This document shows positions 1 to 63,744 of a DNA stretch of 63,744 bases, piece after piece. This DNA comes from Pirellulales bacterium (lineage in GTDB: Bacteria > Planctomycetota > Planctomycetia > Pirellulales > JADZDJ01): assembly GCA_020851115.1 (NCBI GenBank), contig JADZDJ010000247.1, positions 1-63,744 of the forward strand. Direction: 5' to 3'. Positions within the stretch are counted from its first letter, which is position 1. Every line of letters begins with the position of its first letter. The translations under genes and the position numbers were made by a program. Under the pieces are notes generated by a model. It saw only the letters and a list, made by a program, of their open reading frames with translations, was not told where the DNA came from and searched no databases.

Positions 1-773
1 CGGGTGTGGCTCCGTTCGCGGGTTTTTGGAGCAAAGATGCCATTCTCGGCGCTGTTCATGATCGGGCACACCATGCCACAGGATTCGCGCACCATCTCTA
101 TAGCGGTCTGTATTGGGTCGGCATGCTGACTGCTGGGCTGACCGCCTTTTATACTTTTCGCGGGTTCTTCCTGACCTTTTTCGGCAAAGAGCAAATACCG
201 CCTGAAGCTGGGCATCATGCTCACGAAGCGCCGCACGTAATGACGGTGCCACTGCTGATCCTCGCATTTTTGGCCGTCACGATTGGCTGGTATTTCACGT
301 GGACAGGCGGCGTCGTGGATTTCCTCCGGCATACGCCGTCGCTGGCCTACAAGACCATTGCCGATACCACTGGCACACAGCCGTCTTCGCACGGCGACGT
401 GATGCTTGTCAGCACTGCTTTTGCGCTGCTCGGAGTCGCCTTAGCCGCCTATTTGTATCTCGGCAGCAGCGCGCAAGCCACGCTGATGGCGCGCTTGTTC
501 AGGCCGCTGTATTGGCTCTCCTATCGAAAATTCTTCCTCGACGAAATATACCAGAAGTTCATCGTTTGGCCGCTGCAAGGGTTGGCCGCGGTGAGCGACT
601 GGTTCGACCGTTATGTCATCGATGCCTTGGCAAACCTCGTAGGTGCGTTTCCCGGCGCGGTCGGCTGGCTGTTGCGATCGCTGCAAAACGGCATGGTGCA
701 GTTTTACGCGTTGGCAATGATCCTCGGATTACTCGTGTTGATTGGAACGCTGGCCCTGTGGCCAGCAGGATAG
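1..773 (+). CDS. nuoL: NADH-quinone oxidoreductase subunit L, C-terminal part (5' truncated by window edge)
   Basis: This is the 3' part of an antiporter-like, proton-pumping membrane subunit of respiratory complex I. The reading frame is already open at the window edge. Its first residues (VAPFAGFWSKDAIL) match the conserved loop in the middle of NuoL, so the GTG at position 6 is an internal codon and not a start. About 257 residues are visible. Several hydrophobic segments follow (for example VPLLILAFLAVTIGWYF and LVSTAFALLGVALAAYLYL), and then the C-terminal stretch with a lateral-helix-like amphipathic region and a last membrane helix (ALAMILGLLVLIGTLALW). It is followed by nuoM after 66 bases, the usual L-M-N order. 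The N-terminal half lies outside the window. Confidence 0.93.
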   Translation, partial: GVAPFAGFWSKDAILGAVHDRAHHATGFAHHLYSGLYWVGMLTAGLTAFYTFRGFFLTFFGKEQIPPEAGHHAHEAPHVMTVPLLILAFLAVTIGWYFTWTGGVVDFLRHTPSLAYKTIADTTGTQPSSHGDVMLVSTAFALLGVALAAYLYLGSSAQATLMARLFRPLYWLSYRKFFLDEIYQKFIVWPLQGLAAVSDWFDRYVIDALANLVGAFPGAVGWLLRSLQNGMVQFYALAMILGLLVLIGTLALWPAG

Positions 774-820
774 CCCATGGGCTGGTCGTAAGTTTTAGGT
801 AGTCAGAAAACTTCGACTAA

Positions 821-837
821 CAACTGACAACTGACAA
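821..837 (+). repeat. Heptamer tandem repeat (CAACTGA units) abutting the nuoM start
   Basis: Two exact copies of the 7-base unit CAACTGA plus CAA of a third end three bases before the GTG start of nuoM. No purine-rich Shine-Dalgarno site lies between the repeat and the start. Similar 7-base repeats (TGAACCC type) directly precede rpsT and the SpoVR-family gene in this window. Confidence 0.6.
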
Positions 838-839
838 AA

Positions 840-2579
840 GTGCCAAATCTGCTAATCATTACGATCTTCCTTCCCCTCTTCGGCGCCATTGTCGCGTGGA
901 TACTGGCCGCGCGCGGCAAGCAGGCCGTGCGGCAAAGCGCGCTGGTTACGTCGGCGCTGACTCTGGCGATGGCGATCGGGCTATTGGTGCAATACTGGAT
1001 TGAATCTCGGTTTGAAGGGTCGTTTGCCGTCCGCGAGTTCGATTGGTTTGGGACGACCGCAAATATTCGCTTGTCGTTCGGGCTCGACGGCCTGAGCGTT
1101 TGGCTATTTGGCCTTTCGGCGCTGCTGTCGTTTACTGCGGTGCTCGTAAGTTGGGACGTCATCGACGATCGCCCCGCCGGATTCTATGCGCTGCTGCTGC
1201 TGCTCGAATGCGGCATGCTTGGTGTGTTTTGTGCGCGCGACATCATTCTGTTTTATGTCTTTTTTGAATTCACGCTGATTCCGCTCTATTTCCTCATCGG
1301 TATCTGGGGTCATGAAGAGCGGCGCTATGCGGCGAACAAGTTTTTTTTGTTTACGTTCGCCGGCAGCGTGCTATCGCTGTTGGGACTCATCGGAATTGTG
1401 CTGTGGGTCTATCACCATCCACTCGACCCCGCCGGCGGCAAGATCCTGACCTTTTCGATTCCCAATTTACATGAAGCGCTCGGCGCCAGTCCAATTCCGA
1501 TGGATGCGGAACATGGCTACCTTCAACTGTTGATTTTTTTAGCGCTGGTCATGGGCTTTGCCATCAAAGTGCCGCTCGTGCCGGTACATACCTGGCTGCC
1601 GCTGGCGCACGTTCAAGCGCCGACGGGCGGCAGCATCGATCTGGCGGGCATTCTGCTCAAACTTGGCACCTACGGCATCCTTCGGTTCTGCCTGCCGATG
1701 CTCCCCGATGCCACGGCGATGTGCATGCCAATCATGCTATGGTTGTCGCTCGCGGGCCTCATCTATGGCGCGCTGGTTTCGCTCGTGCAAAAAGACATGA
1801 AAAAACTGATTGCCTATAGCAGCGTCAGCCATATGGGCTATGTCATTCTCGGCTTCTTCGCCCTGAATCGCCTGAGCCTTGAAGGGGGCATTTTGCAAAT
1901 GGTCAACCACGGCCTTTCGAGCGCCGGCCTGTTTGCCATCGTGGGCATGATTTACGAGCGCTACCACACACGGCAGATCAGCGAACTGGGCGGCCTAGCC
2001 AAACGCACGCCGATTCTTGCCACGTTCGCCGTGCTGTTCACTATGTCGAGCATCGGACTGCCCGGCTTGAACGGCTTCGTCGGCGAATTCATGATCCTGT
2101 TGGGGATGTTTCAGCGAGCTTGGAGCGATGCCCCCGGACCACTCGCACCGCAACTGCTGGTGATCGCGGTGCTGACGGTCACCGGCATCGTGCTCGGTGC
2201 GTGGTACATGCTGTGGATGGTGCAGCGAGTGTTCTTCGGCCCATTGAAAGAATCGCATTCGTCGCGGGTTAGTGGACAGCGCGTCCGCGACCTGACGCTG
2301 TGCGAATTCGCGGCGCTGGCCCCGCTCGCTGTATTGATCGTTTGGGTTGGCCTCTACCCTAGATTCTTCCTGCTGCCAATTAGTCCTGCTGTCACACGAA
2401 TCCTGGAGCGAACCGATCAGCCGCTGGAGAACTACTACGCGTATCGCACTGCTGGTCGAGGTTCAAGACCCGAAGCGCGGTGCGCGGAATCCGACGACCG
2501 GCGACTCGCCGCAGAAAATATTCGAGACTTCGCTCCAGGCGCTTCACCTTCAGACACTCGGAATTCCGCTATCCCATGA
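840..2579 (+). CDS. nuoM: NADH-quinone oxidoreductase subunit M
   Basis: This is an antiporter-like, proton-pumping membrane subunit of complex I. The 579-residue product has about 14 hydrophobic segments. It also has family hallmarks such as VPVHTWLPLAHVQAPTGGSIDLAGILLKLGTYG and KKLIAYSSVSHMGYV, the region with the conserved channel lysines. The GTG start at 840 was chosen because the protein then begins with a membrane helix (LLIITIFLPLFGAIVAWI) as in relatives; no Shine-Dalgarno site is visible. The product is longer than the usual ~500 residues: after the last helix (APLAVLIVWVGLYPRFF) there is a hydrophilic tail of roughly 60 residues rich in Arg, Ala, Ser and Glu. Its TGA stop overlaps the nuoN ATG (ATGA), which suggests translational coupling. 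Confidence 0.95.
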   Translation: MPNLLIITIFLPLFGAIVAWILAARGKQAVRQSALVTSALTLAMAIGLLVQYWIESRFEGSFAVREFDWFGTTANIRLSFGLDGLSVWLFGLSALLSFTAVLVSWDVIDDRPAGFYALLLLLECGMLGVFCARDIILFYVFFEFTLIPLYFLIGIWGHEERRYAANKFFLFTFAGSVLSLLGLIGIVLWVYHHPLDPAGGKILTFSIPNLHEALGASPIPMDAEHGYLQLLIFLALVMGFAIKVPLVPVHTWLPLAHVQAPTGGSIDLAGILLKLGTYGILRFCLPMLPDATAMCMPIMLWLSLAGLIYGALVSLVQKDMKKLIAYSSVSHMGYVILGFFALNRLSLEGGILQMVNHGLSSAGLFAIVGMIYERYHTRQISELGGLAKRTPILATFAVLFTMSSIGLPGLNGFVGEFMILLGMFQRAWSDAPGPLAPQLLVIAVLTVTGIVLGAWYMLWMVQRVFFGPLKESHSSRVSGQRVRDLTLCEFAALAPLAVLIVWVGLYPRFFLLPISPAVTRILERTDQPLENYYAYRTAGRGSRPEARCAESDDRRLAAENIRDFAPGASPSDTRNSAIP

Positions 2580-4201
2580 CCGATTCGCATACCATTTCGC
2601 TGTTGCTGCCGGAGATCATTGTGATCGCTTCGGCAACGCTGCTGTATATCGCCGGCGCATTCGTGCCGCTGCGCAGCGCCGCGAACTGGCTCGCAGCACT
2701 AGCGATCGGCGCTGCGGCGCTGGCCCTGTGCTCGCAAGGCGACCGACTGGGAATGTATGCCGAGGTCGCCCCTGCGGCGACGTCGAGCGGGCCCTTGGCG
2801 GTCGATCTGTTTGGCTACACGGCCCGCTGGGGAATTCTAGGCGTCGGATTGCTCCTCGTGATGCTCACGACTCGCTCGCACGACTTCGAGCAATCGGCCG
2901 AAGAAGCCGCGTCGATCTTAATGATGCTTGCTGGGTTGATGCTGGCCTCCGCGGCGAGCGAACTGATCTTGCTCTTCGCCGGCTTGGAACTCGTTTCCAT
3001 TCCCACCTATATCGTGCTCTACATCGACCGTCACAATGCTCGCGGCCAGGAAGCGGCGTCAAAATACTTCTTTCTCAGCATCTTGTCGTCGGCAATCCTG
3101 CTGTACGGCTTCAGTTGCTTGTATGGCGTTGGCGGATCGACTCGGTTGGCGGAGATTGCTGCCGCCCTTAATGGCCCCATAGCCAACGGCAACGCAGGCG
3201 GCCAATTCAGCGCATGGCTCGTGCCCCTGGCGATGCTCATGATCTTCGCTGGTCTAGCGTTTCGCCTGGCCGCCGTGCCGTTTCACTTTTACGCACCCGA
3301 TGTTTACCAAGGCACAAGCAATGCAAATGCCGCGCTGCTTTCGACGGTTCCCAAGATTGCCGGTCTGGTGGTCCTCTCGCGGATCGCGATAACCGGCTTC
3401 CCCGGCTGGGAATCGCTCGCCTGGAAGGCCTGCCTCGTGCTGTCGGTGTTGACGATGACCGTCGGAAACATCCTGGCGCTTTGGCAGACGAATCTTCGCC
3501 GTTTGCTTGCCTATTCATCGATCGCGCATGCCGGCTATTTATTGATCGGGGTTAGCGTCGCTCTGGCGATGCGTTCGCCCGAATTCCATACTGCGGGCAA
3601 CGCGGCGGCCGACGCATTTAACGGGTTGGGGGCCGCGGTGTTTTACTTGCTCGTGTACATGGCTGCCACGGTCGGCGCGTTCGCCTCGCTGGTCTATCTC
3701 AGTAGCGGAACTGACAACGACGGCACACCCAAGCAAATCGATACGCTCGATGACATCGCGGGGCTGAACCGATCGCAACCGGTGATCTCACTGCTGCTGG
3801 CGGCCTTTATGTTCAGCCTCGCCGGCATTCCGCCGCTGGCCGGATTTTGGGGCAAGTTTGCGCTGCTGTTTGGTGCGCTGACGATCGAAGAAGCGCCGCA
3901 AACCGGTGGCATATCACTCCGTGGCTGGTTTGTCGCTCTGGCCGTCATTGCAGTGCTGAATGCGGCGATCGCCGCAACCTATTACCTGCGAGTGATCGGC
4001 GCTCTCTATTTCCGCTCGGCGACTACAAGCGCAGCCGTCGGCCAGCGCAAGCTCGGCCCTGCATTTTGCATTTTAGTCTGTGCGATCCTCGTTTTCGGTA
4101 TTGGCTTATTCCCAAAATCGGTTGTTCAAAGCACCAACCGTGCCGGCCGTTCGATGTCGCAAGCCAATGCACAGCCGCTGGCGGAACTTCATCGGCCATA
4201 G
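2576..4201 (+). CDS. nuoN: NADH-quinone oxidoreductase subunit N
   Basis: This is the third antiporter-like subunit of complex I, a 541-residue membrane protein. The start is the ATG of the ATGA overlap with nuoM. The frame is open further upstream, but that extension would be a shadow of the nuoM tail, and MTDSHTISLLLPEIIVIASATLLYIAGAF is a typical NuoN N-terminus. Family features include LAFRLAAVPFHFYAPDVYQGTSNANAALLSTVPKIAG, RRLLAYSSIAHAGYLLIG, and MFSLAGIPPLAGFWGKFALL near the end. The gene closes the L-M-N block. The amidase ATG starts three bases after its stop, so the two may share a transcript. Confidence 0.95.
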   Translation: MTDSHTISLLLPEIIVIASATLLYIAGAFVPLRSAANWLAALAIGAAALALCSQGDRLGMYAEVAPAATSSGPLAVDLFGYTARWGILGVGLLLVMLTTRSHDFEQSAEEAASILMMLAGLMLASAASELILLFAGLELVSIPTYIVLYIDRHNARGQEAASKYFFLSILSSAILLYGFSCLYGVGGSTRLAEIAAALNGPIANGNAGGQFSAWLVPLAMLMIFAGLAFRLAAVPFHFYAPDVYQGTSNANAALLSTVPKIAGLVVLSRIAITGFPGWESLAWKACLVLSVLTMTVGNILALWQTNLRRLLAYSSIAHAGYLLIGVSVALAMRSPEFHTAGNAAADAFNGLGAAVFYLLVYMAATVGAFASLVYLSSGTDNDGTPKQIDTLDDIAGLNRSQPVISLLLAAFMFSLAGIPPLAGFWGKFALLFGALTIEEAPQTGGISLRGWFVALAVIAVLNAAIAATYYLRVIGALYFRSATTSAAVGQRKLGPAFCILVCAILVFGIGLFPKSVVQSTNRAGRSMSQANAQPLAELHRP

Positions 4202-4204
4202 TAC

Positions 4205-5434
4205 ATGTCCAACGACTCTGGAATGACCGTCGCTCAAAGCGGCGCATTTGTCGAAGCGTTTGTCATCGAGCCGACGGCCAGCGGCCCGCTCGACGGCCTG
4301 ACCTTCGCCGTCAAAGATCTGATCGACGTCGCAGGTCGCAAGACCGGGTGTGGGAATCCGACGTGGCGAGATACCCATCCGCCGGCGCGATCGCACGCCG
4401 TTGTGGTCGAGCAGCTTCTTGCTAGCGGAGCACGCTGCGTCGGCAAGACAATCACCGACGAGTTGGCGTTCAGCCTGATCGGCGAGAACTATTTTTATGG
4501 CGCGCCGCTGAATCCGCGGGCACCGGCTCGCGTTACCGGCGGGTCATCGAGCGGCTCGGCCTCGGCGGTCGCCTGCGGCATGGCGGATTTTGCCTTGGGC
4601 ACCGACACCGGCGGATCGGTCCGCGTGCCTGCGAGCAATTGCGGCATCTGGGGGATGCGACCTTCGCACGGCGTCGTTTCGATGGCTGGGGTGATGCCCT
4701 TCGCGCCAGGGTTCGACACGGTTGGAGTGCTTGCCCGCAGCGCAGAGGTTCTATCGCGCGCGATGCATGTGCTGCTGGGAGCAAATCAGCTTCAACCGTC
4801 GCCGCCAAAAAGAATCCTGGTTATCAAAGAAGCGTTGGCGCAGGCCGACGAAAACTGCCGCGCGGCACTATTGCCGGTAGTCGAATCGATTTGCGGCACT
4901 TTCGGCGTACCGGCGCACGAAGCATCACTTGCCGAGTACTGCGGCGATAATGACGCGAACGATCTGGAACAGTGGCGCGACATTTTCTGCACCGTGCAAT
5001 GGGCCGAAATCGAAAGCTGCCTCGGCGGCTGGATCGCCGAAGTAAAGCCGCAATTCGGCCCAGTGACCGCCAATAATTTCAATTTGACCGAGAAACTCGA
5101 CCGCCGGCGCGTGGCTAGCGCGATCTGTCGGAGGGAAGCGCTGGCCCGAGAACTGCAGAACTCCGTCGGCCCAAGCGACCTGCTCTGCATCCCGACCGCC
5201 CCAACCCCTGCGCCGCTCAAAGACAGCGGCGCCCATCATCGTACTGGAGATTACTACCACCGCGCCCTGGCTCTCACTTCAATCGCCGGCATCGCACGCC
5301 TGCCGCAAGTCTCGATGCCATTGGCAGAAGTTGATGGCGCACCCTACGGGATATCGCTCGTTGCTGGTATCGGCGAAGATCGATTGCTGCTCGCTGCTGC
5401 CAGCGCAGTAGCCGCGAGTTCAATAGCGCAATAA
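4205..5434 (+). CDS. Amidase-signature family hydrolase
   Basis: This enzyme would hydrolyse a C-N amide bond using the Ser-cisSer-Lys triad of the amidase signature family. The 409-residue product shows the catalytic Lys37 in FAVKDL, the glycine/serine loop GGSSSGSASAVACG (residues 112-125) holding the cis-Ser, and the nucleophile Ser138 in DTGGSVRVPAS. It is shorter than GatA (about 480 residues) and lacks GatB or GatC neighbours, so a role in tRNA amidation is unlikely. The C-terminal PQVSMPLAEVDGAPYGISLVAG is typical of small-molecule amidases. The substrate cannot be read from sequence. It starts three bases after nuoN, so it may be transcribed with the nuo genes without being functionally linked to them. 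Confidence 0.88.
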   Translation: MSNDSGMTVAQSGAFVEAFVIEPTASGPLDGLTFAVKDLIDVAGRKTGCGNPTWRDTHPPARSHAVVVEQLLASGARCVGKTITDELAFSLIGENYFYGAPLNPRAPARVTGGSSSGSASAVACGMADFALGTDTGGSVRVPASNCGIWGMRPSHGVVSMAGVMPFAPGFDTVGVLARSAEVLSRAMHVLLGANQLQPSPPKRILVIKEALAQADENCRAALLPVVESICGTFGVPAHEASLAEYCGDNDANDLEQWRDIFCTVQWAEIESCLGGWIAEVKPQFGPVTANNFNLTEKLDRRRVASAICRREALARELQNSVGPSDLLCIPTAPTPAPLKDSGAHHRTGDYYHRALALTSIAGIARLPQVSMPLAEVDGAPYGISLVAGIGEDRLLLAAASAVAASSIAQ

Positions 5435-5460
5435 TTCAAGCGTCGCCTCGATCGATACGC

Positions 5461-5688
5461 TCAGCCGTCGGCGGTTTGCAAGCTTCGAAGCTCGTCGAGT
5501 TCAGTTTGCAATCGATGGCGGAGGGGGCTTTCTGCTCGCAGTTCATCGAGCAGATTCTCTGCTTTGGCGAAAGTTTCATCGTCATAGGCACCCCCCTTAA
5601 AGAGATGGCGCCAGCTTTTGGAGACTTCTTTCTCGGTCAGCACGAAATGCACCTCATGACAAGGAAGTGGTTGGGCAACTAACCTCAT
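5461..5688 (-). CDS. Small hypothetical protein, 75 residues
   Basis: No family is recognised. The predicted product starts MRLVAQPLPCHEVHFVLTEK and is acidic and helix-prone toward its end (DDETFAKAENLLDELRAES, then LQTELDELRSL). It looks like a soluble two- to three-helix protein. The frame is open another 60 codons upstream, but that part is Pro/Gln/Arg-rich and overlaps the 3' end of the secreted SMP-30-like gene, so the internal ATG at 5688 is preferred. No convincing Shine-Dalgarno site is visible. It lies on the same strand as the two secreted-enzyme genes. The protein-like composition is the only support. Confidence 0.4.
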   Translation of the reverse strand: MRLVAQPLPCHEVHFVLTEKEVSKSWRHLFKGGAYDDETFAKAENLLDELRAESPLRHRLQTELDELRSLQTADG

Positions 5689-5758
5689 TCTAAGCCGGGC
5701 GAAGAAATTCGCAAGACTAACGCACTGCGGCTGCGGCCCCGCCAACGAACTGGGATGG

Positions 5759-6658
5759 CTATGGCACTGCCTCTGGTTTGGTATATCGTACCCCGGTTGC
5801 CTTGGTCTTCCGCCGAAATAGCTTATCCGTGCTGGTGGCATAAAGCGAATCGAATTTTGGGCCAGCAAATGTCAGATTCGACAGAAATGCCGACTGAGGT
5901 TTTTGGATAATTCCTATCAACCGACCTTCCACGTCGAACACCTGGACGCCCAAAAACGTTGCAACATACACGCGGCACTCGGTGTCCACCGTCATGCCGT
6001 CGGCACCGCTGGAGCCGCGGTCGGGGGGCGTCAGCATCGCATAGAATCGCTCTTTGTTGCTTAATAATCCGTTGGAATCGATACGAAATGTCCACAGATT
6101 TTGGCCCGCAGTATCGGCAACGACCAGCGTGCCCTGTTTCGGCCAGAGGATGATTCCATTGGGCCTCTGGATGCCTTGATCGACAGGGACCGCGCTTCCC
6201 GCTCGATGAGGAACATACCAGACAGTTCGCTTATCCGGCTCGGTGAAATAGACCGTACCGTTGCCGGCGACCACCAGATCGTTGGGCAAGACATCGGCGG
6301 CAATCACCGTTTCGATGCCGCTGGAATCGTAAGCCACGACTCGTTTTTTCCCGAATTGACAAGCGTATAAACGGCCGTCGGGACCAAACATCAGGCCGTT
6401 GCTGCCGCGGCTGTTTTGGATGAACACTTCCGGCACGCCTCGGTCATTCAATCGGTAGATTTTGTTGTTTGGCACATCGCTGAAATAGAGTCTGCCGGTC
6501 GAATCGGCCGCGGGGCCTTCCGTGAATTTGAATCCCTCAGCGACGAGTTCCCAGTTTTCGCCGTCAATCAGGATGTCCGCGAGCCGATCTTGAGCGCCGG
6601 CGGCCGACAGGCCGACGGCAAACGACAAAATCAATGCCAAAGGGCGAACGATCGTCAT
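5759..6658 (-). CDS. Secreted SMP-30/gluconolactonase-like beta-propeller protein
   Basis: The 299-residue product begins with a signal peptide (MTIVRPLALILSFAVGLSAAGAQD). It continues as the six-bladed propeller of the SMP-30/gluconolactonase/LRE family. Recurrent blade motifs include FTEGPAADSTGRLYFSDVPNNKIYRL, GSNGLMFGPDGRLYACQFG, PNDLVVAGNGTVYFTEP, RPNGIILWPKQGTLVVADT and GADGMTVDTECRVYVAT. The EGP, N-D/N-G and DGM positions correspond to the usual metal-binding Glu/Asn/Asp residues. Family members hydrolyse sugar lactones or organophosphates; many exported planctomycete copies have no known substrate. Location is probably periplasmic or outside the cell. The next minus-strand gene is the secreted esterase, suggesting a small degradative group. 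Confidence 0.85.
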   Translation of the reverse strand: MTIVRPLALILSFAVGLSAAGAQDRLADILIDGENWELVAEGFKFTEGPAADSTGRLYFSDVPNNKIYRLNDRGVPEVFIQNSRGSNGLMFGPDGRLYACQFGKKRVVAYDSSGIETVIAADVLPNDLVVAGNGTVYFTEPDKRTVWYVPHRAGSAVPVDQGIQRPNGIILWPKQGTLVVADTAGQNLWTFRIDSNGLLSNKERFYAMLTPPDRGSSGADGMTVDTECRVYVATFLGVQVFDVEGRLIGIIQKPQSAFLSNLTFAGPKFDSLYATSTDKLFRRKTKATGVRYTKPEAVP

Positions 6659-6940
6659 TTTTCCGCTACTCCTAAATTACTCACGCTTTCGCCGCATATC
6701 TGCAGAAACCACCGCTGGTACGGATTTGGCGGGTTGGGAGTGGCAAGTCCAGGGAAATCAGATCAACGCGGATAGACTCAGCAGGCGTGGAATTTTTCAC
6801 CTCAGTGGTCACGTTTCCCGATCAGCATTTATCTTGCATCGGGATTCAACTCTGTTTTCTGGACGATTCACGTTGATTCGCGATATCTTGGGATCAACTT
6901 CGGATTGAGCAATTGACGTCCGTCCGCGTCAATTAGCGAT

Positions 6941-7834
6941 TTACTCCGCGTCGATTCTTACATCCCGCCACAACCATCGTAATGCATCTGGCAATACTGC
7001 TCCGCCGTGTTTGCCGTTGTGGGCGCCGTCGCCATAGTCAAAACGAAAGTCATACTTGGCATATTTCAATGCCGCGGCCATCTCTTGGTTTGCCAGCGGC
7101 CAATTGCCGTGCTGGTTGTCCAAGTCACCGGAGCCGTCTTGCAGATAAACGCGAATTGGTTTGGGCTCGGACTTCCGAATCAACGAAGGATAGACGTGGC
7201 CGCCGCGAATGTTCGTGAAACTGCCGACGTGGCTCATCACTTTGCCAAAGGCATCGGGGCGCTCCCAAGCGACAGTCAAGGCGCAAATTCCGCCGCTACT
7301 GATGCCGGCAATGGCGCGATGTTCTGGCTTGTCCGATAGATGATGGTCCTTGGCGACTTCCGGCAGAATCTCGGTGAGTAGAAATCTCGCATATTGATCG
7401 CCCAGCGTATCGTACTCAAAGCTGCGGTTGTGCCGCGATTCTTCGCCACCGTTCGTCGGGGGAACAACGCCTGGATTGACGAACACTCCGATCGTCACCG
7501 GCATCGCCTTCTCGTGGATCAGATTGTCAAACACGACTGGCACACGAAACGGGCCGTCTTCCTTGACGTAATTCTCTCCGTCTTGAAATATCATCACGCA
7601 TGCCGGCGTTTTTCCGTCGTATTGCGCAGGTATGTAAACCCAATAATCCCGCTCGGATCCTGCGAAGACTTTGCTCGCCCAATGGCGCTGCGAGACCTTG
7701 CCTTGGGGCACTCCATCATGCCGCATCGAGTCGGACCCGAGTTGATAATCGTCGGCAGATTGCACGCAATCGGCAGCCGTGATTGATACGATTGAAAAGC
7801 TCAGTAGAAGCGCCAAACCTTGACGAGCGCGCAT
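6941..7834 (-). CDS. Secreted esterase, enterochelin-esterase/esterase D-like alpha/beta hydrolase
   Basis: The chosen ATG at 7834 gives 297 residues with a signal peptide ([23 protein letters not shown]). A GGAG lies about 10 bases upstream of that ATG. The open frame runs 80 codons further upstream without protein-like sequence, so the long version was rejected. The body matches the putative esterase (Fes/esterase D) fold: [28 protein letters not shown], then [33 protein letters not shown] with the nucleophile Ser in GISSGG, an Asp in [11 protein letters not shown], and a late His in [11 protein letters not shown]. It probably cleaves carboxylic esters in the periplasm, for example on polysaccharides or siderophores; the exact substrate is unknown. 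Confidence 0.85.
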
Positions 7835-8267
7835 GATCGGCATTCTCCAAATTTTTGGGTTTGGCGTGACGACCAGGCAAGTTCCCAGACGCCAAATGGC
7901 CGCTAATGTCGAATTGTGGCGTTTTACCGAAATCCCAGTCGGGGAAAGATTTAACAGTTTAACCAAATTGCTTGCAGCCGGGGGAATGAAAATCAAGAAA
8001 ATCCGATTCCACCGACTCCAGGGTCGGTTTTCCACCCCCGGGAATCGTGGTAAGCTGTGGACGCTTGTTTTCAAGTCTGCCGATGTCTAATGGACGTGGA
8101 AAAAACCATCCTCCACTCGGCCGACGCAACCTTGCAGAATACCCGTGAAATAGCGATTAGAGCAAGCAGCGGGAACGTTTGAGTTGGAATAATAGCGCCG
8201 CCGGCAAGCCTGAACCGACACTCCGCGTGTCAAGGCGGACGATCTTTCTAAGGGAGAATTCGGAATC
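7835..8267. other. Divergent intergenic region
   Basis: This 433-base stretch separates the minus-strand esterase from the plus-strand FAAL-ACP-oxoamine synthase gene, so it should hold promoters for both. I see no convincing -35/-10 pair. The only clear signal is the AGGGAG ribosome-binding site at 8251-8256 before the GTG at 8268. No coding region is supported. Confidence 0.6.
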
Positions 8268-11200
8268 GTGCATCTCGATCACTTACCTGGATCGTTTTTT
8301 GGACCATCAAATCTGGTCGATTTACTACGCCATCGTGCCGCCCACCAGTCCAACGACCTGGGCTTCTTGTATTTGGTCGACGGCGAAAAAGAAGAAATCC
8401 GCTGGACCTATGCCGAACTTGACCGTCGAGCGCGGGCGATCGCAGCGTGGCTGCAATCGCGCAATTTGCAAGGCGAGCGAGCGCTCCTGTTGTATCCGAC
8501 TGGCTTGGATTTCGTCGCCGCCTTTTTCGGCTGTGTATACGCGGGGGTCGTCGCAGTGCCGGCCTATCCTCCGCGAAAAAATCGCTCGTTGGAACGCATC
8601 GAAGCGATCGCCGACGACGCCGAGGCGAAAGTCGCCCTCAGCACTCAAGAAGTCCTGGATCGCGTGCAGGGCGTGCTCGATGAAAATCCCGGTTTGCGAT
8701 CGTTGCATTGGTGTGCTACCGACCGTTTCCCTGAAGGCATCGAACGCGATTGGCGACAGCCGGAGGTTCACGGCGACACGCTAGCCTTCTTGCAATATAC
8801 GTCTGGCTCGACCGGGACGCCGAAGGGCGTCATGCTCAGCCACGCGAACTTAATGCACAATTCCGCGCTGATTAGCTATGCCTTCGAGCATACGCGCAGC
8901 GGCGTCGGAGTATTTTGGCTCCCCAGCTATCACGACATGGGCCTCATTGGCGGCATATTGCAGCCGATGTACTATGGCCGGCCCAATGTGCTGATGTCTC
9001 CGATGTCGTTCTTGCAGCGCCCGCTGCGCTGGCTACAAGCGATCACCAAATACAAGGGCACGGTCAGCGGCGGGCCAAATTTTGCCTACGATTTGTGTAT
9101 CCGACGCATTTCTGCCGAGGATCGCAAGGACTTGGACTTGAGCACATGGGTGCTGGCATTCAACGGCGCCGAACCGATTCGCCCAGAAACGCTGGCTGAA
9201 TTCGCCAGAGTCTTCGGCCCGTGCGGCTTTAGACCGGAAGCGTTCTATCCGTGCTACGGGCTGGCGGAGGCAACGCTGATGGTCACTGGCGGCCTGAAGT
9301 CGGCGCTTCCTGTGGTTCGTACCTTTGACGCCAAAGCATTGGAAAGCAATCGAGCGATCGATGCGCTCCCCGAAGAAGAAGGAACTCGCTCGTTGGTTGG
9401 TTGCGGCACATCGCTCTCCGATCAAGACATGGCCATCGTCGATCCTGAAATGATGACCCAATGTCCTGTCGGCCGGATTGGCGAGATTTGGGTCGCCGGT
9501 CCCAGCATCGCCCAAGGCTATTGGCGACGCGTGGACGAGACGACCAATACTTTCCGAGCATATTTGAAAGATTCCGGTCGCGGGCCGTATTTGCGCACCG
9601 GCGACCTGGGCTTTGTGCGCGAGGGGGAATTGTTCGTCACCGGCCGCTTGAAAGATTTGATCATTGTTCACGGCCGCAATTACTACCCACAAGACATCGA
9701 AGCGACGGTCGAGCATGCGCATCGATTGATCCGGCCGATGGCCTCGGCGGCATTCACCGTCGATGTTGGGCGGCGAGAGCGGCTGGGAATCGTCGTTGAA
9801 GTTGAACGTGGCCGAAATCGAACTGAAGCCGAGCTGAACGAAGTGTTCGACGCCATCCGCAAGGTGGTTTCTGCAGAACACGAAGTACCGGTCGAGGCTA
9901 TCGTCCTGATCAAGTCCGGCAGCATTCCCAAGACATCGAGTGGAAAAATTCAACGCCATGCTTGCCGCAACGGTTTCTTGCGAGGCGACGAGTTGGAAGC
10001 GATTGCTCAATGGCACGCATGGGAATCGCCATTGGTCGAAAGTGCGGCTTTGACACCAACCGTGGAAATTGCTTTGGCGCAATCGACCAACGGTCATCTT
10101 CGCAGTGGCTTGGCCGATCGCTCGTCGCCGATTTCGACTGCAACGGCGACCATCGTGATGGAGCAAATCGCCAAAGTTGCCAAAGAGCGGGCCAAAGGCC
10201 TGATGCTCGACTCGAATATCCTCGAAATGAGCATGGATTCGCTCGAGCGAATGGAAATCGTCGCCGCCCTCGAAGACACCTTCGGCGGCCGATTTCCTGA
10301 AGACGTGTTGCCAGACTTGATCTTGGTGCGCGATGTCGTCGCAGCGGTCGAAAAGTATCTCGGCAAGACGCCACGAAAGCGTGACGCGGTGCCGACCGAG
10401 GAAACTCCAGCCAGTCATTATCGCGTCGATCAGTTTCCAGAGTACTTGGCGCTGAAGCAGCAATGGAACGCGCTTGCCGGCACCGGCGCGCGAAACCCGT
10501 TCTTCACCGTTCACGAGTGCGTGATCGATGACACAACCATCGTCGGCGGACGCGAGTTGATAAGCTGGTCGAGCTACAACTATCTAGGAATGTCGGGCGA
10601 TCCAGTCGTGTCCGAGGCGGCGAAAGAAGCCGTCGATCGCTTCGGAACGAGCGTTTCCGCCAGCCGACTCGTTTCCGGCGAAAAGACGATTCACCGAGAA
10701 TTAGAACGTGCCATCGCCAGCTTCGTCGGCGTTGAAGACTCCGTCGTGTTCGTTTCCGGCCATGGCACCAACGAAACGACGATCGGCCATCTGTTTGGCC
10801 CAGGTGACCTAATCCTGCACGATGCACTCGCGCACAACAGCATCATCCAAGGTTCGATACTCAGTGGTGCCCGACGACGGCCATTTCCACACAACGATTG
10901 GCAAACGCTCGACCAATTGCTCGGCGACTTGCGGCACGAGTACCGACGAGTGCTGATCGCCATCGAAGGTATCTACAGCATGGACGGCGACTACCCCGAT
11001 CTGCCGCAGTTCATCGAAGTGAAAAAGAAACACAAGGCGATGCTGTTGGTCGACGAAGCCCATTCGCTCGGCGTGATGGGGCCTCATGGCCGCGGGATCG
11101 GCGAACATTTCGATGTCGATCCGGCAGACGTCGAAATCTGGATGGGCACGCTTTCCAAATCGCTCGGCAGTTGCGGCGGATACGTTGCCGGCGGCAAAGC

Positions 11201-11666
11201 GCTGATCGAGTATTTGAAGTACACAGCCCCTGGCTTCGTCTTCAGCAACGGCATGTCGCCTCCCAATGCCGCGGCGGCATTGGCTGCGCTGCGGCTTTTA
11301 GAAGAAGAATCGGAGCGGGTCGATCGATTGGCATCTAACAGCAAGCTGTTTCTGGCATTGGCCCGCGAGCGCGGCCTGAATACCGGTCGCAGCCGCGATT
11401 CGGCAGTGGTGCCGGTGATCTTGGGCAATTCGCTGCACGCCCTGCAATTATCCCAGGCCCTGTTCGCCGCTGGGATCAATGTCCAGCCGATTTTGCACCC
11501 CGCCGTTGAGGAAAGTGCGGCCCGGTTGCGATTCTTTATCACGTCACGTCATACCGAAGATCAAATCCGCACGACGGTCGACGCGGTCGCTGAACAGCTC
11601 AAGAAAATCGATCCGTCGCACCTGCGGCACAAGGCCGTGGCGCAGCAACAGCAAGTGGGGGTTTGA
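8268..11666 (+). CDS. Three-domain fusion: fatty-acyl-AMP ligase, acyl carrier protein, PLP-dependent alpha-oxoamine synthase
   Basis: The 1,132-residue product joins three enzymes. Residues about 1-600 are a fatty-acyl-AMP ligase: the P-loop FLQYTSGSTGTPKGVMLSH, the substrate-side YHDMGLIGGILQP, YGLAEATLMVTGG, and the catalytic Lys560 in SSGKIQR. Residues about 625-700 are an acyl carrier protein with the phosphopantetheine Ser658 in MDSLERME. Residues about 725-1115 are an alpha-oxoamine synthase of the KBL/AONS/serine palmitoyltransferase group: SSYNYLGM, SVSASRLVSGE, HDALAHNSIIQGS, LLVDEAHSLGVMG, and the PLP lysine Lys964 in GTLSKSLGSCGGY. By family knowledge the ligase activates a free fatty acid, loads it on the ACP, and the last domain condenses the acyl thioester with an amino acid to give an amino ketone. 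A sphingoid-base precursor is a plausible product, but this is inference. The GTG start has AGGGAG 11 bases upstream. A hotdog thioesterase follows. Confidence 0.93.
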   Translation: MHLDHLPGSFFGPSNLVDLLRHRAAHQSNDLGFLYLVDGEKEEIRWTYAELDRRARAIAAWLQSRNLQGERALLLYPTGLDFVAAFFGCVYAGVVAVPAYPPRKNRSLERIEAIADDAEAKVALSTQEVLDRVQGVLDENPGLRSLHWCATDRFPEGIERDWRQPEVHGDTLAFLQYTSGSTGTPKGVMLSHANLMHNSALISYAFEHTRSGVGVFWLPSYHDMGLIGGILQPMYYGRPNVLMSPMSFLQRPLRWLQAITKYKGTVSGGPNFAYDLCIRRISAEDRKDLDLSTWVLAFNGAEPIRPETLAEFARVFGPCGFRPEAFYPCYGLAEATLMVTGGLKSALPVVRTFDAKALESNRAIDALPEEEGTRSLVGCGTSLSDQDMAIVDPEMMTQCPVGRIGEIWVAGPSIAQGYWRRVDETTNTFRAYLKDSGRGPYLRTGDLGFVREGELFVTGRLKDLIIVHGRNYYPQDIEATVEHAHRLIRPMASAAFTVDVGRRERLGIVVEVERGRNRTEAELNEVFDAIRKVVSAEHEVPVEAIVLIKSGSIPKTSSGKIQRHACRNGFLRGDELEAIAQWHAWESPLVESAALTPTVEIALAQSTNGHLRSGLADRSSPISTATATIVMEQIAKVAKERAKGLMLDSNILEMSMDSLERMEIVAALEDTFGGRFPEDVLPDLILVRDVVAAVEKYLGKTPRKRDAVPTEETPASHYRVDQFPEYLALKQQWNALAGTGARNPFFTVHECVIDDTTIVGGRELISWSSYNYLGMSGDPVVSEAAKEAVDRFGTSVSASRLVSGEKTIHRELERAIASFVGVEDSVVFVSGHGTNETTIGHLFGPGDLILHDALAHNSIIQGSILSGARRRPFPHNDWQTLDQLLGDLRHEYRRVLIAIEGIYSMDGDYPDLPQFIEVKKKHKAMLLVDEAHSLGVMGPHGRGIGEHFDVDPADVEIWMGTLSKSLGSCGGYVAGGKALIEYLKYTAPGFVFSNGMSPPNAAAALAALRLLEEESERVDRLASNSKLFLALARERGLNTGRSRDSAVVPVILGNSLHALQLSQALFAAGINVQPILHPAVEESAARLRFFITSRHTEDQIRTTVDAVAEQLKKIDPSHLRHKAVAQQQQVGV

Positions 11667-11759
11667 TCGATTGTAAAATGCAAATTTAAGAAAGCAGACT
11701 ATCGGTCGGCGGCGATATGCTATGATTTTGGGAGCATTATTCGGAATTTTGCTTTTTGC

Positions 11760-12260
11760 ATGGTTCAAATTGCATATTCTGAAACCCAAACCCTGAATCG
11801 TTCCTTGTCCTCCGTAACGCTTACTCATCGACTGATTCTGCCGGTGGATACGAACCATCACGGCACGCTGTATGCCGGTTCGCTGTTGCGGATCGCCCTT
11901 GAGGCCGCCTACGGCACGGCCTTTCGCTTTATCGGGCAGGATGCCAACTTGCTCTTGCGGCGAGTGCTGAGCATTGAGTGTTATAAGCCAGTGCCGCAAG
12001 GCTCGATGATCGAAATTCGCGGCACGATCTTGCATGTAACTCGGGCGTATTTGGTCACCGGTTTGATTGGTACAACGCTAACCGGTCAAAAGTCACCATG
12101 GATGGATGGACTTATGGGCTTTGCGCAGGTTGACGACGACGGCCGGGCGGCCGAGTTTCCGAGTGATCTTGACATTGGCACACCGGCGGCCGAATGGCGG
12201 AAGCTGCACGAACGAATGAAGAAACTGCTCCGCATCCGCGGCCGAAACGGCGCTGATTGA
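11760..12260 (+). CDS. Hotdog-fold acyl thioesterase
   Basis: The 166-residue product looks like an acyl-CoA hydrolase of the hotdog superfamily. The segment LPVDTNHHGTLYAGSLLRIALEAAYGTAF matches the YciA/acyl-CoA thioesterase signature (N-H-x-G-T-x-x-G-G region followed by the central helix), and VLSIECYKPVPQGSMIEIRGTILHVTRAYLVTGLIG forms the expected beta strands. It would hydrolyse acyl-CoA or acyl-ACP thioesters in the cytoplasm. It lies 93 bases downstream of the FAAL-ACP-oxoamine synthase gene on the same strand, so it could release mis-loaded acyl chains from that enzyme. No strong ribosome-binding site is seen before the ATG at 11760. Confidence 0.8.
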   Translation: MVQIAYSETQTLNRSLSSVTLTHRLILPVDTNHHGTLYAGSLLRIALEAAYGTAFRFIGQDANLLLRRVLSIECYKPVPQGSMIEIRGTILHVTRAYLVTGLIGTTLTGQKSPWMDGLMGFAQVDDDGRAAEFPSDLDIGTPAAEWRKLHERMKKLLRIRGRNGAD

Positions 12261-12388
12261 TCGTGCAAAGCGTTCGCGGATTTCGCCGGTGAACGCAGGT
12301 TGTGCAGGGCCTTCGTATCTGCATTTGATTGTAGTAAAATTCAATTGCCGAAACTTCCACGAGAAGCATCTGCGCAGTCTGCGGATGA

Positions 12389-12757
12389 ATGTTTATGGCA
12401 ATACTCATCGACAAACCCGCCGTCATCCAGGCCGCCGGCAACAAGCCGAAACAAATCGAGGAATTCATTGGTCGCGTTAATTCCGCGACGTCGGCCTTGA
12501 GCATCGCACGAATGAAAAGCCCGCCAGGGTGGGTCGAGCCTGGGCAACAACCCGAGTTTGACGAATACTCAATCGTGCTCGACGGCATGTTACGCGTTAC
12601 GACTCGCGAGGAAACATTCGACGTACACCCAGGCCAAGCGGTCATCGCGGTTGCCGGCCAATGGGTGCAATACAGCACGCCTGGAGACGACGGCGCGGAA
12701 TATATCGCCGTTTGCCTGCCGGGCTTCTCGCCGCAGGCAGTGCATCGCGATACTTGA
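12389..12757 (+). CDS. Small single-domain cupin protein
   Basis: The 122-residue product has one cupin barrel. EFDEYSIVLDGMLRVTTREETFDVHPGQAVIAVAGQWVQYSTPGDDGAEYIAVCLPGF follows the two-motif cupin pattern (G-x-H-x-E-like first motif degenerate here, then PGQ-x-x-x-x-AGQ). Several usual metal-binding histidines are missing, so it may bind a ligand without catalysis. A second in-frame ATG at 12395 is an equally good start. It follows the thioesterase by 128 bases on the same strand; whether it belongs with the acyl-ligase group is unknown. Confidence 0.75.
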   Translation: MFMAILIDKPAVIQAAGNKPKQIEEFIGRVNSATSALSIARMKSPPGWVEPGQQPEFDEYSIVLDGMLRVTTREETFDVHPGQAVIAVAGQWVQYSTPGDDGAEYIAVCLPGFSPQAVHRDT

Positions 12758-12973
12758 AAACTACCCGCCGTACCCTCGGTGAAGAATCGGCGAGATCCTG
12801 ACCGACGTGGCTCAGAAATGCGTGAATCGTCAATGACCCGAGGGTCAACGTAGATCACGCAATTTCGGGCAAGAATCGTTTTCGAGCGGGATTCTCAGGC
12901 TCTTTGCCAACGGAGGTGTTGAAACTAAAATTTTGGTCGTGGCTAAGTAATTTCTTCGATTTCGAGGCCAACC

Positions 12974-13765
12974 ATGAATGCTCATCCCCGTCTCAAAGTA
13001 GGCGCTGTGACCTATTTGAACACCAAGCCGCTGGTTTATCGGCTGCATGAATTCGCGCCACGGGCTGAAGTGATATACGATCTGCCGAGTCGCTTGGCCG
13101 ACGCCCTGTCGACGGGCCAACTCGATGTCGCGCTGATTCCATCGATCGAATTCTTTCAGAATCCCGCTTATAACGTCGTTTCCGACGCCTGCATCGCCTG
13201 CCGAGGGCCGGTGCTAAGCGTGAAACTTTTCAGCCGCGTGCCGATGCGAGAAATTCGCACGCTCGCCTTGGATGAAGGTTCGCGCACGAGCATTGCGTTG
13301 GCGCGAATTCTGCTCCACGCTAAATTCGGCCTGTTGCCGCAGATTGAGCCACTACCGATCGGCGCCAGCCTCGCGGATGCCGCAACCGATGCAGTGCTCT
13401 TGATCGGCGATCGCGCCATTCACTCCCCGATTGGTCGGTTTATCGAAGTTTGGGATTTAGGGGACCAATGGTGTCGCTGGGCCGAGTTGCCATTTGTTTT
13501 TGCCATGTGGGTCGCCCGTCCAGGCGTTAACCTGCATGGGCTTGACGCCGCGCTCTGCGAAGCCCGCGATTGCGGCATCGCCAACTTAGAGCAAATCGCT
13601 GCCGTTGAAGCCGCTCCTCAGGGCCTAACCGTGCCGCAATGCCTTTCGTATTTACGCGACAACCTGTATTTTTATCTTGGTGACCGCGAGCAGCGAGGTT
13701 TGCAATTGTTTCGCGCCAAAGCCGCCGAACTGGGTCTTGTTCACAAGGAACTATTAACCGCCTAA
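12974..13765 (+). CDS. mqnA: Chorismate dehydratase MqnA (futalosine menaquinone pathway)
   Basis: The product is 263 residues, the normal size for the family. MqnA removes water from chorismate to form 3-enolpyruvylbenzoate, the first step of the futalosine route to menaquinone. Diagnostic segments are VGAVTYLNTKPLVYRL at the start, GQLDVALIPSIEFFQNPAYNVVSDACIACRGPVLSVKLFSR, LALDEGSRTSIALARILL, AVLLIGDRAI and LPFVFAMWVARPG. The fold is that of a periplasmic-binding-protein-like domain without a signal peptide, so the enzyme is cytoplasmic. The next gene is mqnC, 79 bases downstream, which supports the assignment strongly. Confidence 0.95.
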   Translation: MNAHPRLKVGAVTYLNTKPLVYRLHEFAPRAEVIYDLPSRLADALSTGQLDVALIPSIEFFQNPAYNVVSDACIACRGPVLSVKLFSRVPMREIRTLALDEGSRTSIALARILLHAKFGLLPQIEPLPIGASLADAATDAVLLIGDRAIHSPIGRFIEVWDLGDQWCRWAELPFVFAMWVARPGVNLHGLDAALCEARDCGIANLEQIAAVEAAPQGLTVPQCLSYLRDNLYFYLGDREQRGLQLFRAKAAELGLVHKELLTA

Positions 13766-13844
13766 TTGACACGAATACGCGCTAAGGGAAACTGAATTTT
13801 TACCTGTTCATATCCATTAACGAAGATTCGCGGTTTCAAGCTTC

Positions 13845-15083
13845 ATGGTTGCCAGCTCCATCCATTCGATTCTCAGCAAAGCCTTCGCGGGCGAACGATT
13901 GACATTTGACGACGGGCTACGATTACTCGAATCGCACGACTTGGCGGCGATTGGCCGCGCGGCGGATTCCGTCACGCGGCGGCTACATCCCGAGCCGTAC
14001 CGTACGTACAATATTGATCGCAACATCAACTACACAAATGTTTGCACCGCGGTCTGCGATTTCTGCGCCTTCTATCGGCCGCCAAAGCACGACGAAGGCT
14101 ATGTGCTCGATCGAGCCGAGTTGTTACAGAAAGTGCGAGAAACCGTCGAGCTCGGCGGCGATCAGATCTTGATGCAAGGAGGCCTGCACCCTCAGTATAA
14201 AATTGACTGGTACGAAGATCTCCTCGGCGACATCAAACGGGACTTCCCACAAGTCAACATCCACGGCTTTAGCCCGCCCGAAATCTATCATTTCACGAAA
14301 GTCTCGAAGCTGCCGCTGAAAATCGTTCTGGAGCGATTGAAAGCGGCAGGGCTTGGCAGTCTGCCTGGCGGTGGCGGCGAAATTCTGGTCGATCGCGTCC
14401 GCTCTGCGATTACCCGCGGCAAAGTGATGACCGACGAATGGTTGAATGTCCATCGCGTCTGGCACGAACTGGGCGGCCGCAGCACCGCGACGATGATGTA
14501 CGGTCACATAGAAACGCTCGCCGAACGCATCGAACATCTGGAGCGGCTGCGCCAATTGCAAGACGATACTGGCGGCTTTTCGGCGTTCATTTGCTGGAGC
14601 TTCCAACCTGCAAACACCCAGATGGCCGACATTCCGGCGACCGGCTCGTTTGAATATCTGAAAACTCAGGCCGTCGGGCGACTTTACCTCGACAACATTC
14701 CGAATATCCAATCGAGTTGGGTCACTCAGGGCGCGAGAATTGGCCAGCTAGCTTTGCTTTACGGTGCAAACGATATGGGAAGTTTGATGATCGAGGAAAA
14801 CGTCGTGGCGGAGGCGGGGACCGTGCATTATCTGACGCTCGACCAGATGCGCGATTCGATTGCCGAAGTCGGCTACACGCCGCGGCAGCGAAACGTGTTC
14901 TACGAATTGATCGATCCGCAGCACGAAGCCGGGGCCGTGGAAGCGAATCGGAGGCGAATGGAACAAATCCACTCGCGACGGAGCAGTCACGCAACCGACA
15001 GGGCTGGCTCCACCAGCGGCAATGGAGTCGGTGGATTGCCAATCGTGCCAAGTCCAGTGTCCGTCAGCGATGACACCGCGTAA
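13845..15083 (+). CDS. mqnC: Cyclic dehypoxanthinyl futalosine synthase MqnC (radical SAM)
   Basis: MqnC is the radical-SAM enzyme that cyclises dehypoxanthine futalosine in menaquinone synthesis. The 412-residue product carries the CxxxCxxC cluster motif at Cys67, Cys71 and Cys74 within NYTNVCTAVCDFCAFYRPP. MqnC-type segments follow: GGDQILMQGGLHPQYKIDWYEDLL, GFSPPEIYHF, LPGGGGEILVDRVR, TATMMYGHIET and FICWSFQPANTQM. The related enzyme MqnE was considered, but the pairing with mqnA and the LHP and GGGEI segments fit MqnC better. The C-terminal ~40 residues (rich in Ser, Gly and Pro) extend beyond the usual end of about 370 residues and look unstructured. The ATG start follows mqnA closely and the two probably form an operon. 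Confidence 0.93.
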   Translation: MVASSIHSILSKAFAGERLTFDDGLRLLESHDLAAIGRAADSVTRRLHPEPYRTYNIDRNINYTNVCTAVCDFCAFYRPPKHDEGYVLDRAELLQKVRETVELGGDQILMQGGLHPQYKIDWYEDLLGDIKRDFPQVNIHGFSPPEIYHFTKVSKLPLKIVLERLKAAGLGSLPGGGGEILVDRVRSAITRGKVMTDEWLNVHRVWHELGGRSTATMMYGHIETLAERIEHLERLRQLQDDTGGFSAFICWSFQPANTQMADIPATGSFEYLKTQAVGRLYLDNIPNIQSSWVTQGARIGQLALLYGANDMGSLMIEENVVAEAGTVHYLTLDQMRDSIAEVGYTPRQRNVFYELIDPQHEAGAVEANRRRMEQIHSRRSSHATDRAGSTSGNGVGGLPIVPSPVSVSDDTA

Positions 15084-15098
15084 GCACGAAAGGCTTGT

Positions 15099-16712
15099 TC
15101 AGGCGGCAACAATCGCGTCAACGACCCCTTGCATCGTGTAATGCTTGGCCTCGGCGTTCGGTTCGAAGCCCAATTCTCGTAGCGTCGCCGACGTCACGGG
15201 GCTGATGCTGACGATTTTTGACTTACGCAGTTCTTCGCCGAACATCCGCGCCAGCGATTGCGCGATCGCTGAACTAGTGACGGTTACCCAGTCGATCCTG
15301 CCCGCCGACATCGCGGCCGCAATTTCCGGCGAAGACATTTCCACGTCAATGCTATGATAAACTACAATTTGCTCGACTATGCCCCCCGCAGCGAGTAACC
15401 TTTCGGACAATATCTCTCGGCCGCGGCTGGCGCGGGCCAATAAAAACCGCTTTCCTTTCGCGTCGGACGAAAGCACGTCGGCCAGCGCTTCGACGCGATA
15501 AACGTCCGGCGGCTGTCGATCGATGCGCAAGTGAAACTTCATCAGTTCGTCGGCAGTACCGGGTCCAATTGCCGCCAATTGCACGCCTGCCAACTGCCGC
15601 AAATCGCCGCCGATTTGCATCAGGCGATCGATCAAGAACTGCACGCCGTTGACGCTGGAGAACACCAACCAGTCGAACTGTGGAAGCCGTCTCAGTGCTG
15701 CATCGACCGGTTCCCAATCATCTGGAGGCCGCACTTCGATGGCCGGCTGAAGCAAACATTCCGCCCCCAATGCTGCCAGTGGCGCCGACAGTGAATCGGC
15801 ACGGTCGATCGGCCGAGAAATCAAGACTCGCTTCCCAAACAGCGGCCGGCGAGTGAACCACGACTGGCCTGTCGCCCTTCGCGCGACTTCCCCTACAATG
15901 ATCGTCAGCGGCGGCCGCAATTTTGCCGCTGCGAGTTCTTGTGCCACGGTTCCAAGTGCGCACCGCAGCAGTGTTTGATCGGGCCACGAACACCGGCGAA
16001 CGACTGCCGTGGGAGTATCTGCAGGTTTCCCCGCGTCGATCAACGCACCCGACCATTCGTGTGCCGTGGTCGCGCCCATATAGAAAACCAGCGTACCAGG
16101 AAACTTTGCCAGTGCGGCATAATCTAGCGCCGGCGCGTGATGCGATTCTCCTTCATGGCCGGTGACAATCGCCACGGCAGATGCCGCCTCACGCTGCGTG
16201 ACCCAAACGCCAGCATAGCTTCCCGCCGCAGTCGCCACGGTAATGCCCGGCACGATTTCATACTCGATTCCGGCCGCTTCCAGCGTCTCGACCTCTTCGG
16301 CCAATCGGCCAAAAATCGCTGGATCGCCACCTTTCAGGCGCACAATTCGTCGCCCGTGCTGCGCCTCCATCACCAGCCGCTCGTTGATCTCGGCCTGCGA
16401 CCATATCCGATCGCGACCATGCTTGCCCACGCAGACCAGTTCGGCCGCTGCCGCGGCATGCCGCAAGATCGCCGGGTTCGCCAGGTAGTCGAATAGTACC
16501 AGATCTGCTTGCCGCAAGCATTCTACGCCGCGCCAGGTAATCAACCCAGGGTCGCCCGGCCCTGCACCGACCACGTACACTTTACCTGCCGACGATCCTT
16601 GAGCGGCTGAACGGGAGCTGGGGAGATGGAGAGAATTTGAACAGGGCGATGTTTCTCCCTTGCTCCTGTCCTCCGGTTCTCCCGATCTCGCTTCGCCGCG
16701 TTGTTTTGCCAT
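15099..16712 (-). CDS. cobA-hemD: Uroporphyrinogen-III C-methyltransferase / uroporphyrinogen-III synthase fusion
   Basis: The 537-residue product has two domains. Residues about 45-290 are the S-adenosylmethionine-dependent methyltransferase that makes precorrin-2: VYVVGAGPGDPGLITWRGVECLRQADLVLFDYL, RLKGGDPAIFGR and IEYEIVPGITVATAAGSYAG. Residues about 300-537 are uroporphyrinogen-III synthase: KRVLISRPIDRADSLSAPLAALGAECLLQPAIEV and WLVFSSVNGVQFLIDRL. The protein thus connects haem and siroheme/cobalamin synthesis. The first ~44 residues are charged and Ser-rich and encode an unusually purine-rich GGAGA/GGGAG DNA stretch, probably an intergenic repeat drawn into the frame, so the true start may be further in near residue 44. 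The gene converges with mqnC, with 15 bases between the stops. Confidence 0.92.
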   Translation of the reverse strand: MAKQRGEARSGEPEDRSKGETSPCSNSLHLPSSRSAAQGSSAGKVYVVGAGPGDPGLITWRGVECLRQADLVLFDYLANPAILRHAAAAAELVCVGKHGRDRIWSQAEINERLVMEAQHGRRIVRLKGGDPAIFGRLAEEVETLEAAGIEYEIVPGITVATAAGSYAGVWVTQREAASAVAIVTGHEGESHHAPALDYAALAKFPGTLVFYMGATTAHEWSGALIDAGKPADTPTAVVRRCSWPDQTLLRCALGTVAQELAAAKLRPPLTIIVGEVARRATGQSWFTRRPLFGKRVLISRPIDRADSLSAPLAALGAECLLQPAIEVRPPDDWEPVDAALRRLPQFDWLVFSSVNGVQFLIDRLMQIGGDLRQLAGVQLAAIGPGTADELMKFHLRIDRQPPDVYRVEALADVLSSDAKGKRFLLARASRGREILSERLLAAGGIVEQIVVYHSIDVEMSSPEIAAAMSAGRIDWVTVTSSAIAQSLARMFGEELRKSKIVSISPVTSATLRELGFEPNAEAKHYTMQGVVDAIVAA

Positions 16713-16758
16713 GCCGCGATGTTTAGAATAAGAGTTTGGACAAGCGCTGCTAGGAAAA

Positions 16759-18255
16759 TTGAAAAATCACGCCGAAATTTCGGCTGCCGGGCTTGCTATG
16801 GCAACAGACGCTGCTAATCCGACCGCCGACAAAGCCACCACTGCTGCTGGGGTCATTTCTCCGGCCGCACGCAAGCGATTGCAAGCCCTATTTGATCGTG
16901 CTTCGCAGAGCTTACAGTCGAACAATTTCGATTACGCCATCGAGATGCTGACGCAGTGCATCGTCGGCGACCCCGGCTCGCTAATCTACGTTCAAAAGCT
17001 GCTCGAAGGTCTGTATCGCAAGTATAACAACAACCGAAAAGGGAGCACACTGGCCAGCGTCAAGTCGGCGGGTTCTAAGGCGAGCATTAAGAAATCGACG
17101 ATGACCAAGGACTGGCCCGGCGTCATCAAGCACGGCATCGAAGTGCTGAAAATCAATCCATGGGACATCTCGGCACTATTGAGCATGGCCAAGGCTTGCG
17201 AAATGCTCGGCCATAGCGATACGCAGCTTGCTTATCTTAAGGGGGGCTTGAACGCCGATCAAAAAAGCGGCGATGTGAATCGCGAAGCCGCTATCGCGCT
17301 GTCGAAGCTCGGCGACTACGACCAGGCGATCGTTTGCTGGACTCGCGTACGGACGGCTCCCAAAGCCGATGTCGAAGAGGCCGATCGCGAAATCGCGAAT
17401 CTGCAGGTCCAAAAGACCATGCTCAAAACAAACGCGCGGATGGAAAAGCAGGCGGCCGCTGAAGGAAACGCCGGCGCCGAACAAGCCACCAGTTCATCGG
17501 GCGTGGCGAGCAACTCGCAGCAACTTTCTCCTGCCCAACGCCTCATTGAAAAAATCAAAGCCAATCCGGCCGAAATCGCCCTGTACGTGGAGCTTGCCGA
17601 TCTTTATGGGAAGGAAGAAAAATGGGGAGATGCGGAAGTCACGCTGCAGCGAGCGCTCGAAGCCAGCGGCGGCGATGTCACCATTCGCGAGCAACTCGAA
17701 GACGTCCAGCTTCGCAAGGCTCAGCGGCAATCTTTGATTGCCGACAAACGAGCCGCCGAACAAAAAACATCGGAGGCGGTCGAACTGGCGCAGCGGATGC
17801 GCGTGGAACTCATTCGTCAGGAAATTGAAGTCTATCGCAGCCGCGTCGATCGCTATCCTACGAATACCCACTGGAAATACGAACTTGGCGTGCGACTGAA
17901 AAAGGCCGGCAACTTCAGCGACGCGATCAAATTGCTGCAAGAAGCTCGCACCGACCCCAAGCGGAAAGGGGTGGTGCTGCTGGACTTGGGAGAGTGTTTT
18001 CAGCAAATTAAGCAGTATCCCTTGGCCGCGCAACAATACTTGAAGGCCATCGAGGAAATACCAGAGAAAGACATCGATTATCGCAAAAAGGCCCTCTATC
18101 GGGCCGGTGTGCTGGCGATGGGGATGGCCACTAACGACCCCAGCAAGTGGACCGACGCCGAAAAGCATCTCAGTCTGCTGGCGGAATTGGATTTTGGCTA
18201 CCGCGATGTTGCCGAACGGCTAGACAAAATCGCCCGGGAACGTAATAAAGAGTGA
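16759..18255 (+). CDS. Tetratricopeptide-repeat protein, cytoplasmic
   Basis: The 498-residue product is a helical repeat protein of unknown partner. TPR-like units are visible around SQSLQSNNFDYAIEMLTQCIVGDPGSLIYVQKLLEGLYRKY, DWPGVIKHGIEVLKINPWDISALLSMAKACEMLGHSDTQLAYLKGGL, EIALYVELADLYGKEEKWGDAEVTLQRALEASGGDVTI and TNTHWKYELGVRLKKAGNFSDAIKLLQEARTDPKRKGVVLLDLGECFQQIKQYPLAAQQYLKAIEEI. A Lys/Arg/Glu-rich probable coiled coil lies near residues 310-360. No signal peptide is seen. The start may be the TTG at 16759 or the ATG at 16798 (MATDAANPTADK). It precedes rpsT by about 120 bases. Confidence 0.82.
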   Translation: MKNHAEISAAGLAMATDAANPTADKATTAAGVISPAARKRLQALFDRASQSLQSNNFDYAIEMLTQCIVGDPGSLIYVQKLLEGLYRKYNNNRKGSTLASVKSAGSKASIKKSTMTKDWPGVIKHGIEVLKINPWDISALLSMAKACEMLGHSDTQLAYLKGGLNADQKSGDVNREAAIALSKLGDYDQAIVCWTRVRTAPKADVEEADREIANLQVQKTMLKTNARMEKQAAAEGNAGAEQATSSSGVASNSQQLSPAQRLIEKIKANPAEIALYVELADLYGKEEKWGDAEVTLQRALEASGGDVTIREQLEDVQLRKAQRQSLIADKRAAEQKTSEAVELAQRMRVELIRQEIEVYRSRVDRYPTNTHWKYELGVRLKKAGNFSDAIKLLQEARTDPKRKGVVLLDLGECFQQIKQYPLAAQQYLKAIEEIPEKDIDYRKKALYRAGVLAMGMATNDPSKWTDAEKHLSLLAELDFGYRDVAERLDKIARERNKE

Positions 18256-18267
18256 TTCGCCATTTGA

Positions 18268-18371
18268 GGGTTCAGGGTTCAGGGTACAGTGTTCGTCGCC
18301 ATCGTCCATCGATTTGGCGAACCATGCTGGTGGCCCTGCTATCCGAACCCTGAACCCCGAACCCCGAACCC
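18268..18371. repeat. Inverted pair of heptamer repeat tracts upstream of rpsT
   Basis: The left tract at 18268-18285 reads (GGGTTCA)2GGGT. The right tract at 18344-18371 is four consecutive 7-base units of the form YGAACCC, the reverse complement of the left unit. The two could pair into a stem with a loop of about 58 bases. The right tract ends six bases before the rpsT ATG, where no Shine-Dalgarno site is visible. Confidence 0.75.
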
Positions 18372-18377
18372 TCCCGC

Positions 18378-18647
18378 ATGCCCAACATTGCCAGTGCCAA
18401 GAAGCGTCTTCGCCAGAGCATCAAGCGAAACGCCCGCAATCGTTCGACCAAGAGCGAGCTGAGAACCGAAATCCGCAAAGTCCGCGAATCGGCCTCCGCC
18501 GGCAAAATCGACGATGCCGCATCCCAGTTCCGCGTCGCCGCCGAAAAGCTCGACCGCGCCGCCGCTAAGCGGATCATTCATCCGAACAAAGCCGCCCGGT
18601 TGAAGTCTCGCCTTTCGGCGCACATGAAAGCTACAAAGCAAAAGTAA
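18378..18647 (+). CDS. rpsT: 30S ribosomal protein S20 (bS20)
   Basis: The 89-residue product is a small, strongly basic ribosomal protein that binds 16S rRNA early in 30S assembly. MPNIASAKKRLRQSIKRNARNRSTKSELRT at the start is diagnostic, and AAAKRIIHPNKAARLKSRLSAHMKA is the conserved C-terminal half. Length matches the family. The start codon is preceded directly by heptamer repeats without a Shine-Dalgarno site, so initiation may be leaderless-like or depend on other signals. Confidence 0.97.
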   Translation: MPNIASAKKRLRQSIKRNARNRSTKSELRTEIRKVRESASAGKIDDAASQFRVAAEKLDRAAAKRIIHPNKAARLKSRLSAHMKATKQK

Positions 18648-18804
18648 CGCGGCGCTCGTCGCTTCAAGCAAATCTGTGCTTCGCGCAGTGCCGTGAATAC
18701 GAGCTCGACCGGATCGCCGCTCAGTTTTTCGGCATCCTTACTGCTTCTGACTGCCCAGGGGCCAATTTGACGCCATCAAACGACCCGCTGTTGGCGCATC
18801 TTCC

Positions 18805-19680
18805 ATGCACCGACTTTCCACCGGCATCCCTCGGCTCGACGAACAATTGGATGGCGGCCTGCTTGCAGGGCGTTTAACCGTTGTCGTCGGTGCGACGGGC
18901 ATTGGCAAGACTCAGCTTGGCTTACAATTTTCCGAAGCCGGCACCGAGCAGGAAGGTCGGCGAGGCATCGTTTTCGACATGACCGCCCGCGGCGATTCGC
19001 AGTGCCACATTGAATATGCCCAGCGAATGTTTGGCCGTAAGCTGGTTGTGGCCGAGACGGCGGCAAAGCCTGCGCTCGACAGTTTTTTTGCCGAAGGCCG
19101 CGATTACGCCGACTATTTACACATTTTTGACCGCCGCGGCAAACGAGTCACGCGACGCGACCTCGACTTTGACGCCTGGCACGATTGGCAGGCGGAGCTT
19201 ACCGCGCGACTGGCGGTTGCCATTGCTTTTTTTTACGGCAATTTCAGCCAAGGCGTGCGGCGCGCCGTCATCGACGGTATTGAGCCGGTCGGCAAACCGA
19301 GCGATTCGATTCAACTTGAATTGTTCGAATACGTCTATCACCAAATCCTGCGCAAAGAATTCGATTGGGTCGCTCGCGATCTGTTCCGTGAGCGCTACGC
19401 GGCCAACGCTGCGACGATCGAACTTCATGCTTACGACCACCAGCAGATTGGCTGCTTGCTGTTGTACACATCGGCCGAGACAATGCTCGAAGAACTCATC
19501 CGGCGTCCGCTCGACGAAGGTGATGTGCTAGCAAACGCAAACACGATTATCCAACTCGGCAAAGTGCGCGACGGCAACAAGCTCAGCCGTGCGATGCACA
19601 TCGCCAAACATCGCGGCAGCAAGGCCAGCGACGAAATCGTACGATTTGAGATCGGCGAGCGAGGGATCTGGCTGCCGTAA
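18805..19680 (+). CDS. KaiC/RadA-like RecA-superfamily ATPase
   Basis: The 291-residue product begins MHRLSTGIPRLDEQLDGGLLAGRLTVVVGATGIGKTQLGLQF, the standard start of KaiC/RadA-type ATPases, with Walker A GATGIGKT at residues 29-36. A Walker-B-like strand is AVIDGIEPV. There is only one ATPase domain, and no HTH, kinase-A motif or zinc finger is evident. The late part (GNKLSRAMHIAKHRGSKASDEIVRFEIGERGIWL) resembles the C-terminal hairpin of KaiC-like proteins (R-G-S followed by a beta hairpin). Its role is unknown; relatives act in signal transduction or DNA recombination. It lies downstream of rpsT and just before tRNA-Leu, which is on the opposite strand. Confidence 0.85.
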   Translation: MHRLSTGIPRLDEQLDGGLLAGRLTVVVGATGIGKTQLGLQFSEAGTEQEGRRGIVFDMTARGDSQCHIEYAQRMFGRKLVVAETAAKPALDSFFAEGRDYADYLHIFDRRGKRVTRRDLDFDAWHDWQAELTARLAVAIAFFYGNFSQGVRRAVIDGIEPVGKPSDSIQLELFEYVYHQILRKEFDWVARDLFRERYAANAATIELHAYDHQQIGCLLLYTSAETMLEELIRRPLDEGDVLANANTIIQLGKVRDGNKLSRAMHIAKHRGSKASDEIVRFEIGERGIWLP

Positions 19681-19708
19681 GCCATGTGCGCCGGCCAATG
19701 GGCAATAG

Positions 19709-19790
<82 letters not shown>

Positions 19791-20446
19791 AAAGTATTAT
19801 GCAATCGTAGTTTGCGATGGTTTAATAGGCTCGTCAAGTGGCCTCATTTTCAGACGCGTTCAACAGGCATGCCAAGACCGTTGACCAGCGCGGACGGCAG
19901 TCGCCCCGCTGCCGATTCGCGTTTCTACGTTCCGTTTGGCGGTCGCGAGCTGGACCAATTTCTCATCATGCCGACGGATACCTCGCGCGAAGCGACGACC
20001 ATGAAGCTGGCCCCTCTCTCCGGCACCCTAGCCATTTGCAGCTCGGTCATCGCCGTCGGGCGGAAGTCGTGAAGCGTAAAACATGTCTGCTTCCTCCGTG
20101 CGTTACATGACCTTGTGCCAGCATGTCACAGCGCAGAGAGAAGTCAACGAAGTAGGTCATCAGTGCATCGCGTTTCGAGATTTGGCGCCCCATCACGATT
20201 GGACTAACGCTCAATCGGAGCGTCAAAATTGCGGTCGCCCTCTGTCCGGTAAGGGGTGTATGTTCCAACGCGGATTCGTATGAGGAAGCGCCGTCGAGAA
20301 AGCAGATTCCTGGCGAACAGTACCAATTCGCAAGCGAATTATTGACGACCGCGCAGAGAACCGCAGCACGACACACACCTCATCATTGAGCGACTACGGC
20401 GATTCTCTGTCAGCAGAACGTTAGCAGATGTGAAGTTGCACGACGG
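19791..20446. other. Gene-poor stretch next to tRNA-Leu
   Basis: This stretch of about 656 bases between tRNA-Leu and the small 107-residue gene holds several short overlapping open frames on both strands, none with family similarity or a ribosome-binding site. It may be decayed sequence. No repeats matching the tRNA 3' end were found by eye. Confidence 0.5.
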
Positions 20447-20770
20447 CTACCAGCCCATCACCATATTGGATTCAATCACTTTTCGCGCGCGGTCCAGATC
20501 CTCGCCGGTTTCGTGCATGTAGATGCGAATGGCGTGAACTTTGTCGCCGTGCGCTTTATTCAGGCAATCGCGTGCCGTGTGGCAAATATCCACGTGGCCG
20601 GTGATGCCCAGCACCGACTTAGAAATCACCCAAGTGTCTCGCGGCCGCTTGGTAAGACGCAGCACTTTTTCGCCAGGATAAGCTTGATTGGCTACCACAG
20701 TAGCGTCGTCGTCGTTATTGGCCCAGGTAATGATGATGTGCGAATCGGTCTCAACCTCAAACAGCGGCAT
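20447..20770 (-). CDS. Small conserved-looking hypothetical protein, 107 residues
   Basis: I do not recognise the family. The product starts MPLFEVETDSHIIITWANNDDDATVVANQAYPGEKVLRLTKRPRDTWVISKSVLGITGHVDICHTARDCLNKAHGDKVHAIRIYMHETGEDLDRARKVIESN. It looks like a compact alpha/beta cytoplasmic protein with two cysteines and four histidines. The ATG at 20770 was chosen over one 32 codons upstream because a strong GAGGAGG ribosome-binding site lies 8 bases before it; this is one of the few textbook sites in the window. There is no operon partner on its strand. Confidence 0.78.
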   Translation of the reverse strand: MPLFEVETDSHIIITWANNDDDATVVANQAYPGEKVLRLTKRPRDTWVISKSVLGITGHVDICHTARDCLNKAHGDKVHAIRIYMHETGEDLDRARKVIESNMVMGW

Positions 20771-20996
20771 GGGTTCATCCTCCTCAAAAATATTGGCAAC
20801 GTTGAGGCCGGGCAGGATAGAACCCGGGCGTTGCATTCGGTTTCGGCGTCGGAGTCGATCCGTCACGTGCCTGCAATTTACGCGGAGTCGGTCGGGGCGT
20901 CAACGTACTCTTGGGGGCTTTCGCTTGGCAGTGAGCGGGCGACTATCTATGCTTATTAGGTAGGAAGCATCGATCACAGTTCTTGTCCGATTTGCC

Positions 20997-21959
20997 ATGG
21001 TTACCGATTTTCGCAGGTATGACGATCAAGGGTTTCCAGTCCCTCCGCGTTTCGAGGATTTGAAATACTTCGATGACGAGCCCGGGCGACGCCCCAAAGT
21101 CAGCCTGAAAGCCAAGCGTTGGCTGTTGATTGCCGTCTTGGTGGCAGTTGTCATTCCTGCGGTTTTCGGTCGGGACATTCTCAATTTTGGCCGCTCTAAG
21201 CTGGCTGAATGGCTCAGCGCGCAGGCGTTCCAGAAGTATTACGCTGGCGACCTGGATGGGGCGCTGGCCGGGTTAAATCAAGCAATCGAATGGAGCCCCT
21301 CAGACTGGAAACTCTACTTTTACCGAGCGCTATGGAGAGAAAAAGGCAATGATTTAGACGCTAGCTTAGCCGACTTTTCCAAATCCATCGAACTGCTTAG
21401 CAACAATAAGATCTCGAAAGTGCGCCGTCGCATGCCGCTGCTGTTGTCAAAAACGTACTCGATGCGCGCCTGGGTCTACGTCCGACTGGGGCGTCAGGCC
21501 GAAGCCATGTCGGATGCAAATCGGTCGGTTCAATATGTTCGCGACGCCGAGAATCTGAACGCGCGGGCGTATGCGCGAGCAATTTTGGGCATCGAACTTG
21601 AGGCTGGTCTCGCCGACGTTGAAACGGCCCTCAAACTGGATGGCGACCGGCCCAACATGATCGACACTCGCGGCTACCTATTGCATTTGCTCGATCGAGA
21701 CAAGGAAGCGCTCGAAGAGATGGGCCGCGCGATCGAGATCACTGAAAATGACAAGAGAAACTTGATGCGTCAGCAGTTCCGCGCAGCGAATGGACGAGTT
21801 TTTTTGCTGCGGGAACTGCAGGAACTGGACGAAAGTTTGGCGGTAATGTATCACCACCGTCAACTGATCTATCGGAAACTAGGGCAAGATTCGGAAGCCG
21901 ACCAAGATTTTCGGCGCGCCGAGCAGCTAGGCTACGATCCAGCGAAAGGTGTGCTATAA
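20997..21959 (+). CDS. Membrane-anchored TPR protein
   Basis: The 320-residue product has a short charged N-terminus, one membrane helix (WLLIAVLVAVVIPAVFG, residues about 42-58) and then TPR-type helical repeats: AFQKYYAGDLDGALAGLNQAIEWSPSDWKLYFYRALWREKGNDLDASLADFSKSIEL, LSKTYSMRAWVYVRLGRQAEAMSDANRSVQYV, NMIDTRGYLLHLLDRDKEALEEMGRAIEI and LDESLAVMYHHRQLIYRKLGQDSEADQDFRRAEQLGYDP. The repeats probably face the periplasm, since the N-terminus is short and positively charged just before the helix. Its partner is unknown. It converges with the GGDEF gene. Confidence 0.82.
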   Translation: MVTDFRRYDDQGFPVPPRFEDLKYFDDEPGRRPKVSLKAKRWLLIAVLVAVVIPAVFGRDILNFGRSKLAEWLSAQAFQKYYAGDLDGALAGLNQAIEWSPSDWKLYFYRALWREKGNDLDASLADFSKSIELLSNNKISKVRRRMPLLLSKTYSMRAWVYVRLGRQAEAMSDANRSVQYVRDAENLNARAYARAILGIELEAGLADVETALKLDGDRPNMIDTRGYLLHLLDRDKEALEEMGRAIEITENDKRNLMRQQFRAANGRVFLLRELQELDESLAVMYHHRQLIYRKLGQDSEADQDFRRAEQLGYDPAKGVL

Positions 21960-21991
21960 CCTGCTCTGCGCGCGTTAGGCCACCCAATCGC

Positions 21992-22930
21992 TTAACCTGC
22001 CACCGACAGCGTGGATTCGTCGAGAGCCGCTTCTGGCATATCCTCCACGGTTAAACCTGTGTGGCGATAGACGCGATTTCGACCCGCTGCTTTAGCGCCG
22101 TACAACGCTGCGTCGGCGCGGGCCAGCAGCGTTTGCGGGTTGTCTCCCTCGCCGGCTTGCGCTACTCCGGCGCTAACAGTTAGCGGAAGTTGCTCTTCGA
22201 TTCGATTTCGCAATCGATCCGCAAACGACGCCGCTCCTTCGAGCGCCGTTTGTGGCATCACGATGACAAACTCTTCGCCGCCGTAGCGGGCGACAATGTC
22301 GGTGTCGCGGACGTTTTCGTCCATCAGCCGAGCCACCGATTTCAGCATTCGGTCGCCGTAAAGGTGGCCTTGTTCATCATTGACTTGCTTGAAGTGATCG
22401 ATATCGAGCAGCAACAGGCCGAATGGCTGTTCGTAGCGGTGAAGCATGGCGAACATCGATTCCAGCGTTTCGTCCAACGCCCGGCGGTTGCTGACACCGG
22501 TAAGCGGATCCGTGCGGACCTCGGTAAATGTCATGAGATTGTTCGACTGCTGTCGGATTTCGTCGTAGGCCGTCGCCAACTGCGCCGCCAATTTGAGGGT
22601 CGGCTTGAGCATGTCTTCTGCCTCGCAGCATAGCTCTTGCCAGGCTGCGTCTTGCCGATCTCCTCCGAGCGTTGAAACTCGTTCCTTGAATTTCAGCACA
22701 CTGGAATGATGGGTTGCGATGCCGCGGCGGACGGACTCGGCAATGCGCTCGAGTTCTTTTGCAACGCCTTGCGCTCGTTTCAACTCGCGGCGCGACTGCG
22801 CCTCGCCGTCGATCCTTTGCTCCTCGCGCTTCCGACGTCCGACCAGATATCCAATGAATGCGACCACCGCCAGCGCGACCGGCATCGGCAGGTGAACGAC
22901 AGACCAATCGATTTGACTAAACAGCACCAT
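21992..22930 (-). CDS. Membrane-bound diguanylate cyclase (GGDEF)
   Basis: This enzyme would make cyclic di-GMP from two GTP. The 312-residue product has an N-terminal membrane helix (VHLPMPVALAVVAFIGYLVG), a helical, coiled-coil-like region (residues about 35-135) and a full GGDEF domain from DPLTGVSNRRALDETLE onward. The active-site motif is GGEEF at residues 217-221, an accepted variant. The RDTD at residues 208-211 matches the product-binding inhibitory site (RxxD five residues before GGEEF). DIDHFKQVNDEQGHLYGD holds the metal-binding Asp. No recognised sensory domain is seen. Upstream on the same strand lies the gene for a 44-residue membrane protein. Confidence 0.92.
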   Translation of the reverse strand: MVLFSQIDWSVVHLPMPVALAVVAFIGYLVGRRKREEQRIDGEAQSRRELKRAQGVAKELERIAESVRRGIATHHSSVLKFKERVSTLGGDRQDAAWQELCCEAEDMLKPTLKLAAQLATAYDEIRQQSNNLMTFTEVRTDPLTGVSNRRALDETLESMFAMLHRYEQPFGLLLLDIDHFKQVNDEQGHLYGDRMLKSVARLMDENVRDTDIVARYGGEEFVIVMPQTALEGAASFADRLRNRIEEQLPLTVSAGVAQAGEGDNPQTLLARADAALYGAKAAGRNRVYRHTGLTVEDMPEAALDESTLSVAG

Positions 22931-22969
22931 CGTGCTTCAACCTCAACGTGTTTGCCGCGATAAAATTAG

Positions 22970-23104
22970 TCAATAGTTCGACCGAGACCCGAATCCCTGC
23001 AACGCCACAAACCCGAGAATTACCGCCCCGATCAGAACCAACAGCCACTCCTGCTTATCGAGACTCTCAAACCAATGCAGAATGATTCGGTATAGATCGG
23101 CCAT
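22970..23104 (-). CDS. 44-residue single-pass membrane protein
   Basis: The predicted product is MADLYRIILHWFESLDKQEW followed by the hydrophobic helix LLVLIGAVILGFVALQGFG and a short SRSNY tail. The organisation is an amphipathic N-terminal helix, one membrane helix and a short polar C-terminus. The frame is clean from ATG to TGA, and a GGA lies about 8 bases before the start. It sits 39 bases upstream of the GGDEF gene on the same strand, so the two may be co-transcribed. Function is unknown. It is short enough to be missed by ordinary gene calling. Confidence 0.6.
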   Translation of the reverse strand: MADLYRIILHWFESLDKQEWLLVLIGAVILGFVALQGFGSRSNY

Positions 23105-23221
23105 AAATGGATTCCGGCAATCGATCGGCGGACTCAATGCTTGGCGGGGTAACGGTATTTGCCCAACCTATGCAAGCTTAGGTTACGGACAGGCGACATC
23201 GGGGTGAAAAGCTTCGCACAC

Positions 23222-23249
23222 TTGCGAGCCGCCGCTCGTGGGATATAAT
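23222..23249 (+). promoter_or_regulatory. Sigma70-type promoter of tRNA-Asp
   Basis: A TTGCGA -35 box (23222-23227), a 16-base spacer and a consensus TATAAT -10 box (23244-23249) precede tRNA-Asp. Transcription would start near 23256, leaving a leader of about 80 bases. Confidence 0.7.
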
Positions 23250-23335
23250 TTTCTTTCTGGTTTCCGGGCCGCTTATCGCCGCAATGCCGCGGTCGGTTCG
23301 ACGAAAGCCCTAAGTGCTTGCAGAGAAAGCGTTTC

Positions 23336-23410
23336 GGGGGTGTAGCTCAGTTGGTTTAGAGCGCCAGCCTGTCACGTTGGAGGTCGCGGGTTCAAGTCCC
23401 GTCACCCTCG
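23336..23410 (+). tRNA. tRNA-Asp (anticodon GTC)
   Basis: The 75-base gene folds as a canonical cloverleaf. The acceptor stem GGGGGTG pairs with CACCCTC (one G-T pair), followed by discriminator G. The D arm is AGCTCAGTTGGTTTAGAGC. The anticodon stem-loop is CCAGC-CTGTCAC-GTTGG with anticodon GTC, and the T arm is GCGGG-TTCAAGT-CCCGT. CCA is not encoded. Confidence 0.96.
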
Positions 23411-23717
23411 CTTTATCTTAAGTCTCGTCGAAATCAGAAGTTACATTTCCTGCTGGCGTTTGGCGCTGTGGCCTCGATCTGAAGAAATAAGCCGGCAATG
23501 ACTGGTTTATCCACCAAGTCATGGCGGGCGCATCATGCCGCGAGTTGCCGGAATCGTGACTCTCAAATCATCGAAAGTACTGCGCCACAGGACAGGCAGT
23601 AGCCAGAACCACCAGATCAACTGGTGTTTCTGACTTGAAGAAACAGGGGGCCGCCGACCCGCCTTTTTTGATTTTTCGCTCGGACATGCACTGGCCCCCA
23701 AAATTACTACCAGATGC
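23411..23717. other. Intergenic region with two inverted repeats
   Basis: No gene is seen between tRNA-Asp and the promoter of the DUF3467-like gene. Two structures stand out: a hairpin at 23604-23632 and a pair of 7-base arms (GGGGGCC at 23646-23652, GGCCCCC at 23693-23699). A T-rich run lies between the second pair of arms. Confidence 0.5.
23604..23632. repeat. Hairpin with 12-base arms
   Basis: The left arm CAGAACCACCAG and the right arm CTGGTGTTTCTG pair with a single C/T mismatch around the 5-base loop ATCAA. It is not followed by a T run, so a classical terminator is unlikely. Confidence 0.65.
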
Positions 23718-23745
23718 TTGACAGCTAAACTTTGAGGGTTATAGT
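23718..23745 (+). promoter_or_regulatory. Strong sigma70-type promoter of the DUF3467-like gene
   Basis: A consensus TTGACA -35 box (23718-23723), a 16-base spacer and a TATAGT -10 box (23740-23745) lie upstream of the gene starting at 23832. Transcription would begin near 23752, with a leader of about 80 bases. Confidence 0.75.
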
Positions 23746-23831
23746 AACACTTCTTGCATGTCGGTTTCTTATGGTCCTAGTGTTGCAACCATATTTTCTG
23801 AACACCGCTTAGATGGAGTTGTGAATTGTCA

Positions 23832-24197
23832 ATGAAGACAGATAAAGAACTTGAAGCTGGCGCGCGTTCCGCGGAAGCGGAAACTGGTGCCGCTCCCCAA
23901 AACCCTGCCCCACAAATTAAGGTCGATGACTCAAAAGCCCACGCTTGCTATGCGAATTTTTGTCGGGTCACTGGGACTCCGGAAGAGCTGATCATCGATT
24001 TCGCGCTTAATCCGCAACCGGTTGGCGTGCCGACCGAGCCGATTGTGATCAACCAACGCCTGGTTACGAACTTTTACACGGCGAAGCGGCTGCTCAGCGC
24101 ATTGGCGATGACGATTCAGCGCCACGAGCAAGCGTTCGGCGTGCTAGAAACGAACATTCAAAAGCGAATTACCCCAACCGCGCGTGGCGCGACATAG
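23832..24197 (+). CDS. DUF3467-like small protein
   Basis: The 121-residue product has a charged, Ala/Pro-rich N-terminal tail of about 35 residues and then a compact domain: ACYANFCRVTGTPEELIIDFALNPQPVGVPTEPIVINQRLVTNFYTAKRLLSALAMTIQRHEQAFGVLE. The Y-x-N-x-x-x-V-x-x-x-x-E-E-L-x-x-D-F start and the A-K-R-L-x-x-x-L end resemble DUF3467, a bacterial family of unknown function. The ATG at 23832 is preferred over a TTG two codons earlier. A near-consensus promoter upstream suggests strong, constitutive expression. Confidence 0.8.
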   Translation: MKTDKELEAGARSAEAETGAAPQNPAPQIKVDDSKAHACYANFCRVTGTPEELIIDFALNPQPVGVPTEPIVINQRLVTNFYTAKRLLSALAMTIQRHEQAFGVLETNIQKRITPTARGAT

Positions 24198-25385
24198 TAA
24201 ATCCACGATCGGGCAATTCTTGAAAAAGTGTGAGTTGTCACTAACAGATATTCGAATGAGATGCAAACGAAATATCTGCAGTTCGCGATAAGAAAGGTGC
24301 CGCGCGAGGATCACGCGGCAGCCAATGGATAGGGAGCCACAGGGACGCCCAGTCACGGAGAGGCAACAGCAGAACGTACAAGAGGAAGGAAGATTGCCGA
24401 ATCCGCCTGATACATCATCTTTGATGCAGCTACCTGAGGTTCCAACGACGGGCATTATTCCAACCTTTGCACGCGCCGTTTGTTGTGCTCTCCGTGATTG
24501 GTCGCCCTAGTGGTAAGCCACTTGAACGATCAGTTACGAAAGAGAAAGGTGCCGCGCTGCGGATTTTGAAATCATTGATTTGAGCAGCAGCGAGAAGGGA
24601 ATCTCTACGACCGTATCGGTTTACCGTTTCGTGTGCACGTAATCGATTCAACTGGCAACGTAGATTGGCAGTTTGAGAATCGTTGAATTCGGATTCGTTC
24701 ACTCGGTCCTTGGAGGGTCGATAGAGGCGTCTGGCCTGCCAGGAACAGGTTTGGTGACCGTCCAATTGGAGCAGCCCTACCGGTTCTCGCTGCGCGCAGG
24801 CGACACATCGCGAGAGACCACTTAAGGTTGGCGATTGTTGCCTAAACCCTATGCAGGCGGAATCGCGGATTCGTGGGAAATCCATCCCACTTTTTTCAGC
24901 GTCGGGCCCGTCAATTTTGTTGACTTGGCCTGTTGCCCAACTTAGCATCGACTTTGAAATTCTTCCATGTATGTTGGTGGCAGCATGAAACGACATCAGA
25001 GAGTTATTCCAGCCCGCTGGCATTCGCGCCAAGCAAAAGGCCTGCATGGTGCGCACTATTTAGGGATTGAATGGCGCATCGTTCAACTGCTCATCACCTC
25101 CTCTGGCGGCGGTGGACCACCGTCGTCATCTAGCGACTCGCAGGCCGTGTAAAGCGATTGCGATCGGAATTCGCTGTTCACAACGCCGCAGGCGGGACAT
25201 TCTCGCTGCTCCTACGAAGTACGGAAACTTTTGATGAGGGGATGAGGGTACAGTCCATCAGGAATTCTTGCATTGTCCACGAAATGCATCTCAGATTCGC
25301 GCAGATATTGCTGCTGCCTAGCATCTGATACTTCACAGAACTGAAATCTCACCTTTGGGTTTGCACTTGCACAGGGAACCGAAAC
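24198..25385. other. Gene-poor stretch of 1.2 kb before the giant gene
   Basis: No convincing gene is seen. The longest open frame (24430-25056, minus) has no family resemblance and a composition typical of chance frames. A 15-base direct repeat, AGAAAGGTGCCGCGC, occurs at 24291-24305 and 24543-24557. The final part must carry the promoter of the giant gene, but no clear -35/-10 pair was found. Confidence 0.5.
24291..24557. repeat. 15-base direct repeat (two copies 252 bases apart)
   Basis: AGAAAGGTGCCGCGC is repeated exactly at 24291-24305 and 24543-24557, bounding 237 bases without a gene. It could be a scar of an excised or decayed element, or chance. Confidence 0.45.
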
Positions 25386-28300
25386 ATGACACGCAATCGA
25401 ACTTCGCCGCGTCGAGGCGCACGTAAATCCGGCATCCTTCGCCGCAGCCTGGATCGCTTCCGTAGCCGATTTCCACGCCTGCTGCGCACCGATTTCTGGA
25501 CGGCTTCCCGCAGCCGCGGGCTTTGGACGTCGATTTTCGGCGAGCGCCGCTCGACCGCGGCACGTTCGGTGAAATCTGCCGCACCGACGCGCAAGGCAAG
25601 AAGTTCCGCGAAGAAATCGCCGCGAGCCGATCGGCCGACACGGCGATATCGCAAACCGGAGAGCTTACACGTCGAGAGCCTTGAGCCGCGGCAGTTGCTG
25701 ACAACGACTCTCGGCTTGGGCGATATGGCGATTACGGGCTATGCATCGGACGGCAACAAGATTTCCATCGCTCTCTTGAAGCCCGTCGATGCAGGAACGC
25801 AGTTCACCGTCACTGATGAAGGCTGGCTTTCGGGTCAATCCGGATTCCGAGGAACGACGGAAGGGGAAACAACGTTCCAGATTAATTCAACGCTTGCGGC
25901 CGGTACTCAGATTTCACTCGATTTTGCTAACACCACCTATTCAAACGGCATCACCTCCTTCGCCGGAGGTAGCGACTTGCCGGTGCTATCGTCAAGTGGA
26001 GACCAGATATTTATTTACAACGGCGGATTTGCGAATCGACCGACTTCGGGAACTGCGTCGAGCTGGGTCACAGGGTTTCAGATGCATGGATTAGCGGATT
26101 GGGATTTGAACTCAAGCTCCTCATTAACTTCGGCCAAGCCGACTATTTTCACCGATGGCGACACCTCGTTTGCTGGCTTTAATCCGGAAGTTGACGACGC
26201 CGTGCTCAACAATCTCGGAACGGTGTCTGGCGGGCCGGGCGACATTCGCGCGGTTGTTTATGAATCGTCGAATTGGACGGTTAGCGATGGCCCTGCACCG
26301 ACGATCCCTGGAACGACAATGTTTACAGTCACGGGCATGGCCGAGCAGTTGGTGATTGATTCGAGTGTCTTTGCGGCTGCCAACGGGCAGGTAACGATCG
26401 AAGTGATCGGTGGCGACTTCGTTGTTTACGATTCCAGCGATTTCGCCAAAACGCCTCTGATTCCAACGCATGCGGTCGGCAGTGTAACCGATATCGCTGT
26501 CACCGGGCGCGATGACGCCGACGATGCACTTACCCTAGACGGCTCGACGCTCGTCACTGGAGTTGGAATTGACTATGACGGCGGCGACAATGGGCACGAT
26601 ACGGTCAACATTGATGCCGCGACGATTAACTTTGTCAAGGTTGAATGGCACTATTCCGGCCAAAAAGATGGCGACTTGATCTTCGACCAGGACGGCCCTG
26701 GCGCGACGCCGGCAACGACAGTTGTTTATGAAGACTTGGAGCCGGTATTGGTCAATGTCGGCTCGATTGCCGATGCCGACTTCACCTTGCCTGCCGGTGC
26801 AGAGGCCGTACTGGAAGACGATGGCATGGGCGGATTGCAGTTGCGGAGCACCAATAGCACGTTTGAGTTGACCGGATTCACAACGCCGACCAATAGTTTG
26901 AAGATTTCCGGCGGCAACAAATTGGAAGTCACTAAATCGCTGTCGGTGGCCGGCTTCATCACGCTCGACGTGCCAGAAGTGAGTCTCGATGCAGACCTCG
27001 TAGCGCCGACGATCAGCGGCGGGACGGGAACGCTGGCGGTCCATGTGCTGTCGAACAATGCCCAAATCGCCGACGCGATTGCCATCGCAGCCAGCGGTGC
27101 GACGGTCAGCGTGGCTGCCGGCACGTACATCGAAGATGTGAACGTCAACAAGGCCCTCAGTTTGCAGGGCGCCGGCCATGCGTCCTCGACCATTAGCGGT
27201 GCGATCGGCGGCGACAACGCGACCGTGCGCATCAGCGCAAGCGGTGTCGAGATTTCTGGCTTCACCATCACACGTGAAGGAAACAACGTCTCCCAGTGGA
27301 ACGACTCGAATCTTAATTCAGCCGGCATTGCCATCATCGGCCAAAGCCTGAGCGGCATGCTGATTCACGACAACCTGATTACCGGCAACCGTACCGGCAT
27401 CGACATCAACAACAGCAGCGGCCACACGGTCCGCAACAACGAAATTGTCGATAACCATACAGGGATGATCTTCCGCAATCAGACCGACAATCTGACGATT
27501 GTGGAAAACAAGATTACCGATAATCGCACCGTCGGCATTTTGTTTCTCGACGCCAGCGGCGGGTCGAACAGCCCTGTTCAGACAGCACTAAATAGCAATT
27601 TCAGCAATAACAACATCAGTGGCAACTGGTACGGCGGCATCGTTGATCGGCAAAGCGGTGGATCGCTGCCAGCGCCGGGAACGACCAACCTGAAAAACTT
27701 CAGTGGCAATTGGTTTGGGGCGAATTCCCCAGTAATCACGACGGCTAACAGCGCCGAACCTGCGTATTCCAGCCTGATTCCTGTTGTCTATGGCGGCACG
27801 GCAACGCCGCCTGGAGGCCAGCCTGACATCGCCGGGCCTGCTTCTGCAAACTTCGACATTTCCCCGTTGCTGGATGTCGGGACTGACACGGACGTAGAAA
27901 CGACACTCGGTCAAGGTACCTTTGGCTTCCAAGGAAGCCATTCAACCCTTCTTGTTACGCAGGCCGGCGCGCAGACTGGCGCAACAGGCCGCATTCAAGA
28001 AGCAGTGGATTCCACAGGCAGTAGCGGTACGGTGCGGATTCTCGCCGGCACCTATGTTGGCAACGTCGATGCAACGTCCAATGCAGTATCCCTCGCGCCA
28101 GGCGCCAGCCCAGCTCAAGTCACCGTCGATGGCGATCTAACGCTCGACGGCGACGATACGCTCGAAATCGAAATCGAAGGGACTAATTCGGCGACGCAGT
28201 TCGACAATTTTGTGGTCACGGGGACCGCGACGCTCGGCGGGGCCGCAGTCAATGTCACTGGCAGCTATGTACCGCTGCCTGGAGACTCGTTCACGATGAT

Positions 28301-31300
28301 TGACGGCGCGGTGCGTTCGGGTACGTTTTCGACCGCCAGTGCCATGCTCAATGGCATCCCGATGTCATTTAGTTATACTGCGGACGACGCAGTTTTGTTG
28401 GTCGACGCGCCATCGGACGTGTGGGTCGATGACGATTGGGTGGGCACATTGGCCTACGGTAACAGTGTCAGCTCGGACGGTGACGATGGCGACGATTTGG
28501 TATCGGGCAAAATCTACGGGTACAACGCCTTTAGCGACACAGCATCGGCCCTCACGGCTGTGGCCACCGGCGGCACGATTCATGTACTCGCCGGCAGCTT
28601 CAGCGGCGCCCTCAGCATCAACAAAGATGTGTCCATCGATGGCCAGAGCGATGCGCTGACTCACCTTGACGCTAGCAGTGCCATGACCGGCATGGATGTG
28701 CTGGCCGGGTTCAATGTCACGATCTCCGATCTCGACATCACCAACTTTAGCACCAACGGCATTCACGTCTTCGGTAATCTGGATCTGAACGCCAGTTCAA
28801 TCATTGGCGGACTCGTGGGCGCGTGGGTCGATGGCGGCACGCTCGATGCCCTCTCGACGATCATTTCCGGCGCGGCGATCTTTGGCGTGCAGGTTAGTTC
28901 GCTGGGAGATGCGAATATCTCGACGAGCGAAATCACCGGTGTTGGCACAACGGCTGCTTCAGTGATTGTATCTTCCGGCCATGCGGACATTTTGACCAGT
29001 ATTCTCACCAACAGCACGCGCGGCTTGTTGGTCAACGCCACCGGCAGCGCGACGATCCACGATAGCAATCTCGCGGGCAATACGGTGCGCGGCGTTGAAA
29101 ACGCCACGGCCGCCGTCGTCGATGCTTCGGGCAACTGGTGGGGATCGAGCGTCGAAGGAACGGTGGCCGCCGGAACGCTGGGATTGATCGACTTTACTCC
29201 GTATCTCGACAGCGGTGCGGATCTCGATAGCGGCGCGCGCGGGTTCGAGGCTGACAAGTCGCATGTTCACGTCACAAAGCTAGGTCAGCAGACGAGCGGC
29301 TTCCGCGTGCAGGAAGGCGTGAACCTGATCGCCGATGGTTCGTTAACCGGCGGCAGCCGCATCGTGACAGTTGAAAACGGCAGCTATGATGAAACGGTGC
29401 TGGTCAACAAATCGTTGAGGCTGCAAGCGGCCACGGCGCTTGGCACTCAACTGATGCGCACCAGTGGAACGCAGCAGACCATTGTTTCGATCGACTCGAC
29501 CGACGTCACGATTGACGGCCTTGAGATCCAAGTCAATCAAAATTTCAGCAGCGGACAACCGATCGCCCCAGTGGGCATCGGGGCGGTGCAGACGGAGTTC
29601 GACGGGCTAACGATCGAGAACAATCGTATTACCTCGATCGGAACAAGCGACGGCCTGTGGAGCGGATCGCCGAGTCTGACGACATCGGCTGCGGGTATCG
29701 TGCTCTACGACAGCCCGGCGGGCGGAATTCCGTCGGTGACGATCGAAGACAACCAGGTGTCGGTGGCCGCCATCAGCGGCGCGGCCAGTTTTTTCCAGCG
29801 CGCGGTTTGGATCACCCAGGCCAACGTACAAATCACCGGTAACGTCTTCGCGGGCGCCACCAACGACCTGCAGTTTCAATTTGCCTCCGGCGGCTCATCG
29901 CTGATCGACGATAACGACTTCATCGGGCAACACCGCGCGGGGGGCGGCGGCGTCGTAATTGCTGGTCCAAACACTAGCGCGCCGATAACGGTCAGCAATA
30001 ACCACTTCACGCCGACCGCGGGTGATCCGGCCGGCATTCAAACGGGCCTCGTGATCAATGAAAACTGGAACGGCGCGACATCGCCCGTCACAGTGCTTGG
30101 CAATACCTTCACCGGCGATGTGATCGGCGTTTTGTCGGGCAACTCAAACGGCCTAACAATCGATGGAAACACCTTCACTCCGGCGACGGGACTTCCCTCG
30201 CAGCCGGCTCTCGGTGGCAACGCGTTTGTTCATGTCGTGGTCGATTCCGATGCTCCCAGCGGCGGTGACAGCGCATCGCTACCGGTGTTTGCCGACATCA
30301 AGAACAACACCTTCAATGCGGCCACTGGATCGAGCGGCACGGCCGTCGTCGTGGCCGACCATTTGCCCGGCACGTTCGATGACGTGAAGATCGGCGTCAA
30401 TGGCGATAACACTTACGATGCCGATCTGGTAACCGGTGTTCAGGTCGCTGGCGGCAAAGCAACCATCAGCGACACGATTTCGAACCTCGACACTGCCGTA
30501 CTCGTCAGCGGCGGCGCGGCAAATGTCACTGCCAGCACGCTGACCGGCAATACAACGGGCGTACTCGTCACCGGCGCTGGAGCGATTGCTGTCGGCTCAG
30601 GCAACGTCGTTGGCGGCGGTACGACAGGCCTGAAATTCGACGGCGCAGCGGTGAGCCTTACCAGTTTAGACCTAAACGACTTGTCGATTAGCGGTACCAG
30701 CGGAGACTACATCACGCTGGCCAATAGCGCGTTCGACAATCTTGACCTCGACGGTACGAACCTAACGCTCGACGGTATCAACGTCGGCTCGATGACGCCG
30801 CCGCAATTGTTCGCGGCCACGAATAAGATCACTGACGAAATCGACGACGGCACGCTCGGACTGGTGCTGCTCACCGCCAATACGATTTACGTCACGCCGG
30901 CGGCGACGCCGACTGCGACGGACAACGACTACACGCGCATTAAGAATGCCGTCGAAGCCGCTGGCGATAACTTCAACATTTACCTGCTGGGAACGTTCGA
31001 TTGGACAGAAACAAACGCCGCCGCATCGTGGGCACTGGGGAACGACGGTGTCAGCGGTGGCGGTGACGATTTTTCGATTCGCGTGCCTGTTGGCCTCGAT
31101 GGCGTTACCTTCACCGCTTTGGGTGGCATCGGCGGTGCGACAATCTTAGGGCCGGGCGAACAGGTTGGCCATGCTGGCGGCATGTTGGCCTTCCGCGGGG
31201 GCCCCAATACCGGCTGGACGATCTCCGATCTCGACATTCAAGACTTCGAAAATGCAATCGGCTTTTTCTACGGCGCCGGCGGCAATCACGCCTACGACAA

Positions 31301-34300
31301 CACGACAATCACCGGAAATCACATTCTTGTGCCGTCGGACTTTCACGCGGGCATCGACAGCACCACCAACGACGATATCGAGCCGGGTGCAGGCAAAGAC
31401 ATCAATGTCGCGATCCACCTGTCTTTTGGCGACAACATTACCGTCTCGAACAATGTGATCGGCTTCCCCGGCACCGGCGTCAGCGATTCTGGCAATGGCA
31501 ATTACGCCAATTCACAGGGGATCTTGTCCGATACGAATGGCGCCGCCTATGAGGGCCTGCAAATCTCCGGCAATATTTTCAACGTGCTTGGCGCGCAATC
31601 GGCCGATCCGGAAGTGATCATTGGCGTTTGGGACAACGGCCACGCGCACACGAAAAATATTACGATCAGCGGCAACGAGTTCCACAATCTTGATTCCGGC
31701 AACGATCCGACGCTGAATTTGCAACGTGCCTTCCGTGTTACTTCGCACTCTGGAACATCGAGCACCGTCACTTATTCCAACAACACCGTCGATGGTGCGA
31801 ACGTCGGTTGGCAATGGCTGAGCGGCGAAAACTTCGCGGGCAATCAACCGGTCCAAATCATTGGCAATACGCTCACGAACGTGAGAACCGGGTTCCTCGT
31901 TCAATCGAACGGTCTGGCGCATTTCAGCGACAATTCAATGACCAACACCGGCGCCATGTTGGGCGTTGGAACTGGTATCGACGTGCGATCCGGCTCGATC
32001 GTCGACATCGACGATTCAACCGACGACAACGGCATGGTCGGCTTTGCTACTGGCATCAAGACCGCCGGCACAACGACGATCTCCGGTAACGGCGGATCGA
32101 TTCACGGCAATGCGGTTGGCATCGACGTCACCGCAGGCACCGCGGCAATCACCGGCAATCATATCTACGATAACGACATCGGCATTCGTTTCGGCGGCTC
32201 GGCCGGTGGATCAGTTACGGGCAACGACTTCGATGGTGCGACCGATAACGATACCGACTTGATCATCAACACGACGGGCGTTTTGGCGATTGGCGCGGGG
32301 AACAGCTTTGCCGGAGATTCGTTCCTCATCGACAACCAAAGCACTCAAAGCTTCAACCTTTTCGGCGCAAATGCTCAAACCTTCGATGAGGCCGATAACT
32401 TCCGCATTGAAGACAAGATGCACCACCCGGTCGATTCGGACGATACTTCCGCCGGTCTGATCTATTGGGTGGAAGACAATGTCTATGTGACGACGCCAAG
32501 CGTCGGTTCGACCGACTCCAGCATCCAAGGTGGAATCAACGCCGCTAACACCGGCGACACCATCAACGTCGAGATGGGAACTTATGTCGAAAACCTTGCA
32601 ATCAACAAAAACCTTACGCTCCTATCCGCATCGGGGCGAACGGCGACCACAATTCAAGGTATTTCCGGTGCCGGTGCTCTGGGCACGATCGTGATTTCCG
32701 GCAGCACGACCGACGTCAATATCGGCGGCCCATTGGGCGGTGGATTCGTCATCCAGGGGATCGACAATGGCCTTGCTGGGATCGAAAACGGCGCGATTTA
32801 CATTTCTGGCAGCCACAGCGGCATGGACATTCGCTGGAATGAAGTTGTCGCCAATGGCGATCATGGGCTTGTTTCGGAATACAGCGCGACAATTGCGAGC
32901 CTGAGCATCGACCATAACATCTTTTCGGGCCAGACGTTCACGGGTCCGAACCCAGGCGGCGCTGGATTCGGCGCGCAATTCACTCTGCCCAACGTGCCGA
33001 GGCAACTCGTTGTTTTCGGCAACTCAGCTCTCAAGTCGGACATCGACTTTTCCAATAACCAGATCAACGGAACGGCCGGTGGAATCAGCTTGACGGACAA
33101 CTCCGGCGCGCCCGTCGCCGCTCACGAGCAAGGCAACGTACTTGTGACGATCGATGCGACTGGCACTATGATCACCGGCAACCAATTCACTGGCACAACC
33201 ACCAGCACCGCTTACAGCTTGAGGGCTCGCGGCGCAAACAACACCATCACGGGCAATCAATTCGCTAGTTCCACGATGGGAACGACAACCGCCGACTTGA
33301 TGGTCAACAACAACGGCAACGCCATCCGGGGAAATACGTTCAGCAGTTCGGCAGGCGCAGCCATTCAGATCTCCGGCGGCAGTGCGACGATCGGCGGCTC
33401 AGGGATGGGAGAGACGAACTTTATCACCGGCTATGACGCCGGCGTTCTCGTAACCGCTGGAAATGCGATTCTCGATTCCAACTCGATCGCTGGCGGTACT
33501 GTTGGATTGTGGGCCGCCGGTGGCAAAATCCGGGCAGAAAACAACGATCTGACCGGTAATTTAGTGGGCATCCGCGTTCAGAACGACGCGACCGTCGATG
33601 CAGGCTCTGACAACGGCCTTGATGGCGATCCCACCAGCTTGGGCAACAGCATCGGGCAGAATATTCTCGTCGGATACAGCGGCGTCGGCGGCAATTACGC
33701 GATCGAAGATTTGAATCAAGATGCGCTGGGCAACGTCGACGTTTACGCCCGGAACAACAACTTCGGCACGGCCAACCCCAGCGCCATCGAGCAAGTGGTC
33801 TTCCATACGGTCGACGATGCGCAGTACACGCAAGTGTTCTATACTCCCGCGATCAATCCGCCGGGACAGACGCCGCCGCCGGTGGAGGTGTGGGTCGATG
33901 ACGATTGGATTGGTACCGGCCTGGGCGTCGATGCCGACCCCGGCGACATGACCGACGGCACGTTCTTCGGCTACGACCAGTTCACCACCATTCAAGAGGC
34001 AGTAAATGCCGTCATCGGCGACGGCACGGGCATTGTCCATGTGCGCGCGGGCAGCTATTACGAAAACGTCGATGTCAACAAGAGCGTGTTGATCGATGGT
34101 GCCGGACAAACCAATACATTCGTCTATCCTGCCGTCGCCAATCCAACGGGCGGCTCGCTGGGCAGCGTGGTGCTGCTGGTCAACGAGGACAATATTACGA
34201 TCCAAGGTCTGACCGTGGACGGCGACAATCCAAATCTTGGCGCCATGGGATCGATCGAAGCCAGCACCGGCATCGTCACCAATTGGAACCAGGCTACGTC

Positions 34301-37300
34301 GCTCACCGGCATGGCAGTGAAAAACGTCACGGTGCAGAATGTCTATCTTCGCGGCATCTATTATGCCAACGGCAACGACTTCGGCACCGGCGCATTCGAC
34401 TTCGAAGGCAATACGGTGACAAACGTCAAGAGCGATCCCGCCTCGATCGCCATCTTCAACTTTGGCGGCTACGGCACGATTGCAGGCAACACGGTGTCTG
34501 ATGCTGCGGACGCGATTGCGACGAACTGGTCAAACGGCACGGAGATTTCTGGCAACACGGTCACCAATTCGGGCAGCGGAGTTCACTCCGACAACAACGG
34601 CGGCGCCGGCGGTGTGGCCGATTCGATTCACAACAACGATATCTCGCTTGGCACCTCTGGTAGCTACGGCATCTTCGTGTTCGTGCCGTACAAAGATGTC
34701 ACGGTCGAGAACAACCAGATCAGCGGCGTCGATACCGGCTTGGCGGCCTTCGGCGGCATGGGCGGCTCGGCCAGCTTCACCGGCAACACGGTCAACGTGA
34801 ACGCCGGCGGCACTGGAGCTTACGTCACCACCGACACCCTTGGCTATGGCCAGATGAATGCCTCCGCAACGTTTAGCGGCGGCAATTTCACCGGCGGCGA
34901 TACGGGCATCCTTGTGGAAGAGAACATGGGTGCGACGGCGACTGTCGGCATCAGCGGCGTCACGATCGACGATCCGCTCGTCGGCATCGATGTGACCGGC
35001 GGCGGCGTCACGATCGATGGCAATCACATTTACAACAACGCGACTGGCATCCGCGTCAGCGGGGGCACGGCCACGATCGACAACAACAATTTCGCCGGCG
35101 GGATGGATCCGAATAACGCTACCGACCTGCTGGTCACGGGAGGCACGATCGGCAACGGAGGCGTGCTGACAGGGAACACCTTTGCCGGCTCGAATTTCTA
35201 CATCGATCTACAAACGACTCAAGACCTGTCCGCGCTGACGCCGTCAAACACCTTCCAGGGCGCGGCCGACGACTATCGCATCGAAGACAAGATGCATCAC
35301 CGAGTCGATACCGATTTGGCGCTATCGAACGGCCTGGTGAGTTGGGTCACGAACAACCTCTACATCACGCAGCCGGGCGGCGGCAGCCTGGATTCATCGA
35401 TCCAGCGCGGCGTCGATGCGCTGCCGGGCGGACACGTGGTCAACGTGGAAGGGGGCGTGAACCCCTACGTGGAATCGGTCGCCATCGACCGCGCCGTCAC
35501 AATCGACGGCCAGGGCAACGGCCCGACGCCGACCGCGACGATCACGGCAGTGGCGTCGGGCGTCACGCTCGTGAACGTCGTTTCGACCAATCCGACCGAC
35601 GATGTCGCCATCCAGGATATTGCGTTTGCCGGGGTCAACGGCGGCAACGTGGCCGACCTGGGGGTAAACGTACCGGCCAGTGCGAACTTCGACACGCTGA
35701 CGATTGACCGCTCGACGTTCACCAGCCTGCACCTCGTTGGCGCGTACGTGCAGGGCGACGGCGTGACGGGCGCATCGGCACACCACGTGGTGATCAGCAA
35801 TTCGACGTTCACCAACAACGGCTACAACACCGGCGGCGCGGGCGACATCGGCTTCTTTTTGTACAACCAAGATGCCAGCCTGTCACACCTGACGCTCTCC
35901 AATGACGGGGCGCTCGGGGCGCGCCTGGGCATCCAGTTCCGCGGCGTAGGGGCGGGCGACGGCACGGGCGTGATTGCGATGGGCGCTGTCTCGCTCGACG
36001 ACGTGAAGATCACAGGCAAATACCGCACGCAATTCGTCGGCATCCAGCGGTACAGCGACGTGACAACACTTACCTTGAACGACGTGGAACTGGGCGGAGC
36101 CAGCTCGGAAATCACCGGCGGTTTTGGCGCTCTGCTGCGGTTCGACGCCGTCGGCAGCGGCACGCTCGCCAGCCCGGCGACCGTGGACCTGGGCAACACC
36201 TATTTCCACGGAGTGGCCGCCAGCAGCGCCGTCAAGAACGACCTCGAGTTTGCGCCCGATAATACGTTCGCGTTCCTGCGAGCCGACGCCACGAATACGC
36301 GTTGGGACACGGCCACGGACAGCGGCGTCGCTGTGCCGGCCGCTAGTTTGACGATTGCCCAGGCTTACGAAGTCGAAGATCGCATCCTGCACTATGTCGA
36401 GCCCGACAATTCCGGCCAGCCGGCCAAGGGCTGGGCCGAAGTTCAGGATGGCCAGGCATTCGTCACGTCCACCTTCGGCAGCATCATCAACCGCGCCATC
36501 GAAGTCGTCGATGACCTTGGAACCGTGCATATCGCCAGCGGCACCTATACGCAGTCGGTCAGCACGGCCGGCAAGAGTGTCACACTATCGGTGGGCGCCA
36601 GCCCCGGCGTAGTTACCATCAACGGCGATGTTACGCTCGATAGCGATGATACGCTGCTCATGGAAGTCAACGGTTCCACGCCAACGTACACTCCGGGCGT
36701 CGATCACGATCAATGGGTCGTCAATGGCGTGGTAACTCTCGGCGGCGCAGTGCTCAACACTGCGGGCAGCGGCGTGACGGCCACCCAGGGCGATGTGCTC
36801 ACCCTCATTGACAACGACTCCAACGATTCCGTCGGCGGCACGTTTGCGGGCGTAGCCAACGGAGACGTGATTCTAGTCAACGGCGAACCGTTCTTCGTGT
36901 TCTACACGGGTGGCACGGGGAACGACGTGGTGCTGGCCCGCGCTCCGGACGGCACCTTGCCGGGCATGACACCGGCGCCAACGGTCGTCTTTGTCGATGA
37001 CGACTGGTCGAGTGATGGCGATGGTGTCGATGCCGACGGCGCAACGGGCAACGTTGTTGCCAATTGGGATTCGATGACGCTCACTGGCGGCTTGGCGGGA
37101 GGCGTGGCCAATGGCACCGCCATGGGCTACGACCAGTTCGACAACATTCAAGACGCCGTCAACGCGGTGGCGGCCGGAGGCACGATCTTTGTCTATGCCG
37201 GCAGTTACGTTCAGCAAATTACGGTCGATCGGGCGCTGACTCTGTTCGGAGCCCAAGCCGGGCAAGATGCGCGGACCCGATCCACGACGCCGGCCGACGA

Positions 37301-40300
37301 GACGGTGGTGCTGCCCGACATCTCCGATCCCGATCCGAACAATAGCCCCTACCCGACTTTGATTTATGTCGAAGTCGGCGGCGTGAAGATCGACGGCCTG
37401 ACGCTCGACGGCGACAACCCGAACCTGACCAGCGGCGTCATGCTGAACGGCGCGGACATCGACGCGGAAGAGGGCATCGCCTCGTACGAAGGCGTGGGGA
37501 ACATCACCGTCGAAAACAACATAGTTCATAATTTCAGCTACACGGGTATCGATTTCTACAACTTTACCAACGACGCAGCCACCTCGAACAACCTGATCGC
37601 GCACAACCTAATCCAAAACCTCGGCGCGTTCGATTGGGGCATCGGCGTGCTGATATACAACAACTTCTACGCGGATATCGTCGAGAACAAGATCGAGGAC
37701 GTGCGGGTCGGCGTGCAGACCGGCAATTTCTATCAGGCCAACCCCGGCGCGACGGCGAATATCTCCGAAAATGAGATTTCCGCCCGCCGCCGCGGCATCT
37801 TCTACAACTTGCATTACGCCAACGCATCGCCGTTTACGGTTGAAGACAATGCGATTACGGCGGTCGATGACCCGTCGGCGCCGATCAACACCACCTGGGC
37901 CGGGATGTTGATCTCCTCGCAGCAAACGGCGGTCTCCGCCGACTTCATCAACAACACCATCGACGGCAGCGCTACCACGAGCATCGCAACCACGGCGGGC
38001 TACAATGTCTGGAATACGCCGACGACCGGCAGCTTGACGATTTCTGGCGGCTCGGTCAGCGGCGTGGGCTACGGCGTGTGGGTCAACAACTACGAAGGTT
38101 ATAACAGCGACGCCGACAACACCGACATCACCATCAGCGGCGTGAACGTCACGGCCGAGTTGATCGGTGTCTACGTGCTGGACAGCGCCTCGAACACGAA
38201 CGGCTCCGCGGTTTCGGCCACGATCGACAACGATACCGAAATCACGACGACCGACATCGCAGGCGTGGGGATCAAAATCGAAGGCGCCGATGCCAGCGCC
38301 ACGATCACCGGCAACGACAACTCCATTCACGACAACCAAGTCGGCATCGATGTCGATGGCGGGAAGGCACTGGTTGAAAACAACGACTTGAACGGCAACA
38401 CGATCGGCGCGTTGATTCAAAACGGCGGCATCGCCGATCTGGGCGATCAGGGCACGAACTTTACCGGCCTGGGAATCAGCGCCGGCGGCAACGATTTCAG
38501 CAGCTACACCGCCGCCGCGACGGCTTTGTCCGGCGCAATCGTGAACCTTAACACCGGCGGAGCGTATTCCGATCCCGGTCCGCAGGGTTTTGCCGGGCCA
38601 GAATACGATGTGGCTGCGTTCGGTAATTTGTGGAACGATGCAACGCCAGCCGGCATTGAAAATGTCGTATGGCACGATGCGGACGATTCGAGCCTTGGAT
38701 TCATTGACTATGCCTCGCTGACGAATCTCGTAATCGACGATCTCAGCATGACGCCGATCGACGAAAACGACGTCGTCACATTGAATGTTTCGTTCACCAA
38801 CGACGCTCAAGATCATACGCTGACGATCAATTGGGGTGACGGCGTGACCGATGTCGTTCATCTCGTGCCGGGAGTATTCGCGTATCCTGCGATGCACACC
38901 TATCTGGATGATGGGCCATATCCCGGCAACGGCACGAGCAGCGACGCGAACAATGTTTCTGTCACGGTGCAGGAAGGCTGGATGCCTGCGACGGGGGCGA
39001 TGCTCGGCGATTCGACCAGCGTGACGGTCAACAATGTTGCCCCACAGTTGACTTCGTTAATCGGAGATACGATCAACGAAGGCGGCCTCGCCACGATTAC
39101 CACCATCATCAGCGACCCCGGCACTCAGGATGTGTTTAGCATCAACGTCGATTGGCAAGATGGCACGCTGATCGACACCATCGGTGGGCTTGGAACCAGC
39201 GACGCCAGCGGTACGGCCGCCAATGGCACCGGCTACGTGTGGGTTGCCGCGACGCGCAGCTTGACGCTCACCCATACGTATCTAGACGACGGACCGTCGC
39301 CTGGCAATGCAACCAGCAGCGATCTGTACGTCGTTGGTCTGTCGGTGGACGACGACGATTTGGGCAACGATAGCGACACGGTCTATGTGACGGTCGACAA
39401 TGTCGATCCGGTCATCGACACGCTCAATATCGGCTCGCCAATCAACGAGTTCACTTCGACCACGCTCGGCGGCACCTATCACGACGATGGCACGCTCGAC
39501 GTGCATCAACTGGATATCGACTGGGATGGCGACAATGTATACGACGAAACGGTCCCGGTTAGCGGAGGCACATTCAGCGTAAACCACACCTACAACGTCG
39601 ATGGTGTATTCACGGTTAACGTGCAACTTCGCGACGACGATTTGGGCGCCGCGACTGGTTCAACGTCGATTACCGTCATTAACGACACGCTCCGCGTGAT
39701 TAGCTTCTCGTCCAATGCCAGCGGGTTCGACGTGACGTTCAACCGAGCGCCGAATTTGGCCCCTCTGAATTTATATTCCGGCTTGCCGGGCGGCTTCGAT
39801 CCAGCCGACGTCACGCTGGTCGGCAACAGCGTCGGCAATGTCAGCGGTTCGATGGTTTGGGAAGCCGGCACCAAGACGCTGCATTTCATCAAGACCAGCG
39901 GCATCTTGGCGAACGACACTTACACGGTCACGCTGGTCAGCGGCTCAACCGCCTTCCACGATGCTTTCGGCAAGCTCGACGGCGACGGCGATCTGGACGA
40001 CACGGAAGTGCCGGACGATTACACCAATAGCTTTGCGGTGAATGTGGTGGTAGGCACTCGCGTCGTCGAAGTGAATGACTTCGCCCGCGGCACCGGCCAG
40101 CACGTGGACGACAATCCGACGGTCGTCCTGTCGCGGTTGGCAGTCAGCGTCAGCAACCGCAACTTGCTACGGTCGATCGACTTCAACTTCCGCTACGATC
40201 CGGCGCTACTAAATGTCGCGGGCGCTTCGTTGGTTTCCGGCCTGCCAGGGGATTGGCAAATCGTCTTCAGTGGCGGCGGCAACACGGGAGTGCTGCACGT

Positions 40301-42092
40301 GGTGGCGTTCGGAGTGACTCCCCTCGCAGGGGGCGACGCGCCGATCGTGCTGATCGACGCCTCGGTTCCCAATTCCGCGGCTTACGGCGCATCGGAGGTC
40401 ATGCGGATTACCGATCTAACCCTTGGCGTTGATGACGGAATGGGATCGGTCGTTCCGCCCGCCGAGACACCAATCGGAGACTTTGCGGTTCATAAGAACG
40501 TCTACCTCGGCGATGCCGATGGCGACGGATTCTACAGCGGCTTCGACGCCGCTTACATTGCCCGCACGGCGCCAATCACCGGGCCGCTCGACACCGGCTA
40601 CTACGCCCACGACTGGACCGACCCTGTCATCGTCGGCGACGTGGACGGCAACGGCGTGATTCAAGGCATCGACGCTTCGATTGTCGCTCAGAAGTCGGTG
40701 TTCCTGCCCACGCCGCAGATTCCAAATTTGCCTGGCCTTCCTCTGACGCCCGTTGGAGGCGGCATCGACCCGCTGCTCAGCATCGACGACAACATTCCGA
40801 TTAATTTGTGCGGAGTGCTTGTGCCAGTAAAGATCGATTCGCCGGTTAGCCTGCCAGGATTGACCTTCGTGACCGCCTACGATGCCAGTGCGATGGATTT
40901 CCACGATGCCACGCAGGGTGCGTTCTGGTCGGCCGGCAGCGGTTGGAGCATTATCGCGAATGAGCCGACGCCCGGCACGATCTACGTAACGATGTATCGT
41001 TCGACCGTCAGCCCGCCGGGCAATGGTACGATCGCGAATCTGCAGTTCCACGTCGAGCTGACCACTCCGATGAACACGTACCCAGTGACGGTTGATATCT
41101 CTAATCCAGGTCAAGGCGATCTGACGTGGACGCATGACGATGGAAGCGTGGTGGTCGATACGAATCCGGCGTTTCAGCCGGGTGATTTCGATGGAGACAG
41201 CGATGTCGATGGCGCCGATTTTGTGATCTGGCAAACACATTTTCCGATGGCCAACGGCGCGATGCCCACCGATGGCGACGGCGATTGCGACGGCGACGTC
41301 GACGGTGCGGACTTCGTGATCTGGCAGACGCATTTCCCCACAGCGCCAGGCCCAGGCGCGGCACAGGAAGCAAACGCTGGTGAAGCTACGGTTGCATCCG
41401 GCCAGGCCGCGACTGGCTCCACTGGCCAATCGGCAGGTGACGCATCCGGCGCAGTGATGAACTATACCGCTGGCAATGCCTCGGACGGAGCTGAGGCAGC
41501 AGATTGGGCGAGCGGCGATTCTGCCAGCGATCGGCCGAGTTCCAGCAGCGCCGCCAGCGCGGCGACCAGTATTGTTTTGGCATCCTCTGCCTCGGGCCCA
41601 ACGTCGTCGGGCGCCATTGCAGAGGAACAGCAGTCTGCCGATTCGTTCGTCAGCACGATCGACTCGTCGATCACTGCAGACCTGTCGACTTCGAGTAATG
41701 AAACTGGACTGATTCCAACTTTCACTGCCATCGTCGCTTCGCCGACAGTTGAAACCGCAGCAAGCGTCTCGACAGCGTCGTCGGCCTCCACCGAAGCCAC
41801 CGTGGACGGCGATAATGGTGCAAGCAATCCGTCGACAATTAGTTCTTCGATGGCGCTTTCGATACTCGACAAACCGACGGTGTTTTCGGCCACCGAGGGC
41901 TATGGCCATTCGGCCAACACCTTACGTATGGGCCCTCAATCGATCGCTGAACTGGACGAACTGTTTGCCGATGCACTCCTCGATCCCACCGATGAGGCCT
42001 GCAACGAGCTTGCCGAGGCAGTTTGCGAAGATACCAGCGCCAAGCCGGAAGACGCCTTCGCCAATTGGGTTGGCGCGGTGTTGGAAGTGTAG
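25386..42092 (+). CDS. Giant secreted beta-helix/PKD/dockerin protein, 5,568 residues
   Basis: The N-terminus (about 95 residues) is Arg/Ser-rich and ends in SLEPRQLL (LEPRQLL at residues 99-105), the planctomycetal extracellular-protein signature. From about residue 105 to 400 lies a lamin-tail-like or other beta domain. Residues about 560-4430 consist mostly of right-handed parallel beta-helix repeats of the NosD/pectate-lyase-like type (ITGNHIYDNDIGIRF, DNNFAGG and similar rungs). A module beginning VWVDDDW or VFVDDDW recurs near residues 1012, 2834 and 3868, and modules beginning EDKMHH or EDRILH occur near 2342, 3300 and 3664. Residues about 4445-4770 hold PKD-like repeats, about 4770-4890 an Ig-like domain. 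Two cohesin-like beta domains are each followed by dockerin-type calcium loops (DADGDGFYSGFDAAYIA near 5040; DFDGDSDVDGADFVIWQTHF and DGDCDGDVDGADFVIWQTHF near 5266-5318). A Ser/Ala/Thr-rich linker and an acidic C-terminal tail follow. It is probably exported and surface-located, with adhesive or polysaccharide-binding function inferred only from architecture. Confidence 0.92.
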   Translation: MTRNRTSPRRGARKSGILRRSLDRFRSRFPRLLRTDFWTASRSRGLWTSIFGERRSTAARSVKSAAPTRKARSSAKKSPRADRPTRRYRKPESLHVESLEPRQLLTTTLGLGDMAITGYASDGNKISIALLKPVDAGTQFTVTDEGWLSGQSGFRGTTEGETTFQINSTLAAGTQISLDFANTTYSNGITSFAGGSDLPVLSSSGDQIFIYNGGFANRPTSGTASSWVTGFQMHGLADWDLNSSSSLTSAKPTIFTDGDTSFAGFNPEVDDAVLNNLGTVSGGPGDIRAVVYESSNWTVSDGPAPTIPGTTMFTVTGMAEQLVIDSSVFAAANGQVTIEVIGGDFVVYDSSDFAKTPLIPTHAVGSVTDIAVTGRDDADDALTLDGSTLVTGVGIDYDGGDNGHDTVNIDAATINFVKVEWHYSGQKDGDLIFDQDGPGATPATTVVYEDLEPVLVNVGSIADADFTLPAGAEAVLEDDGMGGLQLRSTNSTFELTGFTTPTNSLKISGGNKLEVTKSLSVAGFITLDVPEVSLDADLVAPTISGGTGTLAVHVLSNNAQIADAIAIAASGATVSVAAGTYIEDVNVNKALSLQGAGHASSTISGAIGGDNATVRISASGVEISGFTITREGNNVSQWNDSNLNSAGIAIIGQSLSGMLIHDNLITGNRTGIDINNSSGHTVRNNEIVDNHTGMIFRNQTDNLTIVENKITDNRTVGILFLDASGGSNSPVQTALNSNFSNNNISGNWYGGIVDRQSGGSLPAPGTTNLKNFSGNWFGANSPVITTANSAEPAYSSLIPVVYGGTATPPGGQPDIAGPASANFDISPLLDVGTDTDVETTLGQGTFGFQGSHSTLLVTQAGAQTGATGRIQEAVDSTGSSGTVRILAGTYVGNVDATSNAVSLAPGASPAQVTVDGDLTLDGDDTLEIEIEGTNSATQFDNFVVTGTATLGGAAVNVTGSYVPLPGDSFTMIDGAVRSGTFSTASAMLNGIPMSFSYTADDAVLLVDAPSDVWVDDDWVGTLAYGNSVSSDGDDGDDLVSGKIYGYNAFSDTASALTAVATGGTIHVLAGSFSGALSINKDVSIDGQSDALTHLDASSAMTGMDVLAGFNVTISDLDITNFSTNGIHVFGNLDLNASSIIGGLVGAWVDGGTLDALSTIISGAAIFGVQVSSLGDANISTSEITGVGTTAASVIVSSGHADILTSILTNSTRGLLVNATGSATIHDSNLAGNTVRGVENATAAVVDASGNWWGSSVEGTVAAGTLGLIDFTPYLDSGADLDSGARGFEADKSHVHVTKLGQQTSGFRVQEGVNLIADGSLTGGSRIVTVENGSYDETVLVNKSLRLQAATALGTQLMRTSGTQQTIVSIDSTDVTIDGLEIQVNQNFSSGQPIAPVGIGAVQTEFDGLTIENNRITSIGTSDGLWSGSPSLTTSAAGIVLYDSPAGGIPSVTIEDNQVSVAAISGAASFFQRAVWITQANVQITGNVFAGATNDLQFQFASGGSSLIDDNDFIGQHRAGGGGVVIAGPNTSAPITVSNNHFTPTAGDPAGIQTGLVINENWNGATSPVTVLGNTFTGDVIGVLSGNSNGLTIDGNTFTPATGLPSQPALGGNAFVHVVVDSDAPSGGDSASLPVFADIKNNTFNAATGSSGTAVVVADHLPGTFDDVKIGVNGDNTYDADLVTGVQVAGGKATISDTISNLDTAVLVSGGAANVTASTLTGNTTGVLVTGAGAIAVGSGNVVGGGTTGLKFDGAAVSLTSLDLNDLSISGTSGDYITLANSAFDNLDLDGTNLTLDGINVGSMTPPQLFAATNKITDEIDDGTLGLVLLTANTIYVTPAATPTATDNDYTRIKNAVEAAGDNFNIYLLGTFDWTETNAAASWALGNDGVSGGGDDFSIRVPVGLDGVTFTALGGIGGATILGPGEQVGHAGGMLAFRGGPNTGWTISDLDIQDFENAIGFFYGAGGNHAYDNTTITGNHILVPSDFHAGIDSTTNDDIEPGAGKDINVAIHLSFGDNITVSNNVIGFPGTGVSDSGNGNYANSQGILSDTNGAAYEGLQISGNIFNVLGAQSADPEVIIGVWDNGHAHTKNITISGNEFHNLDSGNDPTLNLQRAFRVTSHSGTSSTVTYSNNTVDGANVGWQWLSGENFAGNQPVQIIGNTLTNVRTGFLVQSNGLAHFSDNSMTNTGAMLGVGTGIDVRSGSIVDIDDSTDDNGMVGFATGIKTAGTTTISGNGGSIHGNAVGIDVTAGTAAITGNHIYDNDIGIRFGGSAGGSVTGNDFDGATDNDTDLIINTTGVLAIGAGNSFAGDSFLIDNQSTQSFNLFGANAQTFDEADNFRIEDKMHHPVDSDDTSAGLIYWVEDNVYVTTPSVGSTDSSIQGGINAANTGDTINVEMGTYVENLAINKNLTLLSASGRTATTIQGISGAGALGTIVISGSTTDVNIGGPLGGGFVIQGIDNGLAGIENGAIYISGSHSGMDIRWNEVVANGDHGLVSEYSATIASLSIDHNIFSGQTFTGPNPGGAGFGAQFTLPNVPRQLVVFGNSALKSDIDFSNNQINGTAGGISLTDNSGAPVAAHEQGNVLVTIDATGTMITGNQFTGTTTSTAYSLRARGANNTITGNQFASSTMGTTTADLMVNNNGNAIRGNTFSSSAGAAIQISGGSATIGGSGMGETNFITGYDAGVLVTAGNAILDSNSIAGGTVGLWAAGGKIRAENNDLTGNLVGIRVQNDATVDAGSDNGLDGDPTSLGNSIGQNILVGYSGVGGNYAIEDLNQDALGNVDVYARNNNFGTANPSAIEQVVFHTVDDAQYTQVFYTPAINPPGQTPPPVEVWVDDDWIGTGLGVDADPGDMTDGTFFGYDQFTTIQEAVNAVIGDGTGIVHVRAGSYYENVDVNKSVLIDGAGQTNTFVYPAVANPTGGSLGSVVLLVNEDNITIQGLTVDGDNPNLGAMGSIEASTGIVTNWNQATSLTGMAVKNVTVQNVYLRGIYYANGNDFGTGAFDFEGNTVTNVKSDPASIAIFNFGGYGTIAGNTVSDAADAIATNWSNGTEISGNTVTNSGSGVHSDNNGGAGGVADSIHNNDISLGTSGSYGIFVFVPYKDVTVENNQISGVDTGLAAFGGMGGSASFTGNTVNVNAGGTGAYVTTDTLGYGQMNASATFSGGNFTGGDTGILVEENMGATATVGISGVTIDDPLVGIDVTGGGVTIDGNHIYNNATGIRVSGGTATIDNNNFAGGMDPNNATDLLVTGGTIGNGGVLTGNTFAGSNFYIDLQTTQDLSALTPSNTFQGAADDYRIEDKMHHRVDTDLALSNGLVSWVTNNLYITQPGGGSLDSSIQRGVDALPGGHVVNVEGGVNPYVESVAIDRAVTIDGQGNGPTPTATITAVASGVTLVNVVSTNPTDDVAIQDIAFAGVNGGNVADLGVNVPASANFDTLTIDRSTFTSLHLVGAYVQGDGVTGASAHHVVISNSTFTNNGYNTGGAGDIGFFLYNQDASLSHLTLSNDGALGARLGIQFRGVGAGDGTGVIAMGAVSLDDVKITGKYRTQFVGIQRYSDVTTLTLNDVELGGASSEITGGFGALLRFDAVGSGTLASPATVDLGNTYFHGVAASSAVKNDLEFAPDNTFAFLRADATNTRWDTATDSGVAVPAASLTIAQAYEVEDRILHYVEPDNSGQPAKGWAEVQDGQAFVTSTFGSIINRAIEVVDDLGTVHIASGTYTQSVSTAGKSVTLSVGASPGVVTINGDVTLDSDDTLLMEVNGSTPTYTPGVDHDQWVVNGVVTLGGAVLNTAGSGVTATQGDVLTLIDNDSNDSVGGTFAGVANGDVILVNGEPFFVFYTGGTGNDVVLARAPDGTLPGMTPAPTVVFVDDDWSSDGDGVDADGATGNVVANWDSMTLTGGLAGGVANGTAMGYDQFDNIQDAVNAVAAGGTIFVYAGSYVQQITVDRALTLFGAQAGQDARTRSTTPADETVVLPDISDPDPNNSPYPTLIYVEVGGVKIDGLTLDGDNPNLTSGVMLNGADIDAEEGIASYEGVGNITVENNIVHNFSYTGIDFYNFTNDAATSNNLIAHNLIQNLGAFDWGIGVLIYNNFYADIVENKIEDVRVGVQTGNFYQANPGATANISENEISARRRGIFYNLHYANASPFTVEDNAITAVDDPSAPINTTWAGMLISSQQTAVSADFINNTIDGSATTSIATTAGYNVWNTPTTGSLTISGGSVSGVGYGVWVNNYEGYNSDADNTDITISGVNVTAELIGVYVLDSASNTNGSAVSATIDNDTEITTTDIAGVGIKIEGADASATITGNDNSIHDNQVGIDVDGGKALVENNDLNGNTIGALIQNGGIADLGDQGTNFTGLGISAGGNDFSSYTAAATALSGAIVNLNTGGAYSDPGPQGFAGPEYDVAAFGNLWNDATPAGIENVVWHDADDSSLGFIDYASLTNLVIDDLSMTPIDENDVVTLNVSFTNDAQDHTLTINWGDGVTDVVHLVPGVFAYPAMHTYLDDGPYPGNGTSSDANNVSVTVQEGWMPATGAMLGDSTSVTVNNVAPQLTSLIGDTINEGGLATITTIISDPGTQDVFSINVDWQDGTLIDTIGGLGTSDASGTAANGTGYVWVAATRSLTLTHTYLDDGPSPGNATSSDLYVVGLSVDDDDLGNDSDTVYVTVDNVDPVIDTLNIGSPINEFTSTTLGGTYHDDGTLDVHQLDIDWDGDNVYDETVPVSGGTFSVNHTYNVDGVFTVNVQLRDDDLGAATGSTSITVINDTLRVISFSSNASGFDVTFNRAPNLAPLNLYSGLPGGFDPADVTLVGNSVGNVSGSMVWEAGTKTLHFIKTSGILANDTYTVTLVSGSTAFHDAFGKLDGDGDLDDTEVPDDYTNSFAVNVVVGTRVVEVNDFARGTGQHVDDNPTVVLSRLAVSVSNRNLLRSIDFNFRYDPALLNVAGASLVSGLPGDWQIVFSGGGNTGVLHVVAFGVTPLAGGDAPIVLIDASVPNSAAYGASEVMRITDLTLGVDDGMGSVVPPAETPIGDFAVHKNVYLGDADGDGFYSGFDAAYIARTAPITGPLDTGYYAHDWTDPVIVGDVDGNGVIQGIDASIVAQKSVFLPTPQIPNLPGLPLTPVGGGIDPLLSIDDNIPINLCGVLVPVKIDSPVSLPGLTFVTAYDASAMDFHDATQGAFWSAGSGWSIIANEPTPGTIYVTMYRSTVSPPGNGTIANLQFHVELTTPMNTYPVTVDISNPGQGDLTWTHDDGSVVVDTNPAFQPGDFDGDSDVDGADFVIWQTHFPMANGAMPTDGDGDCDGDVDGADFVIWQTHFPTAPGPGAAQEANAGEATVASGQAATGSTGQSAGDASGAVMNYTAGNASDGAEAADWASGDSASDRPSSSSAASAATSIVLASSASGPTSSGAIAEEQQSADSFVSTIDSSITADLSTSSNETGLIPTFTAIVASPTVETAASVSTASSASTEATVDGDNGASNPSTISSSMALSILDKPTVFSATEGYGHSANTLRMGPQSIAELDELFADALLDPTDEACNELAEAVCEDTSAKPEDAFANWVGAVLEV

Positions 42093-42413
42093 CGCCAAGA
42101 GCACAATTTCAAATGATTCATGCTTCCGCCTATATTCATGCGAACTAGGTGAAATAGGGAACTTCGTCGGCTGATGCCGTCAAAGTCTTCCTGGCTTGAC
42201 TAATTAAAATCCGCGCGCGCCGTCAAGTTTTACCAAACGGCGCTCTCGCCGCATTCAAGTTTGGCGAACCTATTGCGGTTGCCGATGATTCTGGCAGAAC
42301 CAGATTTGCCCACCGGGCAGAGCCTGCCGATGGTTCCGGTCGCGCGATCTCCCGTAAATTGCGACGGCCTCTCATCTTGTCTGCATTCTTGCACCGACGC
42401 TCGACCCGCGCCG
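42093..42413. other. Intergenic region after the giant gene
   Basis: About 320 bases. The frame of the downstream outer-membrane protein is open from 42261, but the part before 42414 is not protein-like. An imperfect GC-rich stem (CGGCG..CGCCG) lies near 42238-42252. No clear terminator with a T run was seen. Confidence 0.4.
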
Positions 42414-43487
42414 ATGATTCAACTTCCACCAGTACAGGCCGCCGCCAAGGCATGTCGCGTCACCGCCCAAATTACGCTCCGATGGAGCGCCGGGATATTT
42501 TCCGTCGCGGCATACCTGTTGATGACAGCGGCGGCGGTTGGGCAAATCACTCCACTCCCATCCGTGATTGAAAGCAACCCTCCTGCTTGGGGATCGTCGC
42601 TATCGCCATTGAACGGTGCATCGGAAATCGAAGAAACGATGCCGCCAAGCGTGTGGTCGCCACCCCCTGCTGGCGTCGGCCCCAAGCTTCCCAAGTGCGA
42701 AGATTGTACAGACGAGTGGCACTGGCAAGTATTGCCGCACAATTTGATCTATCAATCATACATGGCCGGAATGAAAGAGCCGCGGCTGGCGAGCTTTTGG
42801 AACAACGACCCGAAGATCGGTACGATGTGGGATATCGCGCTTGGCGGTCGAGCTGGTTTATGGCGCTACGGCAACGACAATCCCGACTGGCCAGAAGGCT
42901 GGGAACTCGACATCGAAGGGGCGGTCTTTCCGCGTCTCGATCCGCTGGGAGAAAGCACGCCGCTGCTGGCTTCCGATTACCGTTTTGGCATTCCGCTGAC
43001 TTATGGTCGCGGCAATTGGCAATTCAAGCTTGGCTATTACCACATTAGTTCGCATTTGGGTGATGAATTTGTTCTCTCGGTAGATCCGGATCGAGGCGCT
43101 GGACGAATCAACTTCGTTCGCGACGGCATCGTGTTTGGCGCCGGCTATTTTTTCACACCAGCTTTTCGGCTGTACGGAGAAGTCGGCTACTCGCCGGCCG
43201 CCAGCGGCGGAGCCGAACCATTGGAGTTTCAATTCGGATTCGACTGGATGCAAGCCCGCAACACCGGCATGCGCGGCGGGCCATTCTTGGCAACCAATGC
43301 CGATTTGCGTCAGGAAGTCGATTTCGGCGGCAACTTCGTGGTTCAGGCCGGTTGGATGTGGCGTCAATATGTGCGTGGTCCGATCTTCCGAATCGGCGCG
43401 CAGTACTTCTATGGCAATGACGACCAGTTCGAGTTCTTCCAAAGAACCACGTCGCGGATCGGGTGGGGAATTTGGTATGACTTCTGA
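42414..43487 (+). CDS. DUF1207-type outer-membrane protein
   Basis: The preferred ATG at 42414 gives 357 residues starting with a long signal peptide whose hydrophobic part is WSAGIFSVAAYLLMTAAAVGQ. The body carries DUF1207 features seen in planctomycetes: EWHWQVLPHNLIYQSYMAGMKEPRLASFWNN, WDIALGGRAGLWRYGN, WELDIEGAVFPRLDP, RFGIPLTYGRGNWQFKLGYYHISSHLGDE and FFTPAFRLYGEVGYSPAASGGAEPLEFQFGFDW. Alternating beta strands and the terminal aromatic residue (GIWYDF) indicate an outer-membrane beta barrel. The frame is open upstream to 42261, so a longer start cannot be excluded. Function is unknown. Confidence 0.83.
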   Translation: MIQLPPVQAAAKACRVTAQITLRWSAGIFSVAAYLLMTAAAVGQITPLPSVIESNPPAWGSSLSPLNGASEIEETMPPSVWSPPPAGVGPKLPKCEDCTDEWHWQVLPHNLIYQSYMAGMKEPRLASFWNNDPKIGTMWDIALGGRAGLWRYGNDNPDWPEGWELDIEGAVFPRLDPLGESTPLLASDYRFGIPLTYGRGNWQFKLGYYHISSHLGDEFVLSVDPDRGAGRINFVRDGIVFGAGYFFTPAFRLYGEVGYSPAASGGAEPLEFQFGFDWMQARNTGMRGGPFLATNADLRQEVDFGGNFVVQAGWMWRQYVRGPIFRIGAQYFYGNDDQFEFFQRTTSRIGWGIWYDF

Positions 43488-43811
43488 CGGCTAGGCAGCG
43501 CCCACCAGTACTCCATTCGGCCCCCGGTGAACTTGGCGAAACGCCGCGAAACGGAGTACTTGCTTCTCGACGCATGTACAACGCGCGACACCGTAGCCGC
43601 GAGAACGACGATTTTCATTGGTGATGGTTAGTGCGGCCATCTCCCGGAAGGGAAATTCTGGAGAGAGATCGGCAGGCGCAGCCAGAGAAGCATTTTTTCC
43701 GCAAACCCGCGATCCTGGCAATTGGATGTTCGGCATGAATTCGACGATTTATTAAGGGCCGGCTAATGCGAGAATGAAACTGAGGTTCGAGAATTCAGGT
43801 AGAATGTTTGG
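43488..43811. other. Intergenic region
   Basis: About 324 bases between the DUF1207-type gene and the next secreted protein. Short minus-strand open frames here lack protein-like character. I see no repeat, RNA gene or clear promoter. Confidence 0.5.
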
Positions 43812-45623
43812 GTGCATTCCATTTCGCGAGTTGAGGAACCAATTGCCGTGACCCCAAATTATTCTCCGCCTGCTGTCGCAAGAATCGTGATTTCGTGTCT
43901 CACGGCCCACGCGATGATCTTGTCAGCGCTGGTCGGTACGGCCCAAGCGGCGCGCGTGGCGGCGCCGAAGCTGCTTCCCAAGAGTACCTATTTCTATCTG
44001 CAGGTCGCCAATGTACCAGAACTGGTCGGCGCCTTTCAGCAAACCAATCTCGGCCGCATGATCGCCGACCCGCAAATCAAGCCGTTCGTTAAGAAACTCT
44101 ACGACTCCGTCGGCAATGCGATGGAACAGTTGAAAGATCGAACCGGCTTTTCGGTTGACGAGTTGGCGAGCATTCCCAAGGGAGAAATCACATTGGCCGC
44201 GATGCCCGCCGAGGGACAACAAGTGGCAATGGTGTTCATTGTCGATTGCGGCGACGCGGCGACGACCAAGAAGCTAATCGGCGCCATGGGCCGCATGTTG
44301 GACGAGGACGGCCAAACGCCGCGGGAAGATGTTGCCGACGGCGTGACGCTTTACGTCGGCCGGCAAATGGGCCCCATGCAATTCGTCTATTTCGAGCACG
44401 AATCGGCAGTCGTCGCGACGAGTACGGTCGATTCGGCCAAACAGCTACTCCAACAGTGGAACGATGGAGCCAAGGAATCGCTGGCCGACAATGCCCGGTT
44501 CCAATCGATCATGAACCGCTGCCGCGGCACCAAAGACGAACCGCCGCAAATCGTCTTTTTCACCGATCCTTTGGAATGGCTGTGGGATTCCAGTAAATTT
44601 AGCCCCGGCCTGCAGTTCGGCTTGCGATTGCTGCCGGCACTAGGGCTGGATGGCTTCAAAGGCGTCGGTGGCAGCATGGTGCTGGCGAGCGAAGATTTCG
44701 ATTCGATCCTGCACGTTCATGTGCTACTCGACAGTCCGCGATCGGGCGTGCTGGACGCGATCGCGCTCGATTCGGGAGATGATACGCCGCCGCATTGGGT
44801 TCCGGACGACGTGAATCAGTACAGATCGTTTCATGCCGACTTTAAGCAAGCCGTTGAAAAGGCTACGAAGCTGGCCGACTCATTCCGTGGATTGGAAGCT
44901 GGCACGACCGCAGGGCGACTCGACGACCGCGCGAAGAGCATTCTTGGCATCCATGTCGCCGACGACCTGTTGCCGGCGATTACCGGCCGCATAGTGCATA
45001 TCAACCGCTTCGTCGAACCGCCGCGCGCCGGAGTCGGTCCGTCGAACTTGGTTGCCATCGAATTGCGTGATGCCATTGTATTTGGCAGGGCATATGAGAA
45101 AGTCATCGACCATTTCATCGACCGCTTTGAGAAACATCCCGTTGCCTCGGTCAACTATTACCGGCGAAAGTCGGATAGCAAGCCTAGTGACGAGCAACCC
45201 ATACCCTGTTTTGCGATGGTCGATAATTGGATATTTGTCGGCGATCAGCCGTGGATGATGGAGTACATCCTCAACCAGCGCGACGAAACCGCAAACCGAC
45301 TATCCGCCGCACTCGACTTCAAGCTGATTGCCAGCAAAATCGCTCGTCAGCCTGGCGGCGATCGACCGACGATGATGAGTTACGAAAGAACGGAAGCTGG
45401 CTTCAAATACCTCTACGACTTAGCCAACTCCGAGCGAGCCAAAGCGCGGCTGCGCGATTTGGCCGCAGGCAACGGATTCTTGAAAGCGCTGAGCGCGGGG
45501 TTAAGCGACAATCCGTTGCCTCCGTGGACTGCGCTTTCCAAGTATTTAGCTCCCCAGGGTGGAATGCTGGTCAATGACGATTCCGGGATCCATCTCATGC
45601 GGTTTTCGCTGCGGCGGAAGTAG
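43812..45623 (+). CDS. Secreted hypothetical protein, DUF3352-like
   Basis: The 603-residue product has a signal peptide (IVISCLTAHAMILSALVGTAQA) and a large mixed alpha/beta body. LLPKSTYFYLQVANVPELVGAFQQTNLGRMIADPQIKPFVKKLYDSV, FSVDELASIPKGEITLAAMPAEGQQVAMVFIVDCGD and AMVDNWIFVGDQPWMMEYILNQ resemble large exported planctomycete proteins annotated as DUF3352; I am not certain of the family. A GTG at 43812 opens the frame, but a second GTG at 43848 would give a more typical signal peptide. It lies between two other envelope proteins on the same strand. Function is unknown. Confidence 0.75.
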   Translation: MHSISRVEEPIAVTPNYSPPAVARIVISCLTAHAMILSALVGTAQAARVAAPKLLPKSTYFYLQVANVPELVGAFQQTNLGRMIADPQIKPFVKKLYDSVGNAMEQLKDRTGFSVDELASIPKGEITLAAMPAEGQQVAMVFIVDCGDAATTKKLIGAMGRMLDEDGQTPREDVADGVTLYVGRQMGPMQFVYFEHESAVVATSTVDSAKQLLQQWNDGAKESLADNARFQSIMNRCRGTKDEPPQIVFFTDPLEWLWDSSKFSPGLQFGLRLLPALGLDGFKGVGGSMVLASEDFDSILHVHVLLDSPRSGVLDAIALDSGDDTPPHWVPDDVNQYRSFHADFKQAVEKATKLADSFRGLEAGTTAGRLDDRAKSILGIHVADDLLPAITGRIVHINRFVEPPRAGVGPSNLVAIELRDAIVFGRAYEKVIDHFIDRFEKHPVASVNYYRRKSDSKPSDEQPIPCFAMVDNWIFVGDQPWMMEYILNQRDETANRLSAALDFKLIASKIARQPGGDRPTMMSYERTEAGFKYLYDLANSERAKARLRDLAAGNGFLKALSAGLSDNPLPPWTALSKYLAPQGGMLVNDDSGIHLMRFSLRRK

Positions 45624-45726
45624 GCTTTGCCCCCCGCCATCGCATCGAAAAAATGGCGTGCTAGGCTTCAGGGTGCGTCCGACGTTATTCGCCGCTGTGA
45701 GTACTCTCAACCCGGTCAACAGTCAT

Positions 45727-46242
45727 ATGCCGCCCTTTGTTCGTATCGGCGCAGTAGTCATTACCGTTGGCCTATTTGGCTGGGAAACGGCGGCACGAGC
45801 AGATCTTGGATTGAACGACTTTCGCCAAATGCAGGGCGCTTGGACGCTGATGTATTCCGAACAAAACGGTGCGCAGTTGCTCTACGACGTATCCGGTCTG
45901 GGAAAGCTGCTGGTCAGCGGCGATCGCTATCTTCTCTCGCCACAATGTCCGGGCGCGGCCAGCGGCAGGTTCGCATTGAATGCCAGCCGCCAGCCGCGAC
46001 AAATCGACTTCGTGCCGCTGGTCGGATCAAACGCCGGACAGTTGTTCCAAGGCATTTACGAGCTGAATGGAGACACGCAGCGGGTTTGTTTCGCGCCGCC
46101 GGGTCAACCGCGGCCAATCAGCTTTTTCACGATGCCCGGCACGGGGCAAATTAGCTATGTATGGCTGCGGATTCCAAATACTGCTCCAGCGGCAAACCGA
46201 TTTCGTAGCTCTGCACCGGCCTTCCCGATTGAAACTCGTTAG
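45727..46242 (+). CDS. Secreted TIGR03067-like domain protein
   Basis: The ATG at 45727 gives 171 residues with a signal peptide (MPPFVRIGAVVITVGLFGWETAARA). The rest is one lipocalin-like planctomycete domain: FRQMQGAWTLMYSEQNGAQL, LLVSGDRYLLSPQ, RFALNASRQPRQIDFVPLVGSNAGQLFQGIYELNGDTQRVCFAPPGQPRPISF. The L/M-Q-G-x-W start, the K/R-x-P-x-x-I-D-F centre, G-x-Y-x-x-x-G-D and C-F-A-P-P-G-x-x-R-P match TIGR03067. The open frame extends upstream to 45559 but overlaps the preceding gene and lacks a signal peptide. Its role is unknown; the protein should be periplasmic or extracellular. Confidence 0.85.
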   Translation: MPPFVRIGAVVITVGLFGWETAARADLGLNDFRQMQGAWTLMYSEQNGAQLLYDVSGLGKLLVSGDRYLLSPQCPGAASGRFALNASRQPRQIDFVPLVGSNAGQLFQGIYELNGDTQRVCFAPPGQPRPISFFTMPGTGQISYVWLRIPNTAPAANRFRSSAPAFPIETR

Positions 46243-46575
46243 GGTAAAAGTTCAAATGCAGCGACCATTGCTGCCGTCGTAAATCGCCGGCAAATGGGAA
46301 TGTGCGCAAGTTCGGGCCAAATCTGAGCGTTGGAAACTGATTATTCCGACTGAACATGAAAACCAGTCCAATGAAATGGCCGCCAATCGAATAGTCCGAT
46401 TTGTCACCACGGCGTCGAATTGCAATTACGTGAATCATCCGAATCTACCACTGCAGTAGGATTTAACCCGTCAGCCGTTTGACAACCTGGCGGTTCACCG
46501 TTCAAATTGAAGGTGCCTTTGAAGCAAGGTGACGATCCTGCATGCCTTGCGACAGCGTAAGAAAAGTGAGACCTC
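46243..46575. other. Intergenic region upstream of the response regulator
   Basis: About 333 bases. A minus-strand frame (46151-46438) has somewhat protein-like composition (LRFGPNLRTFPFAG and HLNFYPNEFQSG) but overlaps the 3' end of the TIGR03067-like gene, and no family fits. A plausible promoter lies at 46479-46507. Confidence 0.45.
46479..46507 (+). promoter_or_regulatory. Probable sigma70-type promoter of the response regulator
   Basis: A consensus TTGACA -35 box (46479-46484), a 17-base spacer and TCAAAT as a weaker -10 box (46502-46507) precede the gene starting at 46576. Transcription would begin near 46514. Confidence 0.5.
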
Positions 46576-47004
46576 ATGACGGAAACAGCGAAGAAAACGA
46601 AAGCCGCCGCGCCCAAAGAGGCGGTATCGGCGAAAGAGCCTCAAAAACGCCGGATTCTGTTGGTCGACGACGACTATGAAATTGTCGAGTCGATGCGACT
46701 GGCCTTAGGAGCCAAAGGCTACGATGTGGTCGTAGCACGTGACGGAAATCAAGGACTCGCCCTTTGCGAGCGGGATGATCCCGATTTAGTCATCCTCGAC
46801 ATGATGATGCCCAAGCGGAGCGGTTTTCTCGTTTTGGAAAAACTCCGCCGTACGCGGCCAATTCCCGTAAAAGTCATCATGGTGACCGCACACGAAGGCA
46901 GTCGGCACAAAGCATATGCTGAAATGCTCGGAGTCGACGACTACATCCGCAAGCCTTTCGCGATGGACAAATTGATCGATGCCGTCGAGCGGCTTTTGAG
47001 TTAA
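46576..47004 (+). CDS. Receiver-only response regulator
   Basis: The 142-residue product has a Lys/Ala-rich tail of about 24 residues and then a single CheY-like receiver domain (KRRILLVDDDYEIVESMRLALGAKGYDVVVARDGNQGLALCERDDPDLVILDMMMPKRSGFLVLEKL). The acidic pocket is Asp31-Asp32, the phospho-acceptor is Asp75, the switch Thr is 104 and the conserved Lys is 126 in RKPF. There is no DNA-binding or enzymatic output domain, so it should act through protein contacts. No histidine kinase is nearby. It lies about 620 bases upstream of prkA on the same strand, an arrangement that might be relevant to control of that kinase. Confidence 0.93.
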   Translation: MTETAKKTKAAAPKEAVSAKEPQKRRILLVDDDYEIVESMRLALGAKGYDVVVARDGNQGLALCERDDPDLVILDMMMPKRSGFLVLEKLRRTRPIPVKVIMVTAHEGSRHKAYAEMLGVDDYIRKPFAMDKLIDAVERLLS

Positions 47005-47622
47005 TTCGCATCACTACATCGCGGGACAAGCATTGTCCAGTTCTCGTGGAATCGTCGCCTGTGCGGGTTGCCTGTGCGTTTGACTTCTCGCAAGTCGTTT
47101 GAGTTCAATCGCTTGCGACCGGGGAGCAAGCTGCGACATGAATTTGCTGGCTGTCCCCGCAGAAATTGCTGTTGCCTCAGACTTGCTTTCTAGCAATACT
47201 TGGGATAGTGGAGATACGACAAGCAAGGTTCGGAACGTCGCTTGCTTGCCGCGAACGAGAAGCAGGCCCCCTGCCAGCTGATCCGCCTCGCAAACACCTT
47301 TCCCGCTCTTTTGCAACTTCTCCGAAGGCTCGCTGTGGCGAGCATCTGCGAGTTGCCCTCGTTGTTGCCTACCGCAGCTAGCGCCTGCGCGCATCGAGGG
47401 ATCTATCTCAAGAGGTTTCGCTTCTTGAGGGCAAGCTTGCTGCGCCTGTGCAAGGCTCAAGTTTTGACGATTGGGGAAATTGCAGAACGGAACGTGCTTC
47501 GCTGCGATACGGGTGACCGCTCGTCGGGGGCCGCCCATCGAACTCCCGCCTTGGCGGAGAGACGGTCGCGCCGCTGCCTCTTCGCCGATACCCGTTGTTC
47601 AGCGGCGCGGAGGGTGGTAGTC
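47005..47622. other. Long leader region before prkA
   Basis: These 618 bases hold no supported gene, although the PrkA frame is open from 47242. Hairpins occur at 47088-47118 (arms TCGCAAG and CTTGCGA) and 47328-47343 (GCTCGC-TGTG-GCGAGC). A strong ribosome-binding site GGAGGG at 47609-47614 precedes the prkA ATG by eight bases. Confidence 0.55.
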
Positions 47623-49668
47623 ATGAACGGCGGCCGCGAAATCGTTTCGCTCATCGGGCAACGTCAAGACCTCGACCAGTTTCGCAAAAAGAACTGGGAA
47701 GGAACGTTCGATCAATATCTGGATGTCGTCGCCAGCGACCCGAAGGTAACGCGCAACGCCTTTCAGCGCGTCTACGACATGATCATGTCGTATGGAACAG
47801 AAACCTATGAAGTTGCGCGCGAAAAGCGAGTTCACTACAAATTCTTCGACGATCCCGATAATGCCGGTCAGGATGCGGTGTTCGGGCTCGATCATACGCT
47901 CGCGCAACTGGTGAATGCGTTCAAAAGCGCTGCCCAGGGGTACGGCATCGAAAAGCGAGTGCTTTTGTTGCACGGCCCCGTCGGCAGCAGCAAGAGCACC
48001 GTGGCCCGGCTCTTGAAGAAGGGCCTGGAACGATACTCGCAAAGCGATGCTGGAGCGCTGTATACGCTGGGCTGGGTCGATCTGGAAGATTCCAACCAGG
48101 TGCATTGGTGTCCGATGCACGAAGAACCGCTGCATTTGATCCCGACTCGATTTCGAGATGAGATTCAAGCGCGACTGAACTCCAATCTCGCAAAAGGAGA
48201 ATATCAGGTCAAGATTCAAGGGGAGCTTTGTCCATTTTGCCGCTATGTGTACGGCGAACGCCTGAAACGCTACGAAGGAGACTGGACCCGCGTCGTTGCC
48301 GACATTCGCATCAAGCGGCTGATCCTCAGCGAGCAAGATCGCATCGGCATCGGCACCTTCCAGCCGAAAGACGAAAAGAATCAGGACAGCACCGAACTGA
48401 CCGGCGATGTGAACTACCGAAAGATTGCTCAGTACGGCAGCGACAGCGATCCTCGGGCTTTCAATTTCGACGGCGAATTCAACATTGCCAACCGCGGCGT
48501 GATCGAATTTGTCGAAGTTTTGAAGCTCGACGTGGCCTTCTTGTACGACTTGCTCGGCGCAAGCCAGGAGCACAAAGTGAAGCCCAAGAAGTTTGCACAA
48601 ACCGACATCGACGAGGTCATCCTCGGCCACACCAACGAGCCGGAGTACCGCCGCTTGCAGAACAACGAGTTCATGGAAGCCTTGCGCGACCGGACCGTGA
48701 AGATCGACGTGCCGTATGTCACGACACTTTCGCACGAAATCAAGATTTACGAGAAGGACTACAACAAACAAAAAGTGCTCGGCAAACACATTGCCCCGCA
48801 CACGATTGAAACCGCGGCCATGTGGGCGATTCTGACGCGGCTGGAAGAGCCGAAGAATGCGAGCCTGACACTCTTGCAAAAGCTGAAGCTCTACAACGGC
48901 AAGACGCTGCCGGGCTTCACCGAAGACAATGTCAAGGAATTGCGCGAGCAAGCCACGAGCGAAGGGATGATCGGCATCTCGCCGCGGTACGTTCAAGATA
49001 AGATCTCGAACGCATTGGTAAGCCATCCGGAAGCCAGGTCGATCAATCCATTCATGGTGCTTAACGAGTTGGAGGCCGGCCTCAAACATCATAGCTTGGT
49101 GACGAGCGATGAAACGCGAAATCATTACCGCGAGCTGATTGGCGTGGTCAAGCAGGAATACACCAACATCGTGAAAAACGAAGTCCAGCGGGCGATCGCG
49201 GCCGACGAGGATGCTCTCAAGCGGCTATGTTCAAACTACATCGATAACATCAAGGCCTACACGCAGCGGGAAAAGGTTCGCAACAAATTCACCGGCCAGT
49301 ACGAAGAGCCGGACGAGAGGCTGATGCGGTCGATTGAAGAAAAGATCGACATCCCCGACAGCCGCAAGGATGATTTCCGTCGCGAAGTGATGAATTATAT
49401 TGGCGCCCTGATGATTGACGGCCGTACGTTCGACTACAAGAGCAACGAACGGCTCCACCGGGCGTTGGAGCTAAAACTATTCGAAGATCAAAAGGACACC
49501 ATCAAGCTGACCAGCCTGGTTTCCAACGTCGTCGATGCCGAAACACAAGCAAAAATCGACGTCGTGAAAAGCCGACTCATCCGCGACTTCGGCTACGACG
49601 ACGAAAGCGCAACGGATGTGCTCAACTACGTTGCCAGCATTTTCGCCCGCGGGGATGTCAAACAATAA
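47623..49668 (+). CDS. prkA: Serine protein kinase PrkA (YeaG family)
   Basis: The 681-residue product is an AAA+-type protein with a C-terminal kinase-like region, known from Bacillus PrkA and E. coli YeaG, which act in stress and starvation responses. Walker A is GPVGSSKST (residues 118-126). [14 protein letters not shown] and [14 protein letters not shown] are conserved PrkA segments with cysteines. [53 protein letters not shown] is highly typical. The ATG at 47623 was chosen over 127 upstream in-frame codons because of the GGAGGG site and because [29 protein letters not shown] matches a family start. yeaH and spoVR genes follow, the conserved three-gene module. Confidence 0.96.
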
Positions 49669-49738
49669 GCGTCGGTTGTCGGCATTCAGTCGCATCGAGT
49701 GCGACGGCGATCTGACCCCTGCAACGGACAACGAACCA

Positions 49739-50848
49739 ATGGTTTTGAACATCGACCACGATCACCGGCGATTCCGCGAAATTGTGCGGGGGAAGGTACG
49801 CGAGAACCTGCGGAAATATATTACGCACGGCGAGATGATCGGCCGTAAGGGGAAAGATCTCGTCAGCATCCCAATTCCGCAACTCGACGTGCCGCGCTTC
49901 CGCTACGGCAAGAATGGCTCCGGCGGTGTCGGCCAGGGGGAGGGTAACGAAGGGGATCCTATTGCCAGTGGCGGCGAACAGGGGGATGGCAAAGGAGAAG
50001 CGGGAAGCGATCCGGGCACGCATATCCTTGAAGTCGACGTTTCGCTCGAAGAACTGGCCGCCATTCTTGGCGAAGAATTGGAATTGCCGCGAATCGAGCC
50101 GAAAGGCAAAGCCACTATTCAGCAAGAAAAGACCAAATACGACAGCATCCGCCGCACGGGGCCAGAATCGCTGCGGCATCGCAAACGAACTTACTTCCAC
50201 GCACTGCGGCGGCAAATCGCCAGCGGCTCCTACAATCCACAAGAGCCGCTGATCGTGCCGATTCCCGACGACAAGCGTTACCGCGCCTGGAGCACCATCG
50301 AAAAGCCCGAGGCGAACGCCGCGATCATCTACATGATGGATGTGTCCGGCTCAATGACCGACGAGCAAAAAGAAATCGTTCGCACCGAAGCGTTTTGGCT
50401 CGATACGTGGCTTTCGAGCCAATACGACGGGATCGACGTGCGATATATCATCCACGACGCCGTGGCTCGCGAGGTCGATGAAGAGACCTTTTATCACACC
50501 CGGGAAAGCGGCGGAACGCGAATTAGCTCGGCCTATAAAGTGGCGAAAGAGCTGATTCGCCGAGAGTTCAACCCGGCCGAGTGGAACGTCTATTGCTTTC
50601 AATTTTCCGATGGAGACAACTGGGGCGAAGACAACGCACAAAGTCTCGCGCTGCTGGCCGACGAACTGCTGCCGGCCGTGAACCTGTTTTGCTACGGCCA
50701 GGTCGAAAGTCCCTACGGCAGTGGCGAATATATCCGTGCCATCCAAGGCCGCTTTGGCGACGACCACGAAAAGCTCGTGCTGTCGGAGATCGAAAGTAAG
50801 GAAGGAATATTTGACTCCATCAAGCTATTTTTAGGAAAAGGAAAATAA
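49739..50848 (+). CDS. yeaH: DUF444 / UPF0229 protein YeaH
   Basis: The 369-residue product belongs to UPF0229 (DUF444), the usual neighbour of PrkA. It starts [57 protein letters not shown], continues with a Gly-rich linker (residues about 60-95), and ends in a von Willebrand A-like domain with a MIDAS-type DVSGSMT near residue 200 and the late [12 protein letters not shown] and [11 protein letters not shown] motifs. It probably binds a metal ion and partner proteins. The frame is open upstream into the prkA 3' end, but relatives start at this ATG. Spacing to prkA is 70 bases; in E. coli the pair yeaGH is stress-induced. Confidence 0.94.
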
Positions 50849-50868
50849 GTGAAAGTGGAAAGATGCAC

Positions 50869-50899
50869 AATGAAAAATGACAAGCAACCATTTTTCATT
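50869..50899. repeat. Perfect AT-rich hairpin between yeaH and the SpoVR gene
   Basis: AATGAAAAATG (50869-50879) and CATTTTTCATT (50889-50899) form an 11-bp perfect stem around a 9-base loop. The right arm is partly duplicated directly after (to 50906), so an alternative pairing is possible. It may act as a weak terminator, an RNA stabiliser or a member of an intergenic repeat family. Confidence 0.75.
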
Positions 50900-50908
50900 T
50901 TTCATTCC

Positions 50909-50929
50909 TGAACCCTGAACTTTGAACCC
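50909..50929 (+). repeat. Heptamer repeat tract (TGAACCC units) before the SpoVR gene
   Basis: Three 7-base units, TGAACCC, TGAACTT and TGAACCC, end five bases before the GTG at 50935. The unit is the same as in the tract before rpsT. No Shine-Dalgarno site is present between the tract and the start codon. Confidence 0.7.
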
Positions 50930-50934
50930 TTCCT

Positions 50935-52449
50935 GTGTCCACCGTCACCCATCTCGAACCGTTCCCGCTTTACCTTGCCGACATCCAGCGGCAGATGGAA
51001 GACCATGCGCGGACCTATGGGCTAGACTTCTATCCCACGATTTTCGAAGTCGTCGATTGCGACCAGCTCAACGAAATCGCGGCCTACGGCGGTTTTCCGA
51101 CGCGATATCCTCACTGGCGGTTTGGCATGGAATACGAACAGCTTTCAAAAGGCTACGCTTACGGTCTGCAGAAAATCTACGAACTGGTTATCAACAACGA
51201 TCCCTGCTACGCCTACCTGATGCGCTCCAATGGCATCACTGACCAGAAACTGGTCATGGCTCATGTCTACGGCCACTGCGATTTCTTCAAGAACAACAAT
51301 TGGTTTAGCCAGACCAATCGCAAGATGATGGACGAGATGGCCAATCATGGCAATCGAATCCGGCGGTACATGGACCGCTTCGGCGTCGAGGAAGTCGAGC
51401 AGTTGATCGACGCCTGCTTGAGCATCGAAGACCTGATCGACATCCATTCGCCCTTCATCCGGCGCGACGACGAACCGCCGCGTTACGAGTTCAAACAGGC
51501 CGACGACGCAGAGCCGCTTCCTGTGCCGGGGCGCTTTGCCTCAAAGAGTTACCTCGATGCGTATATCAACCCGCCCGCGGCGCTGGCAGCCGAGGCGGAA
51601 CTGCGCCGCAAAGAGAAGGAGCGAGAAGAACACTTTCCCAACCGGCCGGCGCGCGACGTCATGAAGTTTGTCCGCGATTACGCCCCGCTCAAGCCGTGGC
51701 AAACTGATGTGCTTTCCATGATACGCGACGAAGCCTATTACTTCGCCCCGCAGGCGCAGACGAAAATCATGAACGAAGGATGGGCCAGCTATTGGCACAG
51801 CACGATCATGACTCGCCAGGGCTTGGAGCCAGCCGACGTGATCAACTATGCCGATCATCACAGCGGCACGATGGCCAGCAGCCCGACGCGGCTCAATCCG
51901 TATAAGCTGGGGATCGAGCTGTTGCGCGACATCGAAGATCGTTGGAATCGCGGCCGATTCGGCAAGGACTACGACGAGTGCGACGATATGCAGGCCCGCC
52001 GCAATTGGGATACCGCCGCCGGCCTCGGTCGGCAGAAAATCTTCGAAGTGCGACGGATCTACAACGATCTGATGTTCATCGACGAATTCCTCACGATCGA
52101 CTTTTGTCGGCAATACAAGCTGTTTTCGTTCGGCTACCAGGAAGACACCGACACGTACAATATCGAAAGCCGCGAATTTCCCAAAATCAAGGAGCGGCTG
52201 CTCTACAATCTGACGAATATCGGACGGCCTCGAATTGTCGTCCGCGACGGAAACTATAAAAACCGCGGCGAGTTGTTTCTCGAGCACCAGCACAGCGGCG
52301 TCGATTTACAAATCGGCTACGCCCGCGACACACTTGCGAACCTGTACCGCTTGTGGACCCGTCCTGTCCATATCGAGACGCAGCTTGAAGGCAAGACGAC
52401 GACCTTCTCGTTCGACGGCAGCGAACACAACACCGAGGCGGCGAAATAG
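50935..52449 (+). CDS. spoVR: SpoVR family protein
   Basis: The 504-residue product matches SpoVR/YcgB, a family linked to spore cortex formation in Bacillus and to stress responses elsewhere, and normally found with PrkA and YeaH. Typical segments are YGLDFYPTIFEVVDCDQLNEIAAYGGFPTRYPHWRFGMEYEQLSKGYAYGLQKIYELVINNDPCYAYLM, VYGHCDFFKNNNWFSQTNRKM, KIMNEGWASYWHSTIM and NPYKLGIELLRDIEDRWNRGRFG. The length is normal. The GTG start is the best fit (VSTVTHLEPFPLYLADIQ) even though no ribosome-binding site is seen; the start is preceded by heptamer repeats. The biochemical role is not known. It is the last gene of the module. Confidence 0.95.
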   Translation: MSTVTHLEPFPLYLADIQRQMEDHARTYGLDFYPTIFEVVDCDQLNEIAAYGGFPTRYPHWRFGMEYEQLSKGYAYGLQKIYELVINNDPCYAYLMRSNGITDQKLVMAHVYGHCDFFKNNNWFSQTNRKMMDEMANHGNRIRRYMDRFGVEEVEQLIDACLSIEDLIDIHSPFIRRDDEPPRYEFKQADDAEPLPVPGRFASKSYLDAYINPPAALAAEAELRRKEKEREEHFPNRPARDVMKFVRDYAPLKPWQTDVLSMIRDEAYYFAPQAQTKIMNEGWASYWHSTIMTRQGLEPADVINYADHHSGTMASSPTRLNPYKLGIELLRDIEDRWNRGRFGKDYDECDDMQARRNWDTAAGLGRQKIFEVRRIYNDLMFIDEFLTIDFCRQYKLFSFGYQEDTDTYNIESREFPKIKERLLYNLTNIGRPRIVVRDGNYKNRGELFLEHQHSGVDLQIGYARDTLANLYRLWTRPVHIETQLEGKTTTFSFDGSEHNTEAAK

Positions 52450-52686
52450 CTCGTTGCCGTCGTGAAATAAATCACGAAGTCGGCGGTAAGGATATTAGTT
52501 CAATAAATTGTCCCACGATCGCACATTTTTCCATGCTTCGAAGGTAAAATTGAATTCGAAGACACCGTAAGGCCCGATAACCAGCATGTAGGCGCATCGC
52601 TGCGCAAAACGCATTGGATCGCCAAGCAAGTGGGGTTACGCGAAGCGAAGCACCTGTTTGAATTCTAGTTTTGTCGGTGAATCTCC

Positions 52687-53166
52687 ATGTCACTCCAATC
52701 GCAAACCAAACTCGCCCTTGCAAACCTGTCGCCTTTTAGCGGCTCAAGCCAAAGTCTGTCGGCTTCCGCTGCCGGCGCGCGGATCGAAGTCGGCCTGCTG
52801 ACACTCGACGCACTCGCGCTGGCCTTCGATCATGTTGTGGTCGCTCGCGACGCTCTATCGGCCGCGCCGATTGAACAACTGAAGAAACTCGCTGACGCTT
52901 TGGCGAAACAGCTTACCTATTTGCTCGAACCCATCAGTGCGGTCGAAGTCGATGCCGACCAATGCGTTGTTCAGATGCGTTCCAGCCCCCCGCAGCGCGA
53001 CGACAACGGCACGCGCTATTACGAGCTTCTCGTCCGACGTGGCGGCGAACTTAGTTTGCGCCGCTTCGAAAAACAGACCGGCAATATAAGGCAAGCCGTA
53101 CCTGCACACGTTACCCGCGAAGTCTTCCTTCGGCTGGTGGATGATTTTGCCGGCGTCGCCTGCTAA
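52687..53166 (+). CDS. Hypothetical protein, 159 residues
   Basis: I do not recognise a family. The product has a Ser/Ala-rich first third, a helix around LDALALAFDHVVVARDALSAAPIEQLKKLADALAKQLTYLLEPISAVEVD, then a beta-rich part: CVVQMRSSPPQRDDNGTRYYELLVRRGGELSLRRFEKQTGNIRQAVPAHVTREVFLRLVDDF. It lacks a signal peptide and membrane helix. It follows the SpoVR gene by 237 bases, so any link with that module is uncertain. The ATG start has no clear ribosome-binding site. The even composition and helix/strand pattern suggest a real protein. Confidence 0.68.
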   Translation: MSLQSQTKLALANLSPFSGSSQSLSASAAGARIEVGLLTLDALALAFDHVVVARDALSAAPIEQLKKLADALAKQLTYLLEPISAVEVDADQCVVQMRSSPPQRDDNGTRYYELLVRRGGELSLRRFEKQTGNIRQAVPAHVTREVFLRLVDDFAGVAC

Positions 53167-53401
53167 GCAGCATCTCAGCAAGCCGCATTTACACGAAGAA
53201 CTTCGCTCTCTCGGTGGGGCCAACTGCCCTTTCTGCGGCTCCGACCCATCGACACGATTGGCTTAGTATGATGATTCTCGGTGCTGGAACTGGGCGAGAC
53301 GATATTGCCTATTCTCGCTTTCCGGCTTTATCATTGATCGGACTCGGCAAAGCAGTTTTCTGTCAACGCTCGCGCACAGGTGCTTTCAGAAATCGATCTC
53401 G

Positions 53402-54358
53402 ATGTTCACAAAGAACCTAATCAACTTCGCACTTTTGATCGTTGTCAATGGCATGTGGGCAGCGCAATATGCGGCCTACAAAACGGCCACGAGTCAAATG
53501 GGGCCAATTACGGTCAGCGCATGGACGTTTCTAATCGCAGCGCTGATTTTGCTGCCATTTTTAGTTCGAGAGCGCAGGGGCCAAGGAGCGGGAAACCATC
53601 CGGAAAGGCGCCGTTGGACTCGGCACAATATATTCAGTTTCATCGTGATTGGTTTTTTCGGCTTAATCCCGGCCTCCGCATGCTTGGCATGGGGCACAGC
53701 GCGTTCGACAGCATCCAACGCAGCCCTCATTTACCTCACCCTTCCGATATTGACGGCCCTCCTCGCGTCGCTGATTCTGGGCGAGCGAATGACCTGGGTT
53801 CGCTGGCTGAGTCTCGGAGTTTCACTGGCAGGCGTCCTCCTGCTTTCTCGATCCGACCTCAAGGAGCAAGACCTGGCGAGCGGCGAATATCTCGTGGGCA
53901 ATCTCTTGGTGCTGGTCGCCTGTACGAGCAGCGCTTTTTACAACGTATTCTGCAAGGATTTGCTTGGCCGATTTACGGCCCTCGAAGTGCTGGTCTATGG
54001 CTATGGAATGGCCGTCATGTTGAGCATCCCGCTGATCATTTGGGTTGAGCCGCTTACTTGGTCGGCAATCAGCGACTATACATCCGCCACATGGGTCTCG
54101 GTCCTGGTCTTGAGTGTCTTCAGTTGGGGCCTGGCGATGGTCCTTTGGATGTACGTACTCCGCCGCTTGGACGTTTCCCAAGCATCGGTGTCGATCTACT
54201 TATTGCCCTTTCTGGGCGTGGTGATAGCTGCAGTTACCTTGCACGAACCACTCCGAGGATCAATGCTGGTCGGCGGCTTGATCACTCTAGCAGGTGCGCT
54301 CATGATCACCCTGTCGGAAAACCCATCTGAGCCGCATCGCGCTGAAGATGCAACCTAA
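53402..54358 (+). CDS. EamA/DMT-family permease
   Basis: The 318-residue product is a ten-helix drug/metabolite transporter-type membrane protein with two EamA repeats. The first repeat begins LINFALLIVVNGMWAAQYAAYKTATSQMGPITVSAWTFLIAALILLPFLV and ends at NAALIYLTLPILTALLASLILGERMTWVRWLSLGVSLAGVLLLS. The second runs from YLVGNLLVLVACTSSAFYNVFCKDLLGRF to VSIYLLPFLGVVIAAVTLHEPLRGSMLVGGLITLAGALMITL. The E-R-M-T-W-x-R-W and H-E-P-L motifs are typical. Such proteins move small metabolites across the inner membrane; the substrate is unknown. Neighbours give no hint. Confidence 0.9.
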   Translation: MFTKNLINFALLIVVNGMWAAQYAAYKTATSQMGPITVSAWTFLIAALILLPFLVRERRGQGAGNHPERRRWTRHNIFSFIVIGFFGLIPASACLAWGTARSTASNAALIYLTLPILTALLASLILGERMTWVRWLSLGVSLAGVLLLSRSDLKEQDLASGEYLVGNLLVLVACTSSAFYNVFCKDLLGRFTALEVLVYGYGMAVMLSIPLIIWVEPLTWSAISDYTSATWVSVLVLSVFSWGLAMVLWMYVLRRLDVSQASVSIYLLPFLGVVIAAVTLHEPLRGSMLVGGLITLAGALMITLSENPSEPHRAEDAT

Positions 54359-54645
54359 AGTCAATTGGCGTCCAGTCGCCTACAGGAACCTACAAGCCAT
54401 TTTGGGGGCTGTAAACGCTATGATTCCAACTGCTCTTGGCCACGAACGCTTTCACGAGAATTTGACGATAGCAACGCAAATATTCTTTACAACCTCGATC
54501 GCGAGGGTTCGCCCCCCTTGCGTCGATGAGCCGGCGGAACTTGACTTTGGAACGATACGGTTCGACAATCAAGTGCGAACATGGACCGATCATTGGGGCC
54601 GCGAAATGTGGCCCTGAAAACCTTCGATGATGGAAAGGAGTTCGC

Positions 54646-55239
54646 ATGAGTTCACGATCTCAAAAGCAGGTTATGCATCGACAAAAGCAGCAGCGCAAGC
54701 GAACCGAGCGAGCGAAAAAGCAGAAGCAGTTGGTTCAGCGAGCGAATCGCACCGCTGCCAAGCAGCGCGAGCCTTCGTCCGAAAGTACCGATGAGTGGAT
54801 GTCGCGCCGCAGGGAGTTTTTGAAGCAGCAGCAGAAATGGCTGTCGTCCGAATTGCCGCACTGCGGGCTGTGCGGCGCGACGAAGAATCTGACTAAAACG
54901 GAATGCTGCGGCCAATGGATTTGTGACGACGAACACACTTATAAGTTGTTCTCGTTTGCCAGAAACAGTTGTTCTCGCAATCATCGGCGCTACACGATCT
55001 GCGGCTACCATTTCACGGAAGGACATCACGGCCGATGGCAAGAGTGCCCCGAATGCCGCGAATCCATCGAGCCGGAAATGTACGTGCATTATGGTACGAA
55101 CGAGTACAACCTCGAGATCTTGGAGGAGTTGCCCGCGTACGAGCCGACGCATTGCAGCAAGTGCGGCCAAGTGATTGTGCTGGCCGATGGTGGATACAGC
55201 TACTCCTCCGCGGGCTACCAATTTGGAAGCTGCCTGTAG
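54646..55239 (+). CDS. Cysteine-rich zinc-ribbon-like protein
   Basis: The 197-residue product begins with a strongly basic, probably coiled stretch (QKQQRKRTERAKKQKQLVQRANRTAAKQ). It has several possible metal-binding sites after that: CGLCGATKNLTKTECCGQWICDDEH, CSRNHRRYTICGYHFTEGHHGRWQECPECRES, and CSKCGQVIVLADGGYS. The spacing suggests at least two zinc ribbons or a treble-clef plus a ribbon. Nucleic-acid binding is plausible but not shown. I do not recognise a named family. An AAAGGAG lies about 6 bases before the ATG. A 500-base gap and tRNA-Thr follow. Confidence 0.75.
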   Translation: MSSRSQKQVMHRQKQQRKRTERAKKQKQLVQRANRTAAKQREPSSESTDEWMSRRREFLKQQQKWLSSELPHCGLCGATKNLTKTECCGQWICDDEHTYKLFSFARNSCSRNHRRYTICGYHFTEGHHGRWQECPECRESIEPEMYVHYGTNEYNLEILEELPAYEPTHCSKCGQVIVLADGGYSYSSAGYQFGSCL

Positions 55240-55675
55240 GCGGAACATCCAGATCTGCTGGGCCATATGAACGAACCGAGCGTTGCAGCTCCGCGACGAT
55301 TGCCATAACATACCGTCGCCATGATTTGCCGCCGCTCGTCGTAAAGTTGCCGATGATTTTCCTCGGCGGCAAACTGCTGAGGCTCAGAGTAGATTGGAAC
55401 GGCCGCATCTCACGAAGTGCTGAAACGGCCAATGACCGCGCCGATAAGCCGGATTGTCCAGCGTACTTTGGAAGCTCAATGCGGTTTCTACGGTGGTTCG
55501 ACAATGCAGCCAAACTACTCCAAAATAGTACCTCATTTTTGTAGAGAATTCGTTCGATCCGTCCCAAGAGTCGCCGGCCGCCCAGCAGCCATTTTCATCG
55601 GGAAAAACGCCATCCGGCGGGCAATTGGCACCAATGCGATCATCGAACAGCGCCGCCGTCGAGATTTGGATTCTA

Positions 55676-55703
55676 TTGACGCTTCCTGCTGGTTGTCTAA
55701 AAT
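55676..55703 (+). promoter_or_regulatory. Sigma70-type promoter of tRNA-Thr
   Basis: TTGACG as -35 box (55676-55681), a 16-base spacer and TAAAAT as -10 box (55698-55703). Transcription should start near 55710, about 31 bases before the mature tRNA. It may also serve the TPR/alpha-CTD gene downstream. Confidence 0.75.
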
Positions 55704-55709
55704 GTCGGG

Positions 55710-55729
55710 TTTCGGCAAAACTGCCGAAA
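55710..55729. repeat. Perfect 8-bp hairpin at the start of the tRNA-Thr transcript
   Basis: TTTCGGCA (55710-55717), loop AAAC, TGCCGAAA (55722-55729). It falls at the predicted transcription start, so the tRNA leader would begin with a stem. It could protect the 5' end or be an operator-like palindrome. Confidence 0.7.
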
Positions 55730-55740
55730 ACCTGGATTGT

Positions 55741-55814
55741 GCCAGCCTAGCTTCAATTGGCAGAGCACCGCATTCGTAATGCGGGGGTTGCGGGTTCGAC
55801 TCCCGCGGCTGGCT
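55741..55814 (+). tRNA. tRNA-Thr (anticodon CGT)
   Basis: The 74-base gene folds as a full cloverleaf. The acceptor stem GCCAGCC pairs with GGCTGGC, followed by discriminator T. The anticodon stem-loop is CCGCA-TTCGTAA-TGCGG with anticodon CGT, reading ACG. The T arm is GCGGG-TTCGACT-CCCGC. CCA is not encoded. The downstream gene begins 60 bases later on the same strand. Confidence 0.96.
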
Positions 55815-55874
55815 TTGGAAGTGCAGTTTGCCCGTGCGCGACTGCGATTAAGTTACTGCGATCTCGGAGCAATT

Positions 55875-57212
55875 ATGCAAACGGCAATGCCAACGATGGG
55901 CGGAACGAATATCAAGCAACTCGCGCTGGGGGGCGGGGCGTTCGGCCCGCGTGAAGTCGAACAAATGGTCGCTGCGCTTAGCGAAGACCCGATGGCCCAC
56001 CGCATGTTGCGCGAGGCGACCGGCGAAATGGAAATGAGCGAAGATCGCAGCCCGGCGGCTGAAGTGCGGCTGGGGGTCTGCTATTACTTACTCGGCCGCT
56101 ATCAGCAGGCGATTGAAACGCTGCGCAAAGGGGACGGCGGCGCGCTGGCCCAATTCTATTTAGCCAAGTCGCAGTTTGCCCTGGAGCAATACGACGCGGC
56201 AATTGCTTCATTTCAAGCGGCTGCAAAAGCCGGCTATGACTCGGACGTGTGTGCGCTGGCTCGCGCCGAAGCGCTGCGAGTTTCCGGCAATGCCAAAGCG
56301 GGCCTCGAGCTGCTCGACAGCCTGTCGGGCGCAGTCGAACAATCGGCGGAATACTTGTACCAGCGTGGAGCGACTGTTTCGGCGTTGAGCGGCAATCCGG
56401 TAGAAGTCGTGGCGCTGTTTGAACGGGCCGTTTCGGTTGATTCCAAGCACAGCGGCGCGCTGTTCGGCTTGGCGATGGAAAACGACCGTCGAGGCAACGA
56501 TGAAACGGCGCTCGATTTGTACGAGCGCTCGGTGGCCCGATATCCGTCGCACATTGGCTCGCTGCTAAACCTCGGCATTTTGTACGAAGACCGGGCCCAA
56601 TACGAGAAGGCTTACGCCTGTTATCACCGCGTGTTGGAAACCTATCCCAATCATCCCCGCGCGCGGCTGTATATGAAAGATGTACAAGCCTCGCGCGACA
56701 TGTTCTTCGACGAAGACGAAAAGCGAAAGCGCGATCGGATGGCGCAAATGCTCAGCGTTCCTGTGACCGACTTCGAGTTGTCGGTTCGCAGCCGCAATTG
56801 CCTGCAAAAAATGGGCATTATGACGCTGGGAGATTTGGCCAAGACCTCCGAAGCCGAGCTATTGGCCAGCAAGAACTTCGGCGAAACGTCGTTGGTCGAA
56901 ATCCGCGAAATGATGGTTTCCAAAGGTCTAGCGCTGGGCATGTTCGCCAAGGAGACGTTGGAGCCGGAGCCAATCTTCGAACCGGAAACGATGACGGCCG
57001 ACGAACAGGCCTTGCTCGATCGACCGATTACCGAATTGAACCTCTCGGTGCGCGCCCGCAAGTGCATGGTACGATTGCAGATTAACACCGTCGGCGAACT
57101 CTTGCGCCGCACTGGGGACGACTTGCTGGAGTGCAAGAATTTCGGCGTTACCAGCCTGACCGAAGTACGCGAAAAGCTGACGCTCAAGGGATTGAAGCTG
57201 CGGGGCGACTGA
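55875..57212 (+). CDS. TPR protein with two C-terminal RNA polymerase alpha-CTD-like domains
   Basis: The 445-residue product has TPR repeats over residues about 50-270 (for example VRLGVCYYLLGRYQQAIETLRKGDGGALAQFYLAKSQFALEQYDAAIASFQAAAKAG and SHIGSLLNLGILYEDRAQYEKAYACYHRVLETYPNHPRARLYM). Two domains like the C-terminal domain of RNA polymerase alpha follow. Domain 1 (about 288-355) reads VTDFELSVRSRNCLQKMGIMTLGDLAKTSEAELLASKNFGETSLVEIREMM; domain 2 (about 376-442) reads ITELNLSVRARKCMVRLQINTVGELLRRTGDDLLECKNFGVTSLTEVREKL. Domain 1 keeps equivalents of E. coli alpha Arg265, Asn268, Gly296 and Ser299; domain 2 keeps the Arg but has Lys for Asn268. Both have Thr where E. coli has Lys298. DNA or RNA-polymerase binding is inferred. 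The ATG at 55875 has GGAG five bases upstream; an open frame from 55737 overlaps the tRNA and was rejected. Confidence 0.88.
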   Translation: MQTAMPTMGGTNIKQLALGGGAFGPREVEQMVAALSEDPMAHRMLREATGEMEMSEDRSPAAEVRLGVCYYLLGRYQQAIETLRKGDGGALAQFYLAKSQFALEQYDAAIASFQAAAKAGYDSDVCALARAEALRVSGNAKAGLELLDSLSGAVEQSAEYLYQRGATVSALSGNPVEVVALFERAVSVDSKHSGALFGLAMENDRRGNDETALDLYERSVARYPSHIGSLLNLGILYEDRAQYEKAYACYHRVLETYPNHPRARLYMKDVQASRDMFFDEDEKRKRDRMAQMLSVPVTDFELSVRSRNCLQKMGIMTLGDLAKTSEAELLASKNFGETSLVEIREMMVSKGLALGMFAKETLEPEPIFEPETMTADEQALLDRPITELNLSVRARKCMVRLQINTVGELLRRTGDDLLECKNFGVTSLTEVREKLTLKGLKLRGD

Positions 57213-57224
57213 CGGCAAGCGAAG

Positions 57225-58949
57225 TTAGCTCGGCAGACGTCGCGATTTGCCAGTGCGTTTTGCGGCCTTGCCGTTTTTTGAGCGATCAGTTTTGGCGCGG
57301 TCGTCGCGCGCGGCATTCCCATTCAACGACTCGGCGGAAGCCTCATTGCCGCGCCGTGGATCCGAGGCATGCTCCGGCGGCAGCCACTCGATAGCCAGCT
57401 TCACGCCAAACATTTGATGGAAATATTTGACGCGGCGCCGGGCGCCCCACAAATTCACGCCCGGCTCGAAGTCGGCCGACAATACCAATCTAGCGTCATC
57501 CAAGCAGTCCTGGTCAAATTGGATGGTCGCATCTTGCACAAGCTGGCTGTGACTGCGGTCGAGCCCACCTGCGAGTCTCAGAATCGCGGAAAGCTGTTCG
57601 ACGCGCCGCCGATCTTCGGCGGAAAGCTGTCGAAAATTGGCATGCTTCATTTTCGGCTTCGCGCCGCGATGGTAGCGAGCGATGTTGGCGATCAATTCCA
57701 GCTCACGCGGGCGAAAGCCGCTCAGTCGGCTATTGAGGATCAAATGGTAGCTGTGCTTGTGGTGCCGATCGTAGTTGATTAAGTAGCCTACGTCTTGCAG
57801 CCGGGCGGCTGCTTCGAGAAACGGCCAGTCATCGAGATTCAAATTGAATCGCGCAGCCAGTTGCTCGAACAACCGTCCGGCGAGCAACGCCACGTGTTTG
57901 CCGTGCGCCAGTTCGTGTTCACCGGTGCATGCCGCGGCAAAACGGTCGATGGCCGCGTCCCGATTCCCAGGATCGGTGCTCGGCATGCCGAGCGTGTCGT
58001 CGATCATCGTTAACAGCAGTCCGTCTCGCACGCCGCGGCTATGAACTTGCAATTGGTTCACTTTGAAGCGGCGCATTAGCCGATCGACCACCGCGATGCC
58101 GGCCACAATGATGTCGGCACGATCGGGTGCCAACCCCGGAACTTGCCGCCGCGACTTGACCGGCAGCTTGCGCAGCCGATCGAGCATGTGGCTGACTTCG
58201 GCCTGCGACAACAAATATCCTCGCACTGGCAAGCCGGTTTGTCGCCGGCTGGCCATCATCATTTCGGCCATGCTGGTGAACGTGCCGCCGGAACCAATGA
58301 GTAAGTGCGGCTGAAAGGCGGCGCGTCTGGCTTCCTTCTTTAAGATGCGGTCGATGTGGGCGACCATTTGGTCGTAGTCTTTGCCTGTCAGGACTGCGCC
58401 GCTGCCAAACATTTCGGATAGCCGCACCGTGCCCAGTGCTGTGGAGGCGATCGACTCGATCACATTGCCGCTGGCTAGCACGATTTCGGTGCTACCGCCG
58501 CCAATATCGGCCACGACAACATTCTTGCCGCCCAGATCGAACGCTCGTTGCACACTGTAGAACGCCAGCCGCGCTTCCTGGCTGGAACTGATCACATCGA
58601 CCGCGATGCCGACATCGCTGTTGACCCGGCGGCAGAATTCCTGGCCGTTGCTGGCTTCGCGAACCGCGCAAGTCGCGATGGTCCGCAATTCGTCGACCTG
58701 ATAACCGGCCGCAATTTGCTTAAACCGGCGCAGCGCTGCGAGCGTCAGTTCCACCGCCTGAGGATCGAGATTGCCGGTGGAATCGAGCGCTCGGCCCAAT
58801 CGCGTTGGCTCGCGTTCTTCGTCCAAAATGCGATAGTCACCGCCACGGTACGGCTCGGCAACGATCAGCCGAACGCTATTGGAACCAATGTCGATGGCCG
58901 CCAAGCGATGGGCCAGGTCGGTCGACAGAAATATTTGCTTGTCGTTCAT
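57225..58949 (-). CDS. Ppx/GppA family phosphatase with C-terminal HD domain
   Basis: The 574-residue product is an exopolyphosphatase/guanosine pentaphosphate phosphohydrolase-type enzyme. The actin-like ATPase fold shows phosphate-1 AAIDIGSNSVRLIVAE near residue 18, phosphate-2 VVVADIGGGSTEIVLASG, and IGSGGTFTSMAEMM. A second region (from about residue 345) has HD-type signatures: HELAHGKHVALLAGRLFEQLA, WPFLEAAARLQDVGYLINYDRHHKHSYHLILNS and ELELIANIARYHRG. The C-terminal 60 residues are charged and low-complexity. It would degrade polyphosphate or pppGpp, linking it to starvation signalling; the choice between substrates cannot be made from sequence. It converges with the TPR/alpha-CTD gene, 12 bases between stops. 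Confidence 0.92.
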   Translation of the reverse strand: MNDKQIFLSTDLAHRLAAIDIGSNSVRLIVAEPYRGGDYRILDEEREPTRLGRALDSTGNLDPQAVELTLAALRRFKQIAAGYQVDELRTIATCAVREASNGQEFCRRVNSDVGIAVDVISSSQEARLAFYSVQRAFDLGGKNVVVADIGGGSTEIVLASGNVIESIASTALGTVRLSEMFGSGAVLTGKDYDQMVAHIDRILKKEARRAAFQPHLLIGSGGTFTSMAEMMMASRRQTGLPVRGYLLSQAEVSHMLDRLRKLPVKSRRQVPGLAPDRADIIVAGIAVVDRLMRRFKVNQLQVHSRGVRDGLLLTMIDDTLGMPSTDPGNRDAAIDRFAAACTGEHELAHGKHVALLAGRLFEQLAARFNLNLDDWPFLEAAARLQDVGYLINYDRHHKHSYHLILNSRLSGFRPRELELIANIARYHRGAKPKMKHANFRQLSAEDRRRVEQLSAILRLAGGLDRSHSQLVQDATIQFDQDCLDDARLVLSADFEPGVNLWGARRRVKYFHQMFGVKLAIEWLPPEHASDPRRGNEASAESLNGNAARDDRAKTDRSKNGKAAKRTGKSRRLPS

Positions 58950-59137
58950 GCGGTGTCATCGGAGCGTGTCGCGAGCGACAATCGAGCGCACCGGCAATTC
59001 TACCTCAAGATTTGCAGTTACCGAATAGGTTGAAATTGCTCGACAGATCGCCGATACGGATCGGAAGGGAGACCGAGTCGGTACAATTGATGTGGTTTCA
59101 GTTGATACAAAAGGGTGGAGAAGGTAGGTTATGAAAT

Positions 59138-59713
59138 ATGATTGCCGCGAAACAAATTGAGAGAAATTTCGTCGACGATTACCTGGCCGATAAGGATGTC
59201 GCCAAGGTCAAGCACGATTCCTTCGGTGGCTTTGTGTACGCGATGGCGGACGCAAGAACAGCCCACAATCGCGTTGCCGCTGCTCTCAACGGCTGGTTGT
59301 ACTCGAATCTGCGCGGTCGTCGGTGCGAGCCGTATAATTCGGACGCGAAAGTTCGGGTGAGATTGCCTACTCAGACGCGATATTACTATCCCGATGGAAT
59401 GGTCGTTTGTGAGCCAAATCCACCGGAGTCGAGCTATCAAGACAATCCTGTGGTAATTGCCGAAGTCATCTCGGAAGGGATCCGTCGAATTGACGAAGGC
59501 GAGCAGCGAGACGTCTACTTGACCAGCCCCACGCTGGCGGCATACTTGTCGATTGAAACGGATTGGCCGCGCGTCGTGATCGACTTCCGCTCGGAGAATG
59601 GCTTCGCTGCAGAGGCCTACGAAGAGATGGATGCAGTGATCGCACACGAGGTCGTCCAGATTGACCGACCGCTAGCCGAGATCGATGAGCGGGTGGAGTT
59701 TGCTTCTACCTAA
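59138..59713 (+). CDS. Uma2-family (DUF820) putative endonuclease
   Basis: The 191-residue product matches the Uma2/DUF820 family with a restriction-endonuclease-like PD-(D/E)XK fold. Core segments are TAHNRVAAALNGWLYSNLRGRRCEPYNSDAKVRV, YYYPDGMVVCEP with the catalytic-type Asp, and NPVVIAEVISEGIRRIDEGEQRDVYLTSPTLAAYLSIETDWPRVVIDFRS with the Glu and downstream residues. Uma2 copies are frequent in cyanobacteria and planctomycetes; their biological role is unknown. It ends 15 bases before ribF on the same strand. Confidence 0.88.
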   Translation: MIAAKQIERNFVDDYLADKDVAKVKHDSFGGFVYAMADARTAHNRVAAALNGWLYSNLRGRRCEPYNSDAKVRVRLPTQTRYYYPDGMVVCEPNPPESSYQDNPVVIAEVISEGIRRIDEGEQRDVYLTSPTLAAYLSIETDWPRVVIDFRSENGFAAEAYEEMDAVIAHEVVQIDRPLAEIDERVEFAST

Positions 59714-59728
59714 TCCTAATATAGACGC

Positions 59729-60658
59729 GTGAACCTGATTCGCGATCTTGCCGATGTGCCCGTTTCAGTCCGCCGCAGTGCTGTGGCGATCGGTAATTTT
59801 GACGGCGTGCATCGCGGCCACGCGCGGATTGTGGAGCGGCTGATCGGCCGTGCGCGAGAGTTGGGCGGCGCGGCGGTCGTGTTCACTTTCGATCCGCATC
59901 CTGCGCTGCTGTTGCGGCCCGAGCAAGCTCCGCCGCCGCTTACCTGGACCGATCGTAAAGCGCAATTGCTAGCAGATCTTGGCGTCGATGCGACGATCGC
60001 CTATCCGACGGACGAGGCATTGTTGCAGCTTTCGGCGGAGGAGTTTTTTCAGCGCATCGTATGTGATGCACTGGATGGCCGAGCGATCGTCGAGGGGCCA
60101 AACTTCTATTTCGGCCGCGGCCGGAAGGGGACGATCGGGGTGCTGCGAAAGTTGTGCAACAGGGCGAACATTCCACTCGACGTAGTTGAGCCGCTGGAGT
60201 TGGATGGCGAGCATGTTTCCAGTTCACGTGTTCGGCGACTCGTCGCTGCCGGCCAAATTGAGGATGCAAATCGATTGCTGACGCAGCCTTATCGCATCCG
60301 CGGCATGGTTCGTCACGGGGCGGCACGGGGAACAAAGATCGGCTTTCCGACGGCCAATGTCGATGCCGTCGATACCCTGCTACCGGCCCCAGCGGTGTAC
60401 GCTGGCCGCTGCACGGTAGCTGGTCGGACTTGGCCGGCGGCGATCAACATCGGTTCGAACCCAACCTTTGGCGAACACGGCCTTAAGGTTGAAGTCCACC
60501 TGGTCGGCTTTCACGATTCGCTCTATGGGCAGCCGCTGGAGGTTGACTTCCTTGCCCGACTGCGCGACATTGAGCGTTTTGCCGACGTAAGCTTGTTGAA
60601 GGCGCAACTGCAGATCGACGTGCAAGCGGCTGTGGCGATCCATGACAGGCACAGCTAG
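59729..60658 (+). CDS. ribF: Bifunctional riboflavin kinase / FAD synthetase
   Basis: RibF phosphorylates riboflavin to FMN and adenylates it to FAD. The 309-residue product has the N-terminal nucleotidyltransferase domain with AIGNFDGVHRGHARIVERL and FTFDPHPALLLRP, the central EEFFQRIVCDALDGRAIVEGPNFYFGRGRKGTIGVL and SSSRVRRLVAAGQIEDANRLL, and the C-terminal kinase domain with GTKIGFPTANV and AINIGSNPTFGEHGLKVEVHLVGF. Length is normal. The start is a GTG, 15 bases after the Uma2-like gene. FAD and FMN made here serve, among others, complex I. Confidence 0.96.
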   Translation: MNLIRDLADVPVSVRRSAVAIGNFDGVHRGHARIVERLIGRARELGGAAVVFTFDPHPALLLRPEQAPPPLTWTDRKAQLLADLGVDATIAYPTDEALLQLSAEEFFQRIVCDALDGRAIVEGPNFYFGRGRKGTIGVLRKLCNRANIPLDVVEPLELDGEHVSSSRVRRLVAAGQIEDANRLLTQPYRIRGMVRHGAARGTKIGFPTANVDAVDTLLPAPAVYAGRCTVAGRTWPAAINIGSNPTFGEHGLKVEVHLVGFHDSLYGQPLEVDFLARLRDIERFADVSLLKAQLQIDVQAAVAIHDRHS

Positions 60659-60756
60659 CCGCACAGATTCCCCGATGCAAAGCGGAAATAACGCATGAAA
60701 CTCCAAGCCACGAATTTCAAGATTCACAGCAAGGGCCGCATTCCGTCTTTCGACAT

Positions 60757-60800
60757 GAAGAATTGAACGTTCATTTGTCATTCGAATTTCAACATTCATT
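60757..60800. repeat. Short AT-rich repeat-like region before the DHH gene
   Basis: The stretch contains repeated TTCATT, TCATTCGAA and ACATTCATT words in the 180-base gap before the DHH phosphoesterase. It resembles the short word repeats seen before other genes in this window. It is weakly ordered and may be chance. Confidence 0.35.
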
Positions 60801-60842
60801 ACCCCTTCCTCTGCGGCCTCAAACGATGATCGAGTCGATTTA

Positions 60843-61829
60843 ATGCCCATCAACTGGTCGCGATTTGAAGACATTGTCCGTTCGCACGAGCGGTTTTTGC
60901 TGGTAAGCCACATTCGCCCCGATTGCGACGCGCTGGGCAGCGAATTGGGCATGGCCGGCGTGTTGGAATCGCTCGGCAAGAGCGTACGAATCGTGAATGG
61001 CCAAGCGACGCCGCCGAATTATTTGTTTATTGATCCCACGCGGCGAATCAAAGCAATCCATGCCGACGTGCAGCCCACGGAACTCGACGATGTGCAAGTG
61101 TTGATGGTGCTAGACACCAGCGCCTGGGCACAACTTGGTCCGATGGCCGATGTCGTGAAGGCGACCAAAGCCAAGAAAGTCGTCGTCGATCATCATATCA
61201 GCAGCGATGACCTGGGCGCGGAACTCTTCAAAGATGTTGAAGCGGAAGCCACTGGCCGGTTGGTGCTGGAAGCCGCGCAACACCTCAAGATAGGACTGAC
61301 GCCGGTAATCGCTGCGCCGCTGTTTGCGGCCATTGCAACCGACACCGGCTGGTTCCGATTCGGCTCGACGCGCGCCGGAACTTACCGAGCCGCGGCAACG
61401 CTCATCGACGCTGGCGCAAAGCCGAGTGAGATTTATCAAGCGTTGTACGAGCAAGACACGATCGCCCGGCTCAACCTCATCGGCCGCACGCTTGGCCGCG
61501 CGAAAGTAGAACTCGACGGAAGGCTTATTCATACCGCTGTGCTGCAAGACGATTTCAAAGCCACCGGTGCCTTGCCGTCCGACACCGAAGATGTGGTGAA
61601 CCAGACGTTGACGGTGGGTGGTGCGCGAGTCGCCGTGATCATGGTCGAGCAGCGCGACGGCGGGTTCAAAATCAGCTTCCGCAGCCGCACGCCGTCGGTG
61701 GACTGTAGCAAACTTGCCGAAGCTTTCGGCGGCGGTGGTCATAAGGCCGCGGCCGGAGCTTTTGTCGCGGGTCCGTTGGAAGTTGCCCAAGCCAAGGTGC
61801 TTGACGCAGTGCGCGCCGCGATGAGATAA
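60843..61829 (+). CDS. DHH/DHHA1 phosphoesterase (NrnA-like)
   Basis: The 328-residue product has the DHH-family arrangement: FLLVSHIRPDCDALGSELGM (motif I), VQVLMVLDTSAW (motif II), KKVVVDHHIS (DHH motif III), AIATDTGWFRFGSTR (motif IV) and a DHHA1 C-terminal domain ending in KLAEAFGGGGHKAAAGAFVAG (GGGH nucleic-acid-binding loop). These are the hallmarks of NrnA, an oligoribonuclease and 3'-phosphoadenosine 5'-phosphate phosphatase that degrades nanoRNAs. Other DHH families, such as cyclic di-AMP hydrolases, are less likely because no GdpP sensory domain is present. The ATG start has no strong ribosome-binding site. Confidence 0.9.
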   Translation: MPINWSRFEDIVRSHERFLLVSHIRPDCDALGSELGMAGVLESLGKSVRIVNGQATPPNYLFIDPTRRIKAIHADVQPTELDDVQVLMVLDTSAWAQLGPMADVVKATKAKKVVVDHHISSDDLGAELFKDVEAEATGRLVLEAAQHLKIGLTPVIAAPLFAAIATDTGWFRFGSTRAGTYRAAATLIDAGAKPSEIYQALYEQDTIARLNLIGRTLGRAKVELDGRLIHTAVLQDDFKATGALPSDTEDVVNQTLTVGGARVAVIMVEQRDGGFKISFRSRTPSVDCSKLAEAFGGGGHKAAAGAFVAGPLEVAQAKVLDAVRAAMR

Positions 61830-61963
61830 TTGCCCTTGTCGGCCGGTCTTTCCAATCCGACATGAACGCGACTGAATTTCGCGTTGCGTCGGGCTGCAAA
61901 GCCTGGCCTACGTCCTGCCTTCCTGCGCTGCCCATCGTGGGCAGTCTTTCTGGAATCGACCGG

Positions 61964-62554
61964 ATGTCGTCGACGCCCAATACTCACGAGCCGTCGCAGT
62001 TGAGCGATCGAGCGCCACTTGCCGAGCATCGACGTGGATTTTTCTTCCGCGCGGTTACCGCCGTCGTGGGTGTCGTCTTGGTCGTTTTTCCGTTTGCAGC
62101 AGGGTTATCGGTGTTCTTCAGCCCGTTGATAAGCAAGCGGAAAGCCAATGGCGCAGGCAACAATGGCTATATTCGTGTGGCCGCGCTCGATGCGATTCCC
62201 AAAGATGGCTCGCCCAAGCGATTTGCCGTAATCACCGATCTGGATGATGCCTGGAACCATTATCGTGACGTTCCAATCGGCTCAGTTTACTTGCGATTCG
62301 CAGGCGGCAAAGTCGAAGCGCTTAGCACCACGTGCCCGCACGCGGGCTGCTTCGTGAATTTCGACCAACAGGCCGATTGTTTCAAGTGTCCCTGCCACAA
62401 TAGCTTTTTCAAACTCGATGGATCAATCATCGAGCCTAGCCCTGCTCCGCGGGCCATGGACGATTTGAAAGTCGAACAGAAACCCAACGGCGAAATCTGG
62501 GTAAAGTATGAAAACTTCTACACAGGCATCGAACAGCAAAAAGTGAAGAGTTGA
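61964..62554 (+). CDS. Rieske iron-sulfur protein of a quinol:acceptor oxidoreductase
   Basis: The chosen ATG at 61964 gives 196 residues with an N-terminal membrane anchor (FFFRAVTAVVGVVLVVFPFAAGLSVFF) that may be twin-arginine-related (EHRRGFFFR). The C-terminal domain holds the [2Fe-2S] ligands Cys124 and His126 in CPHAGC, and Cys142 and His145 in CPCH. Cys129 and Cys144 are placed for the usual disulfide. The product is therefore the high-potential electron carrier that takes electrons from quinol. The frame is open upstream to 61862, but MSSTPNTHEPSQ is preceded by a GGAA and is more likely. Cytochrome b follows after 39 bases, forming a bc-type operon. Confidence 0.93.
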   Translation: MSSTPNTHEPSQLSDRAPLAEHRRGFFFRAVTAVVGVVLVVFPFAAGLSVFFSPLISKRKANGAGNNGYIRVAALDAIPKDGSPKRFAVITDLDDAWNHYRDVPIGSVYLRFAGGKVEALSTTCPHAGCFVNFDQQADCFKCPCHNSFFKLDGSIIEPSPAPRAMDDLKVEQKPNGEIWVKYENFYTGIEQQKVKS

Positions 62555-62593
62555 AGCCGGGTTCGCGGTCCATTTCATCGCCGAGATCCACCC

Positions 62594-63744
62594 ATGTCAC
62601 TTTTCCATTGGCTCGATCATCGCACCGGCTACCGGGAATTCATCCAGGAGGCACTGTACGAGCGAATCCCCGGCGGCGCACGCTGGCGATATGTTTGGGG
62701 CAGTACGCTGGTGTTCGCCTTTGTCACGCAGGCGATCACGGGGATCTTCTTGTGGATGGCCTATAGCCCCAGCGCACAAACGGCTTGGGAGAGCGTTTAT
62801 TACATCCAGCATGAAATGAGTGGAGGATGGCTGCTGCGGGGTATTCACCACTTCATGGCCCAAGCGATGGTCGTGCTGCTGGTGTTGCATTTGATGCAAG
62901 TGGTCATCGACGGAGCGTATCGCGCTCCGCGCGAAATCAATTTTTGGCTGGGCTTAGTCCTAATGCTGATCGTGCTTGGCCTCTCGCTCACCGGTTATTT
63001 GCTACCGTGGGATCAGAAAGGCTATTGGGCCACGCGCGTGGCCACGAATTTAATGGGCATTGCGCCTGGTGTTGGTCCGGAGTTGCAGAAAGTAGTCGTC
63101 GGTGATTCGGAGTACGGCCATCACACGCTGACGCGGTTTTTCGCGCTGCATGCCGGTGTATTGCCGGCACTGCTCGTTGCCTTCCTCGTGTTGCACGTCG
63201 CACTCTTTCGGCGGCACGGCATCTGCTATAAGCAACCGGCGAAGAAGCCCGACACAACCTTTTGGCCCGATCAAGTGTTCAAAGATGCGGTGGTGTGCCT
63301 CGTTGTTTTGGCTGTCGTGTTGCTGCTGACGATTCACTTTAAAGCTCAAGCGATTGTTGGCGGCGAAGCGAATTGGAGCCAGATGGGAGCGGAACTGGGT
63401 TCCCCTGCCGATTCGACAACGCCCTACGATGCTCGCCCGGAATGGTACTTCTTATTTCTGTTTCAGTTTTTGAAACTCTTTGAAGGGATGGGCGAACGAG
63501 GGGAATTTCTCGGAGCGATCGTCGTGCCGAGCGTCGTGTTCGGCTTGATGTGCCTGATGCCGTTACTCGGTCGCTGGAAACTGGGGCATCGCTTCAATAT
63601 CTGCTTTATTTTCGCACTATTTTTGGGTATTGTTTGGCTCACCTACTCTGCGATTCGGGAGGATTATCGGTCGGAAGGAACAAGTGCTGCCGACTTGGTA
63701 AAGTTCGCCGAGTTGGCCAAGCTGTCGAAGCAGATCGGCAGCGA
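62594..63744 (+). CDS. Cytochrome b of a bc-type complex (3' truncated by window edge)
   Basis: The reading frame from the ATG at 62594 is open to the window edge (383 codons visible). The product begins MSLFHWLDHRTGYREFIQEA, and shows WGSTLVFAFVTQAITGIFLWMAYSPS, the haem-ligand segment GGWLLRGIHHFMAQAMVVLLVLHLMQV, GLSLTGYLLPWDQKGYWATRVATN, and FFALHAGVLPALLVAFLVLHVALFRRHG with the second pair of histidines separated by 14 residues as in cytochrome b6. A Qo-site PEWY in YDARPEWYFLFLFQFLK belongs to the C-terminal (subunit IV) part, so both parts are in one chain. The visible end is hydrophilic (AADLVKFAELAKLSKQIGS), possibly a C-terminal tail. It oxidises menaquinol together with the Rieske protein. 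Confidence 0.95.
   Translation, partial: MSLFHWLDHRTGYREFIQEALYERIPGGARWRYVWGSTLVFAFVTQAITGIFLWMAYSPSAQTAWESVYYIQHEMSGGWLLRGIHHFMAQAMVVLLVLHLMQVVIDGAYRAPREINFWLGLVLMLIVLGLSLTGYLLPWDQKGYWATRVATNLMGIAPGVGPELQKVVVGDSEYGHHTLTRFFALHAGVLPALLVAFLVLHVALFRRHGICYKQPAKKPDTTFWPDQVFKDAVVCLVVLAVVLLLTIHFKAQAIVGGEANWSQMGAELGSPADSTTPYDARPEWYFLFLFQFLKLFEGMGERGEFLGAIVVPSVVFGLMCLMPLLGRWKLGHRFNICFIFALFLGIVWLTYSAIREDYRSEGTSAADLVKFAELAKLSKQIGS

Follow-up and report, generated by a model that had tools for sequence, protein, structure and literature searches.

A FAAL-ACP-alpha-oxoamine synthase fusion of Pirellulales as a probable self-loading serine palmitoyltransferase-type enzyme of a dispersed ceramide pathway

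The first steps of bacterial sphingolipid synthesis have been described in some detail for Caulobacter and E. coli BL21, in which AasR, AcpR and Spt take a free fatty acid to acyl-ACP and condense it with serine (PMC9386255). A different arrangement is found in SgaAB of Pseudomonas fluorescens, where an iterative polyketide synthase (PKS) builds the acyl chain and the alpha-oxoamine synthase (AOS) encoded beside it, SgaB, takes acyl chains from this ACP-bearing synthase; purified SgaB is an L-serine-specific serine palmitoyltransferase (SPT) (PMC12134224). For Planctomycetota, sphingolipid production has so far been suspected solely on the basis of metagenomic Spt-like sequences (PMC11334938). 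Here, we describe a single protein combining a fatty-acyl-AMP ligase (FAAL), an ACP and an AOS, encoded in a window of 63,744 nucleotides (the whole stretch of DNA analysed, contig JADZDJ010000247.1 of a Pirellulales bacterium). We consider it, with a probability of roughly 0.7, to be a one-chain, self-loading SPT-type enzyme that starts a dispersed ceramide pathway.

AOS domains fused behind a carrier protein are known from SxtA-type CP-PLP2 proteins. In PigH (ACP-ACP-AOS) the AOS likewise stands behind carrier proteins, as in the fusion (PMC3870968). Both types, however, are without a FAAL and feed the saxitoxin or pyrrole pathways. The domain layout of the fusion itself was listed in 2013 under A-CP-PLP2 proteins, for Blastopirellula marina (A3ZWL3), which probably belongs to the same planctomycete order, and for Microscilla marina (A1ZVW4), but these proteins were only tabulated and modelled on SPT, and neither a function nor a pathway was assigned (PMC3870968). 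The first-pass annotation had likened the fusion to the separate acyl-ACP synthetase, dedicated ACP and SPT of Caulobacter-type sphingolipid synthesis, and this comparison with Rhodobacteria holds: what E. coli BL21 encodes in separate adjacent genes is joined here in one chain (PMC9386255), whereas the remaining pathway genes are dispersed. The resemblance is distant, with identities to the E. coli BL21 proteins of 32.7% for the AOS and 34.3% for the FAAL, and serine as the substrate of the fusion is by analogy. In contrast to SgaAB and to RkpA/RkpG of Sinorhizobium, in which an iterative PKS builds the acyl chain, the FAAL of the fusion would load a ready-made fatty acid.

The fusion is encoded on the plus strand by one stop-free ORF of 1132 codons for amino acids (8268..11666) with a GTG start, 11 nt behind a possible ribosome binding site, AGGGAG (8251..8256, +), read from the sequence. 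Its FAAL comprises an N-terminal AMP-binding domain (residues 35-419, 8370..9524, +; Pfam PF00501, E 2.6e-70), of FAAL type by NCBIfam and PDB matches, and a DIP2-like AMP C-terminal subdomain (residues 463-573, 9654..9986, +; PF23024, E 1.3e-11) with catalytic Lys560 in an SSGKIQR motif (codon 9945..9947, +). NCBIfam FAAL models score up to 468 bits, and the NRPS/PKS-loading model PRK05691 reaches 607 bits, whereas the CoA-ligase model PRK06187 stays at 187 bits; judged from its sequence, the ligase is of FAAL rather than CoA-ligase type. The ACP domain (residues 630-681, 10155..10310, +; PF00550, E 2e-6) contains a DSL motif (MDSLERM) with Ser658, the putative phosphopantetheine site (codon 10239..10241, +). 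The AOS domain (residues 763-1106, 10554..11585, +; Aminotran_1_2, PF00155, E 6.8e-51; AF2 model pLDDT 89.8) is a PLP-dependent enzyme of fold type I with the conserved His, Asp, Lys and Arg present, the PLP lysine being Lys964 in a GTLSKSL motif (codon 11157..11159, +). The three domains and their residues are thus exactly as first annotated. In 75 full-length relatives Lys560 and Ser658 are conserved throughout (75/75 each) and Lys964 in all but one (74/75). Since the same three-domain protein is kept at full length on about 80 independent contigs, with these residues conserved, the fusion is neither a chance product nor an assembly artefact.

Where does the AOS domain belong? KBL, BioF and ALAS separate at 99/95 support in our AOS tree and leave the fusion AOS outside; it groups instead with S. 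meliloti RkpG and PKS-linked AOSs, with support of 99/97 and 100/98 in two trees. It groups with KBL or ALAS neither by tree nor by model cut-offs. The NCBIfam cut-offs for SPT lie above its scores (314 bits vs 640, 284 bits vs 500), and the classical bacterial SPTs of Sphingomonas, Sphingobacterium and E. coli BL21 form a separate clade. An SPT probe of the genome finds the fusion itself as best match; two other close AOSs of this genome score as BioF and KBL. By sequence, the clade of the fusion AOS is one otherwise fed by iterative PKSs of the RkpA/RkpG type and probably also of the SgaA/SgaB type. SgaB was likened here by its published description, with a Pseudomonas plasmid cluster of PKS, AOS and SDR genes as its proxy in the comparison; the AOS of this cluster is 58% identical to the fusion AOS domain. 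The same kind of AOS, 65% identical, also occurs as a fusion with a complete iterative PKS (KS-AT-DH-ER-KR-ACP-AOS), which makes acyl-ACP delivery in cis a common theme. Comparison of predicted structure ranks SPT 3a2b first, within 1 Z unit of KBL, and does not discriminate.

A genome-wide search for a sphingolipid reductase and a ceramide synthase, which the first-pass annotation had proposed, found candidates for both, each far from the fusion: a homologue of Aca/bCerS and a candidate counterpart of Epi/CerR, the partners in the AasR/AcpR/Spt systems. The bCerS homologue (contig C80:19807-20910) is of the YghO/Aca type and matches YghO over 370 residues at 35% identity (E 5e-63); YghO corresponds to Aca/CC_1154 (PMC9386255). 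As E. coli CerR gave weak matches only in this genome, a planctomycete CerR was used as probe in its place. The CerR-like reductase (C278:63212-64246) has an identity of only about 25% with E. coli CerR and is not adjacent to bCerS here, but it clusters with CerR-like proteins that adjoin bCerS in other genomes; the two genes are neighbours in 31 genomes, with gaps of 81-2024 bp. For a KDSR/RkpH-type SDR, the genome holds many weak SDR matches of about 32% identity, none outstanding.

Across 147 genomes of the order, the AOS clade and a bCerS homologue occur together in 117 and are both missing in 18, leaving 12 discordant genomes (117/3/9/18). With genomes taken without correction for relatedness, Fisher's test gives p values of 9e-14 by genome and 3e-7 by genus. 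The nine genomes with bCerS and without the AOS clade contain no clear orthologue of a stand-alone SPT, and CerR-like matches also occur in genomes that carry neither the AOS clade nor bCerS (G200, G235, G270, G276 and G281). That the fusion occurs almost throughout the order, accompanied by ceramide-synthase-like genes, points to sphingolipid synthesis via a one-chain enzyme in a large planctomycete group.

In the pathway we propose, the FAAL domain would adenylate a free fatty acid, presumably a long-chain one, with ATP and pass the acyl group in cis from acyl-AMP onto the Ser658-bound phosphopantetheine arm of the ACP domain in the same chain. The acyl-ACP would then be condensed by the PLP domain, through Lys964, with an amino acid, for which L-serine is the likeliest candidate, releasing CO2 and yielding a 3-keto long-chain base, which the YghO/bCerS-type N-acyltransferase and the CerR-like reductase could turn, presumably in this order, into dihydroceramide as the likely final lipid. 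More broadly, and with somewhat more belief than doubt, we suggest that ceramides are made throughout a large order of planctomycetes by way of a self-loading one-chain SPT whose evolution was separate from that of classical bacterial SPTs. Its AOS would stem from a clade in which loading modules (FAAL-ACP or iterative PKS) are exchanged, and would have been combined with bCerS and a CerR-like reductase; this would be a third bacterial route to sphingolipids beside classical SPT and PKS-SgaB.

Does the fusion condense serine, and does its product end up in ceramide? The same machinery might use alanine, glycine or another amino acid, with a 1-deoxysphingoid or some other long-chain amino ketone as product. 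Active-site columns of AOSs hardly differ between specificities and are not diagnostic as predictors of the amino acid, Ser799 of the fusion is common to SPT yet also to one protein annotated as ALAS, and no structure or residue considered in the fusion AOS fixes the amino acid; moreover, a Black Sea study notes alanine use by Spt and proposes further amino acids (PMC11334938). We nonetheless regard a substrate other than serine as unlikely, as SgaB, the PKS-linked AOS that has been characterised, takes serine almost exclusively when compared with Ala and Gly (PMC12134224) and the fusion AOS lies outside the CFAT (cysteate) clade in both trees. Alternatively, the long-chain base could be the lipid that anchors a surface polysaccharide, or a secondary metabolite, comparable to RkpG and the capsule clusters, rather than entering bulk membrane ceramide, in which case the tie to bCerS and CerR would be indirect. 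The closest stand-alone relatives do belong to capsule clusters that also hold LTA-synthase-like and SDR genes, and seven planctomycetes of other classes carry this AOS clade without a bCerS match. However, no conserved capsule genes were found around the planctomycete fusion, and the fusion gene occurs nearly throughout the order, in step with bCerS, which makes such a role distinctly unlikely in our judgement.

A variant 8-amino-7-oxononanoate synthase of the biotin pathway, with pimelate loaded via its own FAAL and ACP, would account for the finding that, of the NCBIfam models, TIGR00858 (bioF) fits the third domain best. Its 345.5 bits fall below the cut-off of 426.45 bits, though, whereas the bioF that this genome also carries exceeds it with 440 bits, and BioF lies across the 99/95 split from the fusion AOS. 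Clustering with the biotin-pathway enzymes, named at the outset as a finding that would speak against a sphingolipid role, is seen in neither AOS tree, and we consider this function highly improbable. Npun_R3567 has been reported as not making ketosphinganine (PMC8895605), but this protein is a short AOS of BioF-like type rather than a FAAL-ACP-AOS fusion; being a different protein, it is no argument against the fusion. The sponge swf cluster, considered as a possible source of AOS relatives, has no AOS.

The proposal of a self-loading SPT-type enzyme comes as a defined three-gene hypothesis (fusion, bCerS and CerR-like) that is now testable in cultured strains, and a one-chain SPT starting from free fatty acids would be a handy biocatalyst. 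PKS-linked AOSs, rhizobial capsule AOS genes and the FAAL-loaded planctomycete enzyme fall in one clade whose loading modules are exchangeable; this renders the long-open question of RkpG-type products directly testable.

Finally, the fusion is followed by a hotdog thioesterase-like ORF of 166 aa (11760..12260, +), for which an editing role had been suggested. It is related to acyl-CoA hydrolases of the hotdog type, with 1vpm as its best PDB match (E 3.5e-8), and no model of the Pfam and NCBIfam scans reaches the ORF. The closest relatives (G214, G231, G229 and L009) have it beside the fusion, and the other relatives examined do not; the editing role thus finds no support, we reject the ORF as a general partner of the fusion, and it is probably not part of the core system. 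Among 78 loci no conserved operon surrounds the fusion, the commonest neighbours being a BBP7 porin-like gene (15 loci) and a zinc-ribbon protein (nine loci). In Nostoc, the fusion gene overlaps by 5 bp an SDR gene whose product has the 3-ketodihydrosphingosine reductase TSC10 as best PDB match (E 9e-27), and RkpG is likewise followed by an SDR gene.

We read the protein encoded at window positions 8268–11666 (+), hereafter the fusion, with a probability of roughly 0.7 as a one-chain, self-loading enzyme of the serine palmitoyltransferase (SPT) type that starts a dispersed ceramide pathway; this estimate covers loading in cis, the use of serine, the chain length, the order of N-acylation and reduction, and a ceramide-type end product. 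The serine-specific SPT activity of the PKS-linked enzyme SgaB and the roles of the bacterial ceramide synthase (Aca/bCerS) and of the reductase CerR are taken from the literature. A table published in 2013 already lists the A-CP-PLP2 layout in Blastopirellula marina and Microscilla marina, with no function given (PMC3870968), and Planctomycetota have been flagged as possible sphingolipid producers on the basis of Spt-like metagenome sequences (PMC11334938). In the open-access literature, we found no paper that assigns SPT function to a FAAL-ACP-SPT fusion or ties such a fusion to bCerS or CerR.

The first-pass annotation had claimed an intact chain of fatty acyl-AMP ligase (FAAL), ACP and alpha-oxoamine synthase (AOS), and the open reading frame indeed runs for 1132 aa without interruption. 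Pfam places AMP-binding at residues 35–419, an AMP C-terminal domain of the DIP2/FAAL type at 463–573, PP-binding at 630–681, and Aminotran_1_2 at 763–1106, and Lys560, Ser658, and Lys964 are exactly where that annotation put them. We collected 80 homologues, the majority full length and almost all from Planctomycetota (by name chiefly Pirellulales, Thermoguttaceae, and Planctomycetaceae), with two from Nostocales. Lys560 and Ser658 are kept in 75/75 full-length relatives and Lys964 in 74/75, as are residues expected in AOS enzymes, namely His856, Asp929, and His932 (75/75) and Arg1088 (74/75, one gap). For the first domain, the top NCBIfam match, at 607 bits, is a model for NRPS/PKS proteins that carry a loading FAAL; FAAL models reach up to 468 bits vs 187 bits for the CoA-ligase model PRK06187. 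Among solved structures, the closest are 7r7e/f/g (E ~1e-194), FAALs that carry the annotation polyketide synthase, and the ACP contains the canonical DSL serine.

The third domain is not a BioF-type AONS: its score of 345 bits falls short of the 426-bit cut-off, and our trees place BioF apart; the genome itself (GCA_020851115.1) encodes a separate bioF (440 bits) and a kbl adjoining tdh. In two maximum-likelihood trees, the AOS falls in a strongly supported clade (99/97 and 100/98) with RkpG of S. meliloti, capsule-cluster AOSs of Paraburkholderia and Caballeronia, a Pseudomonas plasmid AOS adjoining an iterative PKS, and PKS-fused AOS domains. In the second of these trees, KBL, BioF, and ALAS lie on the opposite side (99/95), and classical bacterial SPTs and CFATs form a clade of their own (100/98), apart from the fusion. 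The AlphaFold2 model of the AOS (pLDDT 89.8) superposes on SPT 3a2b at 1.7 Å across 392 residues; with KBL tied to less than one Z unit, however, structural similarity by itself does not tell the two apart. A third AOS-like protein of the genome (contig C260:15833–16954) is very divergent, with ~28% identity to the AOS domain of the fusion and a very long branch.

A characterized enzyme, SgaB of Pseudomonas fluorescens MYb115, is encoded beside the iterative PKS SgaA; when purified, it binds L-serine and converts acyl-CoAs to 3-ketodihydrosphinganines, virtually exclusively for serine over alanine and glycine, and the cluster includes the KDSR-like SDR SgaC (PMC12134224). SgaB is probably a relative of the fusion's AOS, as judged by a proxy, a Pseudomonas plasmid cluster (PKS, AOS, and SDR) whose AOS is 58% identical. 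In Nostocales LEGE 12452, the stop of the FAAL-ACP-AOS gene overlaps an SDR gene by 5 bp; the top PDB match of this SDR is the 3-ketodihydrosphingosine reductase TSC10 (E 9e-27), slightly ahead of other SDRs. An SDR gene also comes after RkpG.

The AOS occurs with different loading modules. A planctomycete (G121) encodes a KS-AT-DH-ER-KR-ACP-AOS protein with a terminal AOS 65% identical to ours; proteins of similar size from Planktothrix, annotated as type I PKS, and from genome G107 also end in an AOS; a Streptomyces plasmid encodes KS-AT-ACP-AOS; and in genome G097 FAAL, PKS, ACP, and AOS are separate adjoining genes. FAAL-ACP-AOS proteins are scattered over several separate tree branches. 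Since all these arrangements are found, we suggest that the AOS needs an acyl-ACP presented in cis, for which FAAL and PKS are alternative suppliers. The second FAAL-ACP-AOS of G121 (locus L117, 3624–6950) has an AOS outside the RkpG clade that groups with a Streptomyces cluster AOS, so this domain order must have originated, or been put together again, on more than one occasion. At locus L118 of the planctomycete G107 (2713–12954), the genes after that for the 2530-aa AOS-ending protein, which has a PKS-like start, encode a CdsA-like cytidylyltransferase, a KDSR-like SDR, and a YegS-type lipid kinase; together they may yield a sphingoid lipid that is phosphorylated or activated with CDP. A Legionella lytica plasmid (NZ_CP071528.1, locus L094, 9863–14734) carries in a row a CFAT-like AOS (best PDB match 28eh, E 5e-106), a 970-aa fusion of FAAL-ACP with the phosphosulfolactate synthase ComA, and the phosphatase ComB. 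This row resembles a compact operon for capnine-type sulfonolipids, in which FAAL-ACP is arranged in yet another way.

In E. coli BL21, yghO, FAAL, a CerR-like reductase, ACP, and SPT are separate neighboring genes, and YghO is a homologue of Aca/CC_1154 (PMC9386255). The first-pass annotation saw no ceramide synthase or ketoreductase adjacent to the fusion; this holds for the neighborhood, but the genome search it proposed located homologues of both elsewhere. YghO has one strong full-length match (C80:19807–20910; 35% identity, E 5e-63), and a planctomycete CerR from locus L157, where it adjoins an SPT-type AOS and bCerS, matches C278:63217–64242 (E 9e-41). This CerR-like protein falls in a 99/93 clade with bCerS-adjacent CerR-likes of related genomes, and three other epimerases of the genome fall outside. 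Some genomes have a tandemly duplicated bCerS homologue (L159 in G167, 6008–8546; also L176 and L178), the copies being ~55% and ~36% identical to ours; some join the copies in one frame of 774–854 aa, possibly a two-domain N-acyltransferase.

Across 147 genomes of the same order, with AOS-clade presence set at E ≤ 1e-80 and counts read by hand from per-genome tables, 117 have both the AOS clade and bCerS, 18 neither, 3 AOS only, and 9 bCerS only (Fisher p 9e-14, relatedness ignored); by genus, the counts are 75, 8, 2, and 4 of 89 (p 3e-7, relatedness again ignored). A few AOS-clade matches are PKS-AOS frames of ~2580 aa, in genomes that also have a frame of ~1140 aa. The CerR-like match lies 81–2024 bp from the bCerS match, on the opposite strand, in 31 genomes. 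Counting against the pathway link, 7 genomes of a phylum-wide sample have the AOS clade without a bCerS match. In other planctomycete classes, the gene beside bCerS encodes a free-standing AOS that belongs to the classical SPT/CFAT clade (L155, L156, and L157).

The 166-aa hotdog ORF of the window resembles acyl-CoA hydrolases and had been proposed as an editing thioesterase. It adjoins the fusion in three related genomes (G214, G231, and G229; 72–83% identity) and at locus L009, and not in other loci, which speaks against a general editing role; such a role is possible within this small group, and our model does not need it. Further along the window, a 5568-aa ORF (25386–42092, +) with right-handed beta-helix and NosD-type repeats encodes a giant, probably exported repeat protein.
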